In this document: one piece after another, positions 1-62,120 of the stretch
Layout: each line of letters opens with the position of its first letter
Position numbering within the stretch: the first letter of the stretch is position 1
Assembly (NCBI GenBank): GCA_947471505.1
Contig: CANIWM010000029.1
Location: 1 to 62,120 of the forward strand
DNA length: 62,120 bases
Direction of reading: 5' to 3'
Origin: Chthoniobacteraceae bacterium
GTDB lineage: Bacteria > Verrucomicrobiota > Verrucomicrobiia > Chthoniobacterales > Chthoniobacteraceae
Notes under the pieces: generated by a model
Told to the model about the DNA's origin: nothing
Seen by the model: the letters and a program-made list of their open reading frames with translations, nothing else
Database searches by the model: none
Translations under genes and position numbers: made by a program

Positions 1-141
1 CAAGGAGCGGCGACATTCCTGTCGCTGTCCTGAAAGCGCGAAGCGCCCAATTTCGAGCACCGTGCAGTTTCCCAGAGCCGTGCGAAACGGATTGGGCGCT
101 TCGCGCTATGGGGACAGCGACAGGAATGTCGCCGCTCCTTG
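1..141. repeat. Palindromic intergenic repeat (REPIN-like)
   Basis: Bases 1-51 are an almost perfect inverted copy of bases 91-141 (about 48 of 51 match), separated by a 39-bp centre. Each arm starts outermost with CAAGGAG and carries its own small hairpins: GCGACA-TTCC-TGTCGC and GCGC-GAA-GCGC. Two inverted hairpin units with a GGAG-type head resemble REP doublets (REPINs). That family assignment is inference; the inverted repeat is seen directly. The element may extend left of the window. Confidence 0.7.
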
Positions 142-285
142 GGTGCTTCGCACCATTCCACTTTTAGTCACACCGGAGCATGGGAAATCGCGGGAACGGC
201 ACTGTGCAGTCTGTGCCCATGGAAACTTTCCCGACACCGCCGCTAGTATTTTTCGCGGAAGCTGGTTCTCTCTCCGCCTTTTACA

Positions 286-1569
286 ATGCCTGATAAACGC
301 AAGCTGCTCATCGTCGATGTCGCGGCACTGGGATGGAACCTGGTGTCGCATCTGCCGGAATTTCAACCGGCGGAATCTATCTTTCCCGCCGTCACTTGCC
401 CTGTGCAGGCGAGCTTCCGCACGGGGCAGCCGACGGGCGCGCACGGGCTGGTGGCGAATGGGCTCTTCTTTGAGGATTTGCGGAAGGTGATGTTCTGGGA
501 GCAGGCGGCGCGGCTCGTGGAGGGGCCGAGGATTTGGGAGGACTTCCGGGCGCGCGGGAACTCAGTGGGGATGATGTTTTGGCAGCAATCGCTGGGGGAA
601 AATGTGGACCTCGTGATGTCGCCGTGGCCTGTACACAAGCACAGCGGCGGGATGATCCAGAGCTGCCACACGCAGCCTGCGAGCCTAGAGGAGCGTGTGA
701 ATGAGCGTGTGGGGCGTCCGTTTAATCTGATGAATTACTGGGGGCCGCTGGCGAATCACAAGTCGAGCGATTGGATCGTGGAGGCGATATGCGCCGTCAT
801 GGAAATGCCGGATGTCGCGCCGGATGCGCTGTTCACTTACATCCCGCATCTCGACTACGATTTGCAGCGCCACGGCCCGCATTCGAGGCAGGCGGATAAG
901 GCGCTGGACGTGACGCTCGGCTATCTCACGCGGCTGAAAACGGCGGCGGAAGCGTGCGGCTACGATTGGCTGGTGTTTGGCGATTATGCCATCGAGACGG
1001 TGAAGCACGGCGCGGTTTTCCCGAACCGCCGACTGCGCGAAGCTGGGCTCTTCGGGATGCGCGATGTGCGCGGGATGGCGTATCCCGATTTCTATAATGG
1101 GCGGGCGTTCGCCGTGAGCGATCACGGGCTGGCGCATGTGTATTGCAAGGATGCGGCGTCCGTCGCGGCAGCGCGCGAGGCATTGGCGACTCTGCCGGGT
1201 GTGGAGTCGATTTGGGATAAAGCGCAGCAGCAGGAGAGGGGACTCGCGCATCGGCGGAGCGGCGACTTGATTCTGAATGCCGCTCCGGGGACGTGGTTCG
1301 CGTATCCGTGGTTCACCGATAAGGCGGAAGCGCCGGACTTCGCCGGGCACGTGGATATTCACAACAAGCCGGGCTACGATCCGTGCGAGCTGTACTTCGG
1401 CTGGCCGCCGGGGACGGTGAGTTTTAACACCGACAAAATCCACGGCACGCACGGCAGCAACCGCAAAGGCATGGAGGTCGCGTGGTCGTCTTCGCTGAAG
1501 TTCGCCACCGCGCCGAAAACGCAACTCGATCTCTCTCGCGAGGTTCGCAACTGGATGGACCGCCGATGA
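286..1569 (+). CDS. Alkaline phosphatase superfamily / nucleotide pyrophosphatase-like protein (EboF-like)
   Basis: This 427-aa protein has no signal peptide and looks like a cytoplasmic member of the type I phosphodiesterase/nucleotide pyrophosphatase branch of the alkaline phosphatase superfamily. The N-terminal metal-binding Asp lies in KLLIVDVAALG. The presumed nucleophile Thr lies in FPAVTCPVQASFRTG. Later metal-site segments are IPHLDYDLQRHGP, VFGDYAIE and the C-terminal HGTHGSN. The GDY where GDH is usual is a deviation. The stop codon overlaps the ATG of the next gene (ATGA), which implies translational coupling to a dehydroquinate-synthase homologue. That pairing is the one found in ebo clusters, where EboF belongs to this superfamily and EboD is a dehydroquinate synthase homologue. 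The ebo pathway moves precursors toward the periplasm in cyanobacteria; the substrate here is unknown. Confidence 0.75.
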   Translation: MPDKRKLLIVDVAALGWNLVSHLPEFQPAESIFPAVTCPVQASFRTGQPTGAHGLVANGLFFEDLRKVMFWEQAARLVEGPRIWEDFRARGNSVGMMFWQQSLGENVDLVMSPWPVHKHSGGMIQSCHTQPASLEERVNERVGRPFNLMNYWGPLANHKSSDWIVEAICAVMEMPDVAPDALFTYIPHLDYDLQRHGPHSRQADKALDVTLGYLTRLKTAAEACGYDWLVFGDYAIETVKHGAVFPNRRLREAGLFGMRDVRGMAYPDFYNGRAFAVSDHGLAHVYCKDAASVAAAREALATLPGVESIWDKAQQQERGLAHRRSGDLILNAAPGTWFAYPWFTDKAEAPDFAGHVDIHNKPGYDPCELYFGWPPGTVSFNTDKIHGTHGSNRKGMEVAWSSSLKFATAPKTQLDLSREVRNWMDRR

Positions 1570-2741
1570 TCCCGGAGACCCGCACTATTCAACAAAGTAT
1601 CGCCGTCTCGTGGGAGTTCCCCGTGACATTTACGCACGGACTGTTCGACGCGCAAAACCCTGTGCTCGTGCAGACGCTCGGGCGATTGCATGAGCAAAGA
1701 CGCGCCCGTGCGCTGGTCTTCGTGGATGGCCACGTCGCCGCTGCTCGCCCAAATCTCGTCGCGGAAATCGCGGCGTATTTTTCCGCCCACACGGCTGCGC
1801 TGGAGCTGGCGGGCGAGGTCGTCGTCGTCCCGGGCGGCGAGGCGGTGAAGAATGACTTCTCGCTCGTCGAAGGCTTCATGCGACTGATGCTGGAGCGGCA
1901 CATCGACCGACAATCGTTCGTCGTCATCGTCGGCGGAGGAGCGGTGATGGATGCCGTCGGCCTCGCCGCTGCGCTCGTCCATCGCGGCCTGCGCCAAGTG
2001 CGCGTGCCCACGACGGTGCTCGGGCAAAACGACGCCGGAGTCGGCGTGAAAAACGGCGTGAACTACCTCGGTGGAAAGAACGCCGTCGGCAGCTTCGCCC
2101 CGCCGTTTGCGGTGCTGAACGACTTTCGCTTTCTCATCACCCTCCCGCAGCGCGACTGGCTCTGCGGCGTCGCTGAGGCGTGGAAAGTCGCCATCATCCG
2201 CGATACGACGTTCTTCGATTGGCTGTGCGATAACGCGAACAAGTTCCCCGCCCGCGATGCCGCCGCGATGGAGCAACTCGTCTTCCGTTGCGCCGATGAG
2301 CACCTCTCGCACATCCGCTCGAATGGCGACCCATTCGAGTATGGACGCGCCCGCCCGCTCGATTTCGGCCACTGGAGCGCGCACAAGCTGGAGCTTATGT
2401 CGGGCTTCAAGATCAGCCACGGCGAAGCCGTAGCGAGCGGCGTCCTGCTCGATAGCATCTACGCCAGTTACCAGGGATGGATCACGGACGAAGACCTCGC
2501 CCGCATCGCGCGCGGCTTGAAAGAAAGCGGCTTCCCGCTCTGGCACGATGAACTCGACGCCCGCGACTCCGCAGGCGAGCACCTTGTATTCAAAGGACTC
2601 CGCGACTTCCAGGAACACCTCGGTGGCGAATTGACCGTCACATTCCCCGCTGGCCTCGGAGCCCGCCACGAAGTCCACGAAATCGACCTCGCTCTCATGG
2701 CGCGCGCGGTGGAAGAGCTGCGCAAAATGATCGTCGAGTAA
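1566..2741 (+). CDS. eboD: 3-dehydroquinate synthase family protein, EboD type
   Basis: A 391-aa AroB-superfamily protein. The NAD-binding glycine loop is visible as VIVGGGAVMDAVG, followed by PTTVLGQNDAGVGVKNGVN, where bona fide AroB has PTTLLAQVDSSVGGKTGVN. The later His-rich zinc-site segment is GHWSAHKLE...KISHGEAVASG. GGEAVKND and the N-terminal beta-rich extension (FPVTFTHGLFDAQN) fit the divergent EboD group better than shikimate-pathway AroB. An in-frame upstream extension to 1482 exists, but the ATG at 1566 overlaps the preceding stop by four bases and is the better start. It is probably co-translated with the upstream phosphodiesterase-like gene. Assignment to ebo rests on this pair; the other ebo genes are not in the window. 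Confidence 0.72.
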   Translation: MIPETRTIQQSIAVSWEFPVTFTHGLFDAQNPVLVQTLGRLHEQRRARALVFVDGHVAAARPNLVAEIAAYFSAHTAALELAGEVVVVPGGEAVKNDFSLVEGFMRLMLERHIDRQSFVVIVGGGAVMDAVGLAAALVHRGLRQVRVPTTVLGQNDAGVGVKNGVNYLGGKNAVGSFAPPFAVLNDFRFLITLPQRDWLCGVAEAWKVAIIRDTTFFDWLCDNANKFPARDAAAMEQLVFRCADEHLSHIRSNGDPFEYGRARPLDFGHWSAHKLELMSGFKISHGEAVASGVLLDSIYASYQGWITDEDLARIARGLKESGFPLWHDELDARDSAGEHLVFKGLRDFQEHLGGELTVTFPAGLGARHEVHEIDLALMARAVEELRKMIVE

Positions 2742-2831
2742 CCGGGGAACGCACCGCAGTAATATGGATCGCCTCGCAGAATCTCGCATCAGCGCAGCCA
2801 CGGAACGAGATGGGCGCTGGGTTGGAGCGTG

Positions 2832-2862
2832 TAGAGCAGCGTGCCGGAGCCGTTGGGATTTG
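2832..2862. repeat. 31-bp exact copy of an internal piece of the CotH gene
   Basis: Bases 2832-2862 are identical to 4967-4997, inside the C-terminal chitobiase-like repeat of the large minus-strand CotH gene. On the minus strand both read NPNGSGTLLYTL. In the copy the frame then runs on for a few codons to a stop (QPSAHLVPWLR), so this 238-bp intergenic stretch may be the eroded 3' end of a related gene. Nothing else recognisable lies in 2742-2979. Confidence 0.6.
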
Positions 2863-2979
2863 ATTTGAAAACACGAAGCGCCCAAACCGATCAAGGGGAG
2901 CGTCACAAACGTCAAAATCATATCGCACTAACGAAAACGAACTCCATTCTATCGTGCGCGGTCGTCTTAACAAATATCC

Positions 2980-4407
2980 ATGAAATCATTACTCATCATT
3001 TCCACCCTCCTCATCGCGGCTTGCGGTTCGTCGCTCGCGGCGGAGAAGCCCAACGTTCTCTTTATCCCGATCGATGACCTTAATCACTGGGTCGGGCATC
3101 TCGGAAGGAACAAGCAGACAAAGACGCCGAATCTCGACCGGCTTGCGAAGATGGGCGTCACGTTTACCAACGCGCATTGCGCAGCGCCGATTTGCAATCC
3201 GTCGCGCACTGCGCTGTTGAGCGGCATTCGTCCGAGCACGACGGGCATCTACGACAACGGCGTACATTTCTCCAAAGGCGCGGGCGTGTCGGCGGCGGGG
3301 TCGCTCGTGATGCAGTTCAAAAACGCGGGCTACGATACGCTCGGAATGGGCAAGCTGTGGCACGGTGGTCTGGGCTTTCCCGAGCAGTGGACGGCGACGA
3401 ACAAGGAATCCGTCGAACGCGGGAAGCTCGATGACCGCAGCATCGGCGGGATCCAATTCGGAATCATCACTGGCGGCGACGAATGCGTGCCGGACACCGC
3501 GACGGCCGATTGGGCTGTCGCCGAGCTGGGCAAAAAGCACGATAAGCCGTTCTTTCTCGTGCCCGGTTTTCACAAGCCTCACATGCCGTGGAATGTCCCG
3601 CAGAAATACTACGACATGCACCCGCTCGCAGAAATCGAGCTGCCCCCGATAAAGGCGGACGACCTCGCGGATATGCCGGATGCTGGAGTGAAAATGGCGC
3701 GTAAATCCGGCGACCACGCGCGCGTTTTGGCATCGGGCCGCTGGAAGGAAGCAGTGCAGGGCTATCTCGCCGCAATTTCGTATCTCGATGCGCAAGTGGG
3801 CCGCGTGGTCGATGCGCTGGAGAAGTCCGCTTACAAGGACAACACCATCATTTGCCTGTGGGGTGACCACGGATGGAGCCTCGGCGAAAAGGAGCATTGG
3901 CGGAAGTTCGCGCTGTGGGAGGAAACCACTCGCGCTCCGCTCATCTGGGTCGTGCCCGGAGTGACGAAGGCGGGCGGAGTTTGCACAAAGCCGGTCGATT
4001 TCATGAGCATCTACCCGACGCTCTGCGACCTCGCCGGACTCGCAAAACCGGCGCACGTTACGGGACTCAACATCCGCCCGTTGCTCGCCGACCCGAAAGC
4101 CGAATGGACCGCCCCGGCGCTCACCACGCACGGAATCAACAACCACGCCGTCCGCACCGACCGCTGGCGCTACATCCGCTACGCCGACGGCGGCGAGGAG
4201 CTCTACGATCACAGCAACGACGAATACGAGTGGACAAACCTCGCCGCAAAACCCGAGCACGCCGCGCTGAAGGCCGAACTCGCAAAGTATTTCCCGACGA
4301 CCAATGTGCCGGAATTGAAAGGCAAAGGCGGAGACTCGGAGGAGGGCGCCGCGACCGATGAGGAGAAAGCCAAGCGCAAAGCGAAGCGCCAGGCGGCGAA
4401 GCAATAG
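2980..4407 (+). CDS. Secreted sulfatase (iduronate-2-sulfatase-like, type I)
   Basis: A 475-aa formylglycine-dependent sulfatase. The N-terminus is a signal peptide with either a lipobox-like LIAAC (Cys15) or signal-peptidase-I cleavage near SLAA/EKPN, so it is exported and possibly lipid-anchored. The metal-binding strand NVLFIPIDDLN and the modification motif C72-N-P-S-R are intact, so it should be activated by a formylglycine-generating enzyme. GKLWHGG and the late LWGDHGWSLGEKEHW motif match the iduronate-2-sulfatase-like (choline-sulfatase/IDS) branch. The tail is lysine-rich. Likely substrates are sulfated polysaccharides, which is inference from Verrucomicrobia biology. It faces a convergent gene 21 bp downstream. 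Confidence 0.88.
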   Translation: MKSLLIISTLLIAACGSSLAAEKPNVLFIPIDDLNHWVGHLGRNKQTKTPNLDRLAKMGVTFTNAHCAAPICNPSRTALLSGIRPSTTGIYDNGVHFSKGAGVSAAGSLVMQFKNAGYDTLGMGKLWHGGLGFPEQWTATNKESVERGKLDDRSIGGIQFGIITGGDECVPDTATADWAVAELGKKHDKPFFLVPGFHKPHMPWNVPQKYYDMHPLAEIELPPIKADDLADMPDAGVKMARKSGDHARVLASGRWKEAVQGYLAAISYLDAQVGRVVDALEKSAYKDNTIICLWGDHGWSLGEKEHWRKFALWEETTRAPLIWVVPGVTKAGGVCTKPVDFMSIYPTLCDLAGLAKPAHVTGLNIRPLLADPKAEWTAPALTTHGINNHAVRTDRWRYIRYADGGEELYDHSNDEYEWTNLAAKPEHAALKAELAKYFPTTNVPELKGKGGDSEEGAATDEEKAKRKAKRQAAKQ

Positions 4408-4428
4408 CGCCTGCCGCGAAAGCCTGCG

Positions 4429-7400
4429 TCACGGCACGCTCGGCGCGAGGCGGTAAAAGGTTTTCGGCTCGATCACAGTATCGGTAAATGTCGCGGTGTG
4501 GTCGGCGGACTCCGCAGCATGCGTCGCGGCTTCGGTCCACGTCACGAGGTCGGCACTGCGTTGGAGCGTGTAGGCTCGGTTTGCCCGTGCGGTGAATGTA
4601 AGGGTCACCGTATTCGCGATGCGGGTGATGGCGTTGAACTTCAAAAGGCTTCCCGGCGAGCGAGGGTCCGTGCCTGCGCGATATTCCAGCAGGTTATTGT
4701 GGCCGTCGCCGTCGGTGTCCTGCGCAGCTTCGTTGGCGGAAAGCGAGAAGCCGTTGGCGAGTTCCCATTCGTCGCCGAGCCCATCGTTGTCGCTGTCCAC
4801 GATGATGGTGAATGCCGCTTCGGACATCGGGCTCCATTCGCCGCTGGTCGTGCGGACCCGGGCTTTCACGGTGCGCGGTGTGTTCACACCGATGGGGCCG
4901 GAGTACGTCACAGCACCAGATGCAATGCCGCCGCCAAACGCGCGGGGGTCGGTGCCGTCCAGTGTATAGAGCAGCGTGCCGGAGCCGTTGGGATTTGTGA
5001 TCGAAAGCGTGTGCGTGATGGGCACCGCGCCCCCAAACGGGCTGAATGCTGGTGCCACCCTGGCGGGCCAGAGGCCTGCGGCGGTGAGGCGTGCGAGCAC
5101 GGCGGTGTTGATGTTCGGCCAGTAAGTGCCGTTCATGTAGGACAAGTGCGTGAGCCAGTCGGTCTCGCGAGTGTATGGCTGCGCGGGCCGCTGATGGTCG
5201 CCCCAGCGCGCGCTTTCGGCGACGACGGCTTTGTCGATCTGTCCTGTGAGCGATGCCCAGCGCGCGACGTTTGCGGTTTGCGAAAGCGCGCCACCGTTGA
5301 ACATGTGACGCTGGATTCTATCGGCGAATCGGCGGCGGAACTCCGGGTTGCTGCGCGCGGCGAAGTACACCTGCGTGGGTGTGTTCGCGGCGTTCGCATC
5401 TTGATAAATCACACCCCACGAACTGCGTTCGTAGGTGTGGTTTTCGTTCGAGATTTCCTGATCCCACGGGAAGAAGTGAAATCCATCGCCCGGCGTCGTG
5501 CCACGGGATTTGCGACCCGCCCACCAGTTGTGATTCGGCCAATCGTCTGCGCCGATAAAGATGTGCAGCAGCATGTAGTCGATCAGGCTGTCCTCGTTGA
5601 GCAACACGTTGTAGGCGGGGTTCGGCGTCCCGTCGGCATTGCGCCCCAGCAGACGCTGATATTGCGCATCGGTCGCGAGGCCCGCGCCGGCGAGGGAGAC
5701 GAGTTGATTCCACGCATCGAGATTGCCGCTTTCGAGCTCGGCGAAATCTTTGAGCGTGTCCCAATGGTCGGCATCACCGCCGATCGTGTCGGCGCAGAAG
5801 TCATCGTCGGGATGCTCGGCGATATTATAGACGCCCCAGTAAATGCCGTTGAGGTACAAATTCACGAAGCGTCCGCGCGGCGATGGCTGCTGCATATTGA
5901 CGAACGTCGTGCGCACCCACTCATCTCGCACAAAGCTCGACCAAGGACGCAGCCAGCGATACGCGTTCGACCCGCCGGGACCGATGCCGACCAGCGCCCA
6001 TTCACTGCACGCCCAGGTATCCGTGCTGCCCGCACGGAGGATGAGTTGATCGAATTTATCCACGCCGCCGCCAAACAAGTCGTAGTTCAAGCGCGCATCG
6101 CCGTAGTCGCCGCGGAAGAACATTTTGAAGCTGTGCTTCGGCGTGAATGATTTGTCGCGCGAGATGTTGCCGTGCATGCGTAGGCCGAACCGCACGCTAA
6201 AGCCCGCGAGCGGCTGACCCGGCACGATGTATTCCGCGCTCGCCACGCGCTCGTAAAAACTGCCACGCGCGCTGGATAGCGAGTAGATGCCGTTTGCCGC
6301 GCTCCACAATCCGTCCGGTGCGACAGTCACACTGAGCGTGGGAATCGACAGCAAACCATCGCGCACCGTGTAGCCGGGCTGAGCGCCGGAATAGACGCGC
6401 GGATCCATTTCGAAATCGGTCGGCTGACCGCTCGGCCACGTCGCGCCGAGGCTCGCGGGGCGCATCTGCGATGCGACGGCGTTTGGGAAAATATACGAAT
6501 GAGTGTCGATGTTCGCAGGCGCGAGATCATTGCCAAACGCCGTCGCCCGCAGGATGGTCGTCGTGGTCACCGCGACAGTTGCGGGCGATGCGGACTGCGT
6601 GCCATTGGTCGCGGACGGGTCGGTGCCGTCGGTCGTGTAGGCGATCGTCGCGCCGGGAGTGATGCACGTAATCGAGACGGTCTGCGCCGTGTCGTAAAAG
6701 CCGCGCTTCACCGAGAACGAAGTATCGCCCGTGAAACCGCTGTAGCCCGCGCCGTTCGCAGCGCCCGGTGTGGGCGATGCGAAGTAGCGTCCGCCGAGCG
6801 ATGTGCCAGCCACCAGCTCCGGCTGGAGCAAGAAACCGCCATCCGCTGCGGAGTTGTTCAGTCCTTGGATGGCGAGCACATTGTCGCCGGCGACGAGCAG
6901 CGGCGCGTATGCGGAAATGTCGATTTGCTCCTGCGTCAGCGCAGCGCCGCTGGCCCGCACGGATGCTGATGCGGAGTTGAACACCGGCGTCGTGGGAGCG
7001 TTGCGACGCGCGACTTCCACGCCGTTGAGATACGCGACAAATCCGTCGTCATACCGCATCCGAAGAAGCAGCACATCGAGACTCGCAGGGTTCGCCACAT
7101 TGAAGTGCAGCCGCGCACAAATGGACGCGTTCACATTGCGCATCTGCGCGCCGACATCCGTGGCGACGTGCGGCGTGAATCTCCGAGCAGCGAGCGGCGA
7201 ACCACCCGCTGCGATTGCCGCGATTTCGCCCGGCGCGAGCGCGCTATCCCACACCGCGAAATCGTCCACGAGTCCGTGGTAGCCGCTACCGCCGCCGGGC
7301 GATGCGCCGAGGAACAGACTGCGAAACGCAGCGAAGTCCGCCGTGTTTTGCGCGCTGTGGAGCATCGTTCCGTTCTGCCAGATTTCCTTCGTGTCGCCGT

Positions 7401-9672
7401 TCTTGATGAAGACGTAGTGATTCCACTGCCCCTCCCAGCGTGCCGTGTTTGGCTCGCCGACGGACACGCGGTGCAGAGACGGATCGCAACAATCCGTCGT
7501 GTCCCAATAAATCACCGAGTTGCTCCACGGCAGATGCGCGGCGAGTCTGCGCGAGCCGCCGCCGTCGGCGTTTGAGCCCGCGTAGAAAATGAAATCACCG
7601 CTGGGCTGGAGCGTCGCGTCGCCGTTCACCCAAAGGCTCAGCGAGATGGCGTCGTTCGTCGCGCTGCTGTCGAAAGCACCACTCGCAGCGGCCGGCACGC
7701 TCATAAAGCCGGTGCCGCCAAACGTCATCGCGCGGTCCCCGGCCACGCCGGTTCTCCCGCCGGCATTCGCAGTGTAGGTCGCCGTCGTGAGCGTGCCAGT
7801 GCGGCCATTGCCGCTCGCATCCGCAGCCGACGCCGCGTTGCTCGCGTCGTTGAAATTCCAAAATCCGAGCATCCCGCCTCCGCCGATGTTTTGGTCGAAG
7901 CCGAGCCCCGCCGTCCCGCTCGTCCACGGCGCATCATTAAAAGTCCTGCTCTCCCAACCGGCCACCGCCGCGCCGGGCACGAGCCATTTCACCGCAGCAC
8001 CAGCGGTAATGAGCGGTGTGCCGCCGAGCAATGCGCCGGTGCCGAAACTCGCGTTTTGCTTTTGCGCGCCATACGTCCACGCACTCGCGACCGTTGCCCC
8101 GTCCGGCTTCACCAGCGCGAGAAAGCCGGACTCCTTTTTCAGCTTGAAACCAGTGTGCAACTCCGCGCCCGCCACTGCCCGGTCTTTCCCCGAAGCGAAA
8201 ACAATCACCCTGGTCCCCGCCGCGATGTTCAGCGTGGGGAACCGCCATTTTGCGAGCGTCGTTGCGGAATCGGTAAGATACCAGCCGTTCAAATTCGCCG
8301 GAGTCGGCCCCGGATTGTATATCTCGATCCAGTCCGAAGATGCGCCGTCTTCATCGCGCAGACCGCCCGCATTGTCCGCCATGAATTCGCTGATGACCGG
8401 ACGCGGCGCAGGCAGCGCGGTATTCAGCGTCACGCTCCAGCCCGCACCGGCAAAAGGATTGCCCGCCGTGTCCGCGATTCCATGAGCCGCGGCCCACGTA
8501 AAATTCACCACGCCATTTGCCGGCTGAGGAAAGCCAAACGCGTATCGCAGCGGAGTCAGTTGCGTCACAACGGTTGCCGCCACGCCATTCACCAAAAGGT
8601 CCGCCGCATTCACACCCGCCACCGCTTCGCTAAAAGTTACCTCCGTTTGAAAAAGCTCCGCCAGCAGCGTCCCGGCGGTCGGGTCGGTCGAGGAGATTGT
8701 CGGTGCGAGCGTGTCCACGACCGGGCCAAACACTTCCAGTTCCGTGAATGCCAGATATTGCGCCAGCGTGGTTTCGACGCGGACGTAGCGCCCCGTTATC
8801 ACGCCGGGGAAATCGTGCGTCACATCAAACTGCACGCCGCCATTCACCGTCACATTGCGCGAGATATCGCCGAGCGTCGTGGAGTAAACCTCCGTGCCCG
8901 CAGCGTTGCGCACGCTCAAGCGCACCGACGTCGTCGTCACGCCATCGGTGCGATTAAAAATCGTCGCGTAATCGAGCGGACGATCCTGCCCGAGGTCCAC
9001 CTCCCAAAACTGCCCGGCGCTCTGATACGCGCTGTGGTAGATCGGATTTCCCGGCAGCGTGTAATTGCCGTCCAGCTTCCCATCATTCCCGTTCGTCGCG
9101 AGCGTGCCAAACGCCGCCGGCGATGACGTGACCGGCTTTCCCGTCGCCAAATTCACCGGACCATCCTGCACGCTGCCCCACACTTCGAACTCCGCAAACG
9201 TCATGAAATTCGGGCTTTGGTCCAGCTTCTCAATGCGCACCCGCCGCCCCATCACCCCGCGCATCGCCGAAGTGCCCCACACAGTATTCACCGCCGCCGT
9301 CGGGAGAAAACTCTGCTGCCACACAATCACGTTCGCATTGTCGCGGACCACGAGTTTGAAGTTCTCCATCGTGTTCTGCGCCGCATCTGTGCGCGGCCAA
9401 ATCATGACGCGGTCGAGACGGAAATTTGCGCCCAGGTCCACTTCCCAAAAGGTCGGCGGATTCGTCTCCGCGCCCGCCGTGTGAAAAACCGACAGGCCGC
9501 CGAAGTAGTTGCCATCCCGATTCCCATCGCTGCCATCCGTGAACTGACTCGCCGGCGCATTCGTGTAAACGCTCGACCCCGTCGGCACCCCCGCCGGAGC
9601 GAGATTCGACACGCCCGGCGCAGCGAATAAAGGAGCCGCGGCAGCAAGCAGCGTGAGCAGGAGTTGTTTCAT
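4429..9672 (-). CDS. Giant secreted CotH-domain protein with F5/8C, lamin-tail and LamG modules
   Basis: A 1747-aa exported protein. Domain order from the sequence: signal peptide 1-18; two F5/8 type C-like galactose-binding modules (about 20-165 and 172-318); an Ig-like domain with 'TFSEAV' (about 325-420); a lamin-tail domain (RPVISEFMADN...SSDWIEIYNPG, about 424-535); a LamG/concanavalin module (about 600-825); and a chitobiase-C-like repeat near 985-1060 (ATIAYTTDGTDPS). A CotH module follows at about 1080-1450 (RAGSTDTW, LNGIYWGVYNIAEHPDDDF, FFPWDQE). Then come a second chitobiase-like repeat (LLYTLDGTDPR), a calcium-binding-like DSDNDGLGDEWE / DTDGDGHNN segment and a terminal beta domain (YTLQRSADLVTWTEA). 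CotH proteins are atypical protein kinases in spore coats; the role of these bacterial exoproteins is not established. It is monocistronic and convergent with the sulfatase. Confidence 0.85.
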   Translation of the reverse strand: MKQLLLTLLAAAAPLFAAPGVSNLAPAGVPTGSSVYTNAPASQFTDGSDGNRDGNYFGGLSVFHTAGAETNPPTFWEVDLGANFRLDRVMIWPRTDAAQNTMENFKLVVRDNANVIVWQQSFLPTAAVNTVWGTSAMRGVMGRRVRIEKLDQSPNFMTFAEFEVWGSVQDGPVNLATGKPVTSSPAAFGTLATNGNDGKLDGNYTLPGNPIYHSAYQSAGQFWEVDLGQDRPLDYATIFNRTDGVTTTSVRLSVRNAAGTEVYSTTLGDISRNVTVNGGVQFDVTHDFPGVITGRYVRVETTLAQYLAFTELEVFGPVVDTLAPTISSTDPTAGTLLAELFQTEVTFSEAVAGVNAADLLVNGVAATVVTQLTPLRYAFGFPQPANGVVNFTWAAAHGIADTAGNPFAGAGWSVTLNTALPAPRPVISEFMADNAGGLRDEDGASSDWIEIYNPGPTPANLNGWYLTDSATTLAKWRFPTLNIAAGTRVIVFASGKDRAVAGAELHTGFKLKKESGFLALVKPDGATVASAWTYGAQKQNASFGTGALLGGTPLITAGAAVKWLVPGAAVAGWESRTFNDAPWTSGTAGLGFDQNIGGGGMLGFWNFNDASNAASAADASGNGRTGTLTTATYTANAGGRTGVAGDRAMTFGGTGFMSVPAAASGAFDSSATNDAISLSLWVNGDATLQPSGDFIFYAGSNADGGGSRRLAAHLPWSNSVIYWDTTDCCDPSLHRVSVGEPNTARWEGQWNHYVFIKNGDTKEIWQNGTMLHSAQNTADFAAFRSLFLGASPGGGSGYHGLVDDFAVWDSALAPGEIAAIAAGGSPLAARRFTPHVATDVGAQMRNVNASICARLHFNVANPASLDVLLLRMRYDDGFVAYLNGVEVARRNAPTTPVFNSASASVRASGAALTQEQIDISAYAPLLVAGDNVLAIQGLNNSAADGGFLLQPELVAGTSLGGRYFASPTPGAANGAGYSGFTGDTSFSVKRGFYDTAQTVSITCITPGATIAYTTDGTDPSATNGTQSASPATVAVTTTTILRATAFGNDLAPANIDTHSYIFPNAVASQMRPASLGATWPSGQPTDFEMDPRVYSGAQPGYTVRDGLLSIPTLSVTVAPDGLWSAANGIYSLSSARGSFYERVASAEYIVPGQPLAGFSVRFGLRMHGNISRDKSFTPKHSFKMFFRGDYGDARLNYDLFGGGVDKFDQLILRAGSTDTWACSEWALVGIGPGGSNAYRWLRPWSSFVRDEWVRTTFVNMQQPSPRGRFVNLYLNGIYWGVYNIAEHPDDDFCADTIGGDADHWDTLKDFAELESGNLDAWNQLVSLAGAGLATDAQYQRLLGRNADGTPNPAYNVLLNEDSLIDYMLLHIFIGADDWPNHNWWAGRKSRGTTPGDGFHFFPWDQEISNENHTYERSSWGVIYQDANAANTPTQVYFAARSNPEFRRRFADRIQRHMFNGGALSQTANVARWASLTGQIDKAVVAESARWGDHQRPAQPYTRETDWLTHLSYMNGTYWPNINTAVLARLTAAGLWPARVAPAFSPFGGAVPITHTLSITNPNGSGTLLYTLDGTDPRAFGGGIASGAVTYSGPIGVNTPRTVKARVRTTSGEWSPMSEAAFTIIVDSDNDGLGDEWELANGFSLSANEAAQDTDGDGHNNLLEYRAGTDPRSPGSLLKFNAITRIANTVTLTFTARANRAYTLQRSADLVTWTEAATHAAESADHTATFTDTVIEPKTFYRLAPSVP

Positions 9673-9772
9673 GGAAAGAGTGGCGACAAATACATGCGCT
9701 GAAGGCGAGGCGCAAGGATCGCGATATTGACTCGTGCGGCTTTAGATGCGGATGCCCTGTGACCGTATTTGA

Positions 9773-9829
9773 GGAGCGTGGCACGCTGCACGGCTTCAGC
9801 GGGAAAGCGCGGCAATGCCTGTGCGCTCC
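9773..9829. repeat. Weak inverted repeat with GGAGCG/CGCTCC ends
   Basis: The 250-bp gap between the divergent CotH gene and korA contains GGAGCG at 9773 and its complement CGCTCC ending at 9829. A small hairpin (AGCGT-GGC-ACGCT) sits in the left arm. It resembles the GGAG-headed palindromes elsewhere in the window but is much weaker. Confidence 0.3.
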
Positions 9830-9922
9830 GATTTACTGGATTCTGTCAGTGCGGAATTCTTGACGCTTTAATCTTCGCTGGTAGCGTTCGCGTCCCAATC
9901 GTCCTTCTCCTTTTTAAAAACC

Positions 9923-11725
9923 ATGAGCGACAACACGTCCACCGCCACACCAAACGACAGTTCACGAACATCCGCCATCACCGAAAGCGTCATCCGTATT
10001 GCTGGGGATTCGCAGGACGGCATCCAAGCAATCGGCGGCTTTCTCGCCAGACTTGCTGGGCGCAGCGAGCAAGAGGTGATGACCTTCATGACTATTCCCT
10101 CGACGATTTCCGGCGGACCTTCGATTTTTCAAGTGCGCATTGGCTCGGGCGAAGTGCTCAGCGCCGGTGACGAGGCCGATGTGCTCCTGTGTTTTTACGA
10201 CCACAGCTATGCGAATCACATCAGCTCGCTGAAGCGTGGCGGAATCGTGCTTTACGATAGTGACCATGTGACGCCGAAAGAGGATATGCTTTCTGTCTAT
10301 CGCCACGTCGGGGTTGCCATTTCCAGCCTTACAGTTGAGGCCATCGGCGGCACTGGGCGTGACAAGGGGAAGAATATTTACGCTCTCGGGCTTATCGCGA
10401 AGATGTTCGATCTGAACGTGCCGAAACTCACGAAACTCATCGAGGAACGTTTCGGCGGGAAAGATCCTTCAATCGTCGCGAATGCGCTTAATTGTTTTAA
10501 CGGGGGCTACGGACACCAGATTCAGGGACTCATCGAGTCGTTCCGCTTCGAGCACGCGGAGAAGACGGGTGCGCCACAGGTGGTGATGAGCGGCAACGAG
10601 GCACTCGCCTACGGAATCATCGCGGCTGGCGTGCGGTTTGGTGCCGGTTACCCGATCACCCCGTGGAGCGAAATCATGGAACTGCTCCGCCGCGAGTTGC
10701 CGAAATACGGTGGCATGTTTGTGCAGACGGAGGACGAGATCGCGGCAATCTCGATGGCAATTGGCGGAAGCTACGCTGGTCGCGTTTCGGTGACCGGATC
10801 GAGCGGGCCTGGGATTTCGTTGAAGACTGAGGCGCTCGGCTGGGCTTCGATGGCTGAGATGCCGGTCGTAGTCATTGACGTGCAGCGCGGCGGACCGAGT
10901 ACGGGTATGCCGACCAATCAGGAGCAGAGCGATCTCAACATTGCGTGCTTTGGCGGTCACGGGGACAGCCCGCGGGTAGTGCTCGCGCCGTCAAGCGTCG
11001 AGGATTGCTTTTACACAGCGATCGAAGCTGTGAATATCGCGCGCAAATTCAGCACCCCAGTCATAATCCTCAGTGACCAGGCGATCGCCACGCGCATTGA
11101 GGCGTTTCCTTGCCCTGATTTGCAGAACATCTGCCAGGACATATCCCCCGATTTCACGCCCGTCGCGGATCACAAACCTTATGATCTGACGGCTGCCGAC
11201 GGCGTCACTCGCCACATCGCGCCCGGCACCCGCGTCGCGAGCGGAAAATACCCAGTCGCCACGGGCCTTGAGCATGACGAACTCGGCCACCCCACCGGCT
11301 CAGGGAAGCTCCACACGCAGATGAATGCCAAGCGTCGCAATAAGCTTCGCAAGCTCGCTTCGGAACTCCCGGTCCCGAAAATCTACGGGGCTACCGAAGG
11401 TCACGTGTTGCTCGTCGGTTGGGGGTCCAGCAAAGGCCCAATCGAAGAGGCTGTGAAACTTGGACGCTCGCAGGGCGAAGCCGTATCGGGTCTCCACATT
11501 AAATATATCAACCCACTCCCGAACGGCCTCGAGAATCTCTTCAATGGGTTCACCCATGTCGTAGTTTGCGAGATCAATGATGAAGGTCTTTACGGACACG
11601 GGCAACTCGCCTCGCTGCTCCGCTCGCGTTATTGCGACCCGCGCATTAAGAGCGTGACCAAGACCGACGGACTCCCGTGGAAGGTGAAAGACATCCTCAC
11701 ACGCGCACTCGCACTCACGAAGTAA
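9923..11725 (+). CDS. korA: 2-oxoacid:ferredoxin oxidoreductase, fused gamma-alpha subunit
   Basis: A 600-aa KorA-type subunit of the thiamine-pyrophosphate, ferredoxin-dependent 2-oxoacid oxidoreductases (2-oxoglutarate or pyruvate class). These oxidatively decarboxylate a 2-oxoacid to acyl-CoA while reducing ferredoxin, or run in reverse. The N-terminal 200 residues are the gamma (CoA-side) domain (IRIAGDSQDGIQAIGGFLA, GTGRDKGKNIYALG). The alpha domain follows (GNEALAYGIIAAG, FGAGYPITPWSEIMELL, TEDEIAAISMAIGGSYAG, VDVQRGGPSTGMPT). The conserved YPITP is present. The TPP-binding beta subunit follows after 15 bp, so the pair is an operon. No ferredoxin domain is fused, so an external ferredoxin is expected. 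Substrate preference cannot be read from the sequence. Confidence 0.92.
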   Translation: MSDNTSTATPNDSSRTSAITESVIRIAGDSQDGIQAIGGFLARLAGRSEQEVMTFMTIPSTISGGPSIFQVRIGSGEVLSAGDEADVLLCFYDHSYANHISSLKRGGIVLYDSDHVTPKEDMLSVYRHVGVAISSLTVEAIGGTGRDKGKNIYALGLIAKMFDLNVPKLTKLIEERFGGKDPSIVANALNCFNGGYGHQIQGLIESFRFEHAEKTGAPQVVMSGNEALAYGIIAAGVRFGAGYPITPWSEIMELLRRELPKYGGMFVQTEDEIAAISMAIGGSYAGRVSVTGSSGPGISLKTEALGWASMAEMPVVVIDVQRGGPSTGMPTNQEQSDLNIACFGGHGDSPRVVLAPSSVEDCFYTAIEAVNIARKFSTPVIILSDQAIATRIEAFPCPDLQNICQDISPDFTPVADHKPYDLTAADGVTRHIAPGTRVASGKYPVATGLEHDELGHPTGSGKLHTQMNAKRRNKLRKLASELPVPKIYGATEGHVLLVGWGSSKGPIEEAVKLGRSQGEAVSGLHIKYINPLPNGLENLFNGFTHVVVCEINDEGLYGHGQLASLLRSRYCDPRIKSVTKTDGLPWKVKDILTRALALTK

Positions 11726-11740
11726 CTGAAACATTTTTCC

Positions 11741-12700
11741 ATGAGCACCATCGCCATTCCAAACGAAACACTCCCACGCACCGGCATCGCCGCCACGTTA
11801 CCCGCGCCCGCGCCGCTCGCCGACGCAGACCGTAAACCGCTTACCAAAAAAGAAACCGCTGCCGATCACCCGACGTGGTGCCCCGGATGCGGCGACTTCA
11901 GTGTTCTCGCACTTTACTACAAGCTCATCGAGAAGCGGAAGATGCTGCATGAGAACATCTGCACCGTCGCGGGTATCGGCTGCTCGTCGCGCTTCCCGTA
12001 TTTCGTGCAAGCGCACGGTGCACACTTCATCCACGGGCGCGCTCTCGCATTCGCCAGCGGCGTGTCGCTCTCGCGGCCCGACTTGCATGTGTTCGTCTTC
12101 GGCGGCGACGGCGATGCGTTCTCCATCGGCGGCAACCACTTCACGCACACCGCCCGCAAAAACATCAAGCTGACCTACGTCGTCATGGACAACTTCGTCT
12201 ATGGCCTCACGAAAAAGCAGACGTCGCCTACTTCACCGATCGGCTTCAAATCGAAGACCGACGTAGGCGGCAGCACGGATCGTCCGGTAAACCCGATGAA
12301 GCAGGCCATCAGCGCAGGAGCCACCTTCGTGGGTCGTGCCACCGCCACGAACCTGCCGCATCTCCTCAAGCTCATGGAAGCAGCGATGGACCACGACGGC
12401 TTCTCGTTTATCGAATGCCTCAGTGAGTGCATTGAGTTTTTCCCTGGCGCGTTCGACGCCGCCATCCCACGCAAAGGCGGCACCTTCACCGAGATTCCCG
12501 CCGAGCACGACGTGACGGACGAATACGCCGCCTACAAACTCTGTGACGCCCCATGGCCCGGAGTGTTCGGCACCTTCTACAAAGTGGACCGCGCGACAAA
12601 GAACGCGAACGAGGCGAAGCTGATCACCGACAGTCGTGCGAAGCTCGCGGGTGTTCCCGACTGGCAGATTCTTCAACGGAATTTCGACCGGATGAAGTAG
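11741..12700 (+). CDS. korB: 2-oxoacid:ferredoxin oxidoreductase, beta (TPP-binding) subunit
   Basis: A 319-aa partner of the preceding subunit. The N-terminal cysteine pair lies in HPTWCPGCGDFSVL. The core carries GIGCSSRFPYFVQAHG, the TPP/Mg2+ segment FGGDGDAFSIGGNHF-HTARKN and VMDNFVYGLTKKQTSPTS, all characteristic of KorB/PorB. Active holoenzyme is (gamma-alpha/beta)2 in this class. The first 30 or so residues are a Pro/Ala-rich leader. Transcription likely ends in the 105-bp gap before the convergent AraC-type gene, where I see no clear terminator. Confidence 0.92.
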   Translation: MSTIAIPNETLPRTGIAATLPAPAPLADADRKPLTKKETAADHPTWCPGCGDFSVLALYYKLIEKRKMLHENICTVAGIGCSSRFPYFVQAHGAHFIHGRALAFASGVSLSRPDLHVFVFGGDGDAFSIGGNHFTHTARKNIKLTYVVMDNFVYGLTKKQTSPTSPIGFKSKTDVGGSTDRPVNPMKQAISAGATFVGRATATNLPHLLKLMEAAMDHDGFSFIECLSECIEFFPGAFDAAIPRKGGTFTEIPAEHDVTDEYAAYKLCDAPWPGVFGTFYKVDRATKNANEAKLITDSRAKLAGVPDWQILQRNFDRMK

Positions 12701-12805
12701 AGCAACGGGGTTGAGTCGATTTTATCGCAGCCTGCTTAGGATTTCCCCTCGCGCTGCCAAACGCAGGACGGCGAGTGATTGGCCTCTTGGTTGCTGCATT
12801 CGGGT

Positions 12806-13711
12806 TTAACCAGCCAGCGCCCGGCTCCGGTATTCCCCCGGGCTGATTCCAAATTCCCGCCGGAAGAGCCGATTGAAAAACGACAGTTGATTGAACCCAT
12901 TTCCAAACGCGATCGCGCTCACCGCATCCGTCGTTCCACGCAATGCGCGACAGACCGCTTGAAGACGCACCTGGCTCAGGAACGTCGAGAACGACTTGCC
13001 CGCGTGGCGATGGAACTGCCGCGCAAACGTCGCACGGCTCATCCCCGTGAGCGGCAGCAGCGCATCGAGGCGAATCGGCTCCCGGTAGTGCGCGAGGATG
13101 TAGCTCACCGCCCGCTGAATCGCGTCCTGCTGCTCCACCGTGCCATCCAGCGCAAACGGACGCGCCGCCAGCGCCCGCATTTCGCGAGTCGGCGCGCTCG
13201 CGAGCAGGCTCATCAGCTTCAAAAAAGCCACCAGCCGCGGCAGCCCGTTCAAGTGCTGGAGTTCGCCCATCATCTCCGCCGCCGCGCGCGCCGTTTCGCC
13301 CCGCAGATGTAGCCCGCGCTGCGCCTTCGTTGCCAGCGTTCGCAGCGGCTCCACCGCCTCGCCGAAGCTCCAAACCCCGTGCTCCATCGGGAAATCCCAC
13401 TGCAGCGCCATCCCCGTCGAGCTTCCATGCTGATGCCAGTAATGCGGCACGTTCGCGCCGATGAGGACCAAATCCCCCGAGTCGAAAAGCTCGATATGGT
13501 CCGCCACAAACCGCGTCCCCGACCCGCGCTGAATCAGCGTCAACTCCGTCGCCCGATGATAATGCCAATGGTCTCCCTGCCCCTGAATCGCCCGCGCCAC
13601 GCCGCCCCGAATCACGCTCACACGATCCACCCCCCGCGTCCATCGGAGCAGACGGAACGTCTCATCGGGAGCAAGTCGGATATCTTCACGCTGCACGGGC
13701 ATAGCTGGCAT
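12806..13711 (-). CDS. AraC-family regulator with N-terminal cupin sensor domain
   Basis: A 301-aa AraC/XylS-type regulator. The N-terminal half is a cupin sensor (GDHWHYHRATELTLIQRGSG, FDSGDLVLIGANVPHYWHQHG). The last 100 residues hold the double helix-turn-helix (LDALLPLTGMSRATFARQFHRHAG; IAFGNGFNQLSFFNRLFRREFG). An open frame continues upstream to 13828, but that would overlap the divergent isomerase gene. The ATGs at 13711 and 13702 leave a normal divergent promoter region of about 110 bp, so I chose 13711. Divergence from a xylose-isomerase-like gene suggests it regulates that sugar-metabolic unit in response to a sugar or sugar acid (inference). Confidence 0.85.
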   Translation of the reverse strand: MPAMPVQREDIRLAPDETFRLLRWTRGVDRVSVIRGGVARAIQGQGDHWHYHRATELTLIQRGSGTRFVADHIELFDSGDLVLIGANVPHYWHQHGSSTGMALQWDFPMEHGVWSFGEAVEPLRTLATKAQRGLHLRGETARAAAEMMGELQHLNGLPRLVAFLKLMSLLASAPTREMRALAARPFALDGTVEQQDAIQRAVSYILAHYREPIRLDALLPLTGMSRATFARQFHRHAGKSFSTFLSQVRLQAVCRALRGTTDAVSAIAFGNGFNQLSFFNRLFRREFGISPGEYRSRALAG

Positions 13712-13820
13712 GATTGGCGAAGCATCGTCGGATGCAAAGCAGTGAAATTGAGACGATAGTGTCAGTGTTTGCGCGGGGAGGCGTAGCGGCGGGGGCTGGC
13801 GGCGTGCGATGGTCGGGGAA

Positions 13821-14864
13821 ATGAGCACACCTACAAACTATCGTTTTTCATTCGGACCCTGGAACATCAGCGAAGGCGCGGACCCTTTTGGCGTCGAGGT
13901 CCGCAAGGCTTTCCCGCACGAGGAGAAGTTCGCGCTTTATCGCCCGCTGGGCTTTGAGGGCGCGCAGTTTCACGACGATGATGTGGTGCCGGGGATGGAT
14001 GCGCTGACGCCTGCGCAACTGATGGCGAAGGCGGGGGAGGTGAAGGCGATGCTGGCGAATCAAGGGCTGACGCCGGAGTTCGTCGCGCCGCGGTTGTGGT
14101 TTGCGGAGCAGACGACGGACGGGGCTTATACTTCGAACAGCGAGTCGGACCGGGCGTATGCGTGGGACCGCACGAAGAAGTGCATCGATATTGCGCGGGC
14201 GATTGACTGCAAGGGGATCGTGCTGTGGCTTTCCCGCGAGGGCACTTACATCCGCGAGGCGAAGGACGCGAAGCTGGCGTATCAGCGCTTGCTGGAGACG
14301 GTGAACGCGATGCTGGATTACGATAAGACGATCGAAATTTGGATCGAGCCGAAGCCCAATGAGCCGACGGACCAGGCGTATGTGCCGACCATCGGTCACG
14401 CGATCGCGATGTCGTATGCGTCGAAGGACCACAGCCGCGTGAAAGGGCTCATCGAGAGCGCTCACGCGATGCTCGCGGGACTCGACGCCAGCGACGAGAT
14501 GGCCTTCGCGCTCGCACACGACAAACTCGCGAGCGTCCATCTCAATGATCAGAACGGTCTGAAGTACGATCAGGACAAAAACTTCGGCGGAGCAAATCTG
14601 CGCGCGGCGTTTAACCAAGTCCGCGTGCTGGAAGAGAGCGGCTACGGCAGCCGAGGGGAGTTCATCGGGCTCGATGTGAAAGCGATGCGCACGCAGCGGG
14701 GATTCCCGGTGACGGATCATTTGAAAAACAGCCGCGAGCTTTTCCTGCACCTCGTGGAGAAGGTCCGCACGATGGACGAAACGCTCGTCGTGCAATTCCG
14801 TGAGGCGCGAGATTACGAAGCGCTGGAGCTTTACATCCTCAAGCATCTGATGGGCATTCGGTAA
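13821..14864 (+). CDS. Xylose isomerase-like sugar isomerase (TIM barrel)
   Basis: A 347-aa AP-endonuclease-2/xylose-isomerase-type TIM barrel. Family landmarks are FSFGPWNISEGADPFG at the N-terminus, GIVLWLSREG, the metal-ligand-rich IEIWIEPKPNEPTDQAY (EPKPNEP is the XylA signature) and LASVHLNDQN. The protein is shorter than classical XylA (about 390-440 aa), so the exact ketose/aldose pair is uncertain; related rhamnose-isomerase-like enzymes are alternatives. An in-frame ATG at 13809 exists, but the ATG at 13821 is preceded by GGGGA and gives the expected N-terminus. It heads a plus-strand run with an aldolase and an esterase. Confidence 0.8.
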   Translation: MSTPTNYRFSFGPWNISEGADPFGVEVRKAFPHEEKFALYRPLGFEGAQFHDDDVVPGMDALTPAQLMAKAGEVKAMLANQGLTPEFVAPRLWFAEQTTDGAYTSNSESDRAYAWDRTKKCIDIARAIDCKGIVLWLSREGTYIREAKDAKLAYQRLLETVNAMLDYDKTIEIWIEPKPNEPTDQAYVPTIGHAIAMSYASKDHSRVKGLIESAHAMLAGLDASDEMAFALAHDKLASVHLNDQNGLKYDQDKNFGGANLRAAFNQVRVLEESGYGSRGEFIGLDVKAMRTQRGFPVTDHLKNSRELFLHLVEKVRTMDETLVVQFREARDYEALELYILKHLMGIR

Positions 14865-14960
14865 CCATTCTTCGGCCCGGGAAATGGGCGAAAGTGCGCG
14901 AATATGATTTTCCTTTCGCGCCTTTTCGCATCTTTCGCGGGCAGTCATCCACCACACACT

Positions 14961-15794
14961 ATGAAACAATTTCGTCTCAACCGCCTTTTTAACGCCAAGT
15001 CCAACCGCTGCTTCGATGTCGCGGTGGATCATGGATTCTTCAACCAGCCCGGCTTTCTCGCCGGCATCGAAAACATCGCGAAGACCGTGCAGACGCTCGT
15101 GGCTGCGGGGCCCGATGCGATTCAGCTCACGCCGGGACAGGCGCGTCATTTGCAAGGCGTGCTCGGGCACGGCAAGCCGCGGCTCGTCCTGCGCACCGAC
15201 ACGGCAAACGTCTATGGTAAGGAGCTGCCAAGGGCGGCGTTTAGCGCGATGATCGAAGACGCGATGCTGCAAGCGGTGCGCCTCGATGCGGCGTGCGTTT
15301 GCGTGAATCTTTTCCAGATTCCCGGCGCGCCCGAGGTCACCGAACAGTGCATCACGAACATCCTGAAACTCAAAGTGCAGAGCGACCACTACGCGATGCC
15401 GATGATGGTGGAGCCGCTCGTTTTCCGCCCGAATTCCGAGGCCGGTGGATACATGGTCGATGGCGATGAAACGAAGATCGTCCACCTCGTTCGCCAAGCC
15501 GTGGAACTCGGTGCCGACGTGATCAAAGCCGACCCGACGGACGACGTTTCGCGCTACCACAAAGTCATCGAAGCCGCGAGCGGCATCCCGGTTCTCGTGC
15601 GTGGCGGTGGGAAGGTGAGCGACCAGGAAATCCTCGTCCGCACCCAAGGCCTGCTGGCGCAAGGTGCGAGCGGAATCGTGTATGGCCGCAACATTATCCA
15701 GCACGCCAACCCCGCCGGAATCGTCCGCGCGCTGATGGCGATGGTCCACGACGGCGCAAGCGTCGAGGCGGCGCTGGCGATGATTTCTGCGTAA
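14961..15794 (+). CDS. DhnA-type class I aldolase
   Basis: A 277-aa Schiff-base aldolase of the DeoC/LacD/DhnA (FbaB/LsrF-like) family. Visible landmarks are FDVAVDHGFFNQPG near the N-terminus, the strand PMMVEPLVF, the presumed Schiff-base lysine in GADVIKADPTDD, and the phosphate-binding PVLVRGGGK and GASGIVYGRNI segments. Such enzymes cleave phosphorylated ketoses or carry out LsrF-like thiolysis. Next to a sugar isomerase and AraC regulator it could complete a sugar-phosphate catabolic step, but no kinase is present here. The ATG at 14961 fits the family N-terminus; an upstream frame from 14904 would add 19 unlikely residues. Confidence 0.8.
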   Translation: MKQFRLNRLFNAKSNRCFDVAVDHGFFNQPGFLAGIENIAKTVQTLVAAGPDAIQLTPGQARHLQGVLGHGKPRLVLRTDTANVYGKELPRAAFSAMIEDAMLQAVRLDAACVCVNLFQIPGAPEVTEQCITNILKLKVQSDHYAMPMMVEPLVFRPNSEAGGYMVDGDETKIVHLVRQAVELGADVIKADPTDDVSRYHKVIEAASGIPVLVRGGGKVSDQEILVRTQGLLAQGASGIVYGRNIIQHANPAGIVRALMAMVHDGASVEAALAMISA

Positions 15795-15896
15795 GGCGCT
15801 CCGGGTTCGTCGAGCGATCGAAGAGGGAGTCGCAGTGGGGCGCGACGCGGCATGACGGATTGACTCGCGCATCCACCTGCTCGTAACGGTTGACCG

Positions 15897-17003
15897 ATGA
15901 AACCGCTCTTCCAGACTCTCGCCGCACTCGTTTCCGCCGTGTCTGTATTTGCGGACGACGTTGCCAGCCCGCTTGCCGCTGCTTTTCAGCCTCCGACGGA
16001 GTTTGCGGCGAAGCTGGGTGGCTATCGCTCGCCGCTGGTGTTCGATGACGGGAGGCGCGTTGCGGAGGCTTTGGACTGGCCGCGTCGGCGTGCGGAGATC
16101 CGTCAGTATTGGGACGCCATCTTGGGTGCGTGGCCGCCGCTGCTCGAAGCGCCGACGTTGGCGACGTTGCGCGAGGAGCGCCGGGAGAACTTCACGCAGC
16201 GCCGCGTGAAAGTGGACACCGCGCCGGGTCAAAAGCAGGAAGGCTGGCTGCTCGTTCCGGATGGGGACGGTCCGTTTCCGGCAGTGCTCGTCGTGTATTA
16301 CGAGCCCGAGACGAGCGTCGCCCTCAACGCGCCGGAGAAGCACAGCTTTCGCGACTACGGCGTGCAGCTTGCGCGGCGCGGATTCGTGACGCTGAGCATT
16401 GGCTCGCCCGGCGGTAACGCTTGGAAACCCGACATCGGCGTGGCGCAGTGCCAGCCGCTGTCGTTTCACGCTTACGTCGCGGCAAACTGCTGGAAAGCAC
16501 TCGCCGCGACGCCCCGCGTGGACGCCGCGCGTATCGGAATCGTGGGGCACAGCTACGGCGGGAAGTGGTCGCTTTTCGCCGGAGCGTTGTGGGAGAAATT
16601 TGCGTGCGTAGTGGTGAGCGACCCCGGAATCGTGTGGGACGAGAAACGCCCGAACGTGAATTACTGGGAGCCTTGGTATCTCGGGCTCGACCCCGCGCAG
16701 CCGAGGGTTAAAGCGGGAGTGCCCTCCGACGATAACCCGCGCACCGGGCCGTATGCGCGGCTGGTAAAAGACGGGCGCGACCTTACCGACCTGCACGCGC
16801 TCGTCGCGCCGAGGCCGTTTCTGGTGAGCGGCGGAAGCGAAGACCCGCCCGAGCGCTGGACTGCGCTGAATCACGCAATCGCCGTGAACGCCCTGCTCGG
16901 AACACCGGGCCGCGTGGCGATGACCAACCGCCGAGACCATTCCCCGGATGAGCAATCGAACGCCGCAGTGTGGGCGTTTTTTGAGAAGGCGCTGAAACAC
17001 TGA
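15897..17003 (+). CDS. Secreted alpha/beta hydrolase (acetylxylan-esterase/dienelactone-hydrolase-like)
   Basis: A 368-aa protein with a signal peptide (MKPLFQTLAALVSAVSVFA). The alpha/beta hydrolase fold shows the nucleophile elbow GIVGHSYGGKW (Ser in G-H-S-Y-G), a late acid-bearing strand PFLVSGGSEDPPERW and the catalytic His in NRRDHSPDEQ. The GHSYGGKW elbow and length resemble acetyl-xylan-esterase/glucuronoyl-esterase-like exoenzymes common in Verrucomicrobia and Planctomycetes. Likely role: de-esterification of plant or algal polysaccharides outside the cytoplasm (inference). Its 3' end is 3 bp from the stop of the convergent gene. Confidence 0.8.
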   Translation: MKPLFQTLAALVSAVSVFADDVASPLAAAFQPPTEFAAKLGGYRSPLVFDDGRRVAEALDWPRRRAEIRQYWDAILGAWPPLLEAPTLATLREERRENFTQRRVKVDTAPGQKQEGWLLVPDGDGPFPAVLVVYYEPETSVALNAPEKHSFRDYGVQLARRGFVTLSIGSPGGNAWKPDIGVAQCQPLSFHAYVAANCWKALAATPRVDAARIGIVGHSYGGKWSLFAGALWEKFACVVVSDPGIVWDEKRPNVNYWEPWYLGLDPAQPRVKAGVPSDDNPRTGPYARLVKDGRDLTDLHALVAPRPFLVSGGSEDPPERWTALNHAIAVNALLGTPGRVAMTNRRDHSPDEQSNAAVWAFFEKALKH

Positions 17004-17005
17004 AC

Positions 17006-20000
17006 TCACTTCACGGCAGCGCCCCTTTCATCCAGCACCTTCGCGAGCGTCGTGCCGCCGTCGGCTGAGAAATAGAGTCCATCCGTGAAGACGAACCACC
17101 ATCGCTCGCCGAGATTGACGTCGCCGCTCACGCCGATGAGCCCGCCTTTTGGCACGTCGCCTTTTGTCGGCAGCCAGTGCCACTCAAATGCCCAGCGCTC
17201 GCTGCGCGAAAGGCGGCCGGGTGTTGAGGGATTGAGTGCTTGCGTAATGACGCGGCCGAACTTTTGATCGCCCATCGCGGCGGCGGAGATGGCGGTGAAT
17301 GGGCGCAGCGTTTCGAGATGTTTTTGTTCGGGGTAAAGCGCCATGTGCGAGCCGGCGAAGACTTGCGCCTGGTAGCCGTGGGCCGTGGCGTAGCGCATCT
17401 CGTTGACGCTTTGCAGGGCCTTGTCGAAGGCGACGTTGAAGAATCCGGTGTCACTGCGTTCATCGGACACGGAGAGCGTTTGCACGCTGTCGGGTGAAAG
17501 GTAACTGCGGCTCGTGGTAGCGGTGGTTTTCGTGGAGGGTTCGCCGCGACCGAGCAGCGACATCCAACGATCGGGACACGTGGTGACGCAGAGATGGGTT
17601 TTGCCTTTTGCTGGCGCCGGATAGTAGCGCTCCCAAGCCCAAACGTTCACTGCTGTGATGCGCTCGCCGGTGAGCCCCATGTGTTTCCACGTTGCGCCGT
17701 TGTCGGTGCTTTTGAAAAAGCCGCGCGACTCGCTGCCGGCGTAGATGATTTGTGGATCGCGGAGATCGAACGCGACGACTTCGCCGCATAGTGCAGACGG
17801 GCCGCTGGCATCGAAGTCGCCGTCGAATGCGAGCCGCGCCCACGTCTTGCCGCCGTCGGTTGTTTTCCAAAGCCCCGTCGCTCCGGCGCGGAGTATCGTC
17901 TGCGGGTCGGTCGGATGAATCGCGGCGCTGCGCACGGCGAGGTCGGTGACCGACCCGTTCACAGCGACCCATGTCTGTCCCCCGTCGATGCTGCGGAGTA
18001 GTCCGGTGCTCGAACGCACGACGACAATATTCGCATCGGACCGTGCCATGACGACGCCCGTGATGCGGTTGCCACCGGTATTCTGCGCGACCGGCGGCGC
18101 GGGCACGACGCAATCGGCAGCTACGCCGCTCGCGATGGAAAACTCCGATACTGTGGCGTGGTAATGTGCCCGCGCATCCTGCGGCAGCGCGCTGAAGAAG
18201 AGTCCGACATCCATCGAGGGCTGCGTCTTTTTGAACTGATACGCGCCGAGTTCCCACGCCTTGCCATCGACGGAACTCCACGCCGTCCAGATGCTCCCTC
18301 CACGCATGATACGAAGCCACGGCCGGCCCTTTGGCAATTCGTAGGACGTGACGCGTCCCGAGCCAAAATCGGTGAAGTCCGCAGATGCGCGGAGGCCGTT
18401 GCCTGCGGTCTGCACGAGGTGAAAATCGCGGCCCCAATTCCAGTCGAGTTTGTCGCCTTGCTCGCGGGCAGTGAGCCCTACCCAAGCACTGCGATTCACG
18501 GGTTCGCCGCGCGCGCCGTTGTAGTCGTCGACGCGGACGGTCGCGGTGAAATCGCCGCTGACCTTCCGCGTGACGGTATGCATCCCGTTTCCAAAAAAGC
18601 GAAAGGCCTGCTCGCCGGTCTGATACAGTCCGAACTGAGACTTCGCATCGCCGACGTTGCGGGGCGTCCAGCTCGGGTCCACGGGAGGGCCTGTGACGTT
18701 GAGCGTGACGTGGTCGGAGTCGATGGTGTGGTCTTTGTCGTAGGTCACGCGCGCCCAAAACGTGTTGTCTCCGCGCGGCAGAGGGTCATGAAATTTCAGC
18801 TCCGGTCCTTTGCTTTCCGCGAGTTGAAGCGTTCCGAGATACAGGACGGTCTTCAGAACTGTCTGACCTTCCGCATTCACCGACACCGTCGCGCGACCAG
18901 TGCCGTCGCCGTCGGAAGCGCAGTTGAGGTTTACCTCCGGGTAGTCGACTTGCTCGGTGACGAGCGCACTGAGCGGAATCGTTTGCCTCGCAATGCCGGG
19001 GCCTTCCCATTCAATGCTAAAGTTGCTGGCAGGGAGCTCGTCGTAGCGGTTGAAAACGAATAGACGGTGGTCGCCTTTGCGCACCCTTATGATTGCTGAT
19101 TTCTCGGTGGTCCCATGCTGCGCGTCCCGGATGAGCACCTCTTCGTGGTCGATGAGCACCTTGAAGGCACCATCGATTTGCGCCCGCAAAACGTAGAGCC
19201 CGTCAGCGGGCGCACGGAGAAAGCCGCTGAAGCCTACTGAGTAACCCGACGTCCGCTGTTCCCGAACGCTGAGGTCAAAGCCTTTGGCTAGCCCCGAGCG
19301 GATCCGTTTGCCCCCCCAGTTGTCGGATAGTGAAAGCCAGAAGTGCTGTTCGTTGGGGTTTTGCAGGGGGTGGTAAAAATATTGAATACTCTGCTTCTCG
19401 TCTTTTCCGTGGAGTGTGTAGTCCAGCCCGGAAACCAAATCTAGGCCCGGTTCGACTGCTGGGGCGAGTTGGCTCTGGGTAGCCTTCGCCACGACCGGCT
19501 CTGCGACCTGATCAAAAATATCCGTCACCGTCAGCCGCGCCGTCGGCGACGCGACTTTCGCATCCACCAGCGCAATACGCGCGGAGGGATTTCGCTCTTC
19601 CTTCACCGCCTTCGGTTCGCCTTCACACTTCGGATTGTCGAAGACCTCCACGCGATACCCAAATGCTGGCGACGCCGTCTCCGGAATCTCCCACGAAACC
19701 GCGACCTGCGAGCCGGTGCTTTCCGCTTTCACGTTCGCGACGGCGGGTTTGTCGAGCGTAGGCAGGTCGGGCTGCTTTGTGGTGAATGTGTGCTTTTTGT
19801 CGCCGGAAATCGGCGTGCCTGAGAGCCGCTGCGGGAGAAGTCCCGGCGTCTGCGCGTATTCGATTCCCACATACTCGTGGTCGTCTTCGGGGAGCACGTT
19901 CACGACGACGAACTGCGTCTTGTCGATCGAGATGCTGTCGGACTTTTTCCACTGCCCGTCCTTACGAAAATAGCCAAATCGCCGATGCAGCGAGCGCACT

Positions 20001-20620
20001 GCTTTCTCGTTCGAGAGCGGCTCGATAAATCCCGAGTTGCCCGTAAACGACGTCGCGGGAATCGGCAGGCGCGCCGTTCCGATGTGATGCCACTTTCCAT
20101 CCGCGTGGTCTTTGATCCATCTCGCGACATAGCCGTGCGTCTCGTCGGTTTTCCACACGCGCCCGAGCATCGTGTACCAGCGCTTCTGCTGCACGAAAGG
20201 CCACGGCATCGCGCCCACCGTGCCGCTGCTTCCTTCGCCGCCGTATGTGTTTTTGATGTATAAGTTCGGCGCGACATCAGTGAAGCGCACGGGTGTTCCG
20301 TCCTTGTCTCCACCCCAGAAGGTCCATACCGAACCGGGCCGAAATGCGTCCTGCAACTTCTCATCGGGATTCGGAGTGGCACCCGGTCCGTCCGGCAGCG
20401 TGCCGAGAAAGCCTGCGTAAAATGTGATGTTGTTTGGCTTCGGATTGAATGACGTGTTCCAGTTCGCGAAATATGTTCCGGATGGCCACCAAGGCCAGCG
20501 CAGATCCATCATGATGATGTCTGCGCCATTCTCGATGTTTTCGGAATACCACGTCGCATGGCCGGTGGGTGCCATGAGTGCTAGAAGGAGTGAGATGAGC
20601 GGAAGGAAGAGTTTTCGCAT
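17006..20620 (-). CDS. Secreted DUF3472-PA14-BNR/Ycf48-like multidomain protein
   Basis: A 1204-aa exported protein. After the signal peptide (MRKLFLPLISLLLALMAPTGHA) comes a DUF3472-like beta domain (about 25-280; MMDLRWPWWPSGTYFANWN, KRWYTMLGRVWK). An Fn3-like domain with VAVSWEIPETA follows at about 295-390. A PA14-like module (about 400-570) contains GFSGFLRAPADGLYVLRAQ and FSIEWEGPG. A LamG/DUF1349-like module (about 650-830) contains WVGLTAREQGDKLDWNWG. Finally BNR/Ycf48-type beta-propeller repeats appear (LLRSIDGGQTWVAVNG, LWKTTDGGKTWARL, FFKSTDNGATWKHM). The ATG at 20620 gives a clean signal peptide; the frame extends to 20644. Probably a carbohydrate-binding or glycan-processing exoprotein; no catalytic residues are assignable. 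It is a single gene. Confidence 0.78.
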   Translation of the reverse strand: MRKLFLPLISLLLALMAPTGHATWYSENIENGADIIMMDLRWPWWPSGTYFANWNTSFNPKPNNITFYAGFLGTLPDGPGATPNPDEKLQDAFRPGSVWTFWGGDKDGTPVRFTDVAPNLYIKNTYGGEGSSGTVGAMPWPFVQQKRWYTMLGRVWKTDETHGYVARWIKDHADGKWHHIGTARLPIPATSFTGNSGFIEPLSNEKAVRSLHRRFGYFRKDGQWKKSDSISIDKTQFVVVNVLPEDDHEYVGIEYAQTPGLLPQRLSGTPISGDKKHTFTTKQPDLPTLDKPAVANVKAESTGSQVAVSWEIPETASPAFGYRVEVFDNPKCEGEPKAVKEERNPSARIALVDAKVASPTARLTVTDIFDQVAEPVVAKATQSQLAPAVEPGLDLVSGLDYTLHGKDEKQSIQYFYHPLQNPNEQHFWLSLSDNWGGKRIRSGLAKGFDLSVREQRTSGYSVGFSGFLRAPADGLYVLRAQIDGAFKVLIDHEEVLIRDAQHGTTEKSAIIRVRKGDHRLFVFNRYDELPASNFSIEWEGPGIARQTIPLSALVTEQVDYPEVNLNCASDGDGTGRATVSVNAEGQTVLKTVLYLGTLQLAESKGPELKFHDPLPRGDNTFWARVTYDKDHTIDSDHVTLNVTGPPVDPSWTPRNVGDAKSQFGLYQTGEQAFRFFGNGMHTVTRKVSGDFTATVRVDDYNGARGEPVNRSAWVGLTAREQGDKLDWNWGRDFHLVQTAGNGLRASADFTDFGSGRVTSYELPKGRPWLRIMRGGSIWTAWSSVDGKAWELGAYQFKKTQPSMDVGLFFSALPQDARAHYHATVSEFSIASGVAADCVVPAPPVAQNTGGNRITGVVMARSDANIVVVRSSTGLLRSIDGGQTWVAVNGSVTDLAVRSAAIHPTDPQTILRAGATGLWKTTDGGKTWARLAFDGDFDASGPSALCGEVVAFDLRDPQIIYAGSESRGFFKSTDNGATWKHMGLTGERITAVNVWAWERYYPAPAKGKTHLCVTTCPDRWMSLLGRGEPSTKTTATTSRSYLSPDSVQTLSVSDERSDTGFFNVAFDKALQSVNEMRYATAHGYQAQVFAGSHMALYPEQKHLETLRPFTAISAAAMGDQKFGRVITQALNPSTPGRLSRSERWAFEWHWLPTKGDVPKGGLIGVSGDVNLGERWWFVFTDGLYFSADGGTTLAKVLDERGAAVK

Positions 20621-20882
20621 ACGTGTAGTGAGCGGGTGTGTCACCCCACCAAGTCAAGTGCTCTTCCTGTCCCGCCAAGGGGCTTCTTTCTCGAAATTGT
20701 TCCCCGAAGATTTAGACGGAGGGACTCGTAAGGCTGATTCGCAGCGAACGCAATGGCTGGGCTCCCACGACTTGCTATCGAGAACCCACGCTAGGTGCAT
20801 GGTTCGATCCGATCCCCCCCGAGAAACTGAAATCCAGTGCTGCAACTTGCCACTGCGGCGACGCGTGCTAAGGCTGTGCGCT

Positions 20883-21872
20883 ATGGATTATGATTCACAT
20901 CCGGATTTCCGGAAACTGTCGCTCGAGCTCGCCGAACTCAAAAAATACGTGCGATTCGCCTGGGTGATACCCGCGATATTCCTGCTCTGGGCGGTTCTGT
21001 CCACTTACTACACAGTGCCCGCAGATTCCGTCGGGGTGATCCTCCGCTTTGGAAAGTACGACGACACGCATCAGCCCGGACTGCATTTCAAGCTCCCGTT
21101 TGGCATTGATGAAGTGAGCCTCGTGGCCGTGAAGCGGCAGCACAAGTTGGAGTTCGGATTTGGCACCCGTGGAGGGACGAATGTCGATCAAGTTGGCGAC
21201 GAACCGATGGCGGAGAAAAGCATGGTGACTGGGGATTTGAACGCGGCACTCGTCGAGTGGGTGGTGCAGTATCAAGTGGACGACCCGAAGCTGTTCCTCT
21301 TCCACGCCATGGAGCCGGCTTCGACCCTCCGCGACTTGTCCGAGGCGACCATGCGCGAAATCGTGGGCGACCGGACCGTGGACGAAGTCATCACCGTCGG
21401 GCGGCAGGAAATCGAAGACCGCGCCCTCGTGCGGCTGAAAGAGCTTTCAAAGAATTACCAGCTCGGGCTCGCCATCAATCAAGTGCAGCTCAAGAATGTG
21501 AACCCGCCGCGCGAGGTGCAGGCGTCGTTCAACGAAGTAAACAACGCTCAGCAAGACCGGGAAAATATGATCAACGTCGCAAACGGCGAATACTTCAAAG
21601 CGGTGCCACGAGCGGAGGGCGAAGCAGCGCAGAAAATCTCGGGGGCCGAGGGTTACAAGCTCAAGCGGGTGAACGAAGCAATGGGCGACGCGGCGGCGTT
21701 CACTGCCGTGTATGAAGAATACCGAAAAGCGCCCGACGTGACTCGAAAGCGAATGCTCCTAGAGACGATGGCGACCGTCCTGCCGACCATCCGGCAGACG
21801 ACCATCGTGGATGAGAAAGTGACGCAGCTCCTGCCGCTCGTGCAGCCTGCTGGAACGGGGGTGTCGAAATGA
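20883..21872 (+). CDS. hflK: HflK-like membrane protease modulator (SPFH/band 7)
   Basis: A 329-aa SPFH protein with one N-terminal membrane segment (FAWVIPAIFLLWAVLSTYYTV, about 27-47). The band-7 domain follows (DSVGVILRFGKYDDTHQPGLHFKLPF), then a coiled-coil tail. HflK and HflC form the large cage that surrounds FtsH and limits its proteolysis at the inner membrane. The tail region NPPREVQASFNEVNNAQQDREN is diagnostic for HflK. The open frame runs far upstream to 20424, but the ATG at 20883 matches the family start. It overlaps hflC by ATGA, so the two are translationally coupled. The 238-bp gap upstream holds no recognisable gene. Confidence 0.9.
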   Translation: MDYDSHPDFRKLSLELAELKKYVRFAWVIPAIFLLWAVLSTYYTVPADSVGVILRFGKYDDTHQPGLHFKLPFGIDEVSLVAVKRQHKLEFGFGTRGGTNVDQVGDEPMAEKSMVTGDLNAALVEWVVQYQVDDPKLFLFHAMEPASTLRDLSEATMREIVGDRTVDEVITVGRQEIEDRALVRLKELSKNYQLGLAINQVQLKNVNPPREVQASFNEVNNAQQDRENMINVANGEYFKAVPRAEGEAAQKISGAEGYKLKRVNEAMGDAAAFTAVYEEYRKAPDVTRKRMLLETMATVLPTIRQTTIVDEKVTQLLPLVQPAGTGVSK

Positions 21873-22921
21873 AACCGCGCACACTTTTCGCGATGTTTTT
21901 CGTCGGGCTGGTCGTGCTCTTGGCCGTCATGTCCGGTTACACGGTGCGGGAGACGGAGACCGCTATCGTGACGCGCTTTGGCCGTCCCGTCGGGCTGCCG
22001 AAGACCGAGCCCGGTCTCTATTTCAAACTCCCGTTCATCGAGACCGTGACCAAGCTGGAGAAGCGAGTGCTCGAGTGGGACGGCCCCGCCGTGGAGATGC
22101 CGACGAAGGATAAGACGTATATCGAAGTGGACGCGTTTGGGCGCTGGCGAATCAACGACCCCGCTCGATTTTTCGTCGCACTGCGGGATTTGCGGAGCGC
22201 GCAGTCGCGTCTGGAAGACATCATCGGCAGCGAAATCCGCGCAGCCGTTGCACGGCATGAGCTCATCGAGATCATCCGCAGCGACAAGCTCCGCGTCCTT
22301 AAAGCCGACCCCCAAAACCCCGGCACCGTTTCAGGCTCAGTGCCGGTGAAAATTCAGCGCGGTCGGGTGGAGATCGAGAAAGATATTCTGGAGGCGTCGG
22401 CTCCGAAACTCGTCTCGCTCGGGATCGAGCTGCTCGACGTGCGAATGAAGCGCGTCAACTACAACGCCGCCGTGCTCCAGCGCATCTACCAGCGCATGAC
22501 GAGCGAGCGTCAGCAGAGCGCCCAGCGCTTCCGAAGCGAGGGCGAGGGTGAAGCCGCGCGTATCGGTGGCAAAAAAGAACGCGACCTCAGCGAAGTGCAA
22601 TCGACTGCATACAAAAAAGTCCAACAACTCCAGGGCGAGGCAGACGCAGAGGCGACTCGCATCTACGCTGGTGCGTTCAACAAGAGTCCCGAAGCCGTCG
22701 AGTTCTACTCATTTATCAAGACGCTTGAGACTTACAAAAAAATCCTCGGTCCCTCGACGAATCTCGTGCTCTCGACCGATAGCGACATTTTCAGCCTTTT
22801 GAAACGGGCGACGGACCGGACTCATCTGCCCGCAACTCCTCCGTCCCCGGCATTGACTGTCCCGTCTGCGCCCCAACCGGCTCCAACACCGGTTCCGGGG
22901 CGAGTCGAGGCTCCGCAGTAA
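21869..22921 (+). CDS. hflC: HflC-like membrane protease modulator (SPFH/band 7)
   Basis: A 350-aa partner of HflK with an N-terminal membrane segment (LFAMFFVGLVVLLAVMSGYTV). The SPFH domain begins ETETAIVTRFGRPVGLPKTEPGLYFKLPF. LLDVRMKRVNYNAAVLQRIYQRM and ERQQSAQRFRSEGEGEAARI are diagnostic HflC segments. The C-terminal 40 residues are Pro-rich (PATPPSPALTVPSAPQPAP), longer than in E. coli HflC. The start overlaps the hflK stop by 4 bp. A palindromic element immediately follows the stop and may end the operon transcript. Confidence 0.92.
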   Translation: MKPRTLFAMFFVGLVVLLAVMSGYTVRETETAIVTRFGRPVGLPKTEPGLYFKLPFIETVTKLEKRVLEWDGPAVEMPTKDKTYIEVDAFGRWRINDPARFFVALRDLRSAQSRLEDIIGSEIRAAVARHELIEIIRSDKLRVLKADPQNPGTVSGSVPVKIQRGRVEIEKDILEASAPKLVSLGIELLDVRMKRVNYNAAVLQRIYQRMTSERQQSAQRFRSEGEGEAARIGGKKERDLSEVQSTAYKKVQQLQGEADAEATRIYAGAFNKSPEAVEFYSFIKTLETYKKILGPSTNLVLSTDSDIFSLLKRATDRTHLPATPPSPALTVPSAPQPAPTPVPGRVEAPQ

Positions 22922-22983
22922 GGCGGTTATCGTTTGTCCGCCTTGGAGTGCGGGAGCACCCGCTTTGAGACAAACAAACCGCC
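22922..22983. repeat. Nested palindrome after hflC, possible terminator
   Basis: Directly after the hflC stop, GGCGGTTATCGTTTGTC (22922-22938) is inverted as GACAAACAAACCGCC (22969-22983) with one or two slips. Inside lies a perfect GCGGG-AGCA-CCCGC hairpin followed by TTT. The left arm can alternatively pair as AAGGCGG/CCGCCTT. It could be a terminator or a GGAG-headed REP-like unit (TTGGAGTGCGGG). Confidence 0.5.
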
Positions 22984-23011
22984 CGCTCGCTGGTCACTGA
23001 GATTGCCCGTC

Positions 23012-25978
23012 ATGACCATCCGCCATTCCAGATTCTTTCTTTATCCGCTGCTCGCCTCGGTCGCGGCGGCAGCGCCCGACGTGTCGAAGCTTCCCCCGGC
23101 TTCGGCGGCGACGGTGGAGTTTGTTCGCGACATCCAGCCGTTGCTCGCAGACCGGTGCATCAAATGTCACGGGCCGGAGAAGCAAAAGGGCGGACTGCGC
23201 CTCGATGGAAAGGCTGCGGCGATGAAGGGCGGGGATGATGGAAAAGCGATCGAAACAGGAAAAAGCGCGGAGAGCCGCTTGATCCATCTCGTCGCCGGAC
23301 TCGATGAGGAAAAGGTGATGCCGCCGAAAGGCGAGCGGCTTACGGCGCCGCAGATTGGGCTGCTGCGTGCGTGGATTGATCAAGGCGTGAACTGGCCCGA
23401 CGATTCAAAGCTCGCGCGGAGCGAGCATTGGTCCTTGCAGCCTTTGCGTCGGGCGACGGGTGACATCGACGGATTTATCAAAGCGCGGCTCGCGAAAGAC
23501 GGGCTCGCGCTTTCGCCCGAAGCGGATCGGGCGACGCTCATTCGGCGACTGACGTTCGATTTGATCGGCCTGCCGCCGTCGCCGGAGGAAGTCGCGGCAT
23601 TCGTGGAGAGCAAGTCGCCGACGGCTTATTCGGAACTCGTGGAGCGGTTGCTGGCGTCGCCGCACTATGGCGAGCGGTGGGGACGGCATTGGCTCGACAT
23701 CGCGCGCTACACGGAGAGTCAGGGTTTTGAATACGACCGCATCCGCGACAATGCGTGGCACTACCGGGACTACGTCATCAAGAGCTTCAACGACGACAAG
23801 CCGTACGACCGCTTCATGCGCGAGCAGATCGCCGGCGACGTGATGGAGCCGGTGACGAGCGATGGTATCGTCGCGCCGAGCCTGCTCGTCTGCGGCCCGT
23901 GGGATCAGGCCGGAAATGCGCAGGCAAACGCGACGCAAAAGATGATCACCCGCGAGGATGAACTGGAGGATCTCATCGGCGTCGTCGGCCAGTCGTTCCT
24001 CGGGCTCACCATCAATTGCGCCCGGTGCCACTCGCACAAGTTCGACCCGATTCCGCACGAAGAATACTACCGCATCAAGGCGGTGTTCGAAGGCGTGAAG
24101 CACGGCGAACGCAGCATCGCCAGCGCGACGGAAACCAAGGCGCTCAATGACCAACGCGCCGCGCTGGAAAAAGAAAACGCGGCGGCGCAGGACGTCGTCT
24201 CGCGGCTCGAAGCGGAAGGGCGAAAGCTTGCAGCGGCCAAGCTGCCAGCCGACCCGCGCCCGGTCGGACCCGCACCTTTCGCGCGGTGGACATTTGATGG
24301 CGCGCCGCCCGTTGGCGAACTCAAAGGCGGAGCGAAGATCGCAGGCGGCCGCCTTTTGCTGACAAAGGAAAGCGGCTCGTATTTTCAAAGCGCGCCGCTC
24401 TCCGCCGACATCCGCGAAAAGACGCTCGAAGCATGGGTGGCGCTCGACGATTTGAAGCAAGGCGGCGGTGCTGCGATTTCCATCGAGTCGGAGCCCGGTC
24501 GCGATTTCGACGCCATCGTGTTTGGCGAGCGTCAGGCGAAAAAATGGGTCCCCGGCAGCGGCGGATTCCAGCGCACGCGCGACCTCGACGCTCCCGAGGA
24601 AACCGTCGCGCCGGGCACGCTCGTCCACGTCGCCATCGTTTATCGCGCTGACAACAGCATCGCGTTTTACCGCGACGGACAGCCATACGGAAAACCCTAC
24701 ACACCCGCGCAACCGCTCCGCACCTACAAGGCCGGCGAGACCCGTGTGCTGCTCGGACTGCGGCACCACGGAGCGGGTAATGGATTTCTCAGCGGCGGAG
24801 TCGAGCGCGCTTCGCTCTACGACCGTGCATTGAGAGCGGAGGAAATCGACGCGTCATTCCGCTCGCAAGGCCGCTCCATCCCGCTCGCCGATGCACTCGC
24901 AAATCTCAACGACGCACAACGCGCCGAACGCGACGCCGCGCTGGCGAAAATTGCCGCCGTGCGCAAACAGCTCGACACAAAGAAGCCGGATCGCCAAGTC
25001 AGCTACGTCGGCACGCGCGTGCAACCAGCGCCCACACATCGGCTGAAGCGCGGCGATGTGAAAACGCCCGATGAAATCGTCACGCCCGGCGCACTCTCCG
25101 CAGTCGCGGATCTGAGCCCCGACTTCGGCCTCGCTGCCGACGCTCCCGAGGCGCAGCGCCGCTTGAAGTTTGCCGACTGGATCGCCGACGCCCGCAATCC
25201 GCTTCCAGCCCGCGTGATGGCAAATCGCGTCTGGCACTTCCACTTCGGCCAAGGACTCGTCTCCTCGCCCAACGACTTCGGCGTGAGCGGCGCAAAGCCG
25301 AGCCACCCTGAGTTGCTCGACTGGCTCGCCACGAAGTTCATCGACAGCGGATGGAGCGTGAAATCGCTCCACCGCCTCATCGTCAATTCCGCGACCTATC
25401 GCCAGTCGTCCGCCATCAACGACGCGGCCGCAAAGCTCGACGCCGACAACCAACTGCTTTGGCGCTTCACGCCCCGCCGCCTCGAAGCCGAAGCCGTTCG
25501 CGACGCGATGCTCGCCGTCAGCGGACAGCTCAATCCCGCGATGGGCGGACCGAGTTTCCGACCGTTCACCATCACGGAATTCAACGCCGCATTTTACCAT
25601 CCCAAAGACAGCGCCGAGCCCGAGTTCAACCGCCGCACCGTCTATCGCGCAAACGTCAACAGTGGCAAAGACGCGATGCTCGAAGCCTTCGACTGCCCCG
25701 ACCCATCCGTGAAAACCCCACGCCGCGGAGTCACGACCACGCCGCTGCAAGCGCTGGAACTCATGAACAATTCATTCGTCCAGCGTCAGGCCAAACTCCT
25801 CGCCGAGCGCGCACAAAAAACAGCCGGCAACGGGATCATCGAAGCATACCGCATCGCCCTCGGCCGCCCCCCCACCGCCGAGGAAACCACCCGCGCCACC
25901 GCCGCCGCCAAAGCCCGCGGCCTCCAAAGCGTCTGCTGGGCGCTGCTCAACTCCACGGAGTTTGTCTATGTTCGATAG
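23012..25978 (+). CDS. PSD1/DUF1549 planctomycete-type cytochrome c protein with LamG insert
   Basis: A 988-aa exported protein of the Planctomycetes/Verrucomicrobia 'PSCyt' group. Signal peptide: MTIRHSRFFLYPLLASVAAAAP. A c-type heme motif CIKCH lies near residue 50, in an RDIQPLLADRCIKCHGPEKQ context. The PSCyt2 (DUF1549) domain spans about 160-370 (LTFDLIGLPPSPEEV, YGERWGRHWLDIARY). A second CxxCH (NCARCHSHKFDP) follows at about 330. Then come a coiled segment, a LamG-like module (about 430-600) and a PSD1 (DUF1553) domain (about 700-988; RVMANRVWHFHFGQGLV, HRLIVNSATYRQS, RRGVTTTPLQALELMNN). The ATG at 23012 gives the signal peptide; the frame opens at 22934. These genes usually sit next to a DUF1501 gene, which is absent here. 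Function is unknown; periplasmic redox-linked polymer degradation has been proposed. Confidence 0.88.
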   Translation: MTIRHSRFFLYPLLASVAAAAPDVSKLPPASAATVEFVRDIQPLLADRCIKCHGPEKQKGGLRLDGKAAAMKGGDDGKAIETGKSAESRLIHLVAGLDEEKVMPPKGERLTAPQIGLLRAWIDQGVNWPDDSKLARSEHWSLQPLRRATGDIDGFIKARLAKDGLALSPEADRATLIRRLTFDLIGLPPSPEEVAAFVESKSPTAYSELVERLLASPHYGERWGRHWLDIARYTESQGFEYDRIRDNAWHYRDYVIKSFNDDKPYDRFMREQIAGDVMEPVTSDGIVAPSLLVCGPWDQAGNAQANATQKMITREDELEDLIGVVGQSFLGLTINCARCHSHKFDPIPHEEYYRIKAVFEGVKHGERSIASATETKALNDQRAALEKENAAAQDVVSRLEAEGRKLAAAKLPADPRPVGPAPFARWTFDGAPPVGELKGGAKIAGGRLLLTKESGSYFQSAPLSADIREKTLEAWVALDDLKQGGGAAISIESEPGRDFDAIVFGERQAKKWVPGSGGFQRTRDLDAPEETVAPGTLVHVAIVYRADNSIAFYRDGQPYGKPYTPAQPLRTYKAGETRVLLGLRHHGAGNGFLSGGVERASLYDRALRAEEIDASFRSQGRSIPLADALANLNDAQRAERDAALAKIAAVRKQLDTKKPDRQVSYVGTRVQPAPTHRLKRGDVKTPDEIVTPGALSAVADLSPDFGLAADAPEAQRRLKFADWIADARNPLPARVMANRVWHFHFGQGLVSSPNDFGVSGAKPSHPELLDWLATKFIDSGWSVKSLHRLIVNSATYRQSSAINDAAAKLDADNQLLWRFTPRRLEAEAVRDAMLAVSGQLNPAMGGPSFRPFTITEFNAAFYHPKDSAEPEFNRRTVYRANVNSGKDAMLEAFDCPDPSVKTPRRGVTTTPLQALELMNNSFVQRQAKLLAERAQKTAGNGIIEAYRIALGRPPTAEETTRATAAAKARGLQSVCWALLNSTEFVYVR

Positions 25979-26105
25979 GGTCGTCCGCTTCCGCGCGACT
26001 TCGTTTGGTATCCCAGCGGTGGGCTCGGTGACACGGCGCTGGCTTGGATGCCAATCGCCAGACTCCGAGTCCGGCCTTCAAACAGCGGTTGGTTCGAGGC
26101 CTGGT

Positions 26106-26119
26106 GGCTCTTTTGAGCC
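26106..26119. terminator. Short stem-loop between convergent genes
   Basis: GGCTC-TTTT-GAGCC lies between the PSD1 gene and the convergent small membrane-protein gene. The stem is only 5 bp and no strong U-tract follows, so terminator function is tentative. The rest of 25979-26146 shows nothing. Confidence 0.3.
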
Positions 26120-26146
26120 CTAGTTAAATCACGCTTGGATCTAGGC

Positions 26147-26536
26147 CTATTGTCGTTCGCTTTCGGGGCGGAGGAAGTCGAGTTTGTCGCCGACTTTTTT
26201 GCGCTCCCATTCGGACTCGGCGAGCATGACGGCGTAGGTTTTATCGAGGCTGGGGACGTAGATTTTTAAGTAGCAGCCGCTGTCGGTGATTTTGTCGGTG
26301 ATGCCTCGGCTGCCCTTTTGTGCGCTGACGGTGATGTCGCGTACCTGCTCACCGGAGCGGTATTTTTCGCGGATGATGCCGTTGAGCATGTTGGGGTTTT
26401 TGGCGGTGCCGGTGGAGTAGATGGCTGCGAGGATGAAGCCGAGGAGCCCGAGGATGATGAGGGCTGCGGTGAGGATGTCGCGGCGGTTCATCCCTTTGAC
26501 GATGACGAGGGGCTTCTTGGGCGTGGGCGTGTTCAT
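26147..26536 (-). CDS. Small single-pass membrane protein of unknown function
   Basis: A 129-aa protein that I do not recognise. It has a short basic N-terminus, one hydrophobic segment (ILTAALIILGLLGFILAAIY, about 21-41) and a soluble C-terminal domain of about 85 residues. That domain is rich in charged residues with beta-like stretches (GCYLKIYVPSLDKTYAVML). The start lies 3 bp after the stop of the AI-2E-family gene, so the two are almost certainly one operon and it may be an accessory of that permease. The C-terminal domain probably lies on the outer face. Confidence 0.65.
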   Translation of the reverse strand: MNTPTPKKPLVIVKGMNRRDILTAALIILGLLGFILAAIYSTGTAKNPNMLNGIIREKYRSGEQVRDITVSAQKGSRGITDKITDSGCYLKIYVPSLDKTYAVMLAESEWERKKVGDKLDFLRPESERQ

Positions 26537-26539
26537 TTT

Positions 26540-27919
26540 TCAGGCAGGTGTCGCGCCGATGGTGCGGTCCCAGACGTAGCGCTTGAGGATGACTTTCGCG
26601 GTGGCGGTGAGTGGGACGGCGAGGATGGCCCCGAGTAAGCCGCCCAGCAGGAGGGACCACAAGAAGACGGAGAAGATGACGGTGACGGGGTGCAGGCCGA
26701 CGCGTTCGCCGACGATCTTGGGCGTGACGAAGAGCCCATCCACTTGCTGCACGACGGCGAAGATGCCGGTGACGATGAGGGGGAAGACCCACCACGCGGC
26801 GTCGGAGGAGACCATCCACGAGCCGCCTTGCACGGAGGCGATGATGACGGCGGGAATCCAGCACATGGTGATGCCGAGATAGGGGATGATGCCGAGGAAG
26901 CAGAGCCCGAAGCCGATGAGGATGCCGAAGTCGAGCCCCGCCGAGGCGAGGAGCACGCCGGTGGCGACGCCGTTGATGAGGCTGACGATGAGCTGGCCGC
27001 GAAAGAAGGCGATGAGGTAGCCGTTGATCTCGGTGAGGCAGGAGACGACTTCGTCTTTGAACTCGCTCTTTTTCAGCGGCACGTAGGCGGCCCAGCCTTT
27101 GGCGATGTGCGGCGATTCTGTGAGGAAATAGAAGAGGTAAAGCGGGACGATGACGAGCGAGAGGAGGAAGCCGAAGAAGCCGAGGAAGCCGCCGAGACTG
27201 GCGCTGAGAAATTCCCAGACTTTGCGGGCGATGGAAGGCAGTGCGTCACTCACCCAGTCGCCAGTGCCGAGTTTGTGGAGAATTTCCTCGGGGTTTTCCG
27301 GTGCGGCGTCTTTGGCGGCGGTGGGCTTGGCGGCAGGCTTCGCGGGGGTGAGCAGTGTTTCGGCTGGCGTGGGCTCGTCTGCGGCGACGGCGTTGGCTTT
27401 GGGTGGTTCTTGCTTCTCGGGTTCCGCCGGAGGTTCGGGGGCGGGCTTTGGAGGGGCTGCGACGGTTTTTTTTGGCAGCGTGAGCATTTCCTCGGGGAGG
27501 AGTTTCACGCCGTATTGGTCGCGCACTTTGATGGCGAAGGTCGCCACGCCGAGCCGCACTTTGTAGCTGATGTCGGGCACTTTCACCGCGAGCTTCACCG
27601 TCTGTGTGGAGATGACGGGGATGATCCAAAACAGGATGCCGACAAGCGCCAGAGTCGTGATGATGAAGACGCCGCTCACTGCACGATGCCGCGTGGTGCC
27701 GAGGCGCACGAGTCGGGTGACGACGGGCTCGAGCAAATACGCCAGCACGCCCGCGACGGCGAACGGGACGAGGATCGGCTGCATGAAGGACATGACCTTC
27801 GAGAAGACGTAGAGGAACCCCACCGACACGGCAAAAATGCAGGCGATGGAAAGCGCGGAGAGGGCGCGCCAGATCACTTTTTTCTGCCAAGATGTTGGAT
27901 ATTCCGAAGGCGGTGTCAT
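26540..27919 (-). CDS. AI-2E family (PerM/UPF0118) transporter
   Basis: A 459-aa polytopic membrane protein. Hydrophobic segments near the N-terminus (ALSIACIFAVSVGFLYVFSKV, LVPFAVAGVLAYLLEPVV, GVFIITTLALVGILFWIIP) and the C-terminal set (FFRGQLIVSLINGVATGVLLA, GIIPYLGITMCWIPAVIIA, GLFVTPKIVGERVGLHPV) match the AI-2E exporter/PerM family. The PKIVGxxVGLHPV signature is clear. Unusual is a Pro/Ala-rich hydrophilic insertion of about 60 residues (about 160-220) in the large extramembrane loop. The family includes autoinducer-2 exporters and Na+/H+ antiporters, so the substrate is not predictable. It heads a two-gene minus-strand operon. Confidence 0.85.
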   Translation of the reverse strand: MTPPSEYPTSWQKKVIWRALSALSIACIFAVSVGFLYVFSKVMSFMQPILVPFAVAGVLAYLLEPVVTRLVRLGTTRHRAVSGVFIITTLALVGILFWIIPVISTQTVKLAVKVPDISYKVRLGVATFAIKVRDQYGVKLLPEEMLTLPKKTVAAPPKPAPEPPAEPEKQEPPKANAVAADEPTPAETLLTPAKPAAKPTAAKDAAPENPEEILHKLGTGDWVSDALPSIARKVWEFLSASLGGFLGFFGFLLSLVIVPLYLFYFLTESPHIAKGWAAYVPLKKSEFKDEVVSCLTEINGYLIAFFRGQLIVSLINGVATGVLLASAGLDFGILIGFGLCFLGIIPYLGITMCWIPAVIIASVQGGSWMVSSDAAWWVFPLIVTGIFAVVQQVDGLFVTPKIVGERVGLHPVTVIFSVFLWSLLLGGLLGAILAVPLTATAKVILKRYVWDRTIGATPA

Positions 27920-27979
27920 GCGGGCCGAACCTTTGTCACACAGCGGCGGAACGGCAACTGCGAAAATGGGTTTTCGGCT

Positions 27980-29167
27980 TCAATGCTCGGCGCAACAGCT
28001 ATCGCCCCAGTGGAGATTGAATTGCAGCCACACCGAGTGCTCGTCGCCGAAACTCGGGGAGTGATCGTAGTTGTATTGCAGCTTCACATTCAGCGGGAGG
28101 TTCGCGGAAGGCGACCACGTCGCTGCGGGCGAAAGCCGCCAGCGCTCCGGCAGGCCCGCCTCGGCGGTGCCGCTGGCGTATTCTGCGCGGAGGTGGCCCT
28201 GCCATTTTCCACCGGGCAGCCCGTAGGTGAGCACGGAATAGGCGGCAAAATCCGTGAAGTCGCGCCGCTTCCCCGTGCCCTCGGCGATTGCGCCGAAGCT
28301 TCGCAGCATCGCCTCCGAGCGCCAGCGTAGGTGCTCGCTCGTCTCTTGGTGATCGTGCCCGCCTGCTCGCAGCGCGCCCTCGGTTCGCCAGAGGTATTCG
28401 TAGTGCGCGCCATAGACTTGGGTGCTCCGTCCGAAGTGATTATCGCCCCACGCTGCCGAGACCCCGCCCGTGTGCAGCGTGGCGCTGGTGGCTGCGAAAG
28501 TGAGTGTGTAATCCGCCGTCGTCGCCCACTCGCTAAAGAATGCCGCCTCACTCTCAAAGGCGGGCTCCGCTCCCCCGTGTTCTTCTTCCTCCTCGGCAGC
28601 GGGGATTTGGCCGTAGGAAAAAGTGAGCCGATCCTCCCAACCAGTCGGGAGATTGCGTAGGATGGGCAGCGAAAGCTCGCCGCCGAGCACCGTCAGCGAG
28701 TCTTCGCCTAAAAGTCGTCCATTCGCGATAAACTGGTCCACCATCGTGAAGTCGTGCGGGTGGTTTTGATTTTGAAATCCGAAGCGTGTGTAGAAGCGCC
28801 CACCCTTCACCGTGGCCTGAAGTGGGAGCGAATCAACGGTGGCATAGTATTCCTCGATGGTCCCTTTCCAGCGGTCTGCTTGATCAATTTTTGCCGCGTA
28901 GGTCCCAAACAAGCCGAGCGCTCCGCACTTCGCCCCTAGCGAGAATTCAAGGTTCTGAACTGTGAATCCATGCCGATCCGGGTCATGATGTCCGGAGACG
29001 AGGTCGGCGGGATCCGCCGTGGAAGTGCCGAAGGCGCTCTGCACATTGAGGGCGGGAAAAAGAACATCGCTGAGCGAGAAGCGAGTCCCGGTTTCTGGCT
29101 GGGCAGCAACGGAAAGGAGCGTGAGTGCGGGAGAGAGAATGAGAGCGGTGATGTAATGATGAGCCAT
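27980..29167 (-). CDS. Outer-membrane beta-barrel protein, possibly metal-linked
   Basis: A 395-aa exported protein. The signal peptide is MAHHYITALILSPALTLLSVAA; the ATG at 29167 is preferred to the frame opening at 29203. The body consists of alternating aromatic beta-strands typical of a porin-like barrel (GKWQGHLRAEYASGTAEAG, LNVKLQYNYDHSP) and ends with an aromatic strand WLQFNLHWG plus a short DSCCAEH tail. An EEEEEHGG segment and several His/Cys residues hint at metal binding. Barrels of this type are often found with metal-uptake systems in Verrucomicrobia (inference; I cannot name a family). A Fur/Zur-like palindrome lies 33 bp upstream of the start. Confidence 0.7.
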   Translation of the reverse strand: MAHHYITALILSPALTLLSVAAQPETGTRFSLSDVLFPALNVQSAFGTSTADPADLVSGHHDPDRHGFTVQNLEFSLGAKCGALGLFGTYAAKIDQADRWKGTIEEYYATVDSLPLQATVKGGRFYTRFGFQNQNHPHDFTMVDQFIANGRLLGEDSLTVLGGELSLPILRNLPTGWEDRLTFSYGQIPAAEEEEEHGGAEPAFESEAAFFSEWATTADYTLTFAATSATLHTGGVSAAWGDNHFGRSTQVYGAHYEYLWRTEGALRAGGHDHQETSEHLRWRSEAMLRSFGAIAEGTGKRRDFTDFAAYSVLTYGLPGGKWQGHLRAEYASGTAEAGLPERWRLSPAATWSPSANLPLNVKLQYNYDHSPSFGDEHSVWLQFNLHWGDSCCAEH

Positions 29168-29195
29168 GACGAGAGGCGTATCCTGCCGATTTCTG

Positions 29196-29216
29196 TAATG
29201 CAATTATATTGCTTTA
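29196..29216 (-). promoter_or_regulatory. Possible Fur/Zur-family operator
   Basis: TAATGCAATTATATTGCTTTA contains the perfect inverted repeat GCAAT-TAT-ATTGC (29200-29212) with partly symmetrical AT flanks. It is notably AT-rich in GC-rich DNA and lies just upstream of the barrel gene start. The shape resembles Fur-superfamily boxes; which regulator, if any, is unknown. Confidence 0.35.
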
Positions 29217-29281
29217 GTGTGCGGGAGGAAACTTAATCACCGGGCTTGCGTGTGCTGAGTTTGCGGCGACAACGCTGGGGC

Positions 29282-31324
29282 ATGAAAATGATTCTTCTCA
29301 CCTGCCTGCTGCTGCCCTTTGCGGCGTTTGGCGTGGAGCGTCCGCTCGCAGGGCCGCAGACGGCTTTCCTCCTTCGTGCAGACGCGGCGAAGGGCGGGCT
29401 TGTGGATGCGACGGGCCGCTTCCAGCCGAGCGTGGAGGGCGGCACGATTTTCGACGACGCGGCTTGGGGAGCTTGCTTGAAGTTCGGCGATGGCGAGAAG
29501 AACGGCATCACGTTGAAAGACGACGGGAAGCTTTCCTTCGAGGGCGGGATGAAGCTCGATGCGTGGGTCTATTTTGAAGAGCCGCCGCCGGAGAAAGGCA
29601 CGGTCTTCGCCATGAAAGTCGGCTCGTTCTTCTGGGATATTTCAAAGGGCAAACTGAATACGGCGTGGATGGTTTTTCCGTCCGAGGAAATCCACACCGT
29701 CACGCCTCAGCAGTTCAAGTATTACCCCGTGGGCGGCGAGATGATTAACGGCTTCATGAACGTCCCGCTGAAGAAATGGGTGCGGCTCACGGTGGCTTAC
29801 GACGAGGCGCTCGGGGCCGTCACCACTTGCATGGACGGTATGACGGACCGCACGCGCTATCGCTATCGCGGCCCGCAGCGGCTCCAGTGCGATGGGCGCA
29901 GCGCGGTCACGCTTTTGCAGGGCTTCAAAAAATGCCGCATCGGCGCACTGCGGCTCGACCTCGGAAGGCCGCAGCTCATTCCTCCCTCGCTGGAAGTGTA
30001 TGCGAACGCGCTGCCGTTTCAGGAGCAAGTGCTGCTCACGTTTGACCATTTCGATCCCGCGCTGGCATTGCCGATTGAAGTCACCATCGTTTGGGAAAAA
30101 GCGAGCGGCAGTGCGGAGACTGTCTGCACGTTCTCGCTCGATTCCCATGCGAAGAAAGACGTGCTCCTCGACACGCCGACTTGGAAGAACAGCCTCCACA
30201 CCATCACGGTCATCGCCACCAGCGCAGGCCGCGCTGTCTTTTCTAAAAACTTCCGCATTCCCAACGTGAAGCCCGCCGGACCGACGATGCTCCACCCGGA
30301 CCACACCATCTCCAAAGACGGCCAACCCTTCTTCCCCCTCCTCGTTTATCACGCCATGCCCGAGGACTTCCCACTGCTCGCTGAGCTAGGGTTCAATATC
30401 GTCTTCAACGACTTCAACCTCAACCGCGAAGCCCCGAACGACGCCGCCGGATACAGCGACCTCCTTGCCAAAAGCCTCGACGCCGCCCACGCCGCGAAGC
30501 TCTTCCTCATCGCCGCGACGAACAGCACGTTCAACAAACTCTACACCATCCCCATCGCGAAAAATCACCCCGCCATGCTGCTATGGTACGGGGCCGACGA
30601 GCCGTGGGGCGACCTCACCCGGCTCACCGAGAGCTACAACACGATCAAAATGCTGGAGCCCAATCTCCCCGTCCTCATCATCCAAAACAACTACTCCCGC
30701 CTCCAAGACACCGCTCCCAGCGCCGACATCCTCGCCACTGATCCTTACCCCGTCCCGAACGTCTCTCTCCGCGCCGTCGTGGATGCCACGCAATCCTCCG
30801 TCCGCGCCGTCTCGGGGAAGAAGCCCGTCTGGACCATTCTCCCGCAATACGCCGGGAAAATCCCCACCCGCGTCGAACTCCGCTGTATGGCTTGGCTCGC
30901 CATCGCCAGCGGAGCGAACGGCCTCGGCTTCTTCGATTGGGACGAGCGCACCAAAGACCCGCAAACCGCCGCCCTCAAAGGCTGGCACACGAAGGAGCAC
31001 CCCGAGCAAGTCGAAGACCTCCGCAGCATTCTCGCCGAACTCCGCGCCTTCACGCCCATCCTCCTCGCCCCGCCCGCCGCGCAACAGCCCGCTATGGTTC
31101 CCGCGAACCCGGCTATCCACGCTTTGCTCAAAGAACACCACCTCGTCGTGGCCAACGATTCCCGCCGCGAGGAAGAAACGACGCTCCGATTTCCCAGTCT
31201 CACCAAAGCCGACGCCCGCAACCTCACCGACCCCGAAGGCGCGCCCCTTTCCATCCGCAACGGCGAGGTAAAACTCACGATGCCTCCGCTCGGCATCGCT
31301 GTGTATGAGCTTGTGGCGCCGTGA
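29282..31324 (+). CDS. Secreted LamG plus TIM-barrel glycosidase-like protein
   Basis: A 680-aa exported protein (signal peptide MKMILLTCLLLPFAAFG). Residues about 25-240 form a LamG/concanavalin-like module (FEGGMKLDAWVYFEE, KKWVRLTVAYDEALGAVTTCMDG). A short beta-sandwich follows (about 240-345). The C-terminal half is a TIM-barrel glycoside-hydrolase-like domain (LAELGFNIVFNDFN, MLLWYGADEPWGDLTRL, PSADILATDPYPVP, MAWLAIASGANGLGFFDWDE). YGADEPWG resembles the acid/base position of GH5/GH42-like clans, but no family can be assigned. The ATG at 29282 gives the signal peptide; the frame opens at 29246. Likely polysaccharide-acting. Confidence 0.75.
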   Translation: MKMILLTCLLLPFAAFGVERPLAGPQTAFLLRADAAKGGLVDATGRFQPSVEGGTIFDDAAWGACLKFGDGEKNGITLKDDGKLSFEGGMKLDAWVYFEEPPPEKGTVFAMKVGSFFWDISKGKLNTAWMVFPSEEIHTVTPQQFKYYPVGGEMINGFMNVPLKKWVRLTVAYDEALGAVTTCMDGMTDRTRYRYRGPQRLQCDGRSAVTLLQGFKKCRIGALRLDLGRPQLIPPSLEVYANALPFQEQVLLTFDHFDPALALPIEVTIVWEKASGSAETVCTFSLDSHAKKDVLLDTPTWKNSLHTITVIATSAGRAVFSKNFRIPNVKPAGPTMLHPDHTISKDGQPFFPLLVYHAMPEDFPLLAELGFNIVFNDFNLNREAPNDAAGYSDLLAKSLDAAHAAKLFLIAATNSTFNKLYTIPIAKNHPAMLLWYGADEPWGDLTRLTESYNTIKMLEPNLPVLIIQNNYSRLQDTAPSADILATDPYPVPNVSLRAVVDATQSSVRAVSGKKPVWTILPQYAGKIPTRVELRCMAWLAIASGANGLGFFDWDERTKDPQTAALKGWHTKEHPEQVEDLRSILAELRAFTPILLAPPAAQQPAMVPANPAIHALLKEHHLVVANDSRREEETTLRFPSLTKADARNLTDPEGAPLSIRNGEVKLTMPPLGIAVYELVAP

Positions 31325-31469
31325 GCGGTTTTTGTAGCTCGTCTGCGCCCAAGGTTCAGCCGAGGTCACCGAACGCGTGCTCCATTTTGTCGGTTGATGC
31401 TGCGACGAATGATGAAACGCACTCTCGACATGTGGGCTCGGCATTCGGCATTCGAGCGGCGTCATTTCC

Positions 31470-32264
31470 ATGAATCGCTACCTCGCCATCTACCGCCTCA
31501 CGTTTCGCAACTCGCTGATTCGTGAGATGAATTTCAAGGCGAACTTTCTCCTTTGGATGATTGTCGAGTCGTGCTGGTTCCTCGGCCAGATGGCTTTTAT
31601 CGAGGTGATGTATGGGCACGTGACGGAGATTGCGGGATGGACGAAGTGGCAGCTTGTTTGTCTCGTGGGGACGCATCAGATCATTTCGCAGGTCTTTCAG
31701 GGTTTCTTTTACATCAACCTCGCGAACTTGCCGGAGCTGATCCGCACGGGGCGTTTGGACATTTTGCTGGCGCTGCCGGTGGACGCGCAGTTCGCGGTGA
31801 GCACGCGGCAGGTGAGCTTCGATTCTTTTGTGAATACGTTCGTGGGCATCGGCATCGTGGCGTTCTCGTTGGTGAAGCTGGGGGTCGTGCCGGAGGTTTG
31901 GCAGGTAGTGGTTTTTGCGTTCGCGATCTTGCTGGGCGTGGCGGTGCATTATGCGGTGATGTTTTCGCTGGCGGCGGTGAGTTTTTGGATGATTCGGGGG
32001 CAGGCGCTCATCCACGGATACTTCAATCTTTTCCACATCGGGCGGTATCCCGACGCGGTGTTTCGCGGGGCGTTCCGGTTTATTTTTACGTGGATCATGC
32101 CGATCATTTTGGTGTCGAATGTCCCTGCAAAATTGCTAGCGCGGCCGTTTGAGAGCCCGTGGGTGGGCCTTGCGACGCTCGTGGCGGCCACGGTCATCGT
32201 GCTCGCCGGGACGCGGGCGTGGTGGCTCTTTGCGCTGCGGCGATACGGTAGCGCGAGTTCGTAG
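31470..32264 (+). CDS. ABC-2 type transporter permease, orphan
   Basis: A 264-aa membrane protein with about six hydrophobic segments. It matches the ABC-2 permease family often annotated as 'ABC-type uncharacterised transport system, permease' (ABC2_membrane_6-like). Landmarks are FRNSLIREMNFKANFLLWMIVE, INLANLPELIRTGRLDILLALP and GRYPDAVFRGAFRFIFTWIMP. Members normally sit beside an ATPase and a second permease; neither is adjacent here. The nearest ATPase is 16 kb away on the other strand. The gene lies between an exoenzyme and the PEP-CTERM gene, so it may be an isolated remnant or work with a distant ATPase. Confidence 0.82.
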   Translation: MNRYLAIYRLTFRNSLIREMNFKANFLLWMIVESCWFLGQMAFIEVMYGHVTEIAGWTKWQLVCLVGTHQIISQVFQGFFYINLANLPELIRTGRLDILLALPVDAQFAVSTRQVSFDSFVNTFVGIGIVAFSLVKLGVVPEVWQVVVFAFAILLGVAVHYAVMFSLAAVSFWMIRGQALIHGYFNLFHIGRYPDAVFRGAFRFIFTWIMPIILVSNVPAKLLARPFESPWVGLATLVAATVIVLAGTRAWWLFALRRYGSASS

Positions 32265-32318
32265 GTATGGAATTTCTTGGATTGAACGCGGCGCGTTTCG
32301 ACGCATCTTCGTGGACCG

Positions 32319-35300
32319 ATGTTTCGTCCACGCTCTTACTTGATTCTCGCACTGCTTTCGTCCACGGCGGCGAGCGGTGCCGCCCAACTTTATTGGGATG
32401 GTTTCACGATCGCTGGCGATCCAGGCGGGGGGGCAGGGACGTGGAGTACGGGGGCGACGCTGAATTGGGATACGGCGCTGACCGGCGGGACGGGGGTGAA
32501 GTGGACGACGAATGATGCGGTGTTCGGCGGCACAGCGGGAGTGGTGACGCTGGGCTCGGCGATCTCGGCGACTTCGCTGAACTTCACGACCGGCGGTTAT
32601 ACCATGGCTCTCGGGACGCGTGTGCTGACGGTGAGTGGCGGTGTTTTTTCTACGGTGGCGGGCAATGTGTTTTCGATCACGGGGTCGAGCGGCAGCGCGG
32701 TGTTGAGTGGAAACGGGAATCTCACTTCCGGGCAGTCGGTGACGCTGAGTAGTGGCATCCTCCAACTGCAATCTGCGGGCACTGGCAGTCCGCTGGGCTC
32801 GGCGCAATTGCTGCTCGGCGGAGGGACGCTGAATCTTCGTCGGGACGGTGCCAATTCTTCTGCGCTAGAGGAGTTCGCTCTGCTCAATCGCGTCCGCGTA
32901 ACGAGTAATGTGACGATCAATGTGGACCGGCTGAATGCGACGGGCGGGACGGGAAAGATTCTGGAGTTGGCCGGTTTGCAAATCGGAGCGCAGACGCTGA
33001 CGACGGCGGCGGGGAATGCCTTTAAGGTGGGGTTTGACGCAGTGACGCTGGATGGAAATGCGACGCTGACGACGAATGCGGAGACGCTGCTCGGCGCGGT
33101 TTCGGAGATCGGTGGAGCGCGGACGCTGACGAAGCTGGGCACTGCGGCGCTGGTGTTTCGCGAGACTTCGGCGTGGACGGGAGGACTGCTGATTTCTGCC
33201 GGGGAGGTGGAGGCGCGGATGTCAGGAGCATTGGGCGTGGGGTTGGTGCAACTGGGCACTGCTGCATCAAATACGGCGCTGACGGTGAGTCGCACGGCGA
33301 CGATTGCGAATGCGATTACGTCCGGCGGCACGGGAGGCACGAGGACGGTGTCGATCCGCGGAGGACATGCGACTTTCACCGGCGATATCGCGCTGAACCG
33401 TACGACGACGGTGGATGTGGCGGGCGGGAGTCTCGCGACGCTTTCCGGCGCGCTGAGCGGCTCCACAGTGCTGACGAAATCCGGCGCAGGCACGCTGGTG
33501 CTTGGGAACGGGAACAACCAATTCGGGACTGATGCTGCGAGTTCTATAGTGGTGACCGGCGGACTCGTAAGCGTGGACTCGGATTCCGACCTCGGGAAGT
33601 CGGGCAACGGGGTGCGACTGAGCGGAGGAGGACTGTTGGTGACGCAGGGCTTCGACTCGGATCGAGGGATCAATTTGATCGGAGCGACGAACGGGATCGA
33701 GGTGGCTTCTGATATGGTGTTCGGGCTATTGACCACGCCTGTATCGGGGACGGGTGCTTTTACCAAATGGGGCAAAGGCGCGCTGAGGCTGGATGTTGCA
33801 GCGACGGCGACGGGCGGCTTCACGCTCGGTAATGGCGAACTCCGGTCGCTGGCTCCGAGCGGAAATGTCGTTGGGACCGGGGCTGTGCGATTAAACTATG
33901 GGCTGTTGACGCTGGCCCCCGTCTCCGACCTGGACACGGTGACGCTGACGACTGCTGCGATCACGCTCGGCGGGGCGGTGAAGGTGGTGCTCGATAATAC
34001 CGGGCTGACGCTCGGGAACTCCGGCAATTTGCTCGCGACACTCAGCACTGGTGCATTGTCGCGTGTGGACCACGGCACGGCGGTGGTGACAGGGATGGCC
34101 GGGATTGGGTTGCTCGGTGCGCCGTTGAGCGACGGCGAGCGTTGGCGCATCCCATCGATCACGACGGGCATCTCGTTTTATCCACCGTATGTGGTGGGAC
34201 TTGATTCGGATGTGGATGAGTCTCCGCACTTTCTGAGCTACTCGGCATCGACCGGTTTTTACAGTAAACAGTCCTCCTATTCGGATGGATTTGAACCGAA
34301 TCCCGCAAACACGGCCGAGGTCGCAGACATCACGCTGGAGTCGTCGGTATCCGCCAACGAGTCCGCCCTCGCGGTGCGGGTCGGTAGTAATTTGAACATC
34401 GATCCGGGCATCACGCTCACGCTCGGCGGTTCGAGTAGCACGGCGGGGATCATCCTTCGCAGCAGTGCTGAGATTCGTGGAGGGAGGTTGTCTTTCGGAA
34501 CGCGTGAGGCGCTTGTGTATGTCGCGTCGAATACTACATCGGTCATCGCGTCCGACATTGTGAATACGGGCAATGCCGGTGGCTTTACGAAGTTCGGCCC
34601 CGGCGGGCTGGAGCTCTTACTGGACAATGCGAATGGCAACCTCGGCGAGATTTCCGTCCAAGATGGTGAGTTGATCGTCGATGATATTTCGGCTTTGGGA
34701 ACGGGGACCGAGGCGCTCCGAGTGGGAGTCGCTGCGTTTACTTACCGAGGTGCAAACAGCGTCGCACTCGGACGGCCCCTCATCATCGGTGTTTCTGGGG
34801 GCGCTGCGGTGAACGTGACCGCTTCCACGTTGACGCTGGATCGGGTGATCTCCGGCGGCGTGGCGGGAGTCGGCACTTTCGGTGTGACCTTTTCCGGCGG
34901 TGGCGCGGTCCGATTGGGGAACAGTGCGAATACGTTTGCTGGGGATATTTTGGTGGATGGAACGGAGTTGATCATCGACGGGCCGGGCGCGGCGGATCCG
35001 ACGGTGCTGGGCTCGGGGCAAAAAGATATTCGCCTTACCAATGGCGCGATATTTTCGGTGGATTCCGGTGATTTCGATCCGCTTCCGGATACGAAACGGT
35101 GGGTCATCGATACGGTGGGGGAGATTCATGTGGAGCGCGGCGTATTTCGCTTAAATGATCCGAATCAACTCATTGGGGACGGCTTGATGGTCACCTCGGG
35201 AGCGGGAACGCTGGAAATCGGTGACGACCAAAGTGAATTTCTTGCCGACGTGACGATTCAGGAAGGGACGCTGCAAGTTTCGGGACGCATTTCAGGGAGT

Positions 35301-35843
35301 GTCACGGTGAATACTTCCGCGACATTGGCAGGAACCGGAACCGTAGGGCCGGTAAGCGTCGGCGTCGGTGGGACGCTGTCGCCCGCTGGCGGTGCGAAAG
35401 GGCAGATCCGGGTCGGAACGGTGTCGTTGCTCGCGCGAGGAAGCGCGCGTTTCGATATCGACAGCACCTTGGCGGTGGCAGGCTACGATCAAGTGTCTGT
35501 CGTCGGTTCTGTGTCGCTAGCAGGTGGAGATTTGTCTCTTGATTTGGGATTTGCTCCGGTTCCCGGAATTGATTTGTTCTATTTGATTCTGAATGACGGG
35601 AGCGATGCCATCACAGGCGTGTTTGCATCTTTGAATGGAGTCGTTGCAAACCTGAATCAAGGCGCGGTTTTTCCGATCAGTGGGCAGTTTTTCCAGATCA
35701 GTTACACAGGAGAATCGGGAGTAGGATTTGAAGGCGTAGGTAACGACGTAGTGCTGCGAAGCAGCAGCATTCCGGAGCCGGGTTCCACGGCGTTGCTTTT
35801 TCTGGGGTTGACTGCTTGGTTCTCCCGTCGGCGCGTGAGGTGA
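32319..35843 (+). CDS. PEP-CTERM protein with autotransporter-associated beta-strand repeats
   Basis: A 1174-aa secreted protein. The signal peptide is MFRPRSYLILALLSSTAASGAAQ. The body is Gly/Ser/Thr-rich right-handed beta-helix sequence with several autotransporter-associated (PATR-type) repeats such as GALSGSTVLTKSGAGTLVLG, GGFTKFGPGGLELLLDNANG and GAGTLEIGDDQSEF. The last 25 residues are a complete PEP-CTERM sorting signal: IPEPG, a hydrophobic segment (STALLFLGLTAWF) and RRR. It should therefore be processed by an exosortase, which is not encoded in the window, and delivered to the cell surface or extracellular matrix. It lies between an ABC permease and a strong terminator. The upstream intergenic region is only 54 bp. 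Confidence 0.87.
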   Translation: MFRPRSYLILALLSSTAASGAAQLYWDGFTIAGDPGGGAGTWSTGATLNWDTALTGGTGVKWTTNDAVFGGTAGVVTLGSAISATSLNFTTGGYTMALGTRVLTVSGGVFSTVAGNVFSITGSSGSAVLSGNGNLTSGQSVTLSSGILQLQSAGTGSPLGSAQLLLGGGTLNLRRDGANSSALEEFALLNRVRVTSNVTINVDRLNATGGTGKILELAGLQIGAQTLTTAAGNAFKVGFDAVTLDGNATLTTNAETLLGAVSEIGGARTLTKLGTAALVFRETSAWTGGLLISAGEVEARMSGALGVGLVQLGTAASNTALTVSRTATIANAITSGGTGGTRTVSIRGGHATFTGDIALNRTTTVDVAGGSLATLSGALSGSTVLTKSGAGTLVLGNGNNQFGTDAASSIVVTGGLVSVDSDSDLGKSGNGVRLSGGGLLVTQGFDSDRGINLIGATNGIEVASDMVFGLLTTPVSGTGAFTKWGKGALRLDVAATATGGFTLGNGELRSLAPSGNVVGTGAVRLNYGLLTLAPVSDLDTVTLTTAAITLGGAVKVVLDNTGLTLGNSGNLLATLSTGALSRVDHGTAVVTGMAGIGLLGAPLSDGERWRIPSITTGISFYPPYVVGLDSDVDESPHFLSYSASTGFYSKQSSYSDGFEPNPANTAEVADITLESSVSANESALAVRVGSNLNIDPGITLTLGGSSSTAGIILRSSAEIRGGRLSFGTREALVYVASNTTSVIASDIVNTGNAGGFTKFGPGGLELLLDNANGNLGEISVQDGELIVDDISALGTGTEALRVGVAAFTYRGANSVALGRPLIIGVSGGAAVNVTASTLTLDRVISGGVAGVGTFGVTFSGGGAVRLGNSANTFAGDILVDGTELIIDGPGAADPTVLGSGQKDIRLTNGAIFSVDSGDFDPLPDTKRWVIDTVGEIHVERGVFRLNDPNQLIGDGLMVTSGAGTLEIGDDQSEFLADVTIQEGTLQVSGRISGSVTVNTSATLAGTGTVGPVSVGVGGTLSPAGGAKGQIRVGTVSLLARGSARFDIDSTLAVAGYDQVSVVGSVSLAGGDLSLDLGFAPVPGIDLFYLILNDGSDAITGVFASLNGVVANLNQGAVFPISGQFFQISYTGESGVGFEGVGNDVVLRSSSIPEPGSTALLFLGLTAWFSRRRVR

Positions 35844-35892
35844 AGTGTTGTAAATTCCAGAACGCTCGAAGGGCGCATTCCGATGAAAAGCG

Positions 35893-35924
35893 AAAGAGCG
35901 AGGATATTTAGATCCTCGCTCTTT
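35893..35924. terminator. Strong bidirectional stem-loop terminator
   Basis: A perfect 13-bp stem, AAAGAGCGAGGAT / ATCCTCGCTCTTT, closes a 6-nt loop (ATTTAG) between two convergent genes. The stem begins and ends in A/T runs, so on both strands it ends in a short U-rich tail. It should terminate the PEP-CTERM gene (+) and the discoidin-like gene (-). Confidence 0.8.
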
Positions 35925-35953
35925 GCGAAATACTTGCCGGTTTCCGATGCCTA

Positions 35954-37312
35954 CTAAGGGCTTGGGAACTTTTTACCCGGAGGTTTCACTCTGCCCGGTG
36001 GAACTAGAATTACTGGACTACGCCCACGGAATGACGAGAGATTCGGCGGGAAGCCGAGGCCGCCTGGGAAGTAGCTGGCTTGAGCTTCGGGCGGTGCCTC
36101 GCCGATGATTTCCTTGGCCCCTTTGCCATCGCCGCCTTTGTAGTCGGCGGTGTCTCGGCCTTCAACGATCGGCGTGATTTCTTTCCCATCCTTGGTTGTG
36201 GCGGTTTTTTGCTCGCTTGCCACCTCTGCTGGCGCCTCAGCGATTGCGGCGGGCGCGCTGGCTACCTCGTAGTCAGCGAGTGAGAGGTTGGCAAAGGTGT
36301 TCAACTCCCGAACGTTCAGGGTTTGTCCAGCCGTTTCCGGTGTCCAGCGGATAGCCATTGCGACGGCCGTTGTATCATCGAAGTCCACGCTAGCGCGAGC
36401 GTTAGAGCCGTCGAAGCTGACGGTTACAGACGGCTGCACACCATCAAGCGAGACTGGCTGCCCGACGGCTGGAGCCTCGGCGAGTAGATAGATATCGGCC
36501 TTCCCCTTGGTTGCGACATCGGTCAACATTGCGAGGCGAGAGACAGTCCGGCTAGAGCCGAATGTAATGACCATTCCCGAGTCCGTACTTGCTTTAAGGA
36601 CGGACGAAGTTTCCGGATTATCGTCGATGGCTTTTTGCCATGCGACCGAGGATGTGCCTCCATTGAGGTAGGTCACTAGCCCTTGGCTGTAGATGCTGGA
36701 GACGTTGAAGCTCGTTTGGTTATTGACGAACTCACCAAGCGCCGAAACCTCGACTTGATTGGTGCGTTTGACGATGGCGTCGTTCGCAGCAACCCTTTCT
36801 CCATAAGCGTAGAGGCTGAAAATAGGACCTGGATTCGGGATGTTCGTTTCGATCAAGATGCACTTGGCTTGCCGATTGAAGCTCTTCGCGAGCTTCTTTT
36901 GGTTGATGGCAGAGACAGGAACGTCTTTGGCCACGATGTGCCATGAGGCGTCACCGGGATTCTTTACTTCGTCGCCGGAGTAGATTGTGATTGTTCCTTC
37001 GACGGGTGCTGTCGAGATGCTGAAGTTCGTGAGGACTTGGGGTTCGCTGAATTGCAGCACGTAGTGTTGCTTTCCAGCGAGCGCTGGCCAACCGGTGGAG
37101 ATGTCGTCATCGAGCCAAGCAGCAGCGGCTTCGGTAGGTATGTAGGCCTGTTTCGAGTTATCGAAAAGGAAGAGGTTTGAGCCGAGGTGCTGCCGTGCAA
37201 GGTTCTTTTGAAAAGACTGCAATTGCTTGGCGCTCGGCGTAGTTTCTGCGGCTACAGAAGTCACACATGCCGCGCAGGCCAGTGTGAGCAATGTTGTTAT
37301 GGTGTGTTTCAT
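35954..37312 (-). CDS. Secreted discoidin-like protein of unknown function
   Basis: A 452-aa exported protein that I do not assign to a named family. Signal peptide MKHTITTLLTLACAACVTSVAA; the ATG at 37312 is chosen over the open frame to 37357. Two F5/8C-like beta-sandwich stretches are suggested: 'AWLDDDISTGWPALAGKQHY' through 'CILIETNIPNPGPIFSLYAYG', and 'GTSSVAWQKAIDDNPETSSV' onward. The C-terminal 80 residues are low-complexity, Gly/Pro/Lys-rich and end in VPPGRVKPPGKKFPSP. It is divergent from the pseudokinase/export locus across an AT-rich spacer and convergent with the PEP-CTERM gene. A surface or matrix role is plausible but unproven. Confidence 0.65.
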   Translation of the reverse strand: MKHTITTLLTLACAACVTSVAAETTPSAKQLQSFQKNLARQHLGSNLFLFDNSKQAYIPTEAAAAWLDDDISTGWPALAGKQHYVLQFSEPQVLTNFSISTAPVEGTITIYSGDEVKNPGDASWHIVAKDVPVSAINQKKLAKSFNRQAKCILIETNIPNPGPIFSLYAYGERVAANDAIVKRTNQVEVSALGEFVNNQTSFNVSSIYSQGLVTYLNGGTSSVAWQKAIDDNPETSSVLKASTDSGMVITFGSSRTVSRLAMLTDVATKGKADIYLLAEAPAVGQPVSLDGVQPSVTVSFDGSNARASVDFDDTTAVAMAIRWTPETAGQTLNVRELNTFANLSLADYEVASAPAAIAEAPAEVASEQKTATTKDGKEITPIVEGRDTADYKGGDGKGAKEIIGEAPPEAQASYFPGGLGFPPNLSSFRGRSPVILVPPGRVKPPGKKFPSP

Positions 37313-37361
37313 GGCTTTTGCTTTGTGAGTTTTTATCGGGATGTTCGAGTTTTGCAAACAG

Positions 37362-37389
37362 GTTTTATTTCGAATCTGGCCGGAGTCAA
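37362..37389 (-). promoter_or_regulatory. Predicted sigma-70-type promoter for the discoidin-like gene
   Basis: On the minus strand TTGACT (37389-37384) is followed after 16 bp by TAAAAC (37367-37362), about 50 bp upstream of the chosen ATG. Both boxes are near consensus, and the region is AT-rich. Confidence 0.35.
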
Positions 37390-37747
37390 ATTATGGAAAT
37401 TACGGCGTTTGTATAGTTTTCTGTTTTCTTTGCAAGAAATATTTTATAGAAAATGCGAGGGTTTGAGAAGTTTTTAGTGGGTCTGTTTTTACATGGAAAG
37501 AAAATTGTTCAAAAAAAACACGGTTTTTTGGAGTGGGTCCGCCGGAGGAACTTTGATCCTGTTTTTTAAAAATCACTGAGCGGGCGATTCTGTGCTGATG
37601 CTTCGCTTCCGCCAGTCTGTGGTGTCAGTCTCGCCGGTCGTCCGCGCCGGGAATTTTTGGGATGCATGATTTCTATTGTCGTTTTACCCATTGCCGACTA
37701 GGACCATTGTAGCTGCGAAAGCAGATGAACTACGCTTTCCGCGTGGA
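37390..37747. other. AT-rich divergent intergenic region without a gene
   Basis: The gap between the divergent discoidin-like and pseudokinase genes is markedly AT-rich in its left two-thirds. It contains A- and T-tracts and a short A8-ACACGG-T6 stem, but no ORF with coding character, RNA gene or repeat that I recognise. It presumably holds the promoter of the export locus. Confidence 0.5.
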
Positions 37748-40700
37748 ATGCCCATTTCAACACAAGTCAACGATCAGCGCATACGAGCCGTGCAAGACGA
37801 AGCGAACTCTTTATCCAATCCAAGCCAAAACGCCTTTGTGGCAGGTCAGAAACTAGCAGGATGCTACGTCCTGAACCGCGAAATTTCGGGTGAGTCGGGT
37901 CTTGCCGTATGGCTTGCAAACGACGAAGTTTTGGGAAAAGAGGTATCGCTTCACTTTGTTCCAATGGCGATTTTGGACGATCAGCGAGGGATGGCAGAAC
38001 TGCGCCAGGAGGTGAAGCGAAATCGCCAATTGATTCATCCTCACATTCTCCGTGTGTATGATTTTGTCGAGGGAAGTGGTTTCGCGGCAGTGTCGATGGA
38101 TCGTTTTGATGGCGAGTCTCTGGAGTCTGTGTTGAAGCGGAAAGGCAGGTTCGAGCCGAGTGAGATCAAAGCGTGGTTTCAACAGCTTGCAGGGACCTTG
38201 GATGACGCGCATCGTGTGCAGTTGATTCATCGATATCTTGCGCCGTCGAACATTTACGTGCGGCCGAACGGGGGGCTCTTTGTCACAAATTTTGGAGTTG
38301 CACGGTGTATTCGTGACGCGATGGAGCGAACTCGTTCATTGTCACCCGATTCACTCCACATGGCCTATATGAGCCCGCAGCAGGTTGATGGGGAAAAGCC
38401 GACGAGGAGTGATGATATTTACGGGCTTGGAGTACTCGCGTGTGAGTTGCTTTCGGGGAAATTGCCGTTTTCCGGGTCTGATGTGGTGCCTGCGATTCGC
38501 ACGACGCCAGCACCGCGCGTTTCGGATTTGCTGGGAGCTCCGGTTGCTGCTGAGTGGGAAAGTTTTGTGGCGGCGTGCCTGGCGAAAGCGCCGGAGCAGC
38601 GCCCGGCAACGTGTGGTGCTGCGGTCGCCGTGATTCTTTCTAATGCCGGTCCTGCAGAGGCTGTTCCGTCTGCTCCGTCTGCTCCGATTAAGGAAGCGCC
38701 GCCTGTTGCTAAGGCAGAAGCGGAACCCGTGCAGCCCTCTGCACCTCCCCGTCCGGCGGCGATGCCTGCATCTGGGGCACCTGTTAAGAGCGGTGGTGCG
38801 GAGCGGCGGGTTTCTTTTGGTGGAAATACGGCGGCGCATTTCAGTCCGGCCCCGGTAACTGAGTCGCCAGAATTTGCGGCGATTAAAGACACGACCCTCC
38901 CGCCAGAACCAGTGCTCCCCGATAGCAATGCCACATCAAAGGCACAACAGGCTCCGCCTGCGCCGCCTGTAGCGCCTGCCAATCGGCAACCGGGACCGAA
39001 AGCCAATCTTTCCTCGAATTTTCCGGAGCTGTCTCGGCCTAAGTCAAAATGGCCCGTGGTAATGGCAGGGCTCGCCGTCGGTTTGGCCGCCTTTGCCGTG
39101 ATTAAGAAGATCAAGTCCGGGGATGCAAATGATGCTTTAGGTAACGTGTCGGCGGTGTCGCCCGATGTGAGTGGTGCTGTGGAGCCGCTTCCTCTGCCAA
39201 AGGGAGATTCGCAATTGCCGCCGCTTGATGGAAGTTTGCCCCCGCCAGTCCCCGCGAATGCCATCAATCAAAATCTGCCTCTTCCGGTGGAAAATGTCGT
39301 CGCCCTTCCGATTCCTGTCTCCACGCCGCCTGCACATCCCGCCGACATCTCGCCGACATCTCCCCTTCCGAGCCTGCCTGGTGATGAGCCGAACAAGGCG
39401 ACGGCGTCCGTTCCGAAGCCATCGAAACGGGAAATCATAGGAGCGAAAATTCCACCGAAAGTGGAGCCTGAAGCGCCTCCACAAGTGCCCACGAACCCTC
39501 CTAGCGTGAAAATCCCAACGTTACCGGTGGTTGGCGTGGCTGTGAAGCTGCCGCCGCTGCCCCAGATGCCTGTAAAATTGACGATTCCGCCGGGAGCGGA
39601 TGCTGCAGCGCTGGAAAAGTTGATCGCGGAGCGAAGCAATGTGGAAGTGTTGTTGAAACAGACCGTTGGCGAGGCCGAGCAGGCACAGCAGGAGATCCTG
39701 CACCTTTCGGACAACGCCAAAAAAGCGCAGGAGGACCTGCGCAAGACACTCGACGAGCGTAAAAAGGTGCTCTCGCCCATGCTGAAGGAAAATGACGCAT
39801 TGGTCGTAGAGCGGAAAAAACGCGAAGAAGAGGCGAGTCGGTCCGAAGCGCTGGCTCTTGAGGCGCGCAAGGTTGCGGATGCTGCGAAGACGGCCTACGA
39901 GACGCTCGTCCAGCAAGCCGCAGTAAAGCTCGAAGCAGCTAAGAAAGCCGATGAAGAACTGAGGGAGCTTGGCCAGAAAATCGTAGAGCAAGCAAAGCAA
40001 TCTGAAGAACTCGGCAAAAATCAAACGCAAGTCCTAGCGCTGCGTCAACAAGCAGCCATCGCACTTCAGCAAATCGAACGAGAAAGGGCGCTATTGAACG
40101 CAGCGGTCGAAAAAGCAAAAGCAGGCGCGCTTGAGGCAATGCGCATCCAAAACCAAGCGAAGATCGCAGACCTGCAGAAAAAAATCGCTCCGCTTGAGGC
40201 GGATATCAAGCGCTGTGAAGATGTCCTTGTTCGACTGAAGGACATTGGCGAAGCCGGAATCCCTGCCGCGAAGCCCATCTCCGAACGAATCGCCGCTACC
40301 AATGCTCAACTTAAAGCGTTGCGCGATGAAATCGCCCAACTTGGCGGTGCGAGCGTGCCGGTCAATGCAATCCCGCCAGTTCAGCCGCCCCCGCAGCCCC
40401 AGCCTCCGACACCTCAACCACTTCCAGCGAAGTCGGCGGCGACTACAAATGGTGCAAACACCATTGGGATGCGTTTTGTGAAGATCGACGATGTCGATTT
40501 TGCCGTGAATCTAGTGACTCGAAAGGATTATGAGGCTTTTGCGAATGAAAAGAAGCTGAAAGGTGGCAGTTGGCGCACTCCGGGATTTATCCAGGAGGAA
40601 GATCATCCCGTAGTGAACGTCACATGGAAAGAGGCGGATGCCTTTTGCAAGTGGCTCACCGAGAAGGAGCGGAAGGTGGGAGCTATCAAACCTACCGAAT

Positions 40701-41173
40701 TCTACCGACTTCCATCTGACATCGAGTGGAGTCGTGCTGTTGGACTGCCCCCGGAGAGCGGAGCCACGCCGGAAGATCGTGACTTGGGAGTGGATGGGGT
40801 ATTTCCTTGGGGCCTAGACTGGCCACCACCGGCGGGCGCGGGAAATTATGCGGGAGAGGAAACCAATTCAGAAGTGAAACTCCAAGGATACCGTGATGAC
40901 TTCCAATGGACTTCGCCGGTCGGGAAATTTAAGCCCAACGCATTTGGACTTAACGATATGGGTGGTAACGTCTGGCAATGGACGAACGATTATTTTAATG
41001 AGGCGAAAGAGAGTAAGGTGCTGCGGGGAGGTTCGTGGTACAATGGCGGAATCAAACCATCACTGCTCGCGTCGTGCCGATATAACGCGAAACCTGATGC
41101 CTGTAATGACACTTACGGCTTTCGAGTTGTAAGGGCCTCGGAGGGTGGCAAGTCGGCAGTCAAGCCGAAGTAG
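37748..41173 (+). CDS. Transmembrane pseudokinase fused to coiled coil and SUMF1-like domain
   Basis: A 1141-aa protein. Residues about 30-300 follow the Hanks-type Ser/Thr kinase fold (HPHILRVYDFVEGSG, SDDIYGLGVLACELLSGKLPF), but the catalytic residues are changed. The VAIK lysine is His69 (EVSLHFV), HRD is H161-R-Y163 (HRYLAPSN) and DFG is N181-FG. It should therefore not phosphorylate. Next come a Pro/Ala-rich linker, one membrane segment (about 435-453), a second Pro-rich stretch, a long coiled coil (about 620-880) and a C-terminal formylglycine-enzyme-like (SUMF1/PvdO/EgtB fold) domain (about 915-1130; PVVNVTWKEADAFCKWL, NAFGLNDMGGNVWQW, VLRGGSWY). The Cys pair of true FGEs is missing. 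The frame opens at a TTG at 37676, but the ATG at 37748 is the better start. It heads the export operon, so it may sense or scaffold across the inner membrane (inference). Confidence 0.85.
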   Translation: MPISTQVNDQRIRAVQDEANSLSNPSQNAFVAGQKLAGCYVLNREISGESGLAVWLANDEVLGKEVSLHFVPMAILDDQRGMAELRQEVKRNRQLIHPHILRVYDFVEGSGFAAVSMDRFDGESLESVLKRKGRFEPSEIKAWFQQLAGTLDDAHRVQLIHRYLAPSNIYVRPNGGLFVTNFGVARCIRDAMERTRSLSPDSLHMAYMSPQQVDGEKPTRSDDIYGLGVLACELLSGKLPFSGSDVVPAIRTTPAPRVSDLLGAPVAAEWESFVAACLAKAPEQRPATCGAAVAVILSNAGPAEAVPSAPSAPIKEAPPVAKAEAEPVQPSAPPRPAAMPASGAPVKSGGAERRVSFGGNTAAHFSPAPVTESPEFAAIKDTTLPPEPVLPDSNATSKAQQAPPAPPVAPANRQPGPKANLSSNFPELSRPKSKWPVVMAGLAVGLAAFAVIKKIKSGDANDALGNVSAVSPDVSGAVEPLPLPKGDSQLPPLDGSLPPPVPANAINQNLPLPVENVVALPIPVSTPPAHPADISPTSPLPSLPGDEPNKATASVPKPSKREIIGAKIPPKVEPEAPPQVPTNPPSVKIPTLPVVGVAVKLPPLPQMPVKLTIPPGADAAALEKLIAERSNVEVLLKQTVGEAEQAQQEILHLSDNAKKAQEDLRKTLDERKKVLSPMLKENDALVVERKKREEEASRSEALALEARKVADAAKTAYETLVQQAAVKLEAAKKADEELRELGQKIVEQAKQSEELGKNQTQVLALRQQAAIALQQIERERALLNAAVEKAKAGALEAMRIQNQAKIADLQKKIAPLEADIKRCEDVLVRLKDIGEAGIPAAKPISERIAATNAQLKALRDEIAQLGGASVPVNAIPPVQPPPQPQPPTPQPLPAKSAATTNGANTIGMRFVKIDDVDFAVNLVTRKDYEAFANEKKLKGGSWRTPGFIQEEDHPVVNVTWKEADAFCKWLTEKERKVGAIKPTEFYRLPSDIEWSRAVGLPPESGATPEDRDLGVDGVFPWGLDWPPPAGAGNYAGEETNSEVKLQGYRDDFQWTSPVGKFKPNAFGLNDMGGNVWQWTNDYFNEAKESKVLRGGSWYNGGIKPSLLASCRYNAKPDACNDTYGFRVVRASEGGKSAVKPK

Positions 41174-41254
41174 CCTTAATAAATCGGAACGCTTTTTCGG
41201 GTTGCCATCCATCGATTGATCCGGTATTCAGCCTGCTTTGGTATTGAAATTATT

Positions 41255-42625
41255 ATGAAGATTCTTGCTGGTCGGATTTACCCAGTTCTCACTGCTGGAG
41301 CTTTGCTCTGCATTGCCTCGCCTGCGTATTCGCTGGAGTTTTTTCGCGAATTCGGCACTTCGCGGAGTTCCAGTGGCATCGGTCGCTTAACCCCCTCCGC
41401 GGGCGTTTTCGCCGGAAATTCGCCTGATGGGCTATCCCCTGTCGATGCGGTGGATCAACAGGCCGTTGAAGAGAAATATAATTTCCGACTGGGGTTGGTT
41501 GATTTTGTAATCGCTGCGGGTATCGGGGTTGAATTTAACGATAACATTACCCTCTCGCACTCCAATGAATTGAGCGATATCGTGCTTCGTCCCGAGGTCA
41601 ATATCGAGGGTATTTTGAGGGTGTCTGAATTAAACACACTTCGATTCGGAATCGGCTTGGGATACGCAAAATACCTTAGCCACAGCGAATTTGATTCGGA
41701 ATCGGTGATTCTCTCGCCCACCTCAGCGATTGTGTGGACGGTAAAAACGGGAAGTCTGACTTTTACGTTAAAGGAACGCATCTCGTATCAGGAGGATCCG
41801 TTTGATCTTCCCGTTCTCAGCAACGTCGCGAACTATAAACGCTGGGAGAATCAATCCGGCATCGAAGTTGACTGGGAAGCGACAGAATACGCCCGCGTTT
41901 CTGTGGGCTTCGACCGTTTCGACCTGTGGGCCAAAGACGAAACGTTTGCTCCGCAAGACCGTACCATCAATACCGTCTTCATTCGTCCAAGCGTTGACAT
42001 TAACCCACGACTCACCGTTGGATTGAATGGTTCAGTCAGTTGGACGGACTATAAACAGAACATTCAAGCGGATGGTAAGACGACGCTCGTCGGCCCATAC
42101 ATGCAGGTCAAAGTCTCCGAGACTACGGACTTTTACGCGGAAGTCGGATGGCAGAAGTCTGATTTTGACGGCGGCACACTACAGCAAGTCGTTCCTGTCT
42201 CAAATGGGGTCACGGGAACCCCATTCTTTATCGAGGACACACAGGATAGCGAGGAGATGTATTTCAAAGTGCAAGTCACGAATCGACCGAGCGAGAATTT
42301 CCGTCACTCGATCACCGCATCTCGCACGACTGAGAGTGGATTAGGGTCGAATTTTTACGACCTTTACCATTTCGAATATTCTGCGGACTGGCTCTTGCGT
42401 GAAAGCACATCCATCACGCCAACAGCCTTTTATGAATCTTACGAGACATCGGGGAATGTGCCAGAAAAGGCTCGGCGACTGGGGCTTGCTTTGGGGATCC
42501 ATCACATTTTGTCAAATTCCCTGACTCTTGGGCTCGATTATCGCTTTCTTATGAAAGACTCGAACAGACCTGACTCTGATTACAAACAGAATTTAGGGAT
42601 GTTTAGTCTCTACTATAAATTTTAA
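41255..42625 (+). CDS. Outer-membrane beta-barrel protein of the export locus
   Basis: A 456-aa exported barrel. The signal peptide is MKILAGRIYPVLTAGALLCIASPAYS; the ATG at 41255 is preferred over 41216. From about residue 75 on, amphipathic beta-strands alternate with turns (FVIAAGIGVEFNDNITLSH, TLRFGIGLGYAKYLSHSEF, YARVSVGFDRFDLW, TVGLNGSVSWTDYKQN), ending with the C-terminal aromatic strand GMFSLYYKF. This is the pattern of BBP2-type barrels found in exopolysaccharide and exosortase-linked loci. It is followed after 14 bp by the polysaccharide-export gene. Likely role: outer-membrane exit or assembly partner for a polymer. Confidence 0.75.
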   Translation: MKILAGRIYPVLTAGALLCIASPAYSLEFFREFGTSRSSSGIGRLTPSAGVFAGNSPDGLSPVDAVDQQAVEEKYNFRLGLVDFVIAAGIGVEFNDNITLSHSNELSDIVLRPEVNIEGILRVSELNTLRFGIGLGYAKYLSHSEFDSESVILSPTSAIVWTVKTGSLTFTLKERISYQEDPFDLPVLSNVANYKRWENQSGIEVDWEATEYARVSVGFDRFDLWAKDETFAPQDRTINTVFIRPSVDINPRLTVGLNGSVSWTDYKQNIQADGKTTLVGPYMQVKVSETTDFYAEVGWQKSDFDGGTLQQVVPVSNGVTGTPFFIEDTQDSEEMYFKVQVTNRPSENFRHSITASRTTESGLGSNFYDLYHFEYSADWLLRESTSITPTAFYESYETSGNVPEKARRLGLALGIHHILSNSLTLGLDYRFLMKDSNRPDSDYKQNLGMFSLYYKF

Positions 42626-42639
42626 AACCACTATGGCCT

Positions 42640-43350
42640 ATGCGTAACTTTCCAATTCGATTCCTCGGTGCGGTCGCCCTCATTATATCGGCGACCAGTT
42701 CGGTGAGTGCGCAGTCCAATAGTTTTTTTAAGCCACCAGCTCGCCCTGGAACGGGTGCATCTGCGGTGTCGCCAACCGAGCCAGTAGCCGAGATTCGCTC
42801 GGCGGATACAGGGCGCTCAGTGGCAGTTTCTCCAAACACGCCTTTGGTTCCTGGGGCGGAGGTTTCGTTTAAGATTGTCGAGGAGAACGAAGCGCCAGTT
42901 CGTGCAATTGTTGCGGATACTGGTGAGTTGGAGATTCCCGGAGGGATGGGGCGCGTCAATGTGAACGGGATGACTTCCTCACAGGCATCGGTGGCCGTGA
43001 AGTCTTACCTTGAAGGTCTCTACTACAAACGCGGGAAGGCTACCGTGGTAATCGGTCTTAATGTCCTCCCGATGAGTGGGCAGATGAAATCAAAGGTCAT
43101 CATGTCTGGGAAGGTAGCGAGACCCGGAGCGGTAGAGTTCTACCTGAATGCTCCAAAGACATTATCAGAAGCAGTCAACGAGGCGGGCTCTACTTCGTGG
43201 TCTGATTTAGAGAAGGTACGGGTAACACGGGGGAGTGAGACACGCGAATACAATGTGAAGGACATCTTGGAGAAGGGGAATACCAAGAACGATTTTCCGC
43301 TTAGAGATGGCGACCGGATATTCGTGCCGGCGCTTAAATGGAACTTTTAA
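42640..43350 (+). CDS. Wza-like polysaccharide export protein (PES + SLBB)
   Basis: A 236-aa periplasmic/outer-membrane protein with signal peptide MRNFPIRFLGAVALIISATSSVSA. The polysaccharide-export (PES) domain covers about 65-140 (GAEVSFKIVEENEAP, GELEIPGGMGRVNVNGMTSSQA). It is followed by an SLBB-type domain (about 150-220; VIMSGKVARPGAVEF, SEAVNEAGSTSWSDLEKVRVTRG, FPLRDGDRIFVP). It is shorter than Wza and has no lipobox cysteine, so it may rely on the neighbouring barrel for outer-membrane passage. It sits between the barrel gene and the Wzc-like gene in one operon with 14-bp gaps. Confidence 0.85.
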   Translation: MRNFPIRFLGAVALIISATSSVSAQSNSFFKPPARPGTGASAVSPTEPVAEIRSADTGRSVAVSPNTPLVPGAEVSFKIVEENEAPVRAIVADTGELEIPGGMGRVNVNGMTSSQASVAVKSYLEGLYYKRGKATVVIGLNVLPMSGQMKSKVIMSGKVARPGAVEFYLNAPKTLSEAVNEAGSTSWSDLEKVRVTRGSETREYNVKDILEKGNTKNDFPLRDGDRIFVPALKWNF

Positions 43351-43364
43351 GGCAATAATCTGAT

Positions 43365-45407
43365 ATGGAATCGCCAGCCTACCCATCCGCCGCAGGTGCG
43401 GAACTTGGATCAAAACTTGGAGTTCGTTTTTACCGTTACCGCGCTGTCCTCAGGCGTTATTGGTGGATTTTAGCCCTTACCATTGGAATCGGTCTTCTCT
43501 ATGAGACCTATGTTGTCGTTTCAAAGCCCACTCGTTTCGTGTCTTTTGGCAAACTCAGCGTGCGCCTCACTGGGTCCGACGAGAGGATGAATGGGATGGT
43601 CAATTTGCCTAGTTTTTATGGGCATGTGATTTCTCAGCTTAAAGGAATTCAGGTGAGGGAGCGTGCGAGGGCTCAGGTAGCCGTTTTGAAGCCCGAATGG
43701 ATTGGGGAAGTCGATCGGATCGAAATAAACGCGGAGAACGAAATCAACACGTTCTTTTTCATTGTGACAGGGACGGGGCAGAACCCTGATTTTACGCAGT
43801 TTTACGTCGATACCGTGATGAAGGAGTTCTTAGCGATCCGCGAGGACGAGACTGCTGTGATCAACGGAAAAGTCATCGCCGATCTCAATAAACGTCTCGC
43901 GGACGAGAACCGGTTGGCGGAAGAAGCGAAAGATACCCTCTTTAAGCTTAAAGAAGATATCAAAGTCCCGCTTCCCGAAGAACGGGAAAAAGACCTCACA
44001 CTCCAGACCAACAAGGTTCAGGATACGATTAGTGGGCTCGAAAGTCATTTGAACCTGTATAAATCGATGTCGGACGGTGAGGTTTTACGCGGAACCGGCA
44101 CGACCAAAGGAGAGGAATCAGCGTCGCCCGCAGCCAATAATCTGGTAACATTGAAACAGTTGCGGGCGAAAAAAGACTCTGACTTCGCGAAAAAGAAAGA
44201 GATTTGGCTGCCCAAAAACCCAAAGTATATCGCCGCTGCTGACGAGATCGAATCCCTAGATGCTGAGATCAAGACGTTGTCTGAATTCGCAAAACTTGGG
44301 CGTGAAGCTCAGATTAAGCGGATTGAGACCGAACTCGACCAGGCGCGGATAAAACTTAAAGAAGTTACAGAGGAATCTGTGAAATGGAGCTCTGTCATGC
44401 TCCGCTACCGCCAACTGAAGATGAATGTGGATTCGGCTTTGGAGAAAGTGAAGACCACGGATGATCGAATCGCCAAGATGAAGAATGAGCAGGGAAATAG
44501 CGGTGAGATCATCGGAATCCATTACGCAGCGCAGACTCCGACGGAGGAACCTCGCGGAGTGGTTCGGCATCTGTTGACTGGATTGATTGGCGGTTTCTTG
44601 TTGGGGCTTGGGATTCTGTTTTTGCTCGACCGTGCGGATGACCGATTGGCTTCCTCTAGTGAGATGATTGAGCAGTTTGCCGAGCCGATTTTGGGGCAGA
44701 TTCCCGATGTGGCGGATACGCGCACTGAGGCTGGTTTGCCGCTTTTGCAGGAGGACGATGACCGCTACATGTTTGCAGAGGCGTTTCGCAGCTTGAGGTC
44801 GTCGCTTATTTTCATGCCGAATCAGACGGAGCTAAAGACTCTGATTGTGACGAGCGCGATTCCGAACGAAGGCAAATCTACGGTCGCGAGTAACCTCGCC
44901 GTCACGATGTCTGCGGCTGGCGCGAGAGTTCTCCTTGTGGATGCGGACTTGCGTCGAGGGGATATTGCGGCGCTCTTTGATATTGATGGGCGTCAGGGGC
45001 TCTCGAACATTCTGCGTGGGGAGGTGACTTGGCAGAATTCCGTTCAAGAAGTGCGAGGCGGTAAGCTGCATATCATTCCGCGCGGACCTGTTACGAACCA
45101 GTCGGGTGAGTTGCTCTTGCTTCCTATCGTGCAGAAGTTGCTCGATGAATGGAAGGCGCGCTATGACTTGGTGGTCTTCAATACGGCCCCGATCCTTGCG
45201 ACGGATGATACGCCTACACTCGCGCCGAATTTTGACGGAACTCTGATGGTGATTCGCGCCTCGTTTACGTCTGCGCGCTTGACCCGCAACGCTCTGAATG
45301 CGCTGTATCAACGGCAGGTGAATGTTTTAGGCCTCATTATGAACTGTGTTGATACGGAGTTGCCTGACTACTACTATTACAGGTATCCTAAATACTACGC
45401 GGCTTAA
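43365..45407 (+). CDS. Wzc-like chain-length regulator / BY-type tyrosine kinase
   Basis: A 680-aa inner-membrane protein. The Wzz-type region has a first membrane segment (WWILALTIGIGLLYETYVVV, about 26-45), a long periplasmic coiled coil (about 165-380) and a second segment (LLTGLIGGFLLGLGILFLL, about 398-416). The cytoplasmic BY-kinase domain (about 470-670) has Walker A SAIPNEGKSTVASN, Walker A' VLLVDADLRRGD and Walker B YDLVVFNTAPIL. It ends with a tyrosine cluster (DYYYYRYPKYY) for autophosphorylation. Unlike the upstream pseudokinase, all catalytic motifs are intact. It controls polymer length and export with the Wza-like protein. No glycosyltransferase is nearby. Confidence 0.9.
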   Translation: MESPAYPSAAGAELGSKLGVRFYRYRAVLRRYWWILALTIGIGLLYETYVVVSKPTRFVSFGKLSVRLTGSDERMNGMVNLPSFYGHVISQLKGIQVRERARAQVAVLKPEWIGEVDRIEINAENEINTFFFIVTGTGQNPDFTQFYVDTVMKEFLAIREDETAVINGKVIADLNKRLADENRLAEEAKDTLFKLKEDIKVPLPEEREKDLTLQTNKVQDTISGLESHLNLYKSMSDGEVLRGTGTTKGEESASPAANNLVTLKQLRAKKDSDFAKKKEIWLPKNPKYIAAADEIESLDAEIKTLSEFAKLGREAQIKRIETELDQARIKLKEVTEESVKWSSVMLRYRQLKMNVDSALEKVKTTDDRIAKMKNEQGNSGEIIGIHYAAQTPTEEPRGVVRHLLTGLIGGFLLGLGILFLLDRADDRLASSSEMIEQFAEPILGQIPDVADTRTEAGLPLLQEDDDRYMFAEAFRSLRSSLIFMPNQTELKTLIVTSAIPNEGKSTVASNLAVTMSAAGARVLLVDADLRRGDIAALFDIDGRQGLSNILRGEVTWQNSVQEVRGGKLHIIPRGPVTNQSGELLLLPIVQKLLDEWKARYDLVVFNTAPILATDDTPTLAPNFDGTLMVIRASFTSARLTRNALNALYQRQVNVLGLIMNCVDTELPDYYYYRYPKYYAA

Positions 45408-45536
45408 TCTGCCTCGGTTTACTGCGAGTAGGGGCGTGACAGTTTCTCCATTGGAAAGATTTTACTCGCGACTTGCTTGCGAAATGGGTCTTCTGTGCGA
45501 ATTCTGTCGGTCGACTTATCCAACATACAAAAACGC

Positions 45537-47747
45537 ATGAAAAAAACCTCCTTCATCCTACTCACTTCGATTGCAGCAACGCTGACGGTCGTGCCATTCG
45601 TCACCGGGGCTCCTGAGCCTGATTTCCGTAAAGTCGCCTCCAATGTGGGGAATCTTTTGGAGACGGCTCATTTCAGCAAAAGGCATCTCGACGACAGCGT
45701 CTCGAAGCAGTTTCTGAAGAACTATCTTGAGCGTTTGGATTACAATCATTTGTTTTTCACCCAAAAGGATGTGGATAATTTCACGGCAAAATACGCGACC
45801 GTTCTCGACGATGACATCAGCGCCGGGAACACGAAGCCTGCGCTCGAAATCTACGAGATTTTCAAGAAGCGGGTCGATGACCGTGTTGCGAAGGTGAAGG
45901 AGAGCTTGAAGGAGAAATATGAGTTCTCCGGGAATCGTTCGGTAGAGCTTCGCCGTGATAAATCGCCGTGGCCGAAGGACGCTGCCGATGCAGACCGGAT
46001 TTGGCGTGACCGGGTCGAGGGCGAAATGCTCGATCGGACGCTGATGAATGACAAGGTTGAAGCGCCAGTGAAGGTGATCACCAAGCGTTATGACCAGCTT
46101 TTGCGCAATTTGCGTGAGCAGACCGAGGAGGAGATCATCTCCACGTTCCTGACAGTCTTGGCGGAGACGTACGACCCGCATTCCGAGTATATGAGCCGGT
46201 CGCAGCTCGACAGCTTCAACATTAACATGCGCCTTTCGCTTGTCGGGATTGGTGCTGTTTTAAAAGAGGATGAGGGTTACGCGAATATTCGCGAGCTTGT
46301 GGTCGGCGGACCAGCGTCGAAAGACGGACGGCTGAAAGTGGGAGACCGTGTTTGCGCGGTAGCGCAGGGAGATGAGCCGTTTGTGGAGACTGTGGATATG
46401 CGCCTCGATAAGGTTGTTGAGATGATCCGTGGTAAGAAAGACACCATCGTCAGACTGAAGGTGATCCCCGTCAATACGACCGATCCATCGGAGCGCAAAG
46501 TCATCGAGATTAAGCGCAGCGAGGTGAAATTGACGGAGCAGGAAGCCAAGGCGGAGATCATCGAGCATCCGAAGGCTGATGGGACGGTGGAGCGTATCGG
46601 CTGGATCATTTTACCATCGTTTTATGCCGACATGGAGCGCAGCCGAAAGGCCGATGCGAAGAGCACTACGAAGGATGTTCTCGTTTTGCTGGAGCGGCTG
46701 AAGAAAGAGAAGATCGACGGCCTCGTGATGGACCTCCGCCGCAATGGCGGTGGCTCGCTGGAGGAGGCTGTGAACCTCACGGGACTCTTCATCAAGAGCG
46801 GTTGCGTCGTCTTGGCCAAGGACACCGAGGGCCGCACGACGAAGCTCAAGGATAACGACCCATCGGTGGCGTATGACGGGCCGATGGTCGTGCTCGCGAA
46901 TAAGCTGAGCGCGTCTGCCAGCGAGATCTTCGCAGCGGCGCTTCAAGACTATAACCGTGCGGCGATTGTGGGTGATACTTCCACGTTTGGAAAAGGGACG
47001 GTGCAGACGATGGTGGACATTGGGAACATCATCCCGATGAGCACCGGAGCGGGAGCCTTGAAGCTCACGATTCAGAAGTTCTACCGGATTTCAGGCGGCA
47101 GCACGCAGCTTCGTGGCGTGGTGAGCGACATCAAACTACCGTCACTTTGGGACCAGTCGGACATTGGCGAATCTGCGCTCAAGGGGCCACTGGGCTACGA
47201 CACGATTGATGCGGTGCCTTACGACAAGGTGGAGAAACCGCTATTCGTTCAGGAGTTGAAGCAGAAATCTGTGGCGCGAGTAACAGGGGACCAAGAGTTC
47301 AAGTGGATCATGGAAGATGCGGAGCGCATCAAAAAGCGCGTCGCGGAGAACAAAGTCTCGCTCAACGAGAAAGCCCGGAAAGCTGAAGTGGAAGAAGAGA
47401 AAACGCGTAAAGAAGCGAGGAAGGCCGAGCGTGCCAAGCAAAAGGGGCCGGAAGAAAAGGTCTTTAGTGTCACGCTGGCAAACGCCGGAAAGCCAGAACT
47501 GGAACCGAAAGTCGAGAAGAAGCCCGAAGTCGCTGTTGTGCCCGGCAAAGACAACGCCGCCCCGGCAGAAACTCCGAAAACGGAACCGAAGACTGCGAAA
47601 GAGGACGATGATGCGGACGATGAAGTGGAGGCCCCTGCGCAGGTGGACCCAATCCGCCGAGAGACGCTCAACATTGTCGCCGATCTGATCCAATTCAATC
47701 GAACCCCGCCGCCTCCGACTGAGGACAAGACGGCGCTGAAGAAGTAG
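45537..47747 (+). CDS. prc: Tail-specific (C-terminal processing) protease
   Basis: A 736-aa periplasmic S41 protease of the Prc/Tsp type, with signal peptide MKKTSFILLTSIAATLTVVPFVTG. It has an N-terminal helical region, a PDZ domain (about 235-330; ANIRELVVGGPASKDGRLKVGDRVCAV) and a peptidase core with the Ser/Lys dyad. By alignment with E. coli Tsp the catalytic residues are Ser460 in SASASEIFAAALQDY and Lys486 in FGKGTVQ. The C-terminal DUF3340-like region is highly charged and Lys/Glu-rich. The ATG at 45537 is chosen because it starts the signal peptide. It follows the Wzc-like gene by 129 bp on the same strand. It may process envelope or exported proteins, with a housekeeping function equally possible. 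Confidence 0.9.
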   Translation: MKKTSFILLTSIAATLTVVPFVTGAPEPDFRKVASNVGNLLETAHFSKRHLDDSVSKQFLKNYLERLDYNHLFFTQKDVDNFTAKYATVLDDDISAGNTKPALEIYEIFKKRVDDRVAKVKESLKEKYEFSGNRSVELRRDKSPWPKDAADADRIWRDRVEGEMLDRTLMNDKVEAPVKVITKRYDQLLRNLREQTEEEIISTFLTVLAETYDPHSEYMSRSQLDSFNINMRLSLVGIGAVLKEDEGYANIRELVVGGPASKDGRLKVGDRVCAVAQGDEPFVETVDMRLDKVVEMIRGKKDTIVRLKVIPVNTTDPSERKVIEIKRSEVKLTEQEAKAEIIEHPKADGTVERIGWIILPSFYADMERSRKADAKSTTKDVLVLLERLKKEKIDGLVMDLRRNGGGSLEEAVNLTGLFIKSGCVVLAKDTEGRTTKLKDNDPSVAYDGPMVVLANKLSASASEIFAAALQDYNRAAIVGDTSTFGKGTVQTMVDIGNIIPMSTGAGALKLTIQKFYRISGGSTQLRGVVSDIKLPSLWDQSDIGESALKGPLGYDTIDAVPYDKVEKPLFVQELKQKSVARVTGDQEFKWIMEDAERIKKRVAENKVSLNEKARKAEVEEEKTRKEARKAERAKQKGPEEKVFSVTLANAGKPELEPKVEKKPEVAVVPGKDNAAPAETPKTEPKTAKEDDDADDEVEAPAQVDPIRRETLNIVADLIQFNRTPPPPTEDKTALKK

Positions 47748-47753
47748 GCGCTC

Positions 47754-48539
47754 CTATTTCCCGCCGACGGTCATCGTGTAGCGCCCGCCTGCTCTGCGGA
47801 GGGTGACCTTTGCGCCGAATGCAGCACTCAGACTCTTTGTGTTGAGGACGCGGTCTTTTTTGCCAGAGGCAAAGACGCGGCCCGAGGCGAGGAGAAGCGC
47901 GTGGGTGAGGGGCGGGATGATTTCCTCAACGTGGTGCGTGACGAAGAGCAGCGCTGGTGCATCCTTTTGTGAAATGAGGCGCTCTAGGAAATCGAGAAAT
48001 CGCTCGCGGGCTACGGGGTCGAGCCCGGCACACGGTTCGTCGAGAATGAGCACGCTCGGCTTGGCCATGAGGGCGCGGGCGATGAGGACGCGCTGGCGTT
48101 CGCCTTGGCTGAGGACGCCCCATTCGCGCTGGGCGAGGTGGGCGCATTCGGTGCGCTCCATCATTTCGAGCGCCTCGCGTTTGTCGGCTTTTTTGACGGT
48201 GCCCCAGTAGTCGAGCATCGCGTATTTTCCGCCGATGATGACGAGTTCGGCGGGGTCCCAATCGGGGACTTTTTGGCGGATGGAACTGCTGACGATCCCC
48301 ACGCGCTCGCGGAGCTTGCGCCAGTCGGTTTCGCCGAAGGTTTCGCCGAGGAGGGAGACGCTGCCGCCGGAGGGCGTGAGGTAGCCGGTGAGGGCGGAAA
48401 GGAGAGAGGTTTTCCCCGAGCCGTTTGAGCCGAGGATGACCCAGTGCTCGCCGGGCAGGACGGTCCAATCGAGCGCATCGAGGATGCGCGTGCCGTCGCG
48501 GGTGATGGTGAGTTTTTCTACGTGGAGAATCGGCGTCAT
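47754..48539 (-). CDS. ABC transporter ATP-binding protein (ModF/YlmA-like)
   Basis: A 261-aa ATPase with Walker [13 protein letters not shown], signature [15 protein letters not shown], Walker [14 protein letters not shown] and H-loop FVTHHVEEI. The two His residues and '[22 protein letters not shown]' are typical of stand-alone ATPases of the YlmA/ModF-like group, which often lack a partner permease. The ATG overlaps the trmD stop (ATGA), so it is co-translated with trmD. Substrate and permease are unknown; the only ABC permease in the window is at 31.5 kb. It is convergent with the protease gene 6 bp away. Confidence 0.87.
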
Positions 48540-49207
48540 GGCAGTAAATCGGGGCGGCGCTCGCGGGTGCGGGCGATGGCTTGTTCGCGCCGCCATTTCG
48601 CGATGTTCTTGTGGTGGCCGCTGAGGAGGATGTCGGGCACTTTCCACCCGCGAAAGTCGAACGGTCGCGTGTAGTGCGGGAACTCCAGCAGCCCGCTGGC
48701 AAAGCTGTCGTCGCCTGCGCTCGCCTCGTCGCCGAGCACGCCGGGGAGCAGGCGCACGATCGCATCCACGACGACGCACGCGCTGATGACGCCGTTCGTG
48801 AGCACGTAGTCGCCGATGCTGAGTTCGTCGTCCACGAGGTGATCGAGGACGCGCTGGTCCACCCCCTCGTAGTGCCCGCTGAGGAAGACGACATGCCCGC
48901 GCCGCTCGGCGTATTCTTGCGCGATGCGTTGGTCGAACCGTCGCCCGCAGGGGCTCATGTAAACGACGCGCGTCTCCGGCGTCCGCACGGACTCCACCGC
49001 CTCGAAGATCGGCTCGCACTTCATCACCATCCCTTGCCCGCCGCCGTAGGGCGTATCGTCTGCGGTGTGGTGGCGGTCGTGCGTCCAATCACGGAGGTCC
49101 AGCGAGCGAAAGGCGACGGCCCCTTTCTCCTGTGCGCGCTTCATGATGCTCTCGCCGAGGATCGCCGTGGCGATCCCTGGAAAGAGACTCAGGATGTCTA
49201 TTTGCAT
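48536..49207 (-). CDS. trmD: tRNA (guanine-N1-)-methyltransferase
   Basis: A 223-aa SPOUT methyltransferase making m1G37 in tRNAs, which prevents frameshifting. Diagnostic segments: [36 protein letters not shown], the trefoil-knot SAM site [13 protein letters not shown] and [11 protein letters not shown], and [11 protein letters not shown]. The family starts at M-x-I-D-I-L, so I use the ATG at 49207. An ATG at 49222 (MTTPAMQ) is possible, and the open frame to 49369 is not. The usual rpsP-rimM-trmD-rplS arrangement is absent; instead an ABC ATPase follows with a 4-bp overlap. Confidence 0.95.
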
Positions 49208-49363
49208 CGCGGGCGTCGTCATTGGTGCGGAGTTGGATGGAAGAAACCGTCGCGCTCGGCAAGCTGGACGTTTCAGTTTGGCTCGCGTTTCGATCACTCC
49301 CGCGAGGATTCCGGTTTTTCCCGCTCGCCTTTTACGCCGACGCCGCCATGTTCCCGCGCTTTC

Positions 49364-49978
49364 ATGCAAGAAACCAATCCATACGCATTCCCCTTGGAAT
49401 TACCGGCTGGAGACTTTGACGCATTTATCTTCGATTGCGACGGCACACTCGCCGACACGATGCCTACGCACTTCAAGGCGTGGCAGACGGCACTGGGGAA
49501 GGCGGCGGAAGATTTCCCGGAGGCGATGTTTTACGAGCTGGGCGGGGTGCCGACTTCGCGCATCGTCGAGATTCTGAACGAGCGCCACGGCTACAATCTC
49601 CCGGTGGAAGAAACCGTCGCCCATAAAGAAGGGCTCTTCCTCGAAATGAGCCACGACATCGCAGCCATCGAGCCGGTCGTCGCACTCGCGCGGGAGTATC
49701 ACGGCAAGAAGCCCCTCGCCGTCGCCAGCGGCGGGCACCATCGCATCGTGATGAATACGTTGCGCGCGCTCGGCATCGCGCACCTTTTCGACGCCATCGT
49801 GTGCAGCGAGGATTACAGCCGGGGGAAACCGCACCCCGATCCGTTTCTCGAAGCCGCACGCCGGCTCAACGTCGCGGCGGAAAAGTGCCTCGTCTTTGAA
49901 GACACGGCGACCGGCGCACAAGCCGCAGCCGCAGCCGGCATGGCGTGCGTCCTCGTCCCACCGCTCAAGCGCTCGTAG
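49364..49978 (+). CDS. HAD-superfamily hydrolase (beta-phosphoglucomutase-like)
   Basis: A 204-aa subfamily-IA HAD enzyme. Motif I is [15 protein letters not shown] (nucleophile Asp and the second Asp), motif II VASGGHH, motif III the Lys in RGKPHPDPF, and motif [16 protein letters not shown]. The four-helix cap lies between residues about 20 and 90. [11 protein letters not shown] and the cap sequence resemble beta-phosphoglucomutase and fructose-1-phosphatase-like (YqaB) members. The start at 49364 gives the family N-terminus; the frame extends upstream through trmD antisense and that part is not coding. It precedes malQ by only 6 bp, so a role in alpha-glucan or sugar-phosphate metabolism is likely. 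Confidence 0.88.
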
Positions 49979-49984
49979 CCCGCG

Positions 49985-51679
49985 ATGCTCTCGCTCACGG
50001 AAAAATGCGCGGGCGTCCTCGTCCCGCTTTTCGCACTGCGCGGCTCGGCGGATTTTGGCTGCGGCGACCTCGCGGCGCTGCGGCGGTTTATTGATTGGTC
50101 GGCGGCGCACGGCTTCCGCCTCGTCCAGCTCCTCCCTGTGAACGAAACCGGCGGCGACAACAGCCCGTATAACGCCATCAGCTCCGTCGCCATCGAGCCC
50201 ACCACGCTCGACCCGCACGCCATCCTCGACCTCCAGCCCGGCGAGATCGCCGCCATCGCCGAGCAGCACAACGTCTCGCACGGCTCTGTGGAATGGGCCG
50301 CCGTCAAACGCCTCCACCACGACCTCCACCGCCGCGCCTTCGCGAACTTCTCCGCGCACTCGTGGGAGCGCAACGACGAGCGCGCGAAAGCCTTCGCCGC
50401 ATTCGCAAAAGAAGAGCTGAGCTGGCTGGAAGGATACTCCCTTTTTCGCGTCCTCATGGCGCGCCACGGTACCGAGGCGTGGGACACTTGGCCGGAAGAA
50501 GTCCGCACCTTCGCCGACGCCGAACGCTGGCTGGAAGCCCTTCGGCCCGGCCATCGTGGAGCGATTGACCAAGAGCTTCGCTTCTTCTGCTACGTGCAGT
50601 GGCAGGCGTTCGAGCAATGGCGCGCGGTGAAAGCCTACGCCCAACAACGCGGCGTCGCGCTCATGGGCGACATCCCGTTTGGCGTCAACTACAGCTCCGC
50701 CGACGTGTGGGCCGCGCCCGCGCTTTTCGATCTCAAATGGAGCGGTGGAGCCCCGCCGGAGCCTGCATTCATGGGCGACGAGTTCTGCCGCCGCTGGGGG
50801 CAAAACTGGGGCGTCCCGCTCTACGCATGGCCCGCGCATCGCGCAGACGGCTTCGCGTGGTGGAGGCAGCGCGTGCGCAAAATCGGCGACGCATTTCACA
50901 CCTTCCGCATTGATCACGTCCTCGGCTTTTACCGCATCTACGGCTTCCCGTGGCGGCCTCAGCGCAACGCCGAATTTGCTCCGCTCACCCACGACGAAGC
51001 CCGCGCCCGCACGGGCGGCGAGCTGCCGCATTTTCACCAACACGACGACGACACCGCCGAGCACCGCGCGCAGAACCGCGCCCAAGGCGAAGAGTTCCTC
51101 CGCGTCCTCCAAGCCGAAGTCGGCCCCGGCGCGCTCGTCGGCGAAGACCTCGGCACCGTCCCCGAATACGTCCGGCCCAGCCTCCTCAGCCTCGACATCC
51201 CCGGCTTCAAAGTCCCGCAGTGGGAGAAAGAAGGCGACGGCCCACTTACCCCCGGACACGACTACCCGCGCTGCACCATCGCCACCTACGCCACGCACGA
51301 TCACGACCCGCTCCGCGTCATGTGGGAAGGGTGGATGAATACCATCCGCGCCGCCCTCGCCGAGCCCGAGCGCATCGCAGCGGAAAATGAACGCGCCTGG
51401 CGAGAAGTCCGCGCTTTTGCGGATTGGGCGGGCATCGAAGTCCCGCACATCCTCACTTTCGACGAAGTCCACGAGCCCCTCCTCGCGGGCCTCTTCCGCA
51501 GCAACTCTGCCATCGCCATCGCGATGATCACCGATGTCCTCGGCACCGCCGACCGCTTCAACGTCCCCGGCAGCGTCACCGCCGAAAACTGGAGCGCCCG
51601 CCTCCCCGCCGATTGGGAAACCGCCTACGCGGAAAAGGCCCAGCGCGTCGCCCAGCTCATCCGCGCCGCCGGGCGGTAG
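49985..51679 (+). CDS. malQ: 4-alpha-glucanotransferase (amylomaltase, GH77)
   Basis: A 564-aa GH77 disproportionating enzyme that transfers alpha-1,4-glucan segments in maltodextrin/glycogen turnover. Landmarks are LLPVNETGGDNSPYNAISS, GDIPFGVNYSSADVWA, the nucleophile Asp in FRIDHVLGFYRIY, the acid/base Glu in VGEDLGTVPEYVRP and the late TYATHDHDP. Length is typical of compact bacterial/plant D-enzyme-like MalQ. It lies 6 bp behind the HAD phosphatase gene, forming an operon. Downstream the sulfatase gene has its own possible promoter. Confidence 0.94.
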   Translation: MLSLTEKCAGVLVPLFALRGSADFGCGDLAALRRFIDWSAAHGFRLVQLLPVNETGGDNSPYNAISSVAIEPTTLDPHAILDLQPGEIAAIAEQHNVSHGSVEWAAVKRLHHDLHRRAFANFSAHSWERNDERAKAFAAFAKEELSWLEGYSLFRVLMARHGTEAWDTWPEEVRTFADAERWLEALRPGHRGAIDQELRFFCYVQWQAFEQWRAVKAYAQQRGVALMGDIPFGVNYSSADVWAAPALFDLKWSGGAPPEPAFMGDEFCRRWGQNWGVPLYAWPAHRADGFAWWRQRVRKIGDAFHTFRIDHVLGFYRIYGFPWRPQRNAEFAPLTHDEARARTGGELPHFHQHDDDTAEHRAQNRAQGEEFLRVLQAEVGPGALVGEDLGTVPEYVRPSLLSLDIPGFKVPQWEKEGDGPLTPGHDYPRCTIATYATHDHDPLRVMWEGWMNTIRAALAEPERIAAENERAWREVRAFADWAGIEVPHILTFDEVHEPLLAGLFRSNSAIAIAMITDVLGTADRFNVPGSVTAENWSARLPADWETAYAEKAQRVAQLIRAAGR

Positions 51680-51717
51680 CCTGTTGACATTGGGAGATGG
51701 CGTCTGTTTTTAGGACC

Positions 51718-53139
51718 ATGCTCAACGCTCTCCGAACTCTCGCCTTCCTCTTTCTACTCACTGCAACGCTCCGCGCCGAGAAGCCGAACGTCGTCATCAT
51801 TTTCTGCGACGACCTCGGCTATGGCGACGTCGGCTGCTTCGGGCAGAAACGCTACACCACGCCGAACCTCGATCGCATGGCGGCGGAAGGGCGGCGCTTC
51901 ACGAACTTCCACGTCTCTTCCGCCGTCTGCTCGGCCTCGCGCGCGGCGTTGCTGACGGGCTGCTACCATGCGCGAGTTGGCATCAACGGCGCGCTCTCGC
52001 CGGGATCGAAAGTGGGGCTCAATCCCGCTGAGACGACCATTCCCGAGATGCTCAAAACGAACGGCTACGCGACGGGCATGGCCGGGAAGTGGCACCTCGG
52101 CGACCGCCCCGGCTGGCTGCCGGTGGACCAAGGGTTCGATGAATGGCTCGGTCTGCCCTACTCGAACGATATGTGGCCGCATCACCCGGAGGCAAAGCCC
52201 GGTGCTTACCCGAAGCTCCCGCTTTATGAGGGCTCGCAGATCGTGGACGACGAAGTGACGCCCGACGACCAGCGCCAGCTCACCACGCGCTACACGGAGC
52301 GGGCCGTCGCATTTATCGAGCGCAACAAGGAGCGCCCGTTCTTTTTCTACCTCGCGCACAACATGCCGCACGTCCCGCTGCATGTGAGCGACAAGTTCGC
52401 GGGCAAGTCCGGCGCGGGGCTGTATGGCGATGTGATTCAGGAGATTGATTGGTCCGTCGGCGAAGTCCTCGCTGCGCTCAAAAAGAACGGGCTTGATGAA
52501 AAGACGCTCGTCATTTTCACCAGCGATAACGGCCCGTGGCTGAGCTACGGCGAGCACTCCGGCGTCGCCACACCGCTGCGGGAAGGGAAGGGGACAAGCT
52601 GGGAAGGCGGCACGCGAGTCCCGTGCATCATGCGCTGGCCGGGCCGCATCCCCGCCGCCAGCGAGAGCGCGCAGATGGCCATGACGATAGACGTTCTCCC
52701 CACGCTCGCAGCGCTCACCGGCGCGACATTGCCCAGCTTGAAAATTGACGGGCGCAACCGCACGGAAGACCTGACTGGAGTCGGCACCGGCGAGCGGCTC
52801 TACGCCACATGGTATTCGCCAAACAACCTCGAAAGCGTCACCGACGGGCGGTGGAAACTCATGCTCCCCGGCACCTACCGCACTCTCGGCGACGCGCCCA
52901 AAGCGAAAGACGGAATCCCCGCGAAATACCAGCAAGCGAAGATCGAAACGGCGCAACTCTTCGACCTCACGAGCGACATCGGCGAGAGCCGCGATGTGTC
53001 TGCGGAGAACCCCGAAGTCGTCGCCAAGCTCACCCAGTTCGCTGCAACGATGCGCGCCGAACTCGGCGACGGTCGCAGCGGGCAAAAGGGCACCGCGAAC
53101 CGCCCGCCCGCGACTCAGGCGCTCCAAGCAAAGCCCTGA
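51718..53139 (+). CDS. Secreted arylsulfatase (type I sulfatase)
   Basis: A 473-aa sulfatase with signal peptide [20 protein letters not shown] and metal-binding [19 protein letters not shown]. The activation motif is C71-S-A-S-R, with Ala where CxPxR has Pro; this variant still fits C-x-[PA]-x-R. Further arylsulfatase-A-like motifs are [25 protein letters not shown] and [16 protein letters not shown]. The frame opens at 51697 (MASVFRT), but the ATG at 51718 gives a clean signal peptide. A TTGACA (51684-51689) with a poor -10 (51707-51712) would place transcription start almost on that ATG, hinting at a very short or absent leader. It needs an unlinked formylglycine-generating enzyme. Confidence 0.88.
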
Positions 53140-53268
53140 CGTGCCGCAACCGGCGCCTTTGCGCAGAAGAGTTTCCGATTGAGGGCGCCGCTCGTGCGCT
53201 GTGAAGCAGCACGACCCTCTGGTGTGAAACACAACAGCCAGTGGGAGCGTAATCCGGCTGGGAACACG

Positions 53269-53504
53269 AAGTAATACCATCTTTCAGAAATAATCAGACG
53301 ATTCGCCGCGTGGTGGCAGCTTGTGGCGAGGCTGCGCAAGCAAGTCGTTGCTGCGACGCCCTCGTCGCAGTGGGTGCCGGCGGCGCCTCGCCGCTCACGC
53401 GCCGATCGCGACGGGGCGTCGCGGGCACTTCCTGCGACGAGGGCGTCGCAGCTACGTCGCGGCATTCGCCCGGGAACATCTCTTTATTTGTGAAAGATGG
53501 TATA
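53269..53504. repeat. 236-bp imperfect palindrome (MITE-like)
   Basis: In the 415-bp gap after the sulfatase, 53269-53291 (starting GTAATACCATCTTTCAGAAA) is mirrored at 53482-53504 with two mismatches. A 21-bp block GCTGCGACGCCCTCGTCGCAG (53348-53368) is perfectly inverted at 53430-53450. Each copy of that block itself folds into a hairpin (CTGCGAC-GCCCTC-GTCGCAG). The centre is a weaker palindrome. Both strands therefore give similar spurious translations. The outer parts are AT-rich and the core is GC-rich. The remaining bases of 53140-53554 show no gene. Confidence 0.75.
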
Positions 53505-53554
53505 ACTGCGTCGCCGCGATGCCTCTGCCTGAGCGTCCTCGCCTCCTGCTGCGC

Positions 53555-53732
53555 CTACCGCCGCAGCGCAACGATCAGCTCATTCACCTTCGCCAGGAGT
53601 TGAACGAAATCGTCCAACGTCGGCGGGTCGCTCAGCGCGAGCGACAACTCCGACACCGTAATCGGATTCTGCGCCGTCCCCGCGATCGCGCCCGCCAGCA
53701 TCGCGCTCGACACTTCCCCCGCCGCCCCCGCT
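53555..53732 (-). pseudogene. Frameshifted second copy of the collagen-like gene's C-terminal module
   Basis: Reading the minus strand one base out of frame from the preceding 101-aa gene gives GEVSSAMLAGAIAGTAQNP, then a stretch ending SLALSDPPTLDDFVQLL, and finally VNELIVALRR before a TAG at 53557-53555. This is clearly homologous to that gene's own C-terminus (GEVSNATLEAQIAGTAQNP, IALSDPPTRAEVQAILDFVN). There is no convincing start codon. Skipping one base near the end of the first copy would fuse both modules. It is a tandem duplication that has lost its frame, or a programmed frameshift, or a sequencing indel in the G-rich junction. Confidence 0.65.
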
Positions 53733-54036
53733 ACACCCGCGTCAGCGAATTCACCAGCGCGTTCACAAAATCGAGGATCGCCTGCACCTCCGCCCGCGTC
53801 GGCGGATCGCTCAGCGCGATGTTAAACGTGCCCACGTTCGGATTTTGCGCCGTCCCCGCGATCTGGGCCTCCAGCGTCGCGTTCGACACCTCACCCACCG
53901 GGCCAGCAGGCCCCGCAGGCCCCGCAGGCCCTGCAGGGATTGCGTCGATGAGCGTCTTTAGCGCGTTCAATTGATCGCGCATTTCCGCTGAGGAATTGGG
54001 CGAGCCGTTGGCTGGTTTAGTCGGATCAAATGGCAT
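53731..54036 (-). CDS. Small collagen-like protein of unknown function
   Basis: A 101-aa protein without a signal peptide. It has an N-terminal helical segment (SAEMRDQLNALKTLIDAIP), a short collagen-like Gly-Pro-Ala run (residues about 35-46) and a C-terminal module of about 50 residues (GEVSNATLEAQIAGTAQNP...DPPTRAEVQAILDFVNALVN). This layout resembles small trimerising or fibre-tip proteins, but I recognise no family. It lies 30 bp behind the Fn3-like gene on the same strand, so the two are probably co-transcribed. The frame stops at 53731 immediately before a second, out-of-frame copy of its C-terminal module. Confidence 0.6.
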   Translation of the reverse strand: MPFDPTKPANGSPNSSAEMRDQLNALKTLIDAIPAGPAGPAGPAGPVGEVSNATLEAQIAGTAQNPNVGTFNIALSDPPTRAEVQAILDFVNALVNSLTRV

Positions 54037-54066
54037 GGCTTTTTGCCGCGCGGGCGGTGGTTGTGG

Positions 54067-54993
54067 TTATGTGATGTTGATCGTAATCGTGGGGCTCGCG
54101 GGGCCGTCGCCGCCTTCGTTGTAGGAGATGGCGCTGAGCTCCCACTGGCCGGGGGCGAGTCCGGTGAACGTCTTTTCCAGACCCTCGGCGGTGCCCAGCG
54201 AATGCGGCTCGTCGTCCACGCCGATGTGTTTGCCCATGATGCGCGTGCCCGTCATGCGGGTGGCGTACGGCCACGAGCCGTGGAATTTTCCTCCGCCCTG
54301 CGCCACGGCGGTGAGCGAGGCGATGCCCTCCGGCGCGCTCGGTTGCGCGGGGATGTTCAGGCCAAATGCTTCGTAGCGCGAATCGTCGTCGGCGAGCAGT
54401 TGGCCGAGTTCATCGATGAGCCCGCGCACGCGTTTGCGCAGGGTTTTCATCGCAGCGGCCTCGGCAGCTTTTGCATCCGTCACCGCCTGCTCGCCGGTAT
54501 TTACGCTGTTGCGCGCGGTGCTGATTGCGGCGTGCGCAGTGGTGCAAATGGCGGCGGTCGCCTCCATGTCCACGCTTTCGGCGGATGGGTTGGCGGTGAA
54601 GTAGGCTTTCAGCGCGCCGAGCAGGGTGAAGCGCGCGTCGCGTGTGTCGGAGACGGCGGTGGAGAGATTCGGAAAACCCGCTTGTCCCCATTCGTCGTTA
54701 TACGAGGTGCCGAGGAGCTTCACGAGGCGGAGTCGGCAGTTGCGGATGACCACGAGTCCCTCCGCGTCCTTTTGTTCGATGATGTCGTAGAAACCTCCCG
54801 CTTTTGTGAGTGCTTTGCGCGCGGCTCCGAGTGCGAGCTTTGCTGCAGTGGTGCCGGCGATTGCGGCGCGGATGGTGGCTTCGGTGTTTTGTTTGATGCC
54901 GATTGTCACTTCGTGAATGTGGCATCCGTCGGCGAGGTCTTCGGCTAGGGCGATGACTACGTCGTCGTCTTCTGGTGTTGCGTTACTGGCCAT
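54067..54993 (-). CDS. Lineage-specific protein with C-terminal Fn3-like domain
   Basis: A 308-aa protein of unknown function. The first 200 residues are mostly Ala-rich helices with few aromatic residues (ATIRAAIAGTTAAKLALGAARK, TAAICTTAHAAISTARNSV...EQAVTDAKAAEAAAMKTLRKRVRGL). The last 90 form an Fn3-like sandwich (PSAPEGIASLTAVAQGGGKF through LEKTFTGLAPGQWELSAISYNEGGDGP). No signal peptide is visible. The frame continues upstream to an ATG at 55110, adding 39 residues with three W-D pentads (DWDAS, SWDSG, FWDSP). I chose MASNATPEDDD at 54993, but the longer form is possible. It is followed after 30 bp by the collagen-like gene. Confidence 0.6.
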   Translation of the reverse strand: MASNATPEDDDVVIALAEDLADGCHIHEVTIGIKQNTEATIRAAIAGTTAAKLALGAARKALTKAGGFYDIIEQKDAEGLVVIRNCRLRLVKLLGTSYNDEWGQAGFPNLSTAVSDTRDARFTLLGALKAYFTANPSAESVDMEATAAICTTAHAAISTARNSVNTGEQAVTDAKAAEAAAMKTLRKRVRGLIDELGQLLADDDSRYEAFGLNIPAQPSAPEGIASLTAVAQGGGKFHGSWPYATRMTGTRIMGKHIGVDDEPHSLGTAEGLEKTFTGLAPGQWELSAISYNEGGDGPASPTITINIT

Positions 54994-55127
54994 GGTTTTT
55001 CGGTTTATTGGTTTTTTGGTTTGTGGAAGGGGGATGAACACTGGTGGCGCGGACGGGCTGTCCCAAAATCCGCTGTCCCATGATGATGCGTCCCAGTCTG
55101 GTGGCGTCATGGGTGATGAGCGGTCTC

Positions 55128-55253
55128 GCTTGCGTCAAGGAGGGGGGACGTCTCGTCCCCCTGGACCACGGAGTGGTGCGCAAAAGCGGTTGCCTGGCCG
55201 GACCGCGCGGCACGCAGCAGGGGAACGGGACGTTCCCCCTCCTTGGCGCAAGC
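55128..55253. repeat. REPIN-like palindrome with covarying hairpins
   Basis: The 37-bp left arm starting at 55128 (GCTTGCGTCAAGGAGGGGGG...) matches the inverted right arm ending at 55253 at about 33 positions. Each arm folds internally: GGGGGAC-GTCTC-GTCCCCC on the left and GGGGAAC-GTCCC-GTTCCCC on the right. A G-C pair has become A-T, so the structure is preserved while the sequence changed. The outer CAAGGAG head is shared with the palindrome at 1-141. Confidence 0.7.
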
Positions 55254-55282
55254 GCGTTGGCCGAAAGTATTCTCCCCACGTC

Positions 55283-55522
55283 CAGCCCGAGAGTCGGGCT
55301 GAGTCACCGGAGTCTCCCTCATCCCGGCCGGAGAGTCCGGCTGAGCCACCCGAGTCTCCCTCATCCCAGCCGGAGAGTCCGGCTGAGCTACCCGAGTCTC
55401 CCCCATCCCAGACGGAGAGTCCGGCTGAGCCACCGGAGTCTCCCTCATCCCAGCCGGAGAGTCCGGCTGGGCTACCCGAGTCTCCCCCATCCCAGCCGGA
55501 GAGTCCGGCTGAGTCACCGGAG
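55283..55522. repeat. 42-bp tandem repeat array with a hairpin in each unit (5.7 copies)
   Basis: Six consecutive 42-bp units start at 55283, 55325, 55367, 55409, 55451 and 55493; the last is truncated after 30 bp. Each contains AGCCGGA-GAG-TCCGGCT, a 7-bp stem with a GAG loop, followed by a GAGTCTCC-type stretch. In unit 1 the stem is AGCCCGA/TCGGGCT, a compensatory pair change. Forty-two is a multiple of three, so both strands stay open (PESP-type and PDSPAGMRET-type repeats), but no credible start or domain supports coding. The remaining bases of the 55111-55612 gap show no gene. Confidence 0.75.
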
Positions 55523-55612
55523 CGGCGGTCCGATTAAAAATGGAATTGTTTGGGTTCACGGGAGGCACTTTGCACCCGCGCCGGGAATCCCGCCATCGGC
55601 TCATAATACCAA

Positions 55613-55948
55613 TCACCTTGGCCCGTCCGATGCTCCACCGCCGCCGGCCACCTCCCGGTCCGCCGCAAGTTTCATGAAGTCATGCAGCCGGAACCCCAGC
55701 GTGTCCGCCAATCTTTCCACAAAGTCCATCCCCACATCCGCCACCCGCCCGCATTCCAGCCGGTAAATCATCCCCGCATCCACCCGCGCGAGCGCCGCCA
55801 ATTCATCCCGCGTGTAGCCCTGCCACTCCCGCTCCTCGCGCGCCACTACCTCGAGCACGCGCACCAGCCCCGAAGGCACACCCGAAGGCACCTTCCCCAG
55901 CGGCCCGCGGCGTCGGCCGCAAGGCGGAGTCTGGCGGGTCCGTTTCAC
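55613..55948 (-). CDS. XRE-family helix-turn-helix regulator
   Basis: A 111-aa DNA-binding protein. The Cro/CI-type HTH covers residues about 40-95 (YTRDELAALARVDAGMIYRLECG, FVERLADTLGFRLHDFM). The N-terminus is basic (KRTRQTPPCGRRRG). It begins at a GTG (55948) with GGAGG 11 bases upstream; there is no in-frame ATG nearby. Small stand-alone XRE proteins commonly control defence, toxin-antitoxin or mobile modules. Its position between the repeat array and the hsdR debris/helicase-nuclease gene fits a defence-island regulator, but a direct link is unproven. Confidence 0.75.
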   Translation of the reverse strand: MKRTRQTPPCGRRRGPLGKVPSGVPSGLVRVLEVVAREEREWQGYTRDELAALARVDAGMIYRLECGRVADVGMDFVERLADTLGFRLHDFMKLAADREVAGGGGASDGPR

Positions 55949-56125
55949 ATCCCATCGCGCCTCCCCTCATCCACCCCGCCCGCGCGCAATCCGGCAAAGC
56001 GCAACCGTAGTTCCAGGCGAGAAGTTTTCATACCCGCCCAACATAGCACCCGGCAGCGCATGGGCAATTTCCAAGGCGGTGAAATTGTCGTGAGAAATGG
56101 CGGGGCGAGAGAGCGCAATCGCAGA

Positions 56126-56157
56126 GTTTCAATCCGCGCCCCCGGCTTGGGCCGGAT
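56126..56157 (+). CRISPR. Solitary CRISPR-repeat-like sequence (type I-C-like), no array
   Basis: GTTTCAATCCGCGCCCCCGG followed by CTTGGGCCGGAT resembles the reverse complement of type I-C CRISPR repeats: the GTTTCAATCC start, then a GC-rich hairpin (CCGG...CCGG). It occurs once in the window, with no spacers, second repeat or cas gene. It could be a relic or chance. The rest of 55949-56418 shows no gene. Confidence 0.3.
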
Positions 56158-56418
56158 GGGATAAAAAGTGGACCACAGCGGAGACGCGGAGCGTACAAGG
56201 GGAGGGAATCAAACGCCGGAGGGTGGAAACGTTAATCGTTTGCTCACCGCGTCATTGAACTTCCGCCTTTTCAACCGCCGCACCGCCCGCCACTGTCGCC
56301 CCCGATGCCGAGCCAAAGAACCCACACCACGCAACCGCGCAAATACGCCCGCAATGCCGTGCCCGCGCGATTCGACATTCGCAATTCAGCATTCGGCATT
56401 CGCCCCGCCCACCAAAAC

Positions 56419-56545
56419 TGCGGCAACGGCACCATCTGGCACAACACCGGCAGGGGCAAGACGCCCACCTCCTTCAAAGCCTCCACTCTGCTTAAGGACA
56501 ACCCCGACATCGAGAAATCCCTCTTCGTCGTGGACCCCAAGGCCA
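56419..56545 (+). pseudogene. Fragment of a type I restriction enzyme R subunit (hsdR)
   Basis: In one frame the sequence reads [20 protein letters not shown] followed by [17 protein letters not shown]. This is the Walker A region of HsdR, where the family has a G-x-IWH-x-TGSGKT-x-TSFKA-x-LL run leading to FVVDR. About 40 residues remain; the Walker Ser is Arg, and homology stops on both sides with no HsdM or HsdS nearby. It is therefore a remnant. A short GCATTCGGCATTCG motif abuts it at 56389-56402. The helicase-nuclease gene starts about 60 bp downstream, suggesting replacement of an older restriction locus. Confidence 0.7.
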
Positions 56546-56603
56546 ACGGCCAAGACAAACGCTGTGACCCGCGTCGTAACCTTCACCTTTGGAGCGAAGC
56601 CGT

Positions 56604-59600
56604 ATGCCAGACGCAATAGTTCGACTGACCCAAGTTTTCAAATTCCTCAAGGAACTCAATGAGTTGAGGAATCCCGTTGCGCGGGATTTGTCGGGCTATA
56701 CGGAAGTGCTGCGTCTCGATGCGTGGCCTATGCACCCGTGCATCGTGGTGCGGCGTGGCGACCGTGTTGAAGAAGAGGACGCCGATGCCGAGGCTGAGAT
56801 GGAACCACTCATCCGAATCCAACGCGCACGTCTCACGCCTTGCCCGAAACCACCCGTCGCACTCGACGGCTGGCTAAAGCCGGGCTGGCAGGCGGCTGAT
56901 GCAGAAACGGCGGTGCTCGAATCGCGGAACTTCTTGGATGACCAGAAAAAGACCGTCACCGTTGAGTTTGCCGATGATGGTGAAAGAGTTGCGGCTTTGA
57001 ATGTTTGGAGTGTCGCGCGAACGAAGTGGTGTGTAGCCGAGCGACCAGCGATTGCGGCCCTGAAGGTTTTCGAGCGGATTCACACGCTGTGGAGTGCGAT
57101 GCAGCGCGAGGGCGACCGCGTCGAACTCGTCTTGGCAGATGGGATGCTCGCCGTGCCGTCGCAATCGGTGCGACATCCGGTGTTGATGCAGCGCATAAAT
57201 CTGGAGTTTGACCCATCGGTGCCGGAATTTCGTTTTGCGACAGGCACGGAAAAGGTGGAGCTGCATCGTGCGCTGCTTCGCTTGGTGCCGAGCATTGAGG
57301 GGCGAATGATTGCGCACTTCGACAAGGAGCTGGAATCGCAGCCAGTCGAGCCGCTCGGCGGTGACAGCGCAGCCGGATTCTTTTGCCGTCTCGTGCAGGG
57401 GCTTTTCAATGATGGCGAATTTCTCGATGAGAAATCGCGCGGTGGAGCGGATGACCGACCGAGCATTTGGCGCGAGCCCGTGATTTTTCTCCGCGCTCGC
57501 AATGCCGGATTGAGCACCACGCTGGATAACATCATCGAGGATTTGGAAGACGAGGAAACTGAACCGCCGAGAGGGTTGTCGCGCATCGTCGGCGTCGAAG
57601 CCGACGAGGATGAGCCGGGGATGAGCGGAAACGGCGATGACGAGACACGGCGCACGCCCCCGAAGCCAACGCCCGACATTCTTTTCAGCAAGCCTGCGAA
57701 CGCGGAGCAGTATGAAATCGCGGAGCGACTGGCACAGTCGGATGCCGTGCTTGTGCAAGGCCCGCCGGGCACGGGCAAGACCCATACGATTGCCAACCTG
57801 CTCGGCTACTTGCTGGCACAAGGCAAGACGGTGCTCGTGACCGCGCACACCACGAAGGCGCTGCGCGTGTTGCGGCGGCAAGTAGATGAGGCACTGCAAC
57901 CTCTGTGCTTGAGCGTGCTTGAGGGCGACGCCGACAGTCAGGCGCAACTCTCCCGTGCGGCACAGGAAATCGCCGACCGGCTCTCGCGCTCAAACGCGGC
58001 GAGTCTGCGGCGCGAGGCCGGTGTGCTCCGCGACAAGCGGCGAAAGATGCTCGACGTGGCGGCGGCTTTGCGTCGCCAACTCCGCGATGCGCGATTCAGT
58101 GAGGTGGAGGAAATCGTTCTCGGCGGCGAAGGAATGAGTCCCATCGAAGTCGCCAAGCGTGTGAAGGCGGACGCGGAGCGCGACGGCTGGATTCCCGGCC
58201 CGATTCAACCCGGTGTGACGTGCCCGCTCTCGGACGCGGAACTTCGTCAACTCTACGCGACAAACGCGACGCTCACGCCATCGGACGAAACACAACTTGC
58301 GGTTTCGCAGCCCGTGCTCGCGGATTTGGTTTCGTCGGCAGACTTTCGTTTGCTCGCAAACGAGCAGGCCGGAGCGGATTCGCGCGCGCAAGCGCATCGC
58401 CCGGAATTGTGGAGCGACGGCGCTGCCGCAGGCTACGCCGCGACGCACCTTCAAGAGCTTCATCAGCGCGTGTGTGCGGCTGCTGGCGTGCTTGCAGAGG
58501 AGCAGAACTGGCTGCGTGAAGTCCTTTTTGCCGGATGGATGGGCGGCGATTTGCGCGGCGCTTGGAATGATTTGCTCGCCGCCGCGCACGCTCTGGCGAG
58601 CGAGGCGGGCACTGCACACCGGCTTATCATGGAGCACGGGCCGGAGTTGCCCAACGCTCAACCCGCCTCCGCAATGGCGGCAACACTCAACGCGATTATC
58701 TCGCACTTAGAATCCGGGGGTTCGCTCGGATTGATGACCAAGCTACGCCATCGCGACTGGCATCAACTCATTGACGCCTGCCGAGTGGAGAACCGCGTGC
58801 CGACGACGCCAGATGAATTTCGCGCACTGCGCGCCCTCGCACAGTTACAAGAAAGTCGCAGCCGGTTTGTCGCACGTTGGCGGCGGGGCGTGGAAAGTCT
58901 CGGCGGCCCGCAAATTGAGAGCGTGGCCAGCTCCCCCGAGCGCGCGGCGCAAGGTTATGCAGCAGAGATTCGCAGTCGCTTGGAATGGCGCGAAACCGTT
59001 TGGGAACCGTTGACCGACGAATTGTGCGCAGTCGGATTCCGCTGGGATGCTTGGCTGGCGGCGCACCCGCCCGTGCCTGGCGACCACGGCGAACTCGCGC
59101 GAGTGCAGCGCGCCGGCTCGCAAGGGCTGGCGGAAATCGTCGAGGCGCAAGCTGCTTTGCTGCGACAGGCAGAGCTATCGGCGGCGTTGCAAAATCAGCG
59201 CGCGTATCTCGCCGGGTTCCCGCAAAGCGATGCCGCCTCGGTGTTGCTCACTGCGCAAGACTCATGGGACGTGGAGAACTACGAGGAAGCCTGCCGAGAA
59301 ATCGCCCGGCTCAAAGGTTTGCGCGACGCCTACGATACTCGTCTGGCTTTGCTTGCGCGAGTCGAGGAGGTCGCGCCCGCGTGGTCACACGCCATCGTGC
59401 AACGGCACAAGCCACACGACGGCGCGCAGCCACCGGGCGACGCAATCGCAGCTTGGCGTTGGCGGCAGTGGAATCAGGAACTCGAAAGACGGGCTGCGGT
59501 TTCGATGCCGGAGCTACAAGAACGGCTCGACAAAACGGAGGACGAGTTGCGGCGTGTGGCCGCACAAATCATTGAGCACGAGACGTGGGCCGCGCAGCGC

Positions 59601-61916
59601 GAACGAACCGGCCTTCAAGGGCAGCAAGCGTTGATGGGTTTCGTTCAAACGATTCGCAAAATCGGCAAAGGCACCGGAAAACGAGTGCCGGAACTCCTCC
59701 GTCAAGCTCGGCAACTACTCGCGTCCGCCCGCCGCGCAGTGCCCGTGTGGATTATGCCGCTGAGTCGTGTGTATGAGAGCTTCGACGCACGCGAAACGAA
59801 GTTCGATGTCGTCATCATTGACGAAGCGAGCCAGAGCGATGTGACCGCGCTTGCCGCGCTCTATCTCGGGCGCGAGCACATCGTTGTGGGCGACAAGGAG
59901 CAGGTGACCCCCGATGCCGTCGGGCAGCGCATTGACGATGTTCAACGCCTCATCGCCACCGACCTGCATGGAATTCCATGCAGCCATCTCTACGACGGGC
60001 AGACTTCGATTTACGACCTCGCGGAGCAGGCGTTCGGCGGCGTGGTCGCGTTGCGGGAGCATTTCCGTTGCGTGCCGGAAATCATCCAATTCAGCAATCA
60101 CCTCTCCTACAAAACCATCGTGCCGCTGCGCGAACCCCACTCCGCACCCGTGAAGCCCGCGATGGTCGCGCATCGCGTGAACGGATTTCGAGATGAGCGC
60201 GGCAAGACCAATGAAGTCGAGGCGGAGGAGATCGCATCGCTCGTTATCGCCTGCATCGGCGAACCCGACTACGCGCGAAACGATTTCGGTCAGGCAACGA
60301 GTTTTGGCGTGATTTCACTTCTTGGAGACGAGCAAGCACTGGTCATCGAAAACATCCTGCGGATCCGACTGTCGCCGGATGTTTTTGCCAAGCATCGGCT
60401 GCTCTGCGGAAACGCCGCGCAATTTCAAGGCGACGAACGCGACGTTGTTTTCCTTTCGATGGTGGATGGCCCGCCTGACGATGGACAACTCTCCTTCCGC
60501 GACGCCGGGCCAAAAGACCTCTACAAGAAGCGATACAACGTCGCCGTGAGCCGTGCGCGTAATCAGCTTTGGGTTGTCCATTCGATAGACCCCGACACCC
60601 ATCTCAAAGGCGGCGACCTTCGCCGTCGGCTCATTGAGCACGCCCGCGATCCGCAGGCGCTTATGCGTGCGATGGAGGAACAGGGCAACCGGACGGATTC
60701 CATTTTTGAAAAGCTCGTGCTCCAACGCCTCATCAGCGCCGGCTATCGTGTGCATCCGCAATGGCCGGTTGGAGCGCGCCGGATTGATCTCGTTGTCGAG
60801 GGCAAAACCAAACGCCTCGCCGTCGAGTGCGACGGCGAGAGATGGCACACGCCTGAACAACTCCACCAGGACCTCGAACGCCAATCCATTCTCGAACGTC
60901 TCGGTTGGATATTCGTTCGCATACGCGGAAGTGTTTTCTTCCGCGATCCTGACACTGCGATGGCGCCCGTGTTTGCTAAGCTGAAGCACCTCGACATCGA
61001 ACCATTGGGGGCGGCCTCAGATTCGCCTTCAACGAAGGAAACGCCGATGCTTGATCGTGTAAGGCGGCAGGCAGAGGCGATACGCGAGAGGTGGCGAATA
61101 GAAAGAATGTCACAGGAAGAACCTGACGCGGATTCCGTTCGCTCCGCGCCCCCCGCGCATCGGAATACAGCCCCTCTCGTCCGCGCGGAGCCCATCGGCC
61201 AAACAATCTCACTCCCTCCTCGGAATATGGTGCAATCTGCACCAAAGGTCGAAGTAGGCGACTCGGTCCGCTACCGCTATACGGACGCTCCGGGCGACGA
61301 GTTGTTTCACATGATTGTGGATTCAGAATCCAAACCCGACTTGGGTCTGATTAACCGGGATACCGTCGTCGCGAGAGCATTGCTCGGATTGGAAGTGGGA
61401 CAAGTGCGAGAGGTGTTTCTTCCGAGTGGCGCTAGAAGGTTAGAGGTGACAGAGCTCCGAAAGCACCAAACTCAGGGTGCTCCTCCGCCAGGCGGTGCGG
61501 ATGACTTTCGACTGGTGACTGAAATCAACGAAGGTTTTGGTGAGGATGATCGAAACGCAAACAACGAGGGTGCAACGCGTAGTGGCCAGCTAACGCTCAA
61601 GGGCCAAACATTCGCGTATAGAAATGCGAAGGAAGGGATGCTCATCGTGCTCCGGGAGTTAGCCGCCGCTGATTCAACTCTTCTTCAAAAGTGCGCCATT
61701 CATCCCGATGCCCAAGGGCAGACGAGGCGATATATTGCGCGAACCGCGGCAGAATTGTATCCAAACCGACCCGATTTGTGGAGGCACAACGAGCCGCTAC
61801 CCGGCGGGTGGTTGGTCGCGACAAATCTCAACAATGATCTGAAACTCAAGATCGTCCGCTTAGCCGCCAAGCTAGCAGGCCTGAATTTAGGAAATGATCT
61901 TGTCGTTGATTTCTAG
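56604..61916 (+). CDS. Giant SF1 helicase - Vsr/MTES_1575-like nuclease - GreA-C-like fusion, putative defence protein
   Basis: A 1770-aa cytoplasmic protein. The N-terminal 350 residues are unrecognised. An SF1 (AAA_11/AAA_12, Dna2/Upf1-like) helicase follows, with Walker A GPPGTGKT (386-393), a long helical insertion of about 650 residues, Walker B VVIIDEAS (about 1070), GDKEQVTP (about 1096) and late motifs [14 protein letters not shown] and [18 protein letters not shown]. Residues about 1368-1460 are a PD-(D/E)xK nuclease of the DUF559/MTES_1575/Vsr type (RRIDLVV about 1394, [11 protein letters not shown] about 1408). Residues about 1549-1620 resemble the GreA/GreB C-terminal domain ([38 protein letters not shown]). 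An unrecognised domain (about 1660-1770; [22 protein letters not shown]) ends it. The frame opens at a TTG (56589); I use the ATG at 56604. Helicase-Vsr fusions are known antiphage proteins; a defence role is inference. Confidence 0.8.
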
Positions 61917-61979
61917 CACGACGGGCAGGAAAGGAACATGACCACCTGCAACCGCGCCCGCATGAATCCCGATTAAACC

Positions 61980-62120
61980 TAAAAACGGCAGTTGACCCCG
62001 TTTTTGAGGCCGAAAAATAGGGTATTTTACTCTGGAAATTGCCAACTGCGGAGCAGTTGAAAATCACTCACCCGTCCAAGGCTCATTTTTCTCTGAAAAT
62101 CCGTTCAACTGCCGTTTTTA
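61980..62120. mobile_element. MITE-like 141-bp unit with 16-bp perfect terminal inverted repeats
   Basis: TAAAAACGGCAGTTGA at 61980-61995 is the exact reverse complement of TCAACTGCCGTTTTTA at 62105-62120, the last 16 bases of the window. The 109 bp between are AT-rich compared with the surroundings and contain no ORF. It may be a complete miniature transposable element or the edge of a longer element cut by the window end; no target-site duplication can be checked on the right. Confidence 0.55.

Follow-up and report, generated by a model that had tools for sequence, protein, structure and literature searches.

A single-protein helicase-Vsr-like nuclease carrying a GreA/GreB C-terminal domain and a SeqA-like domain in a Chthoniobacteraceae bacterium

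Known defence nucleases locate invaders by sequence, by modification, by DNA ends or by replication intermediates. The described systems closest to the locus analysed here are single-protein helicase-Vsr nucleases. Hhe joins an SF1 helicase, an MTES_1575/Vsr REase and a C-terminal domain in one polypeptide; the related HEPN/SF-I helicase/Vsr giants end in a wHTH/DUF3320 tail and, in the part of the source at hand, are proposed to recognise invader DNA via their C-terminal wHTH domains (PMC3710099). For the Gre factors, which are relevant to the tail described below, excerpts of two papers state that the globular domains bind RNA polymerase (RNAP; PMC4598747), that they do so at the beta' rim helices, that specific binding seemingly requires both GreA domains and that the change of GreA S121 to P impairs binding (PMC7527559 for the last three). 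According to a partial text, the N-terminal domain of the RNAP-bound NTPase HelD enters the RNAP secondary channel (PMC11464796).

The window, that is, the whole stretch of 62,120 nucleotides that was analysed, encodes a protein of 1770 aa which by sequence or fold is composed of an SF1 helicase core, a Vsr-like nuclease and a variable C-terminal slot holding a GreA/GreB C-terminal domain (Gre-C) and a domain like the C-terminal one of SeqA. It shares with Hhe the single polypeptide and the order of helicase, REase and C-terminal domain, with 114.3 bits in PADLOC and 155.2 bits against NCBIfam Hhe (NF042953, cut-off 2000), and differs from it by the lack of any Pfam family in residues 1-360 (zero families listed at E up to 10); from the HEPN/SF-I helicase/Vsr giants it differs in having Gre-C and the SeqA-like domain where those carry wHTH/DUF3320 (PMC3710099, in part). 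The library profiles that matched best along much of its length were ProA antiphage (NF058533; 225.1 bits, cut-off 1500) and the PADLOC candidate PDC-S37 (217.6 bits by hmmscan). For PDC-S37, a family without a curated cut-off, the window protein reached 160.9 bits, and the highest-scoring places among 288 genomes of the same phylum 1069-1834 bits. The protein was not taken as a member proper of Hhe or ProA, whose cut-offs it does not reach, and is probably not one of PDC-S37 either. The PADLOC and NCBIfam profile matches bear out the kinship to known single-protein helicase-Vsr defence proteins that an earlier note on this DNA had pointed to, and the core is a member of the single-protein helicase-Vsr nuclease family with variable C-terminus. 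No helicase-Vsr protein with a Gre domain was found described in the open-licence PMC literature.

Domain architecture of the protein

The reading frame is uninterrupted, with zero internal stops, and the 6.07 Mb draft genome holds a single match to the 1770-aa protein. The features are:

56383..56541, + strand: restriction-type helicase fragment (Walker A region of ResIII), adjacent to the gene on its upstream side
56604..61916, + strand: whole gene, 1770 aa, ATG start; alternative start TTG at 56589
56604..57683, + strand: N-terminal region, residues 1-360, aligned to the N-terminal part of a full-length homologue
57699..58067, + strand: first RecA-like part of the SF1 helicase, AAA_11, residues 366-488 (Pfam 62.8 bits, cut-off 27)
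57759..57782, + strand: Walker A GPPGTGKT, residues 386-393 (motif reading, alignment)
59820..59831, + strand: Walker B DEAS, residues 1073-1076 (motif reading, alignment)
60036..60581, + strand: second RecA-like part of the SF1 helicase, AAA_12, residues 1145-1326 (Pfam 39.3 bits, cut-off 27)
60705..60983, + strand: MTES_1575/Vsr-like PD-(D/E)xK nuclease, residues 1368-1460 (Pfam 102.5 bits)
60786..60836, + strand: nuclease core D1395 ... E1408-C-D-G1411 (motif reading, alignment)
61239..61457, + strand: GreA/GreB C-terminal domain, residues 1546-1618 (Pfam 34.9 bits and predicted fold)
61593..61913, + strand: SeqA C-terminal-like domain, residues 1664-1770, start approximate (weak by sequence, clear by fold)

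The intact Walker A and B motifs, late SF1 motifs and PD-(D/E)xK core read earlier from the letters are all present by Pfam, motif reading and alignment. The helicase has Walker A, Walker B, a motif VI-like YNVAVSRAR at residues 1311-1319 inside the AAA_12 part, and both Pfam halves above cut-off; its best matches by sequence among solved structures are to Sen1. Across the 49 aligned rows, window included, Walker A in the form GPPGTGK[TS] and Walker B are kept in every row, and the two acidic residues of the nuclease in 46, all but L038, L041 and L045 (alignment read by eye). The nuclease matches MTES_1575 REase (PF18741) with an E-value of 1.4e-29, above the curated cut-off of 38.2 bits. The upstream fragment corresponds to positions 20-63 of the 164-position Pfam ResIII profile (29.3 bits, cut-off 22.5; E 9.3e-7); the idea that it is a remnant of an hsdR like that of L029 was dropped, as the best tblastn E-value of 0.84 was unconvincing despite the ResIII piece seen by Pfam.

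Gre-C and the SeqA-like domain were aligned and folded separately. Residues 1546-1618 match the Pfam GreA_GreB C-terminal family (PF01272; 34.9 bits, E 1.6e-8, cut-off 26.9), and a structure model of 90 residues (pLDDT 83.6) matches GreA and Gfh1 best (Foldseek E 8.9e-7), with VIA Z 13.0 and 12.1 to the GreA chains 9a7t_B and 1grj, so that the Gre-like segment superposes, as the earlier note had anticipated, on the GreA C-terminal fold at Z 12-13. By profile and predicted fold, this segment is a true GreA/GreB C-terminal domain; a chance match is ruled out by the profile, by the fold and by relatives with the same tail. GreA, Gfh1, Rnk and GreB rank first among both fold and sequence matches. 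FKBP-type folds match the model too, at lower Z (8.0 and below), the FKBP-like fold being common to Gre-C, SlyD, trigger factor and FKBPs. The protein thus shares the C-terminal globular domain with GreA, GreB, Gfh1 and Rnk, but as one domain of a large helicase-nuclease in which the N-terminal Gre domain was not detected: the coiled-coil family is absent among the Pfam matches to the whole protein (25 of 27 families listed, the other two ranking below E 0.12), a scan of residues 1510-1770 lists no Gre N-terminal family up to E 10, and residues ~1470-1545 appear by eye to comprise a single short stretch, charged and helix-like, and a linker rich in proline. At the position of GreA S121 the window protein has N, and at that of S124 it has T (alignment by eye). 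Residues 100-174 of HelD (6wvk_H) match the Gre-C model at Z 7.2; HelD is likewise a motor protein, but there the matching part lies near the N-terminus.

The last domain, reported earlier as present and unrecognised, is indeed there and can be recognised by fold. Its score against Pfam SeqA (PF03925) is 15.7 bits, and that of a relative in another genome (G294) 18.3 bits, both below the cut-off of 25.5. The top five Foldseek matches are nevertheless all SeqA (E 6.1e-4 to 3fmt_B), and VIA aligned 98-104 residues with SeqA chains at Z 10.2-11.5, compared with Z 3.8 for the next unrelated chain; the best match was 1lrr_A (Z 11.5, rmsd 2.5, 103 residues aligned), and the GxxRxY and TNxN segments align with SeqA. 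Going beyond the earlier note, the last domain thus carries, according to its model, the SeqA C-terminal fold, here fused to a helicase-nuclease. Within the class, 14 further genomes encode the SeqA-like domain, which in most cases is joined to an HsdR_N-like nuclease (N-termini judged by eye; the one protein scanned is Pfam HSDR_N), and one of these proteins lies within a type I restriction operon (hsdR, hsdS, hsdM) with an integrase nearby. No description of a SeqA-like domain behind restriction nucleases was found in the open-licence PMC literature.

Distribution, neighbourhoods and recurrence of the Gre-C tail

Some part of the protein is matched in 15 of 57 kin genomes, and some part of residues 1260-1770 in 17 of the 213 genomes of the order (own genome included in both counts), while residues 339-1471 are matched in only two of the 57, the own genome and G032. 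The family is therefore patchy, not the universal housekeeping gene that the earlier note had named as contrary to its reading. For residues 1510-1770 there were zero matches in plasmid or phage collections (E limit 0.01), and viral contigs yielded no relative of the SeqA-like domain by profile, nor of the Gre-C part by a single-sequence query that reaches close relatives only. With the whole protein as query, a Gre-tailed relative was found on a Microvirga plasmid (L152). Further plasmid-borne relatives exist.

A second finding beyond the earlier note is the presence of Gre-C tails in additional lineages. They were found in seven proteins, which come from the order of the window and from three named phyla and are dispersed across the tree: the window protein, L177 (genome G588), L176 (genome G623; a truncated remnant), L057, L069, L070 and L152. 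Pfam GreA_GreB is above cut-off in the tails of the window, L057 and L069, and just below in L070; these four, with two GreA rows, make up our Gre-C profile and so match it by construction, while L152 lies outside it, and L176 and L177 were assigned by alignment to the window's Gre-C (E 8e-19 and 5e-25). Most homologues have no Gre tail, which is carried by three of the best 80 loci among at least 361 relatives in genome contigs. On a tree of 49 rows, the five Gre rows require 5 changes relative to the 44 others, a count taken against all rows including 34 without label, and a single Gre clade was rejected (AU p 2e-77, the test being set after the tree was seen); on a quick tree of 52 rows, six Gre rows need 6 changes. 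Gre-C was apparently gained in separate events across bacterial groups, and its identity is 11-31% between separate lineages and 37-50% within the own-order trio. The window protein is 81% identical to L176 in the nuclease region and 41% in Gre-C, compared with 47% and 52%, respectively, for L177; since the core is nearer to L176 but Gre-C nearer to L177, the sequences suggest that the tail moves as a module exchanged between cores, a third point that goes beyond the earlier note.

In order to survey gene neighbourhoods, 147 ORFs at 44 homologue loci (of 46 with coordinates; L022 was left out and L039 gave none) were picked mechanically, up to two per side and of 120-1000 aa with longer ones dropped, and scanned without a control set. 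The matches listed (25 of 105 PADLOC and 25 of 136 Pfam families, which are families and not counts of defence neighbours) include PglZ, BrxA, JetA/JetD, DrmA/DrmD, TOTE and Mrr as well as ordinary genes such as LysR, MFS, EF-Tu type, AMP-binding and RecA. The PADLOC labels Jet and Drm we take to be Wadjet and DISARM. The defence context that the earlier note proposed to look for was seen for some relatives without Gre-C, among them one on p3ABAYE that adjoins BREX, L035 (BrxA/BrxB and DUF2397/2399) and L036 (SNF2 helicase). All BREX/DISARM-type neighbours that could be placed belong to relatives without this domain. Of the Gre-tailed proteins, L057 lies next to one gene for a DUF4411 protein and another of IrrE/HTH type, the neighbours of L070 include a DprA gene and those of L152 a protein with a CBM, and the surroundings of L069 and L177 appear ordinary by eye.

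Proposed function and its alternatives

Our tentative reading, which we hold at somewhat below an even chance, is that the protein acts on its own as a nuclease against invaders and has a predicted RNAP-docking and methylation-sensing tail; both the docking and the defence role are what we infer from its domains and models. The Gre-C tail would dock on RNAP, the SeqA-like domain would make contact with DNA, perhaps reading its state of adenine methylation, and after ATP-driven translocation the Vsr-like nuclease would cut unmarked or wrongly marked template under transcription, the net effect being restriction steered by transcription. In sister proteins, wHTH domains or others at the C-terminus would probably do the same targeting. 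The defence neighbours of relatives and the ResIII fragment next to the gene count for a defence role, while the majority of homologues without a Gre tail and the ordinary neighbours of several Gre-tailed ones count against this reading. RNAP docking itself has against it the N at the S121 position and the missing detection of the coiled-coil half, given that both Gre domains are seemingly needed (PMC7527559, in excerpt). As to the mark, the host genome has three N6_Mtase matches (PF02384) and zero Dam-type methylase matches (PF02086, E 1e-5), so that hemimethylated GATC, the signal in E. coli, is no obvious candidate here.

A defence nuclease whose Gre-C is a general FKBP-like module for protein or nucleic-acid interaction, for example in oligomerisation or phage-protein binding, and not an RNAP dock, is a serious competitor that we nevertheless regard as rather unlikely. 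The breadth of the FKBP-like fold, the undetected coiled coil and the low Gre-C identity between separate lineages compared with the own-order trio would fit it, but the first-ranked matches of the domain by fold and by sequence are Gre-family members, and the Pfam GreA_GreB cut-off is passed in three tails and just missed in a fourth. Considerably less probable is a housekeeping role, in which the protein would remove or recycle stalled RNAP as HelD or Sen1/Mfd do and the nuclease would serve repair: HelD, with its Gre-C-like part and its entry into the secondary channel, the Sen1 matches of the helicase and the ordinary-looking neighbours of several Gre-tailed members are in line with it, whereas the patchy distribution, the truncated G623 copy, the plasmid-borne relatives and the defence neighbours of Gre-less relatives argue against it. 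The match to Sen1 would equally suit a transcript-directed effector, in which motor and nuclease attack RNA or R-loops leaving the polymerase and shut down the cell instead of cutting invader DNA, and RNase activity is noted for some PD-(D/E)xK nucleases in part of PMC11090510; however, the Vsr domain of such proteins is called a DNase in the portion consulted of PMC3710099 and the SeqA-like domain is suggestive of double-stranded DNA, and we consider this the least probable of the alternatives, an outside chance.

Returning to the anti-invader nuclease with an RNAP-docking tail, a more specific and distinctly speculative form of it, which we think improbable as a whole, would be transcription-coupled restriction in which Gre-C has been captured repeatedly as a swappable RNAP address tag and, in this protein, a SeqA-like methylation reader has been added, so that cutting would need both an active transcription complex and a wrong mark. 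If this were true, a nuclease addressed to RNAP would represent a different route to finding an invader. The recurrence and modularity of the Gre-C tail make the idea of RNAP addressing testable, and the occurrence of a SeqA-like domain behind nucleases of restriction type suggests a use of the DNA-reading fold of SeqA beyond replication control.

Domains of the window protein

The window is contig C29 (62,120 bases) of a genome that comprises 6.07 Mb in 153 contigs. The helicase, Vsr-like nuclease and GreA-C-like domain that the earlier note had read in one 1770-aa protein were all matched by Pfam in an intact ORF:

56604-61916, + strand: uninterrupted 1770-aa frame at the right end of the window
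residues 366-488: AAA_11 (Pfam)
residues 1145-1326: AAA_12 (Pfam)
residues 1368-1460: MTES_1575 restriction nuclease (Pfam, 102.5 bits, cut-off 38.2)
residues 1546-1618: GreA/GreB C-terminal domain, Gre-C (Pfam, 34.9 bits, cut-off 26.9)

Residues 1-360 matched no Pfam family and could be aligned to the N-terminus of the full-length homologue L022 from genome G032, which is 30% identical to the window protein over its whole length and ends shortly past the nuclease.

A Gre C-terminal fold had been expected for residues 1549-1620, and an AlphaFold2 model of residues 1534-1623 (alignment of six sequences, mean pLDDT 83.6) was indeed best matched by Gre-family chains. The top fourteen Foldseek matches were GreA, Gfh1, GreB, Rnk and other chains of this family (first E 8.9e-7), and in VIA-align two GreA chains scored Z 13.0 and 12.1, Gfh1 chains and a GreA/Gfh1 chimera 10.5-11.8, GreB 9.7 and Rnk 8.9, ahead of trigger factor, SlyD and FKBPs (Z ≤8.0) and residues 100-174 of HelD (Z 7.2). 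A profile built from the fused Gre-C sequences plus two cellular ones had E. coli GreA as its first solved-structure match (E 3.1e-10). Judged by its predicted fold, the Gre-like domain is genuine; no N-terminal Gre domain was detected in the protein by Pfam.

The tail behind it, previously described as unknown, does hold a domain, and this domain proved recognizable: its modeled fold settles it as SeqA-like, with a weak Pfam SeqA score (15.7 bits against a cut-off of 25.5). SeqA was the first solved-structure match of a four-sequence profile (E 0.14), in which the GxxRxY and TNxN segments align with SeqA. The model of residues 1640-1770 (15 sequences, pLDDT 84.8) retrieved SeqA chains as all top five Foldseek matches (E 6.1e-4 to 8.0e-3) and was aligned by VIA with SeqA over 98-104 residues (Z 10.2-11.5), the next chain reaching Z 3.8. 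The G, R, Y, T and first N of the two segments are invariant in 15/15 rows.

Counting its own genome, the SeqA-like domain was found in 15 of 384 genomes of the class, and with residues 1510-1770 as query in five of 387 genomes of the phylum, a sixth match covering the Gre part instead. By eye, it stands behind an HsdR_N-looking nuclease in nearly all ORFs inspected (about 280-690 aa, one with an internal stop and one incomplete, plus one small remnant), and HSDR_N was confirmed by Pfam in the single such protein scanned (32.3 bits, cut-off 25.1). One locus also has hsdM, an AAA_21/AbiEii-type ATPase and a phage-type integrase close by:

4368-13265 (locus L029, genome G294): SeqA-like-tailed HsdR_N nuclease inside a type I restriction operon, between its hsdR and hsdS genes

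A known core with a varying C-terminus

The core, helicase plus nuclease, is of a known kind, related to the antiphage proteins Hhe and ProA and to the PADLOC candidate PDC-S37, although the window protein falls under the cut-offs of the NCBIfam models for Hhe and ProA. Queried with the window protein and a homologue, a contig scan gave at least 361 relatives, the best 80 of which were kept, and 49 long proteins were compared (the window's, G032's, two plasmid-borne and 45 from these best 80). Both Walker motifs, A and B, are preserved in all 49, and both nuclease acidic residues in 46. Many homologues stop at the nuclease, and the region past it varies: there is a wHTH-like end (L036, 22.6 bits, cut-off 27), a DUF3320-like end common to L079, L098, L050 and L101 (L079 with E 0.041, under cut-off, the rest by eye), a small unnamed domain common to six Firmicutes proteins (L037, L039, L040, L044, L046, L049) with no Pfam family under E 0.1 in L044, the single one scanned, and an arginase-like domain in frame in L090 (6066-11327, Pfam E 1e-33). 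By eye, the Firmicutes domain has a GGxLWVxGG...PGWW-like pattern after the nuclease, and L065 (6993-12878) ends like L090; the hosts of L090 and L065 are Actinoplanes and Paractinoplanes.

Gre-C ends were matched by Pfam in L057 (34.1 bits, Pseudomonadota), L069 (33.4, Actinomycetota) and L070 (26.4 against the cut-off of 26.9, Bacteroidota), and a Gre-C profile run over 13,293 ORFs of at least 60 aa found, beyond its own members, L152 on a plasmid of Microvirga ossetica (Pseudomonadota; E 1.2e-6). Among 213 genomes of the window's order, G588 has the full-length Gre-tailed L177 (1703 aa) and G623 a Gre-tailed C-terminal remnant, L176; the relatives from G760, G032 and G648 lack a Gre-C end. 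With the window's, seven Gre-tailed proteins were found, one truncated, and among these seven the SeqA-like domain occurs in the window protein only. In L069 (4914-10637, Streptomyces diastatochromogenes) a charged helix-like stretch before Gre-C, without a Pfam match, is by eye reminiscent of the Gre coiled coil.

On the tree of 49 cores, 5 changes are required to account for the five Gre rows among the 44 others, and with L177, L178 and L179 added there are six Gre rows and 6 changes; such counts by themselves do not separate gains from losses. A single clade of Gre-tailed cores was rejected on the 49-core tree (AU p 2e-77). The L177 core was placed in a 15-row branch rich in Pseudomonadota, apart from the window. 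Its nuclease region is 47% and its Gre-C 52% identical to the window's; the values for L176 are 81% and 41%. The simplest reading of these comparisons is that Gre tails move from one core to another. The order's three tails share 37-50% identity with one another and 18-27% with two GreA proteins of the same order, and thus seem to form a Gre-C lineage of their own.

Genomic surroundings and distribution

The window gene lies at the contig end, with 204 bases remaining 3' of it. Directly upstream is a possible trace of a decayed restriction locus:

56383-56541, + strand: ResIII fragment (restriction-type helicase, Walker A region; 29.3 bits, cut-off 22.5)

Farther upstream come ordinary-looking genes, e.g., sulfatase-like and 4-alpha-glucanotransferase-like (both under NCBIfam cut-offs), and, on the opposite strand, an HTH gene (34.1 bits). 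Elsewhere in the window, a 1165-aa ORF (37676-41173) joins a protein kinase domain to an FGE-sulfatase (sulfatase-modifying factor-like) domain, and a small ORF (53731-54036, - strand) has the collagen-like run GPAGPAGPAGPVG.

A setting among defense genes was found for some relatives without Gre-C: one lies beside the BREX genes pglZ and brxL on Acinetobacter plasmid p3ABAYE, L035 has BrxA/BrxB and DUF2397/DUF2399 genes near, and L036 an SNF2 helicase. Among the families listed by PADLOC and Pfam for 147 neighbor ORFs at 44 homologue loci, surveyed without a control set, were PglZ, BrxA, JetA/JetD, DrmA/DrmD, type I methylase, TOTE primase and Mrr, plus ordinary genes. The setting is weaker for the Gre-tailed proteins: DUF4411 and IrrE/HTH genes adjoin L057, DprA lies near L070 and a CBM protein near L152, and the neighbors of L069 and L177 look ordinary. 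The distribution is patchy, as anticipated, 15 of 57 kin genomes matching some part of the window protein and only its own genome and G032 most of it; together with the truncated copy in the order, such a distribution is typical of an accessory gene.

Proposed action

Gre globular domains bind RNA polymerase (PMC4598747), at the beta' rim helices according to PMC7527559, and PMC3710099 proposes C-terminal wHTH domains as the means by which MTES_1575-type helicase-nucleases recognize invader DNA. Combining these, and going beyond the domain assignments, we infer that the C-terminal slot would be the address of the helicase-nuclease machine and that Gre-C would direct this machine to the polymerase. 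The SeqA-like domain would add a further control, made on the DNA. The host genome has three N6_Mtase matches and no PF02086 (Dam-type) match, so any mark that is read would more probably be a site of these N6_Mtases than GATC.

A defense nuclease targeted to RNA polymerase by Gre-C is our tentative preference, at somewhat under even chances. No coiled coil was detected, GreA S121 is replaced by N and S124 by T in the window protein, and the defense context of Gre-tailed members is weak, all of which argue against it. A defense nuclease in which Gre-C has a generic role appears doubtful, and transcription-coupled restriction, in which a swappable Gre-C tag for RNA polymerase would be joined to a SeqA-like reader of DNA methylation state, is on the unlikely side. 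Since the clearest defense neighbors belong to relatives without Gre-C, both readings that involve RNA polymerase targeting in defense were weighted down, and a housekeeping factor clearing or recycling stalled RNA polymerase was weighted up, to a level that is still improbable.

The architecture of the window protein had no described counterpart in the databases and open-license PMC papers searched. Defense is our best guess for the role of the helicase-nuclease family, and in the window protein its known core carries an unusual, recurrent tail.
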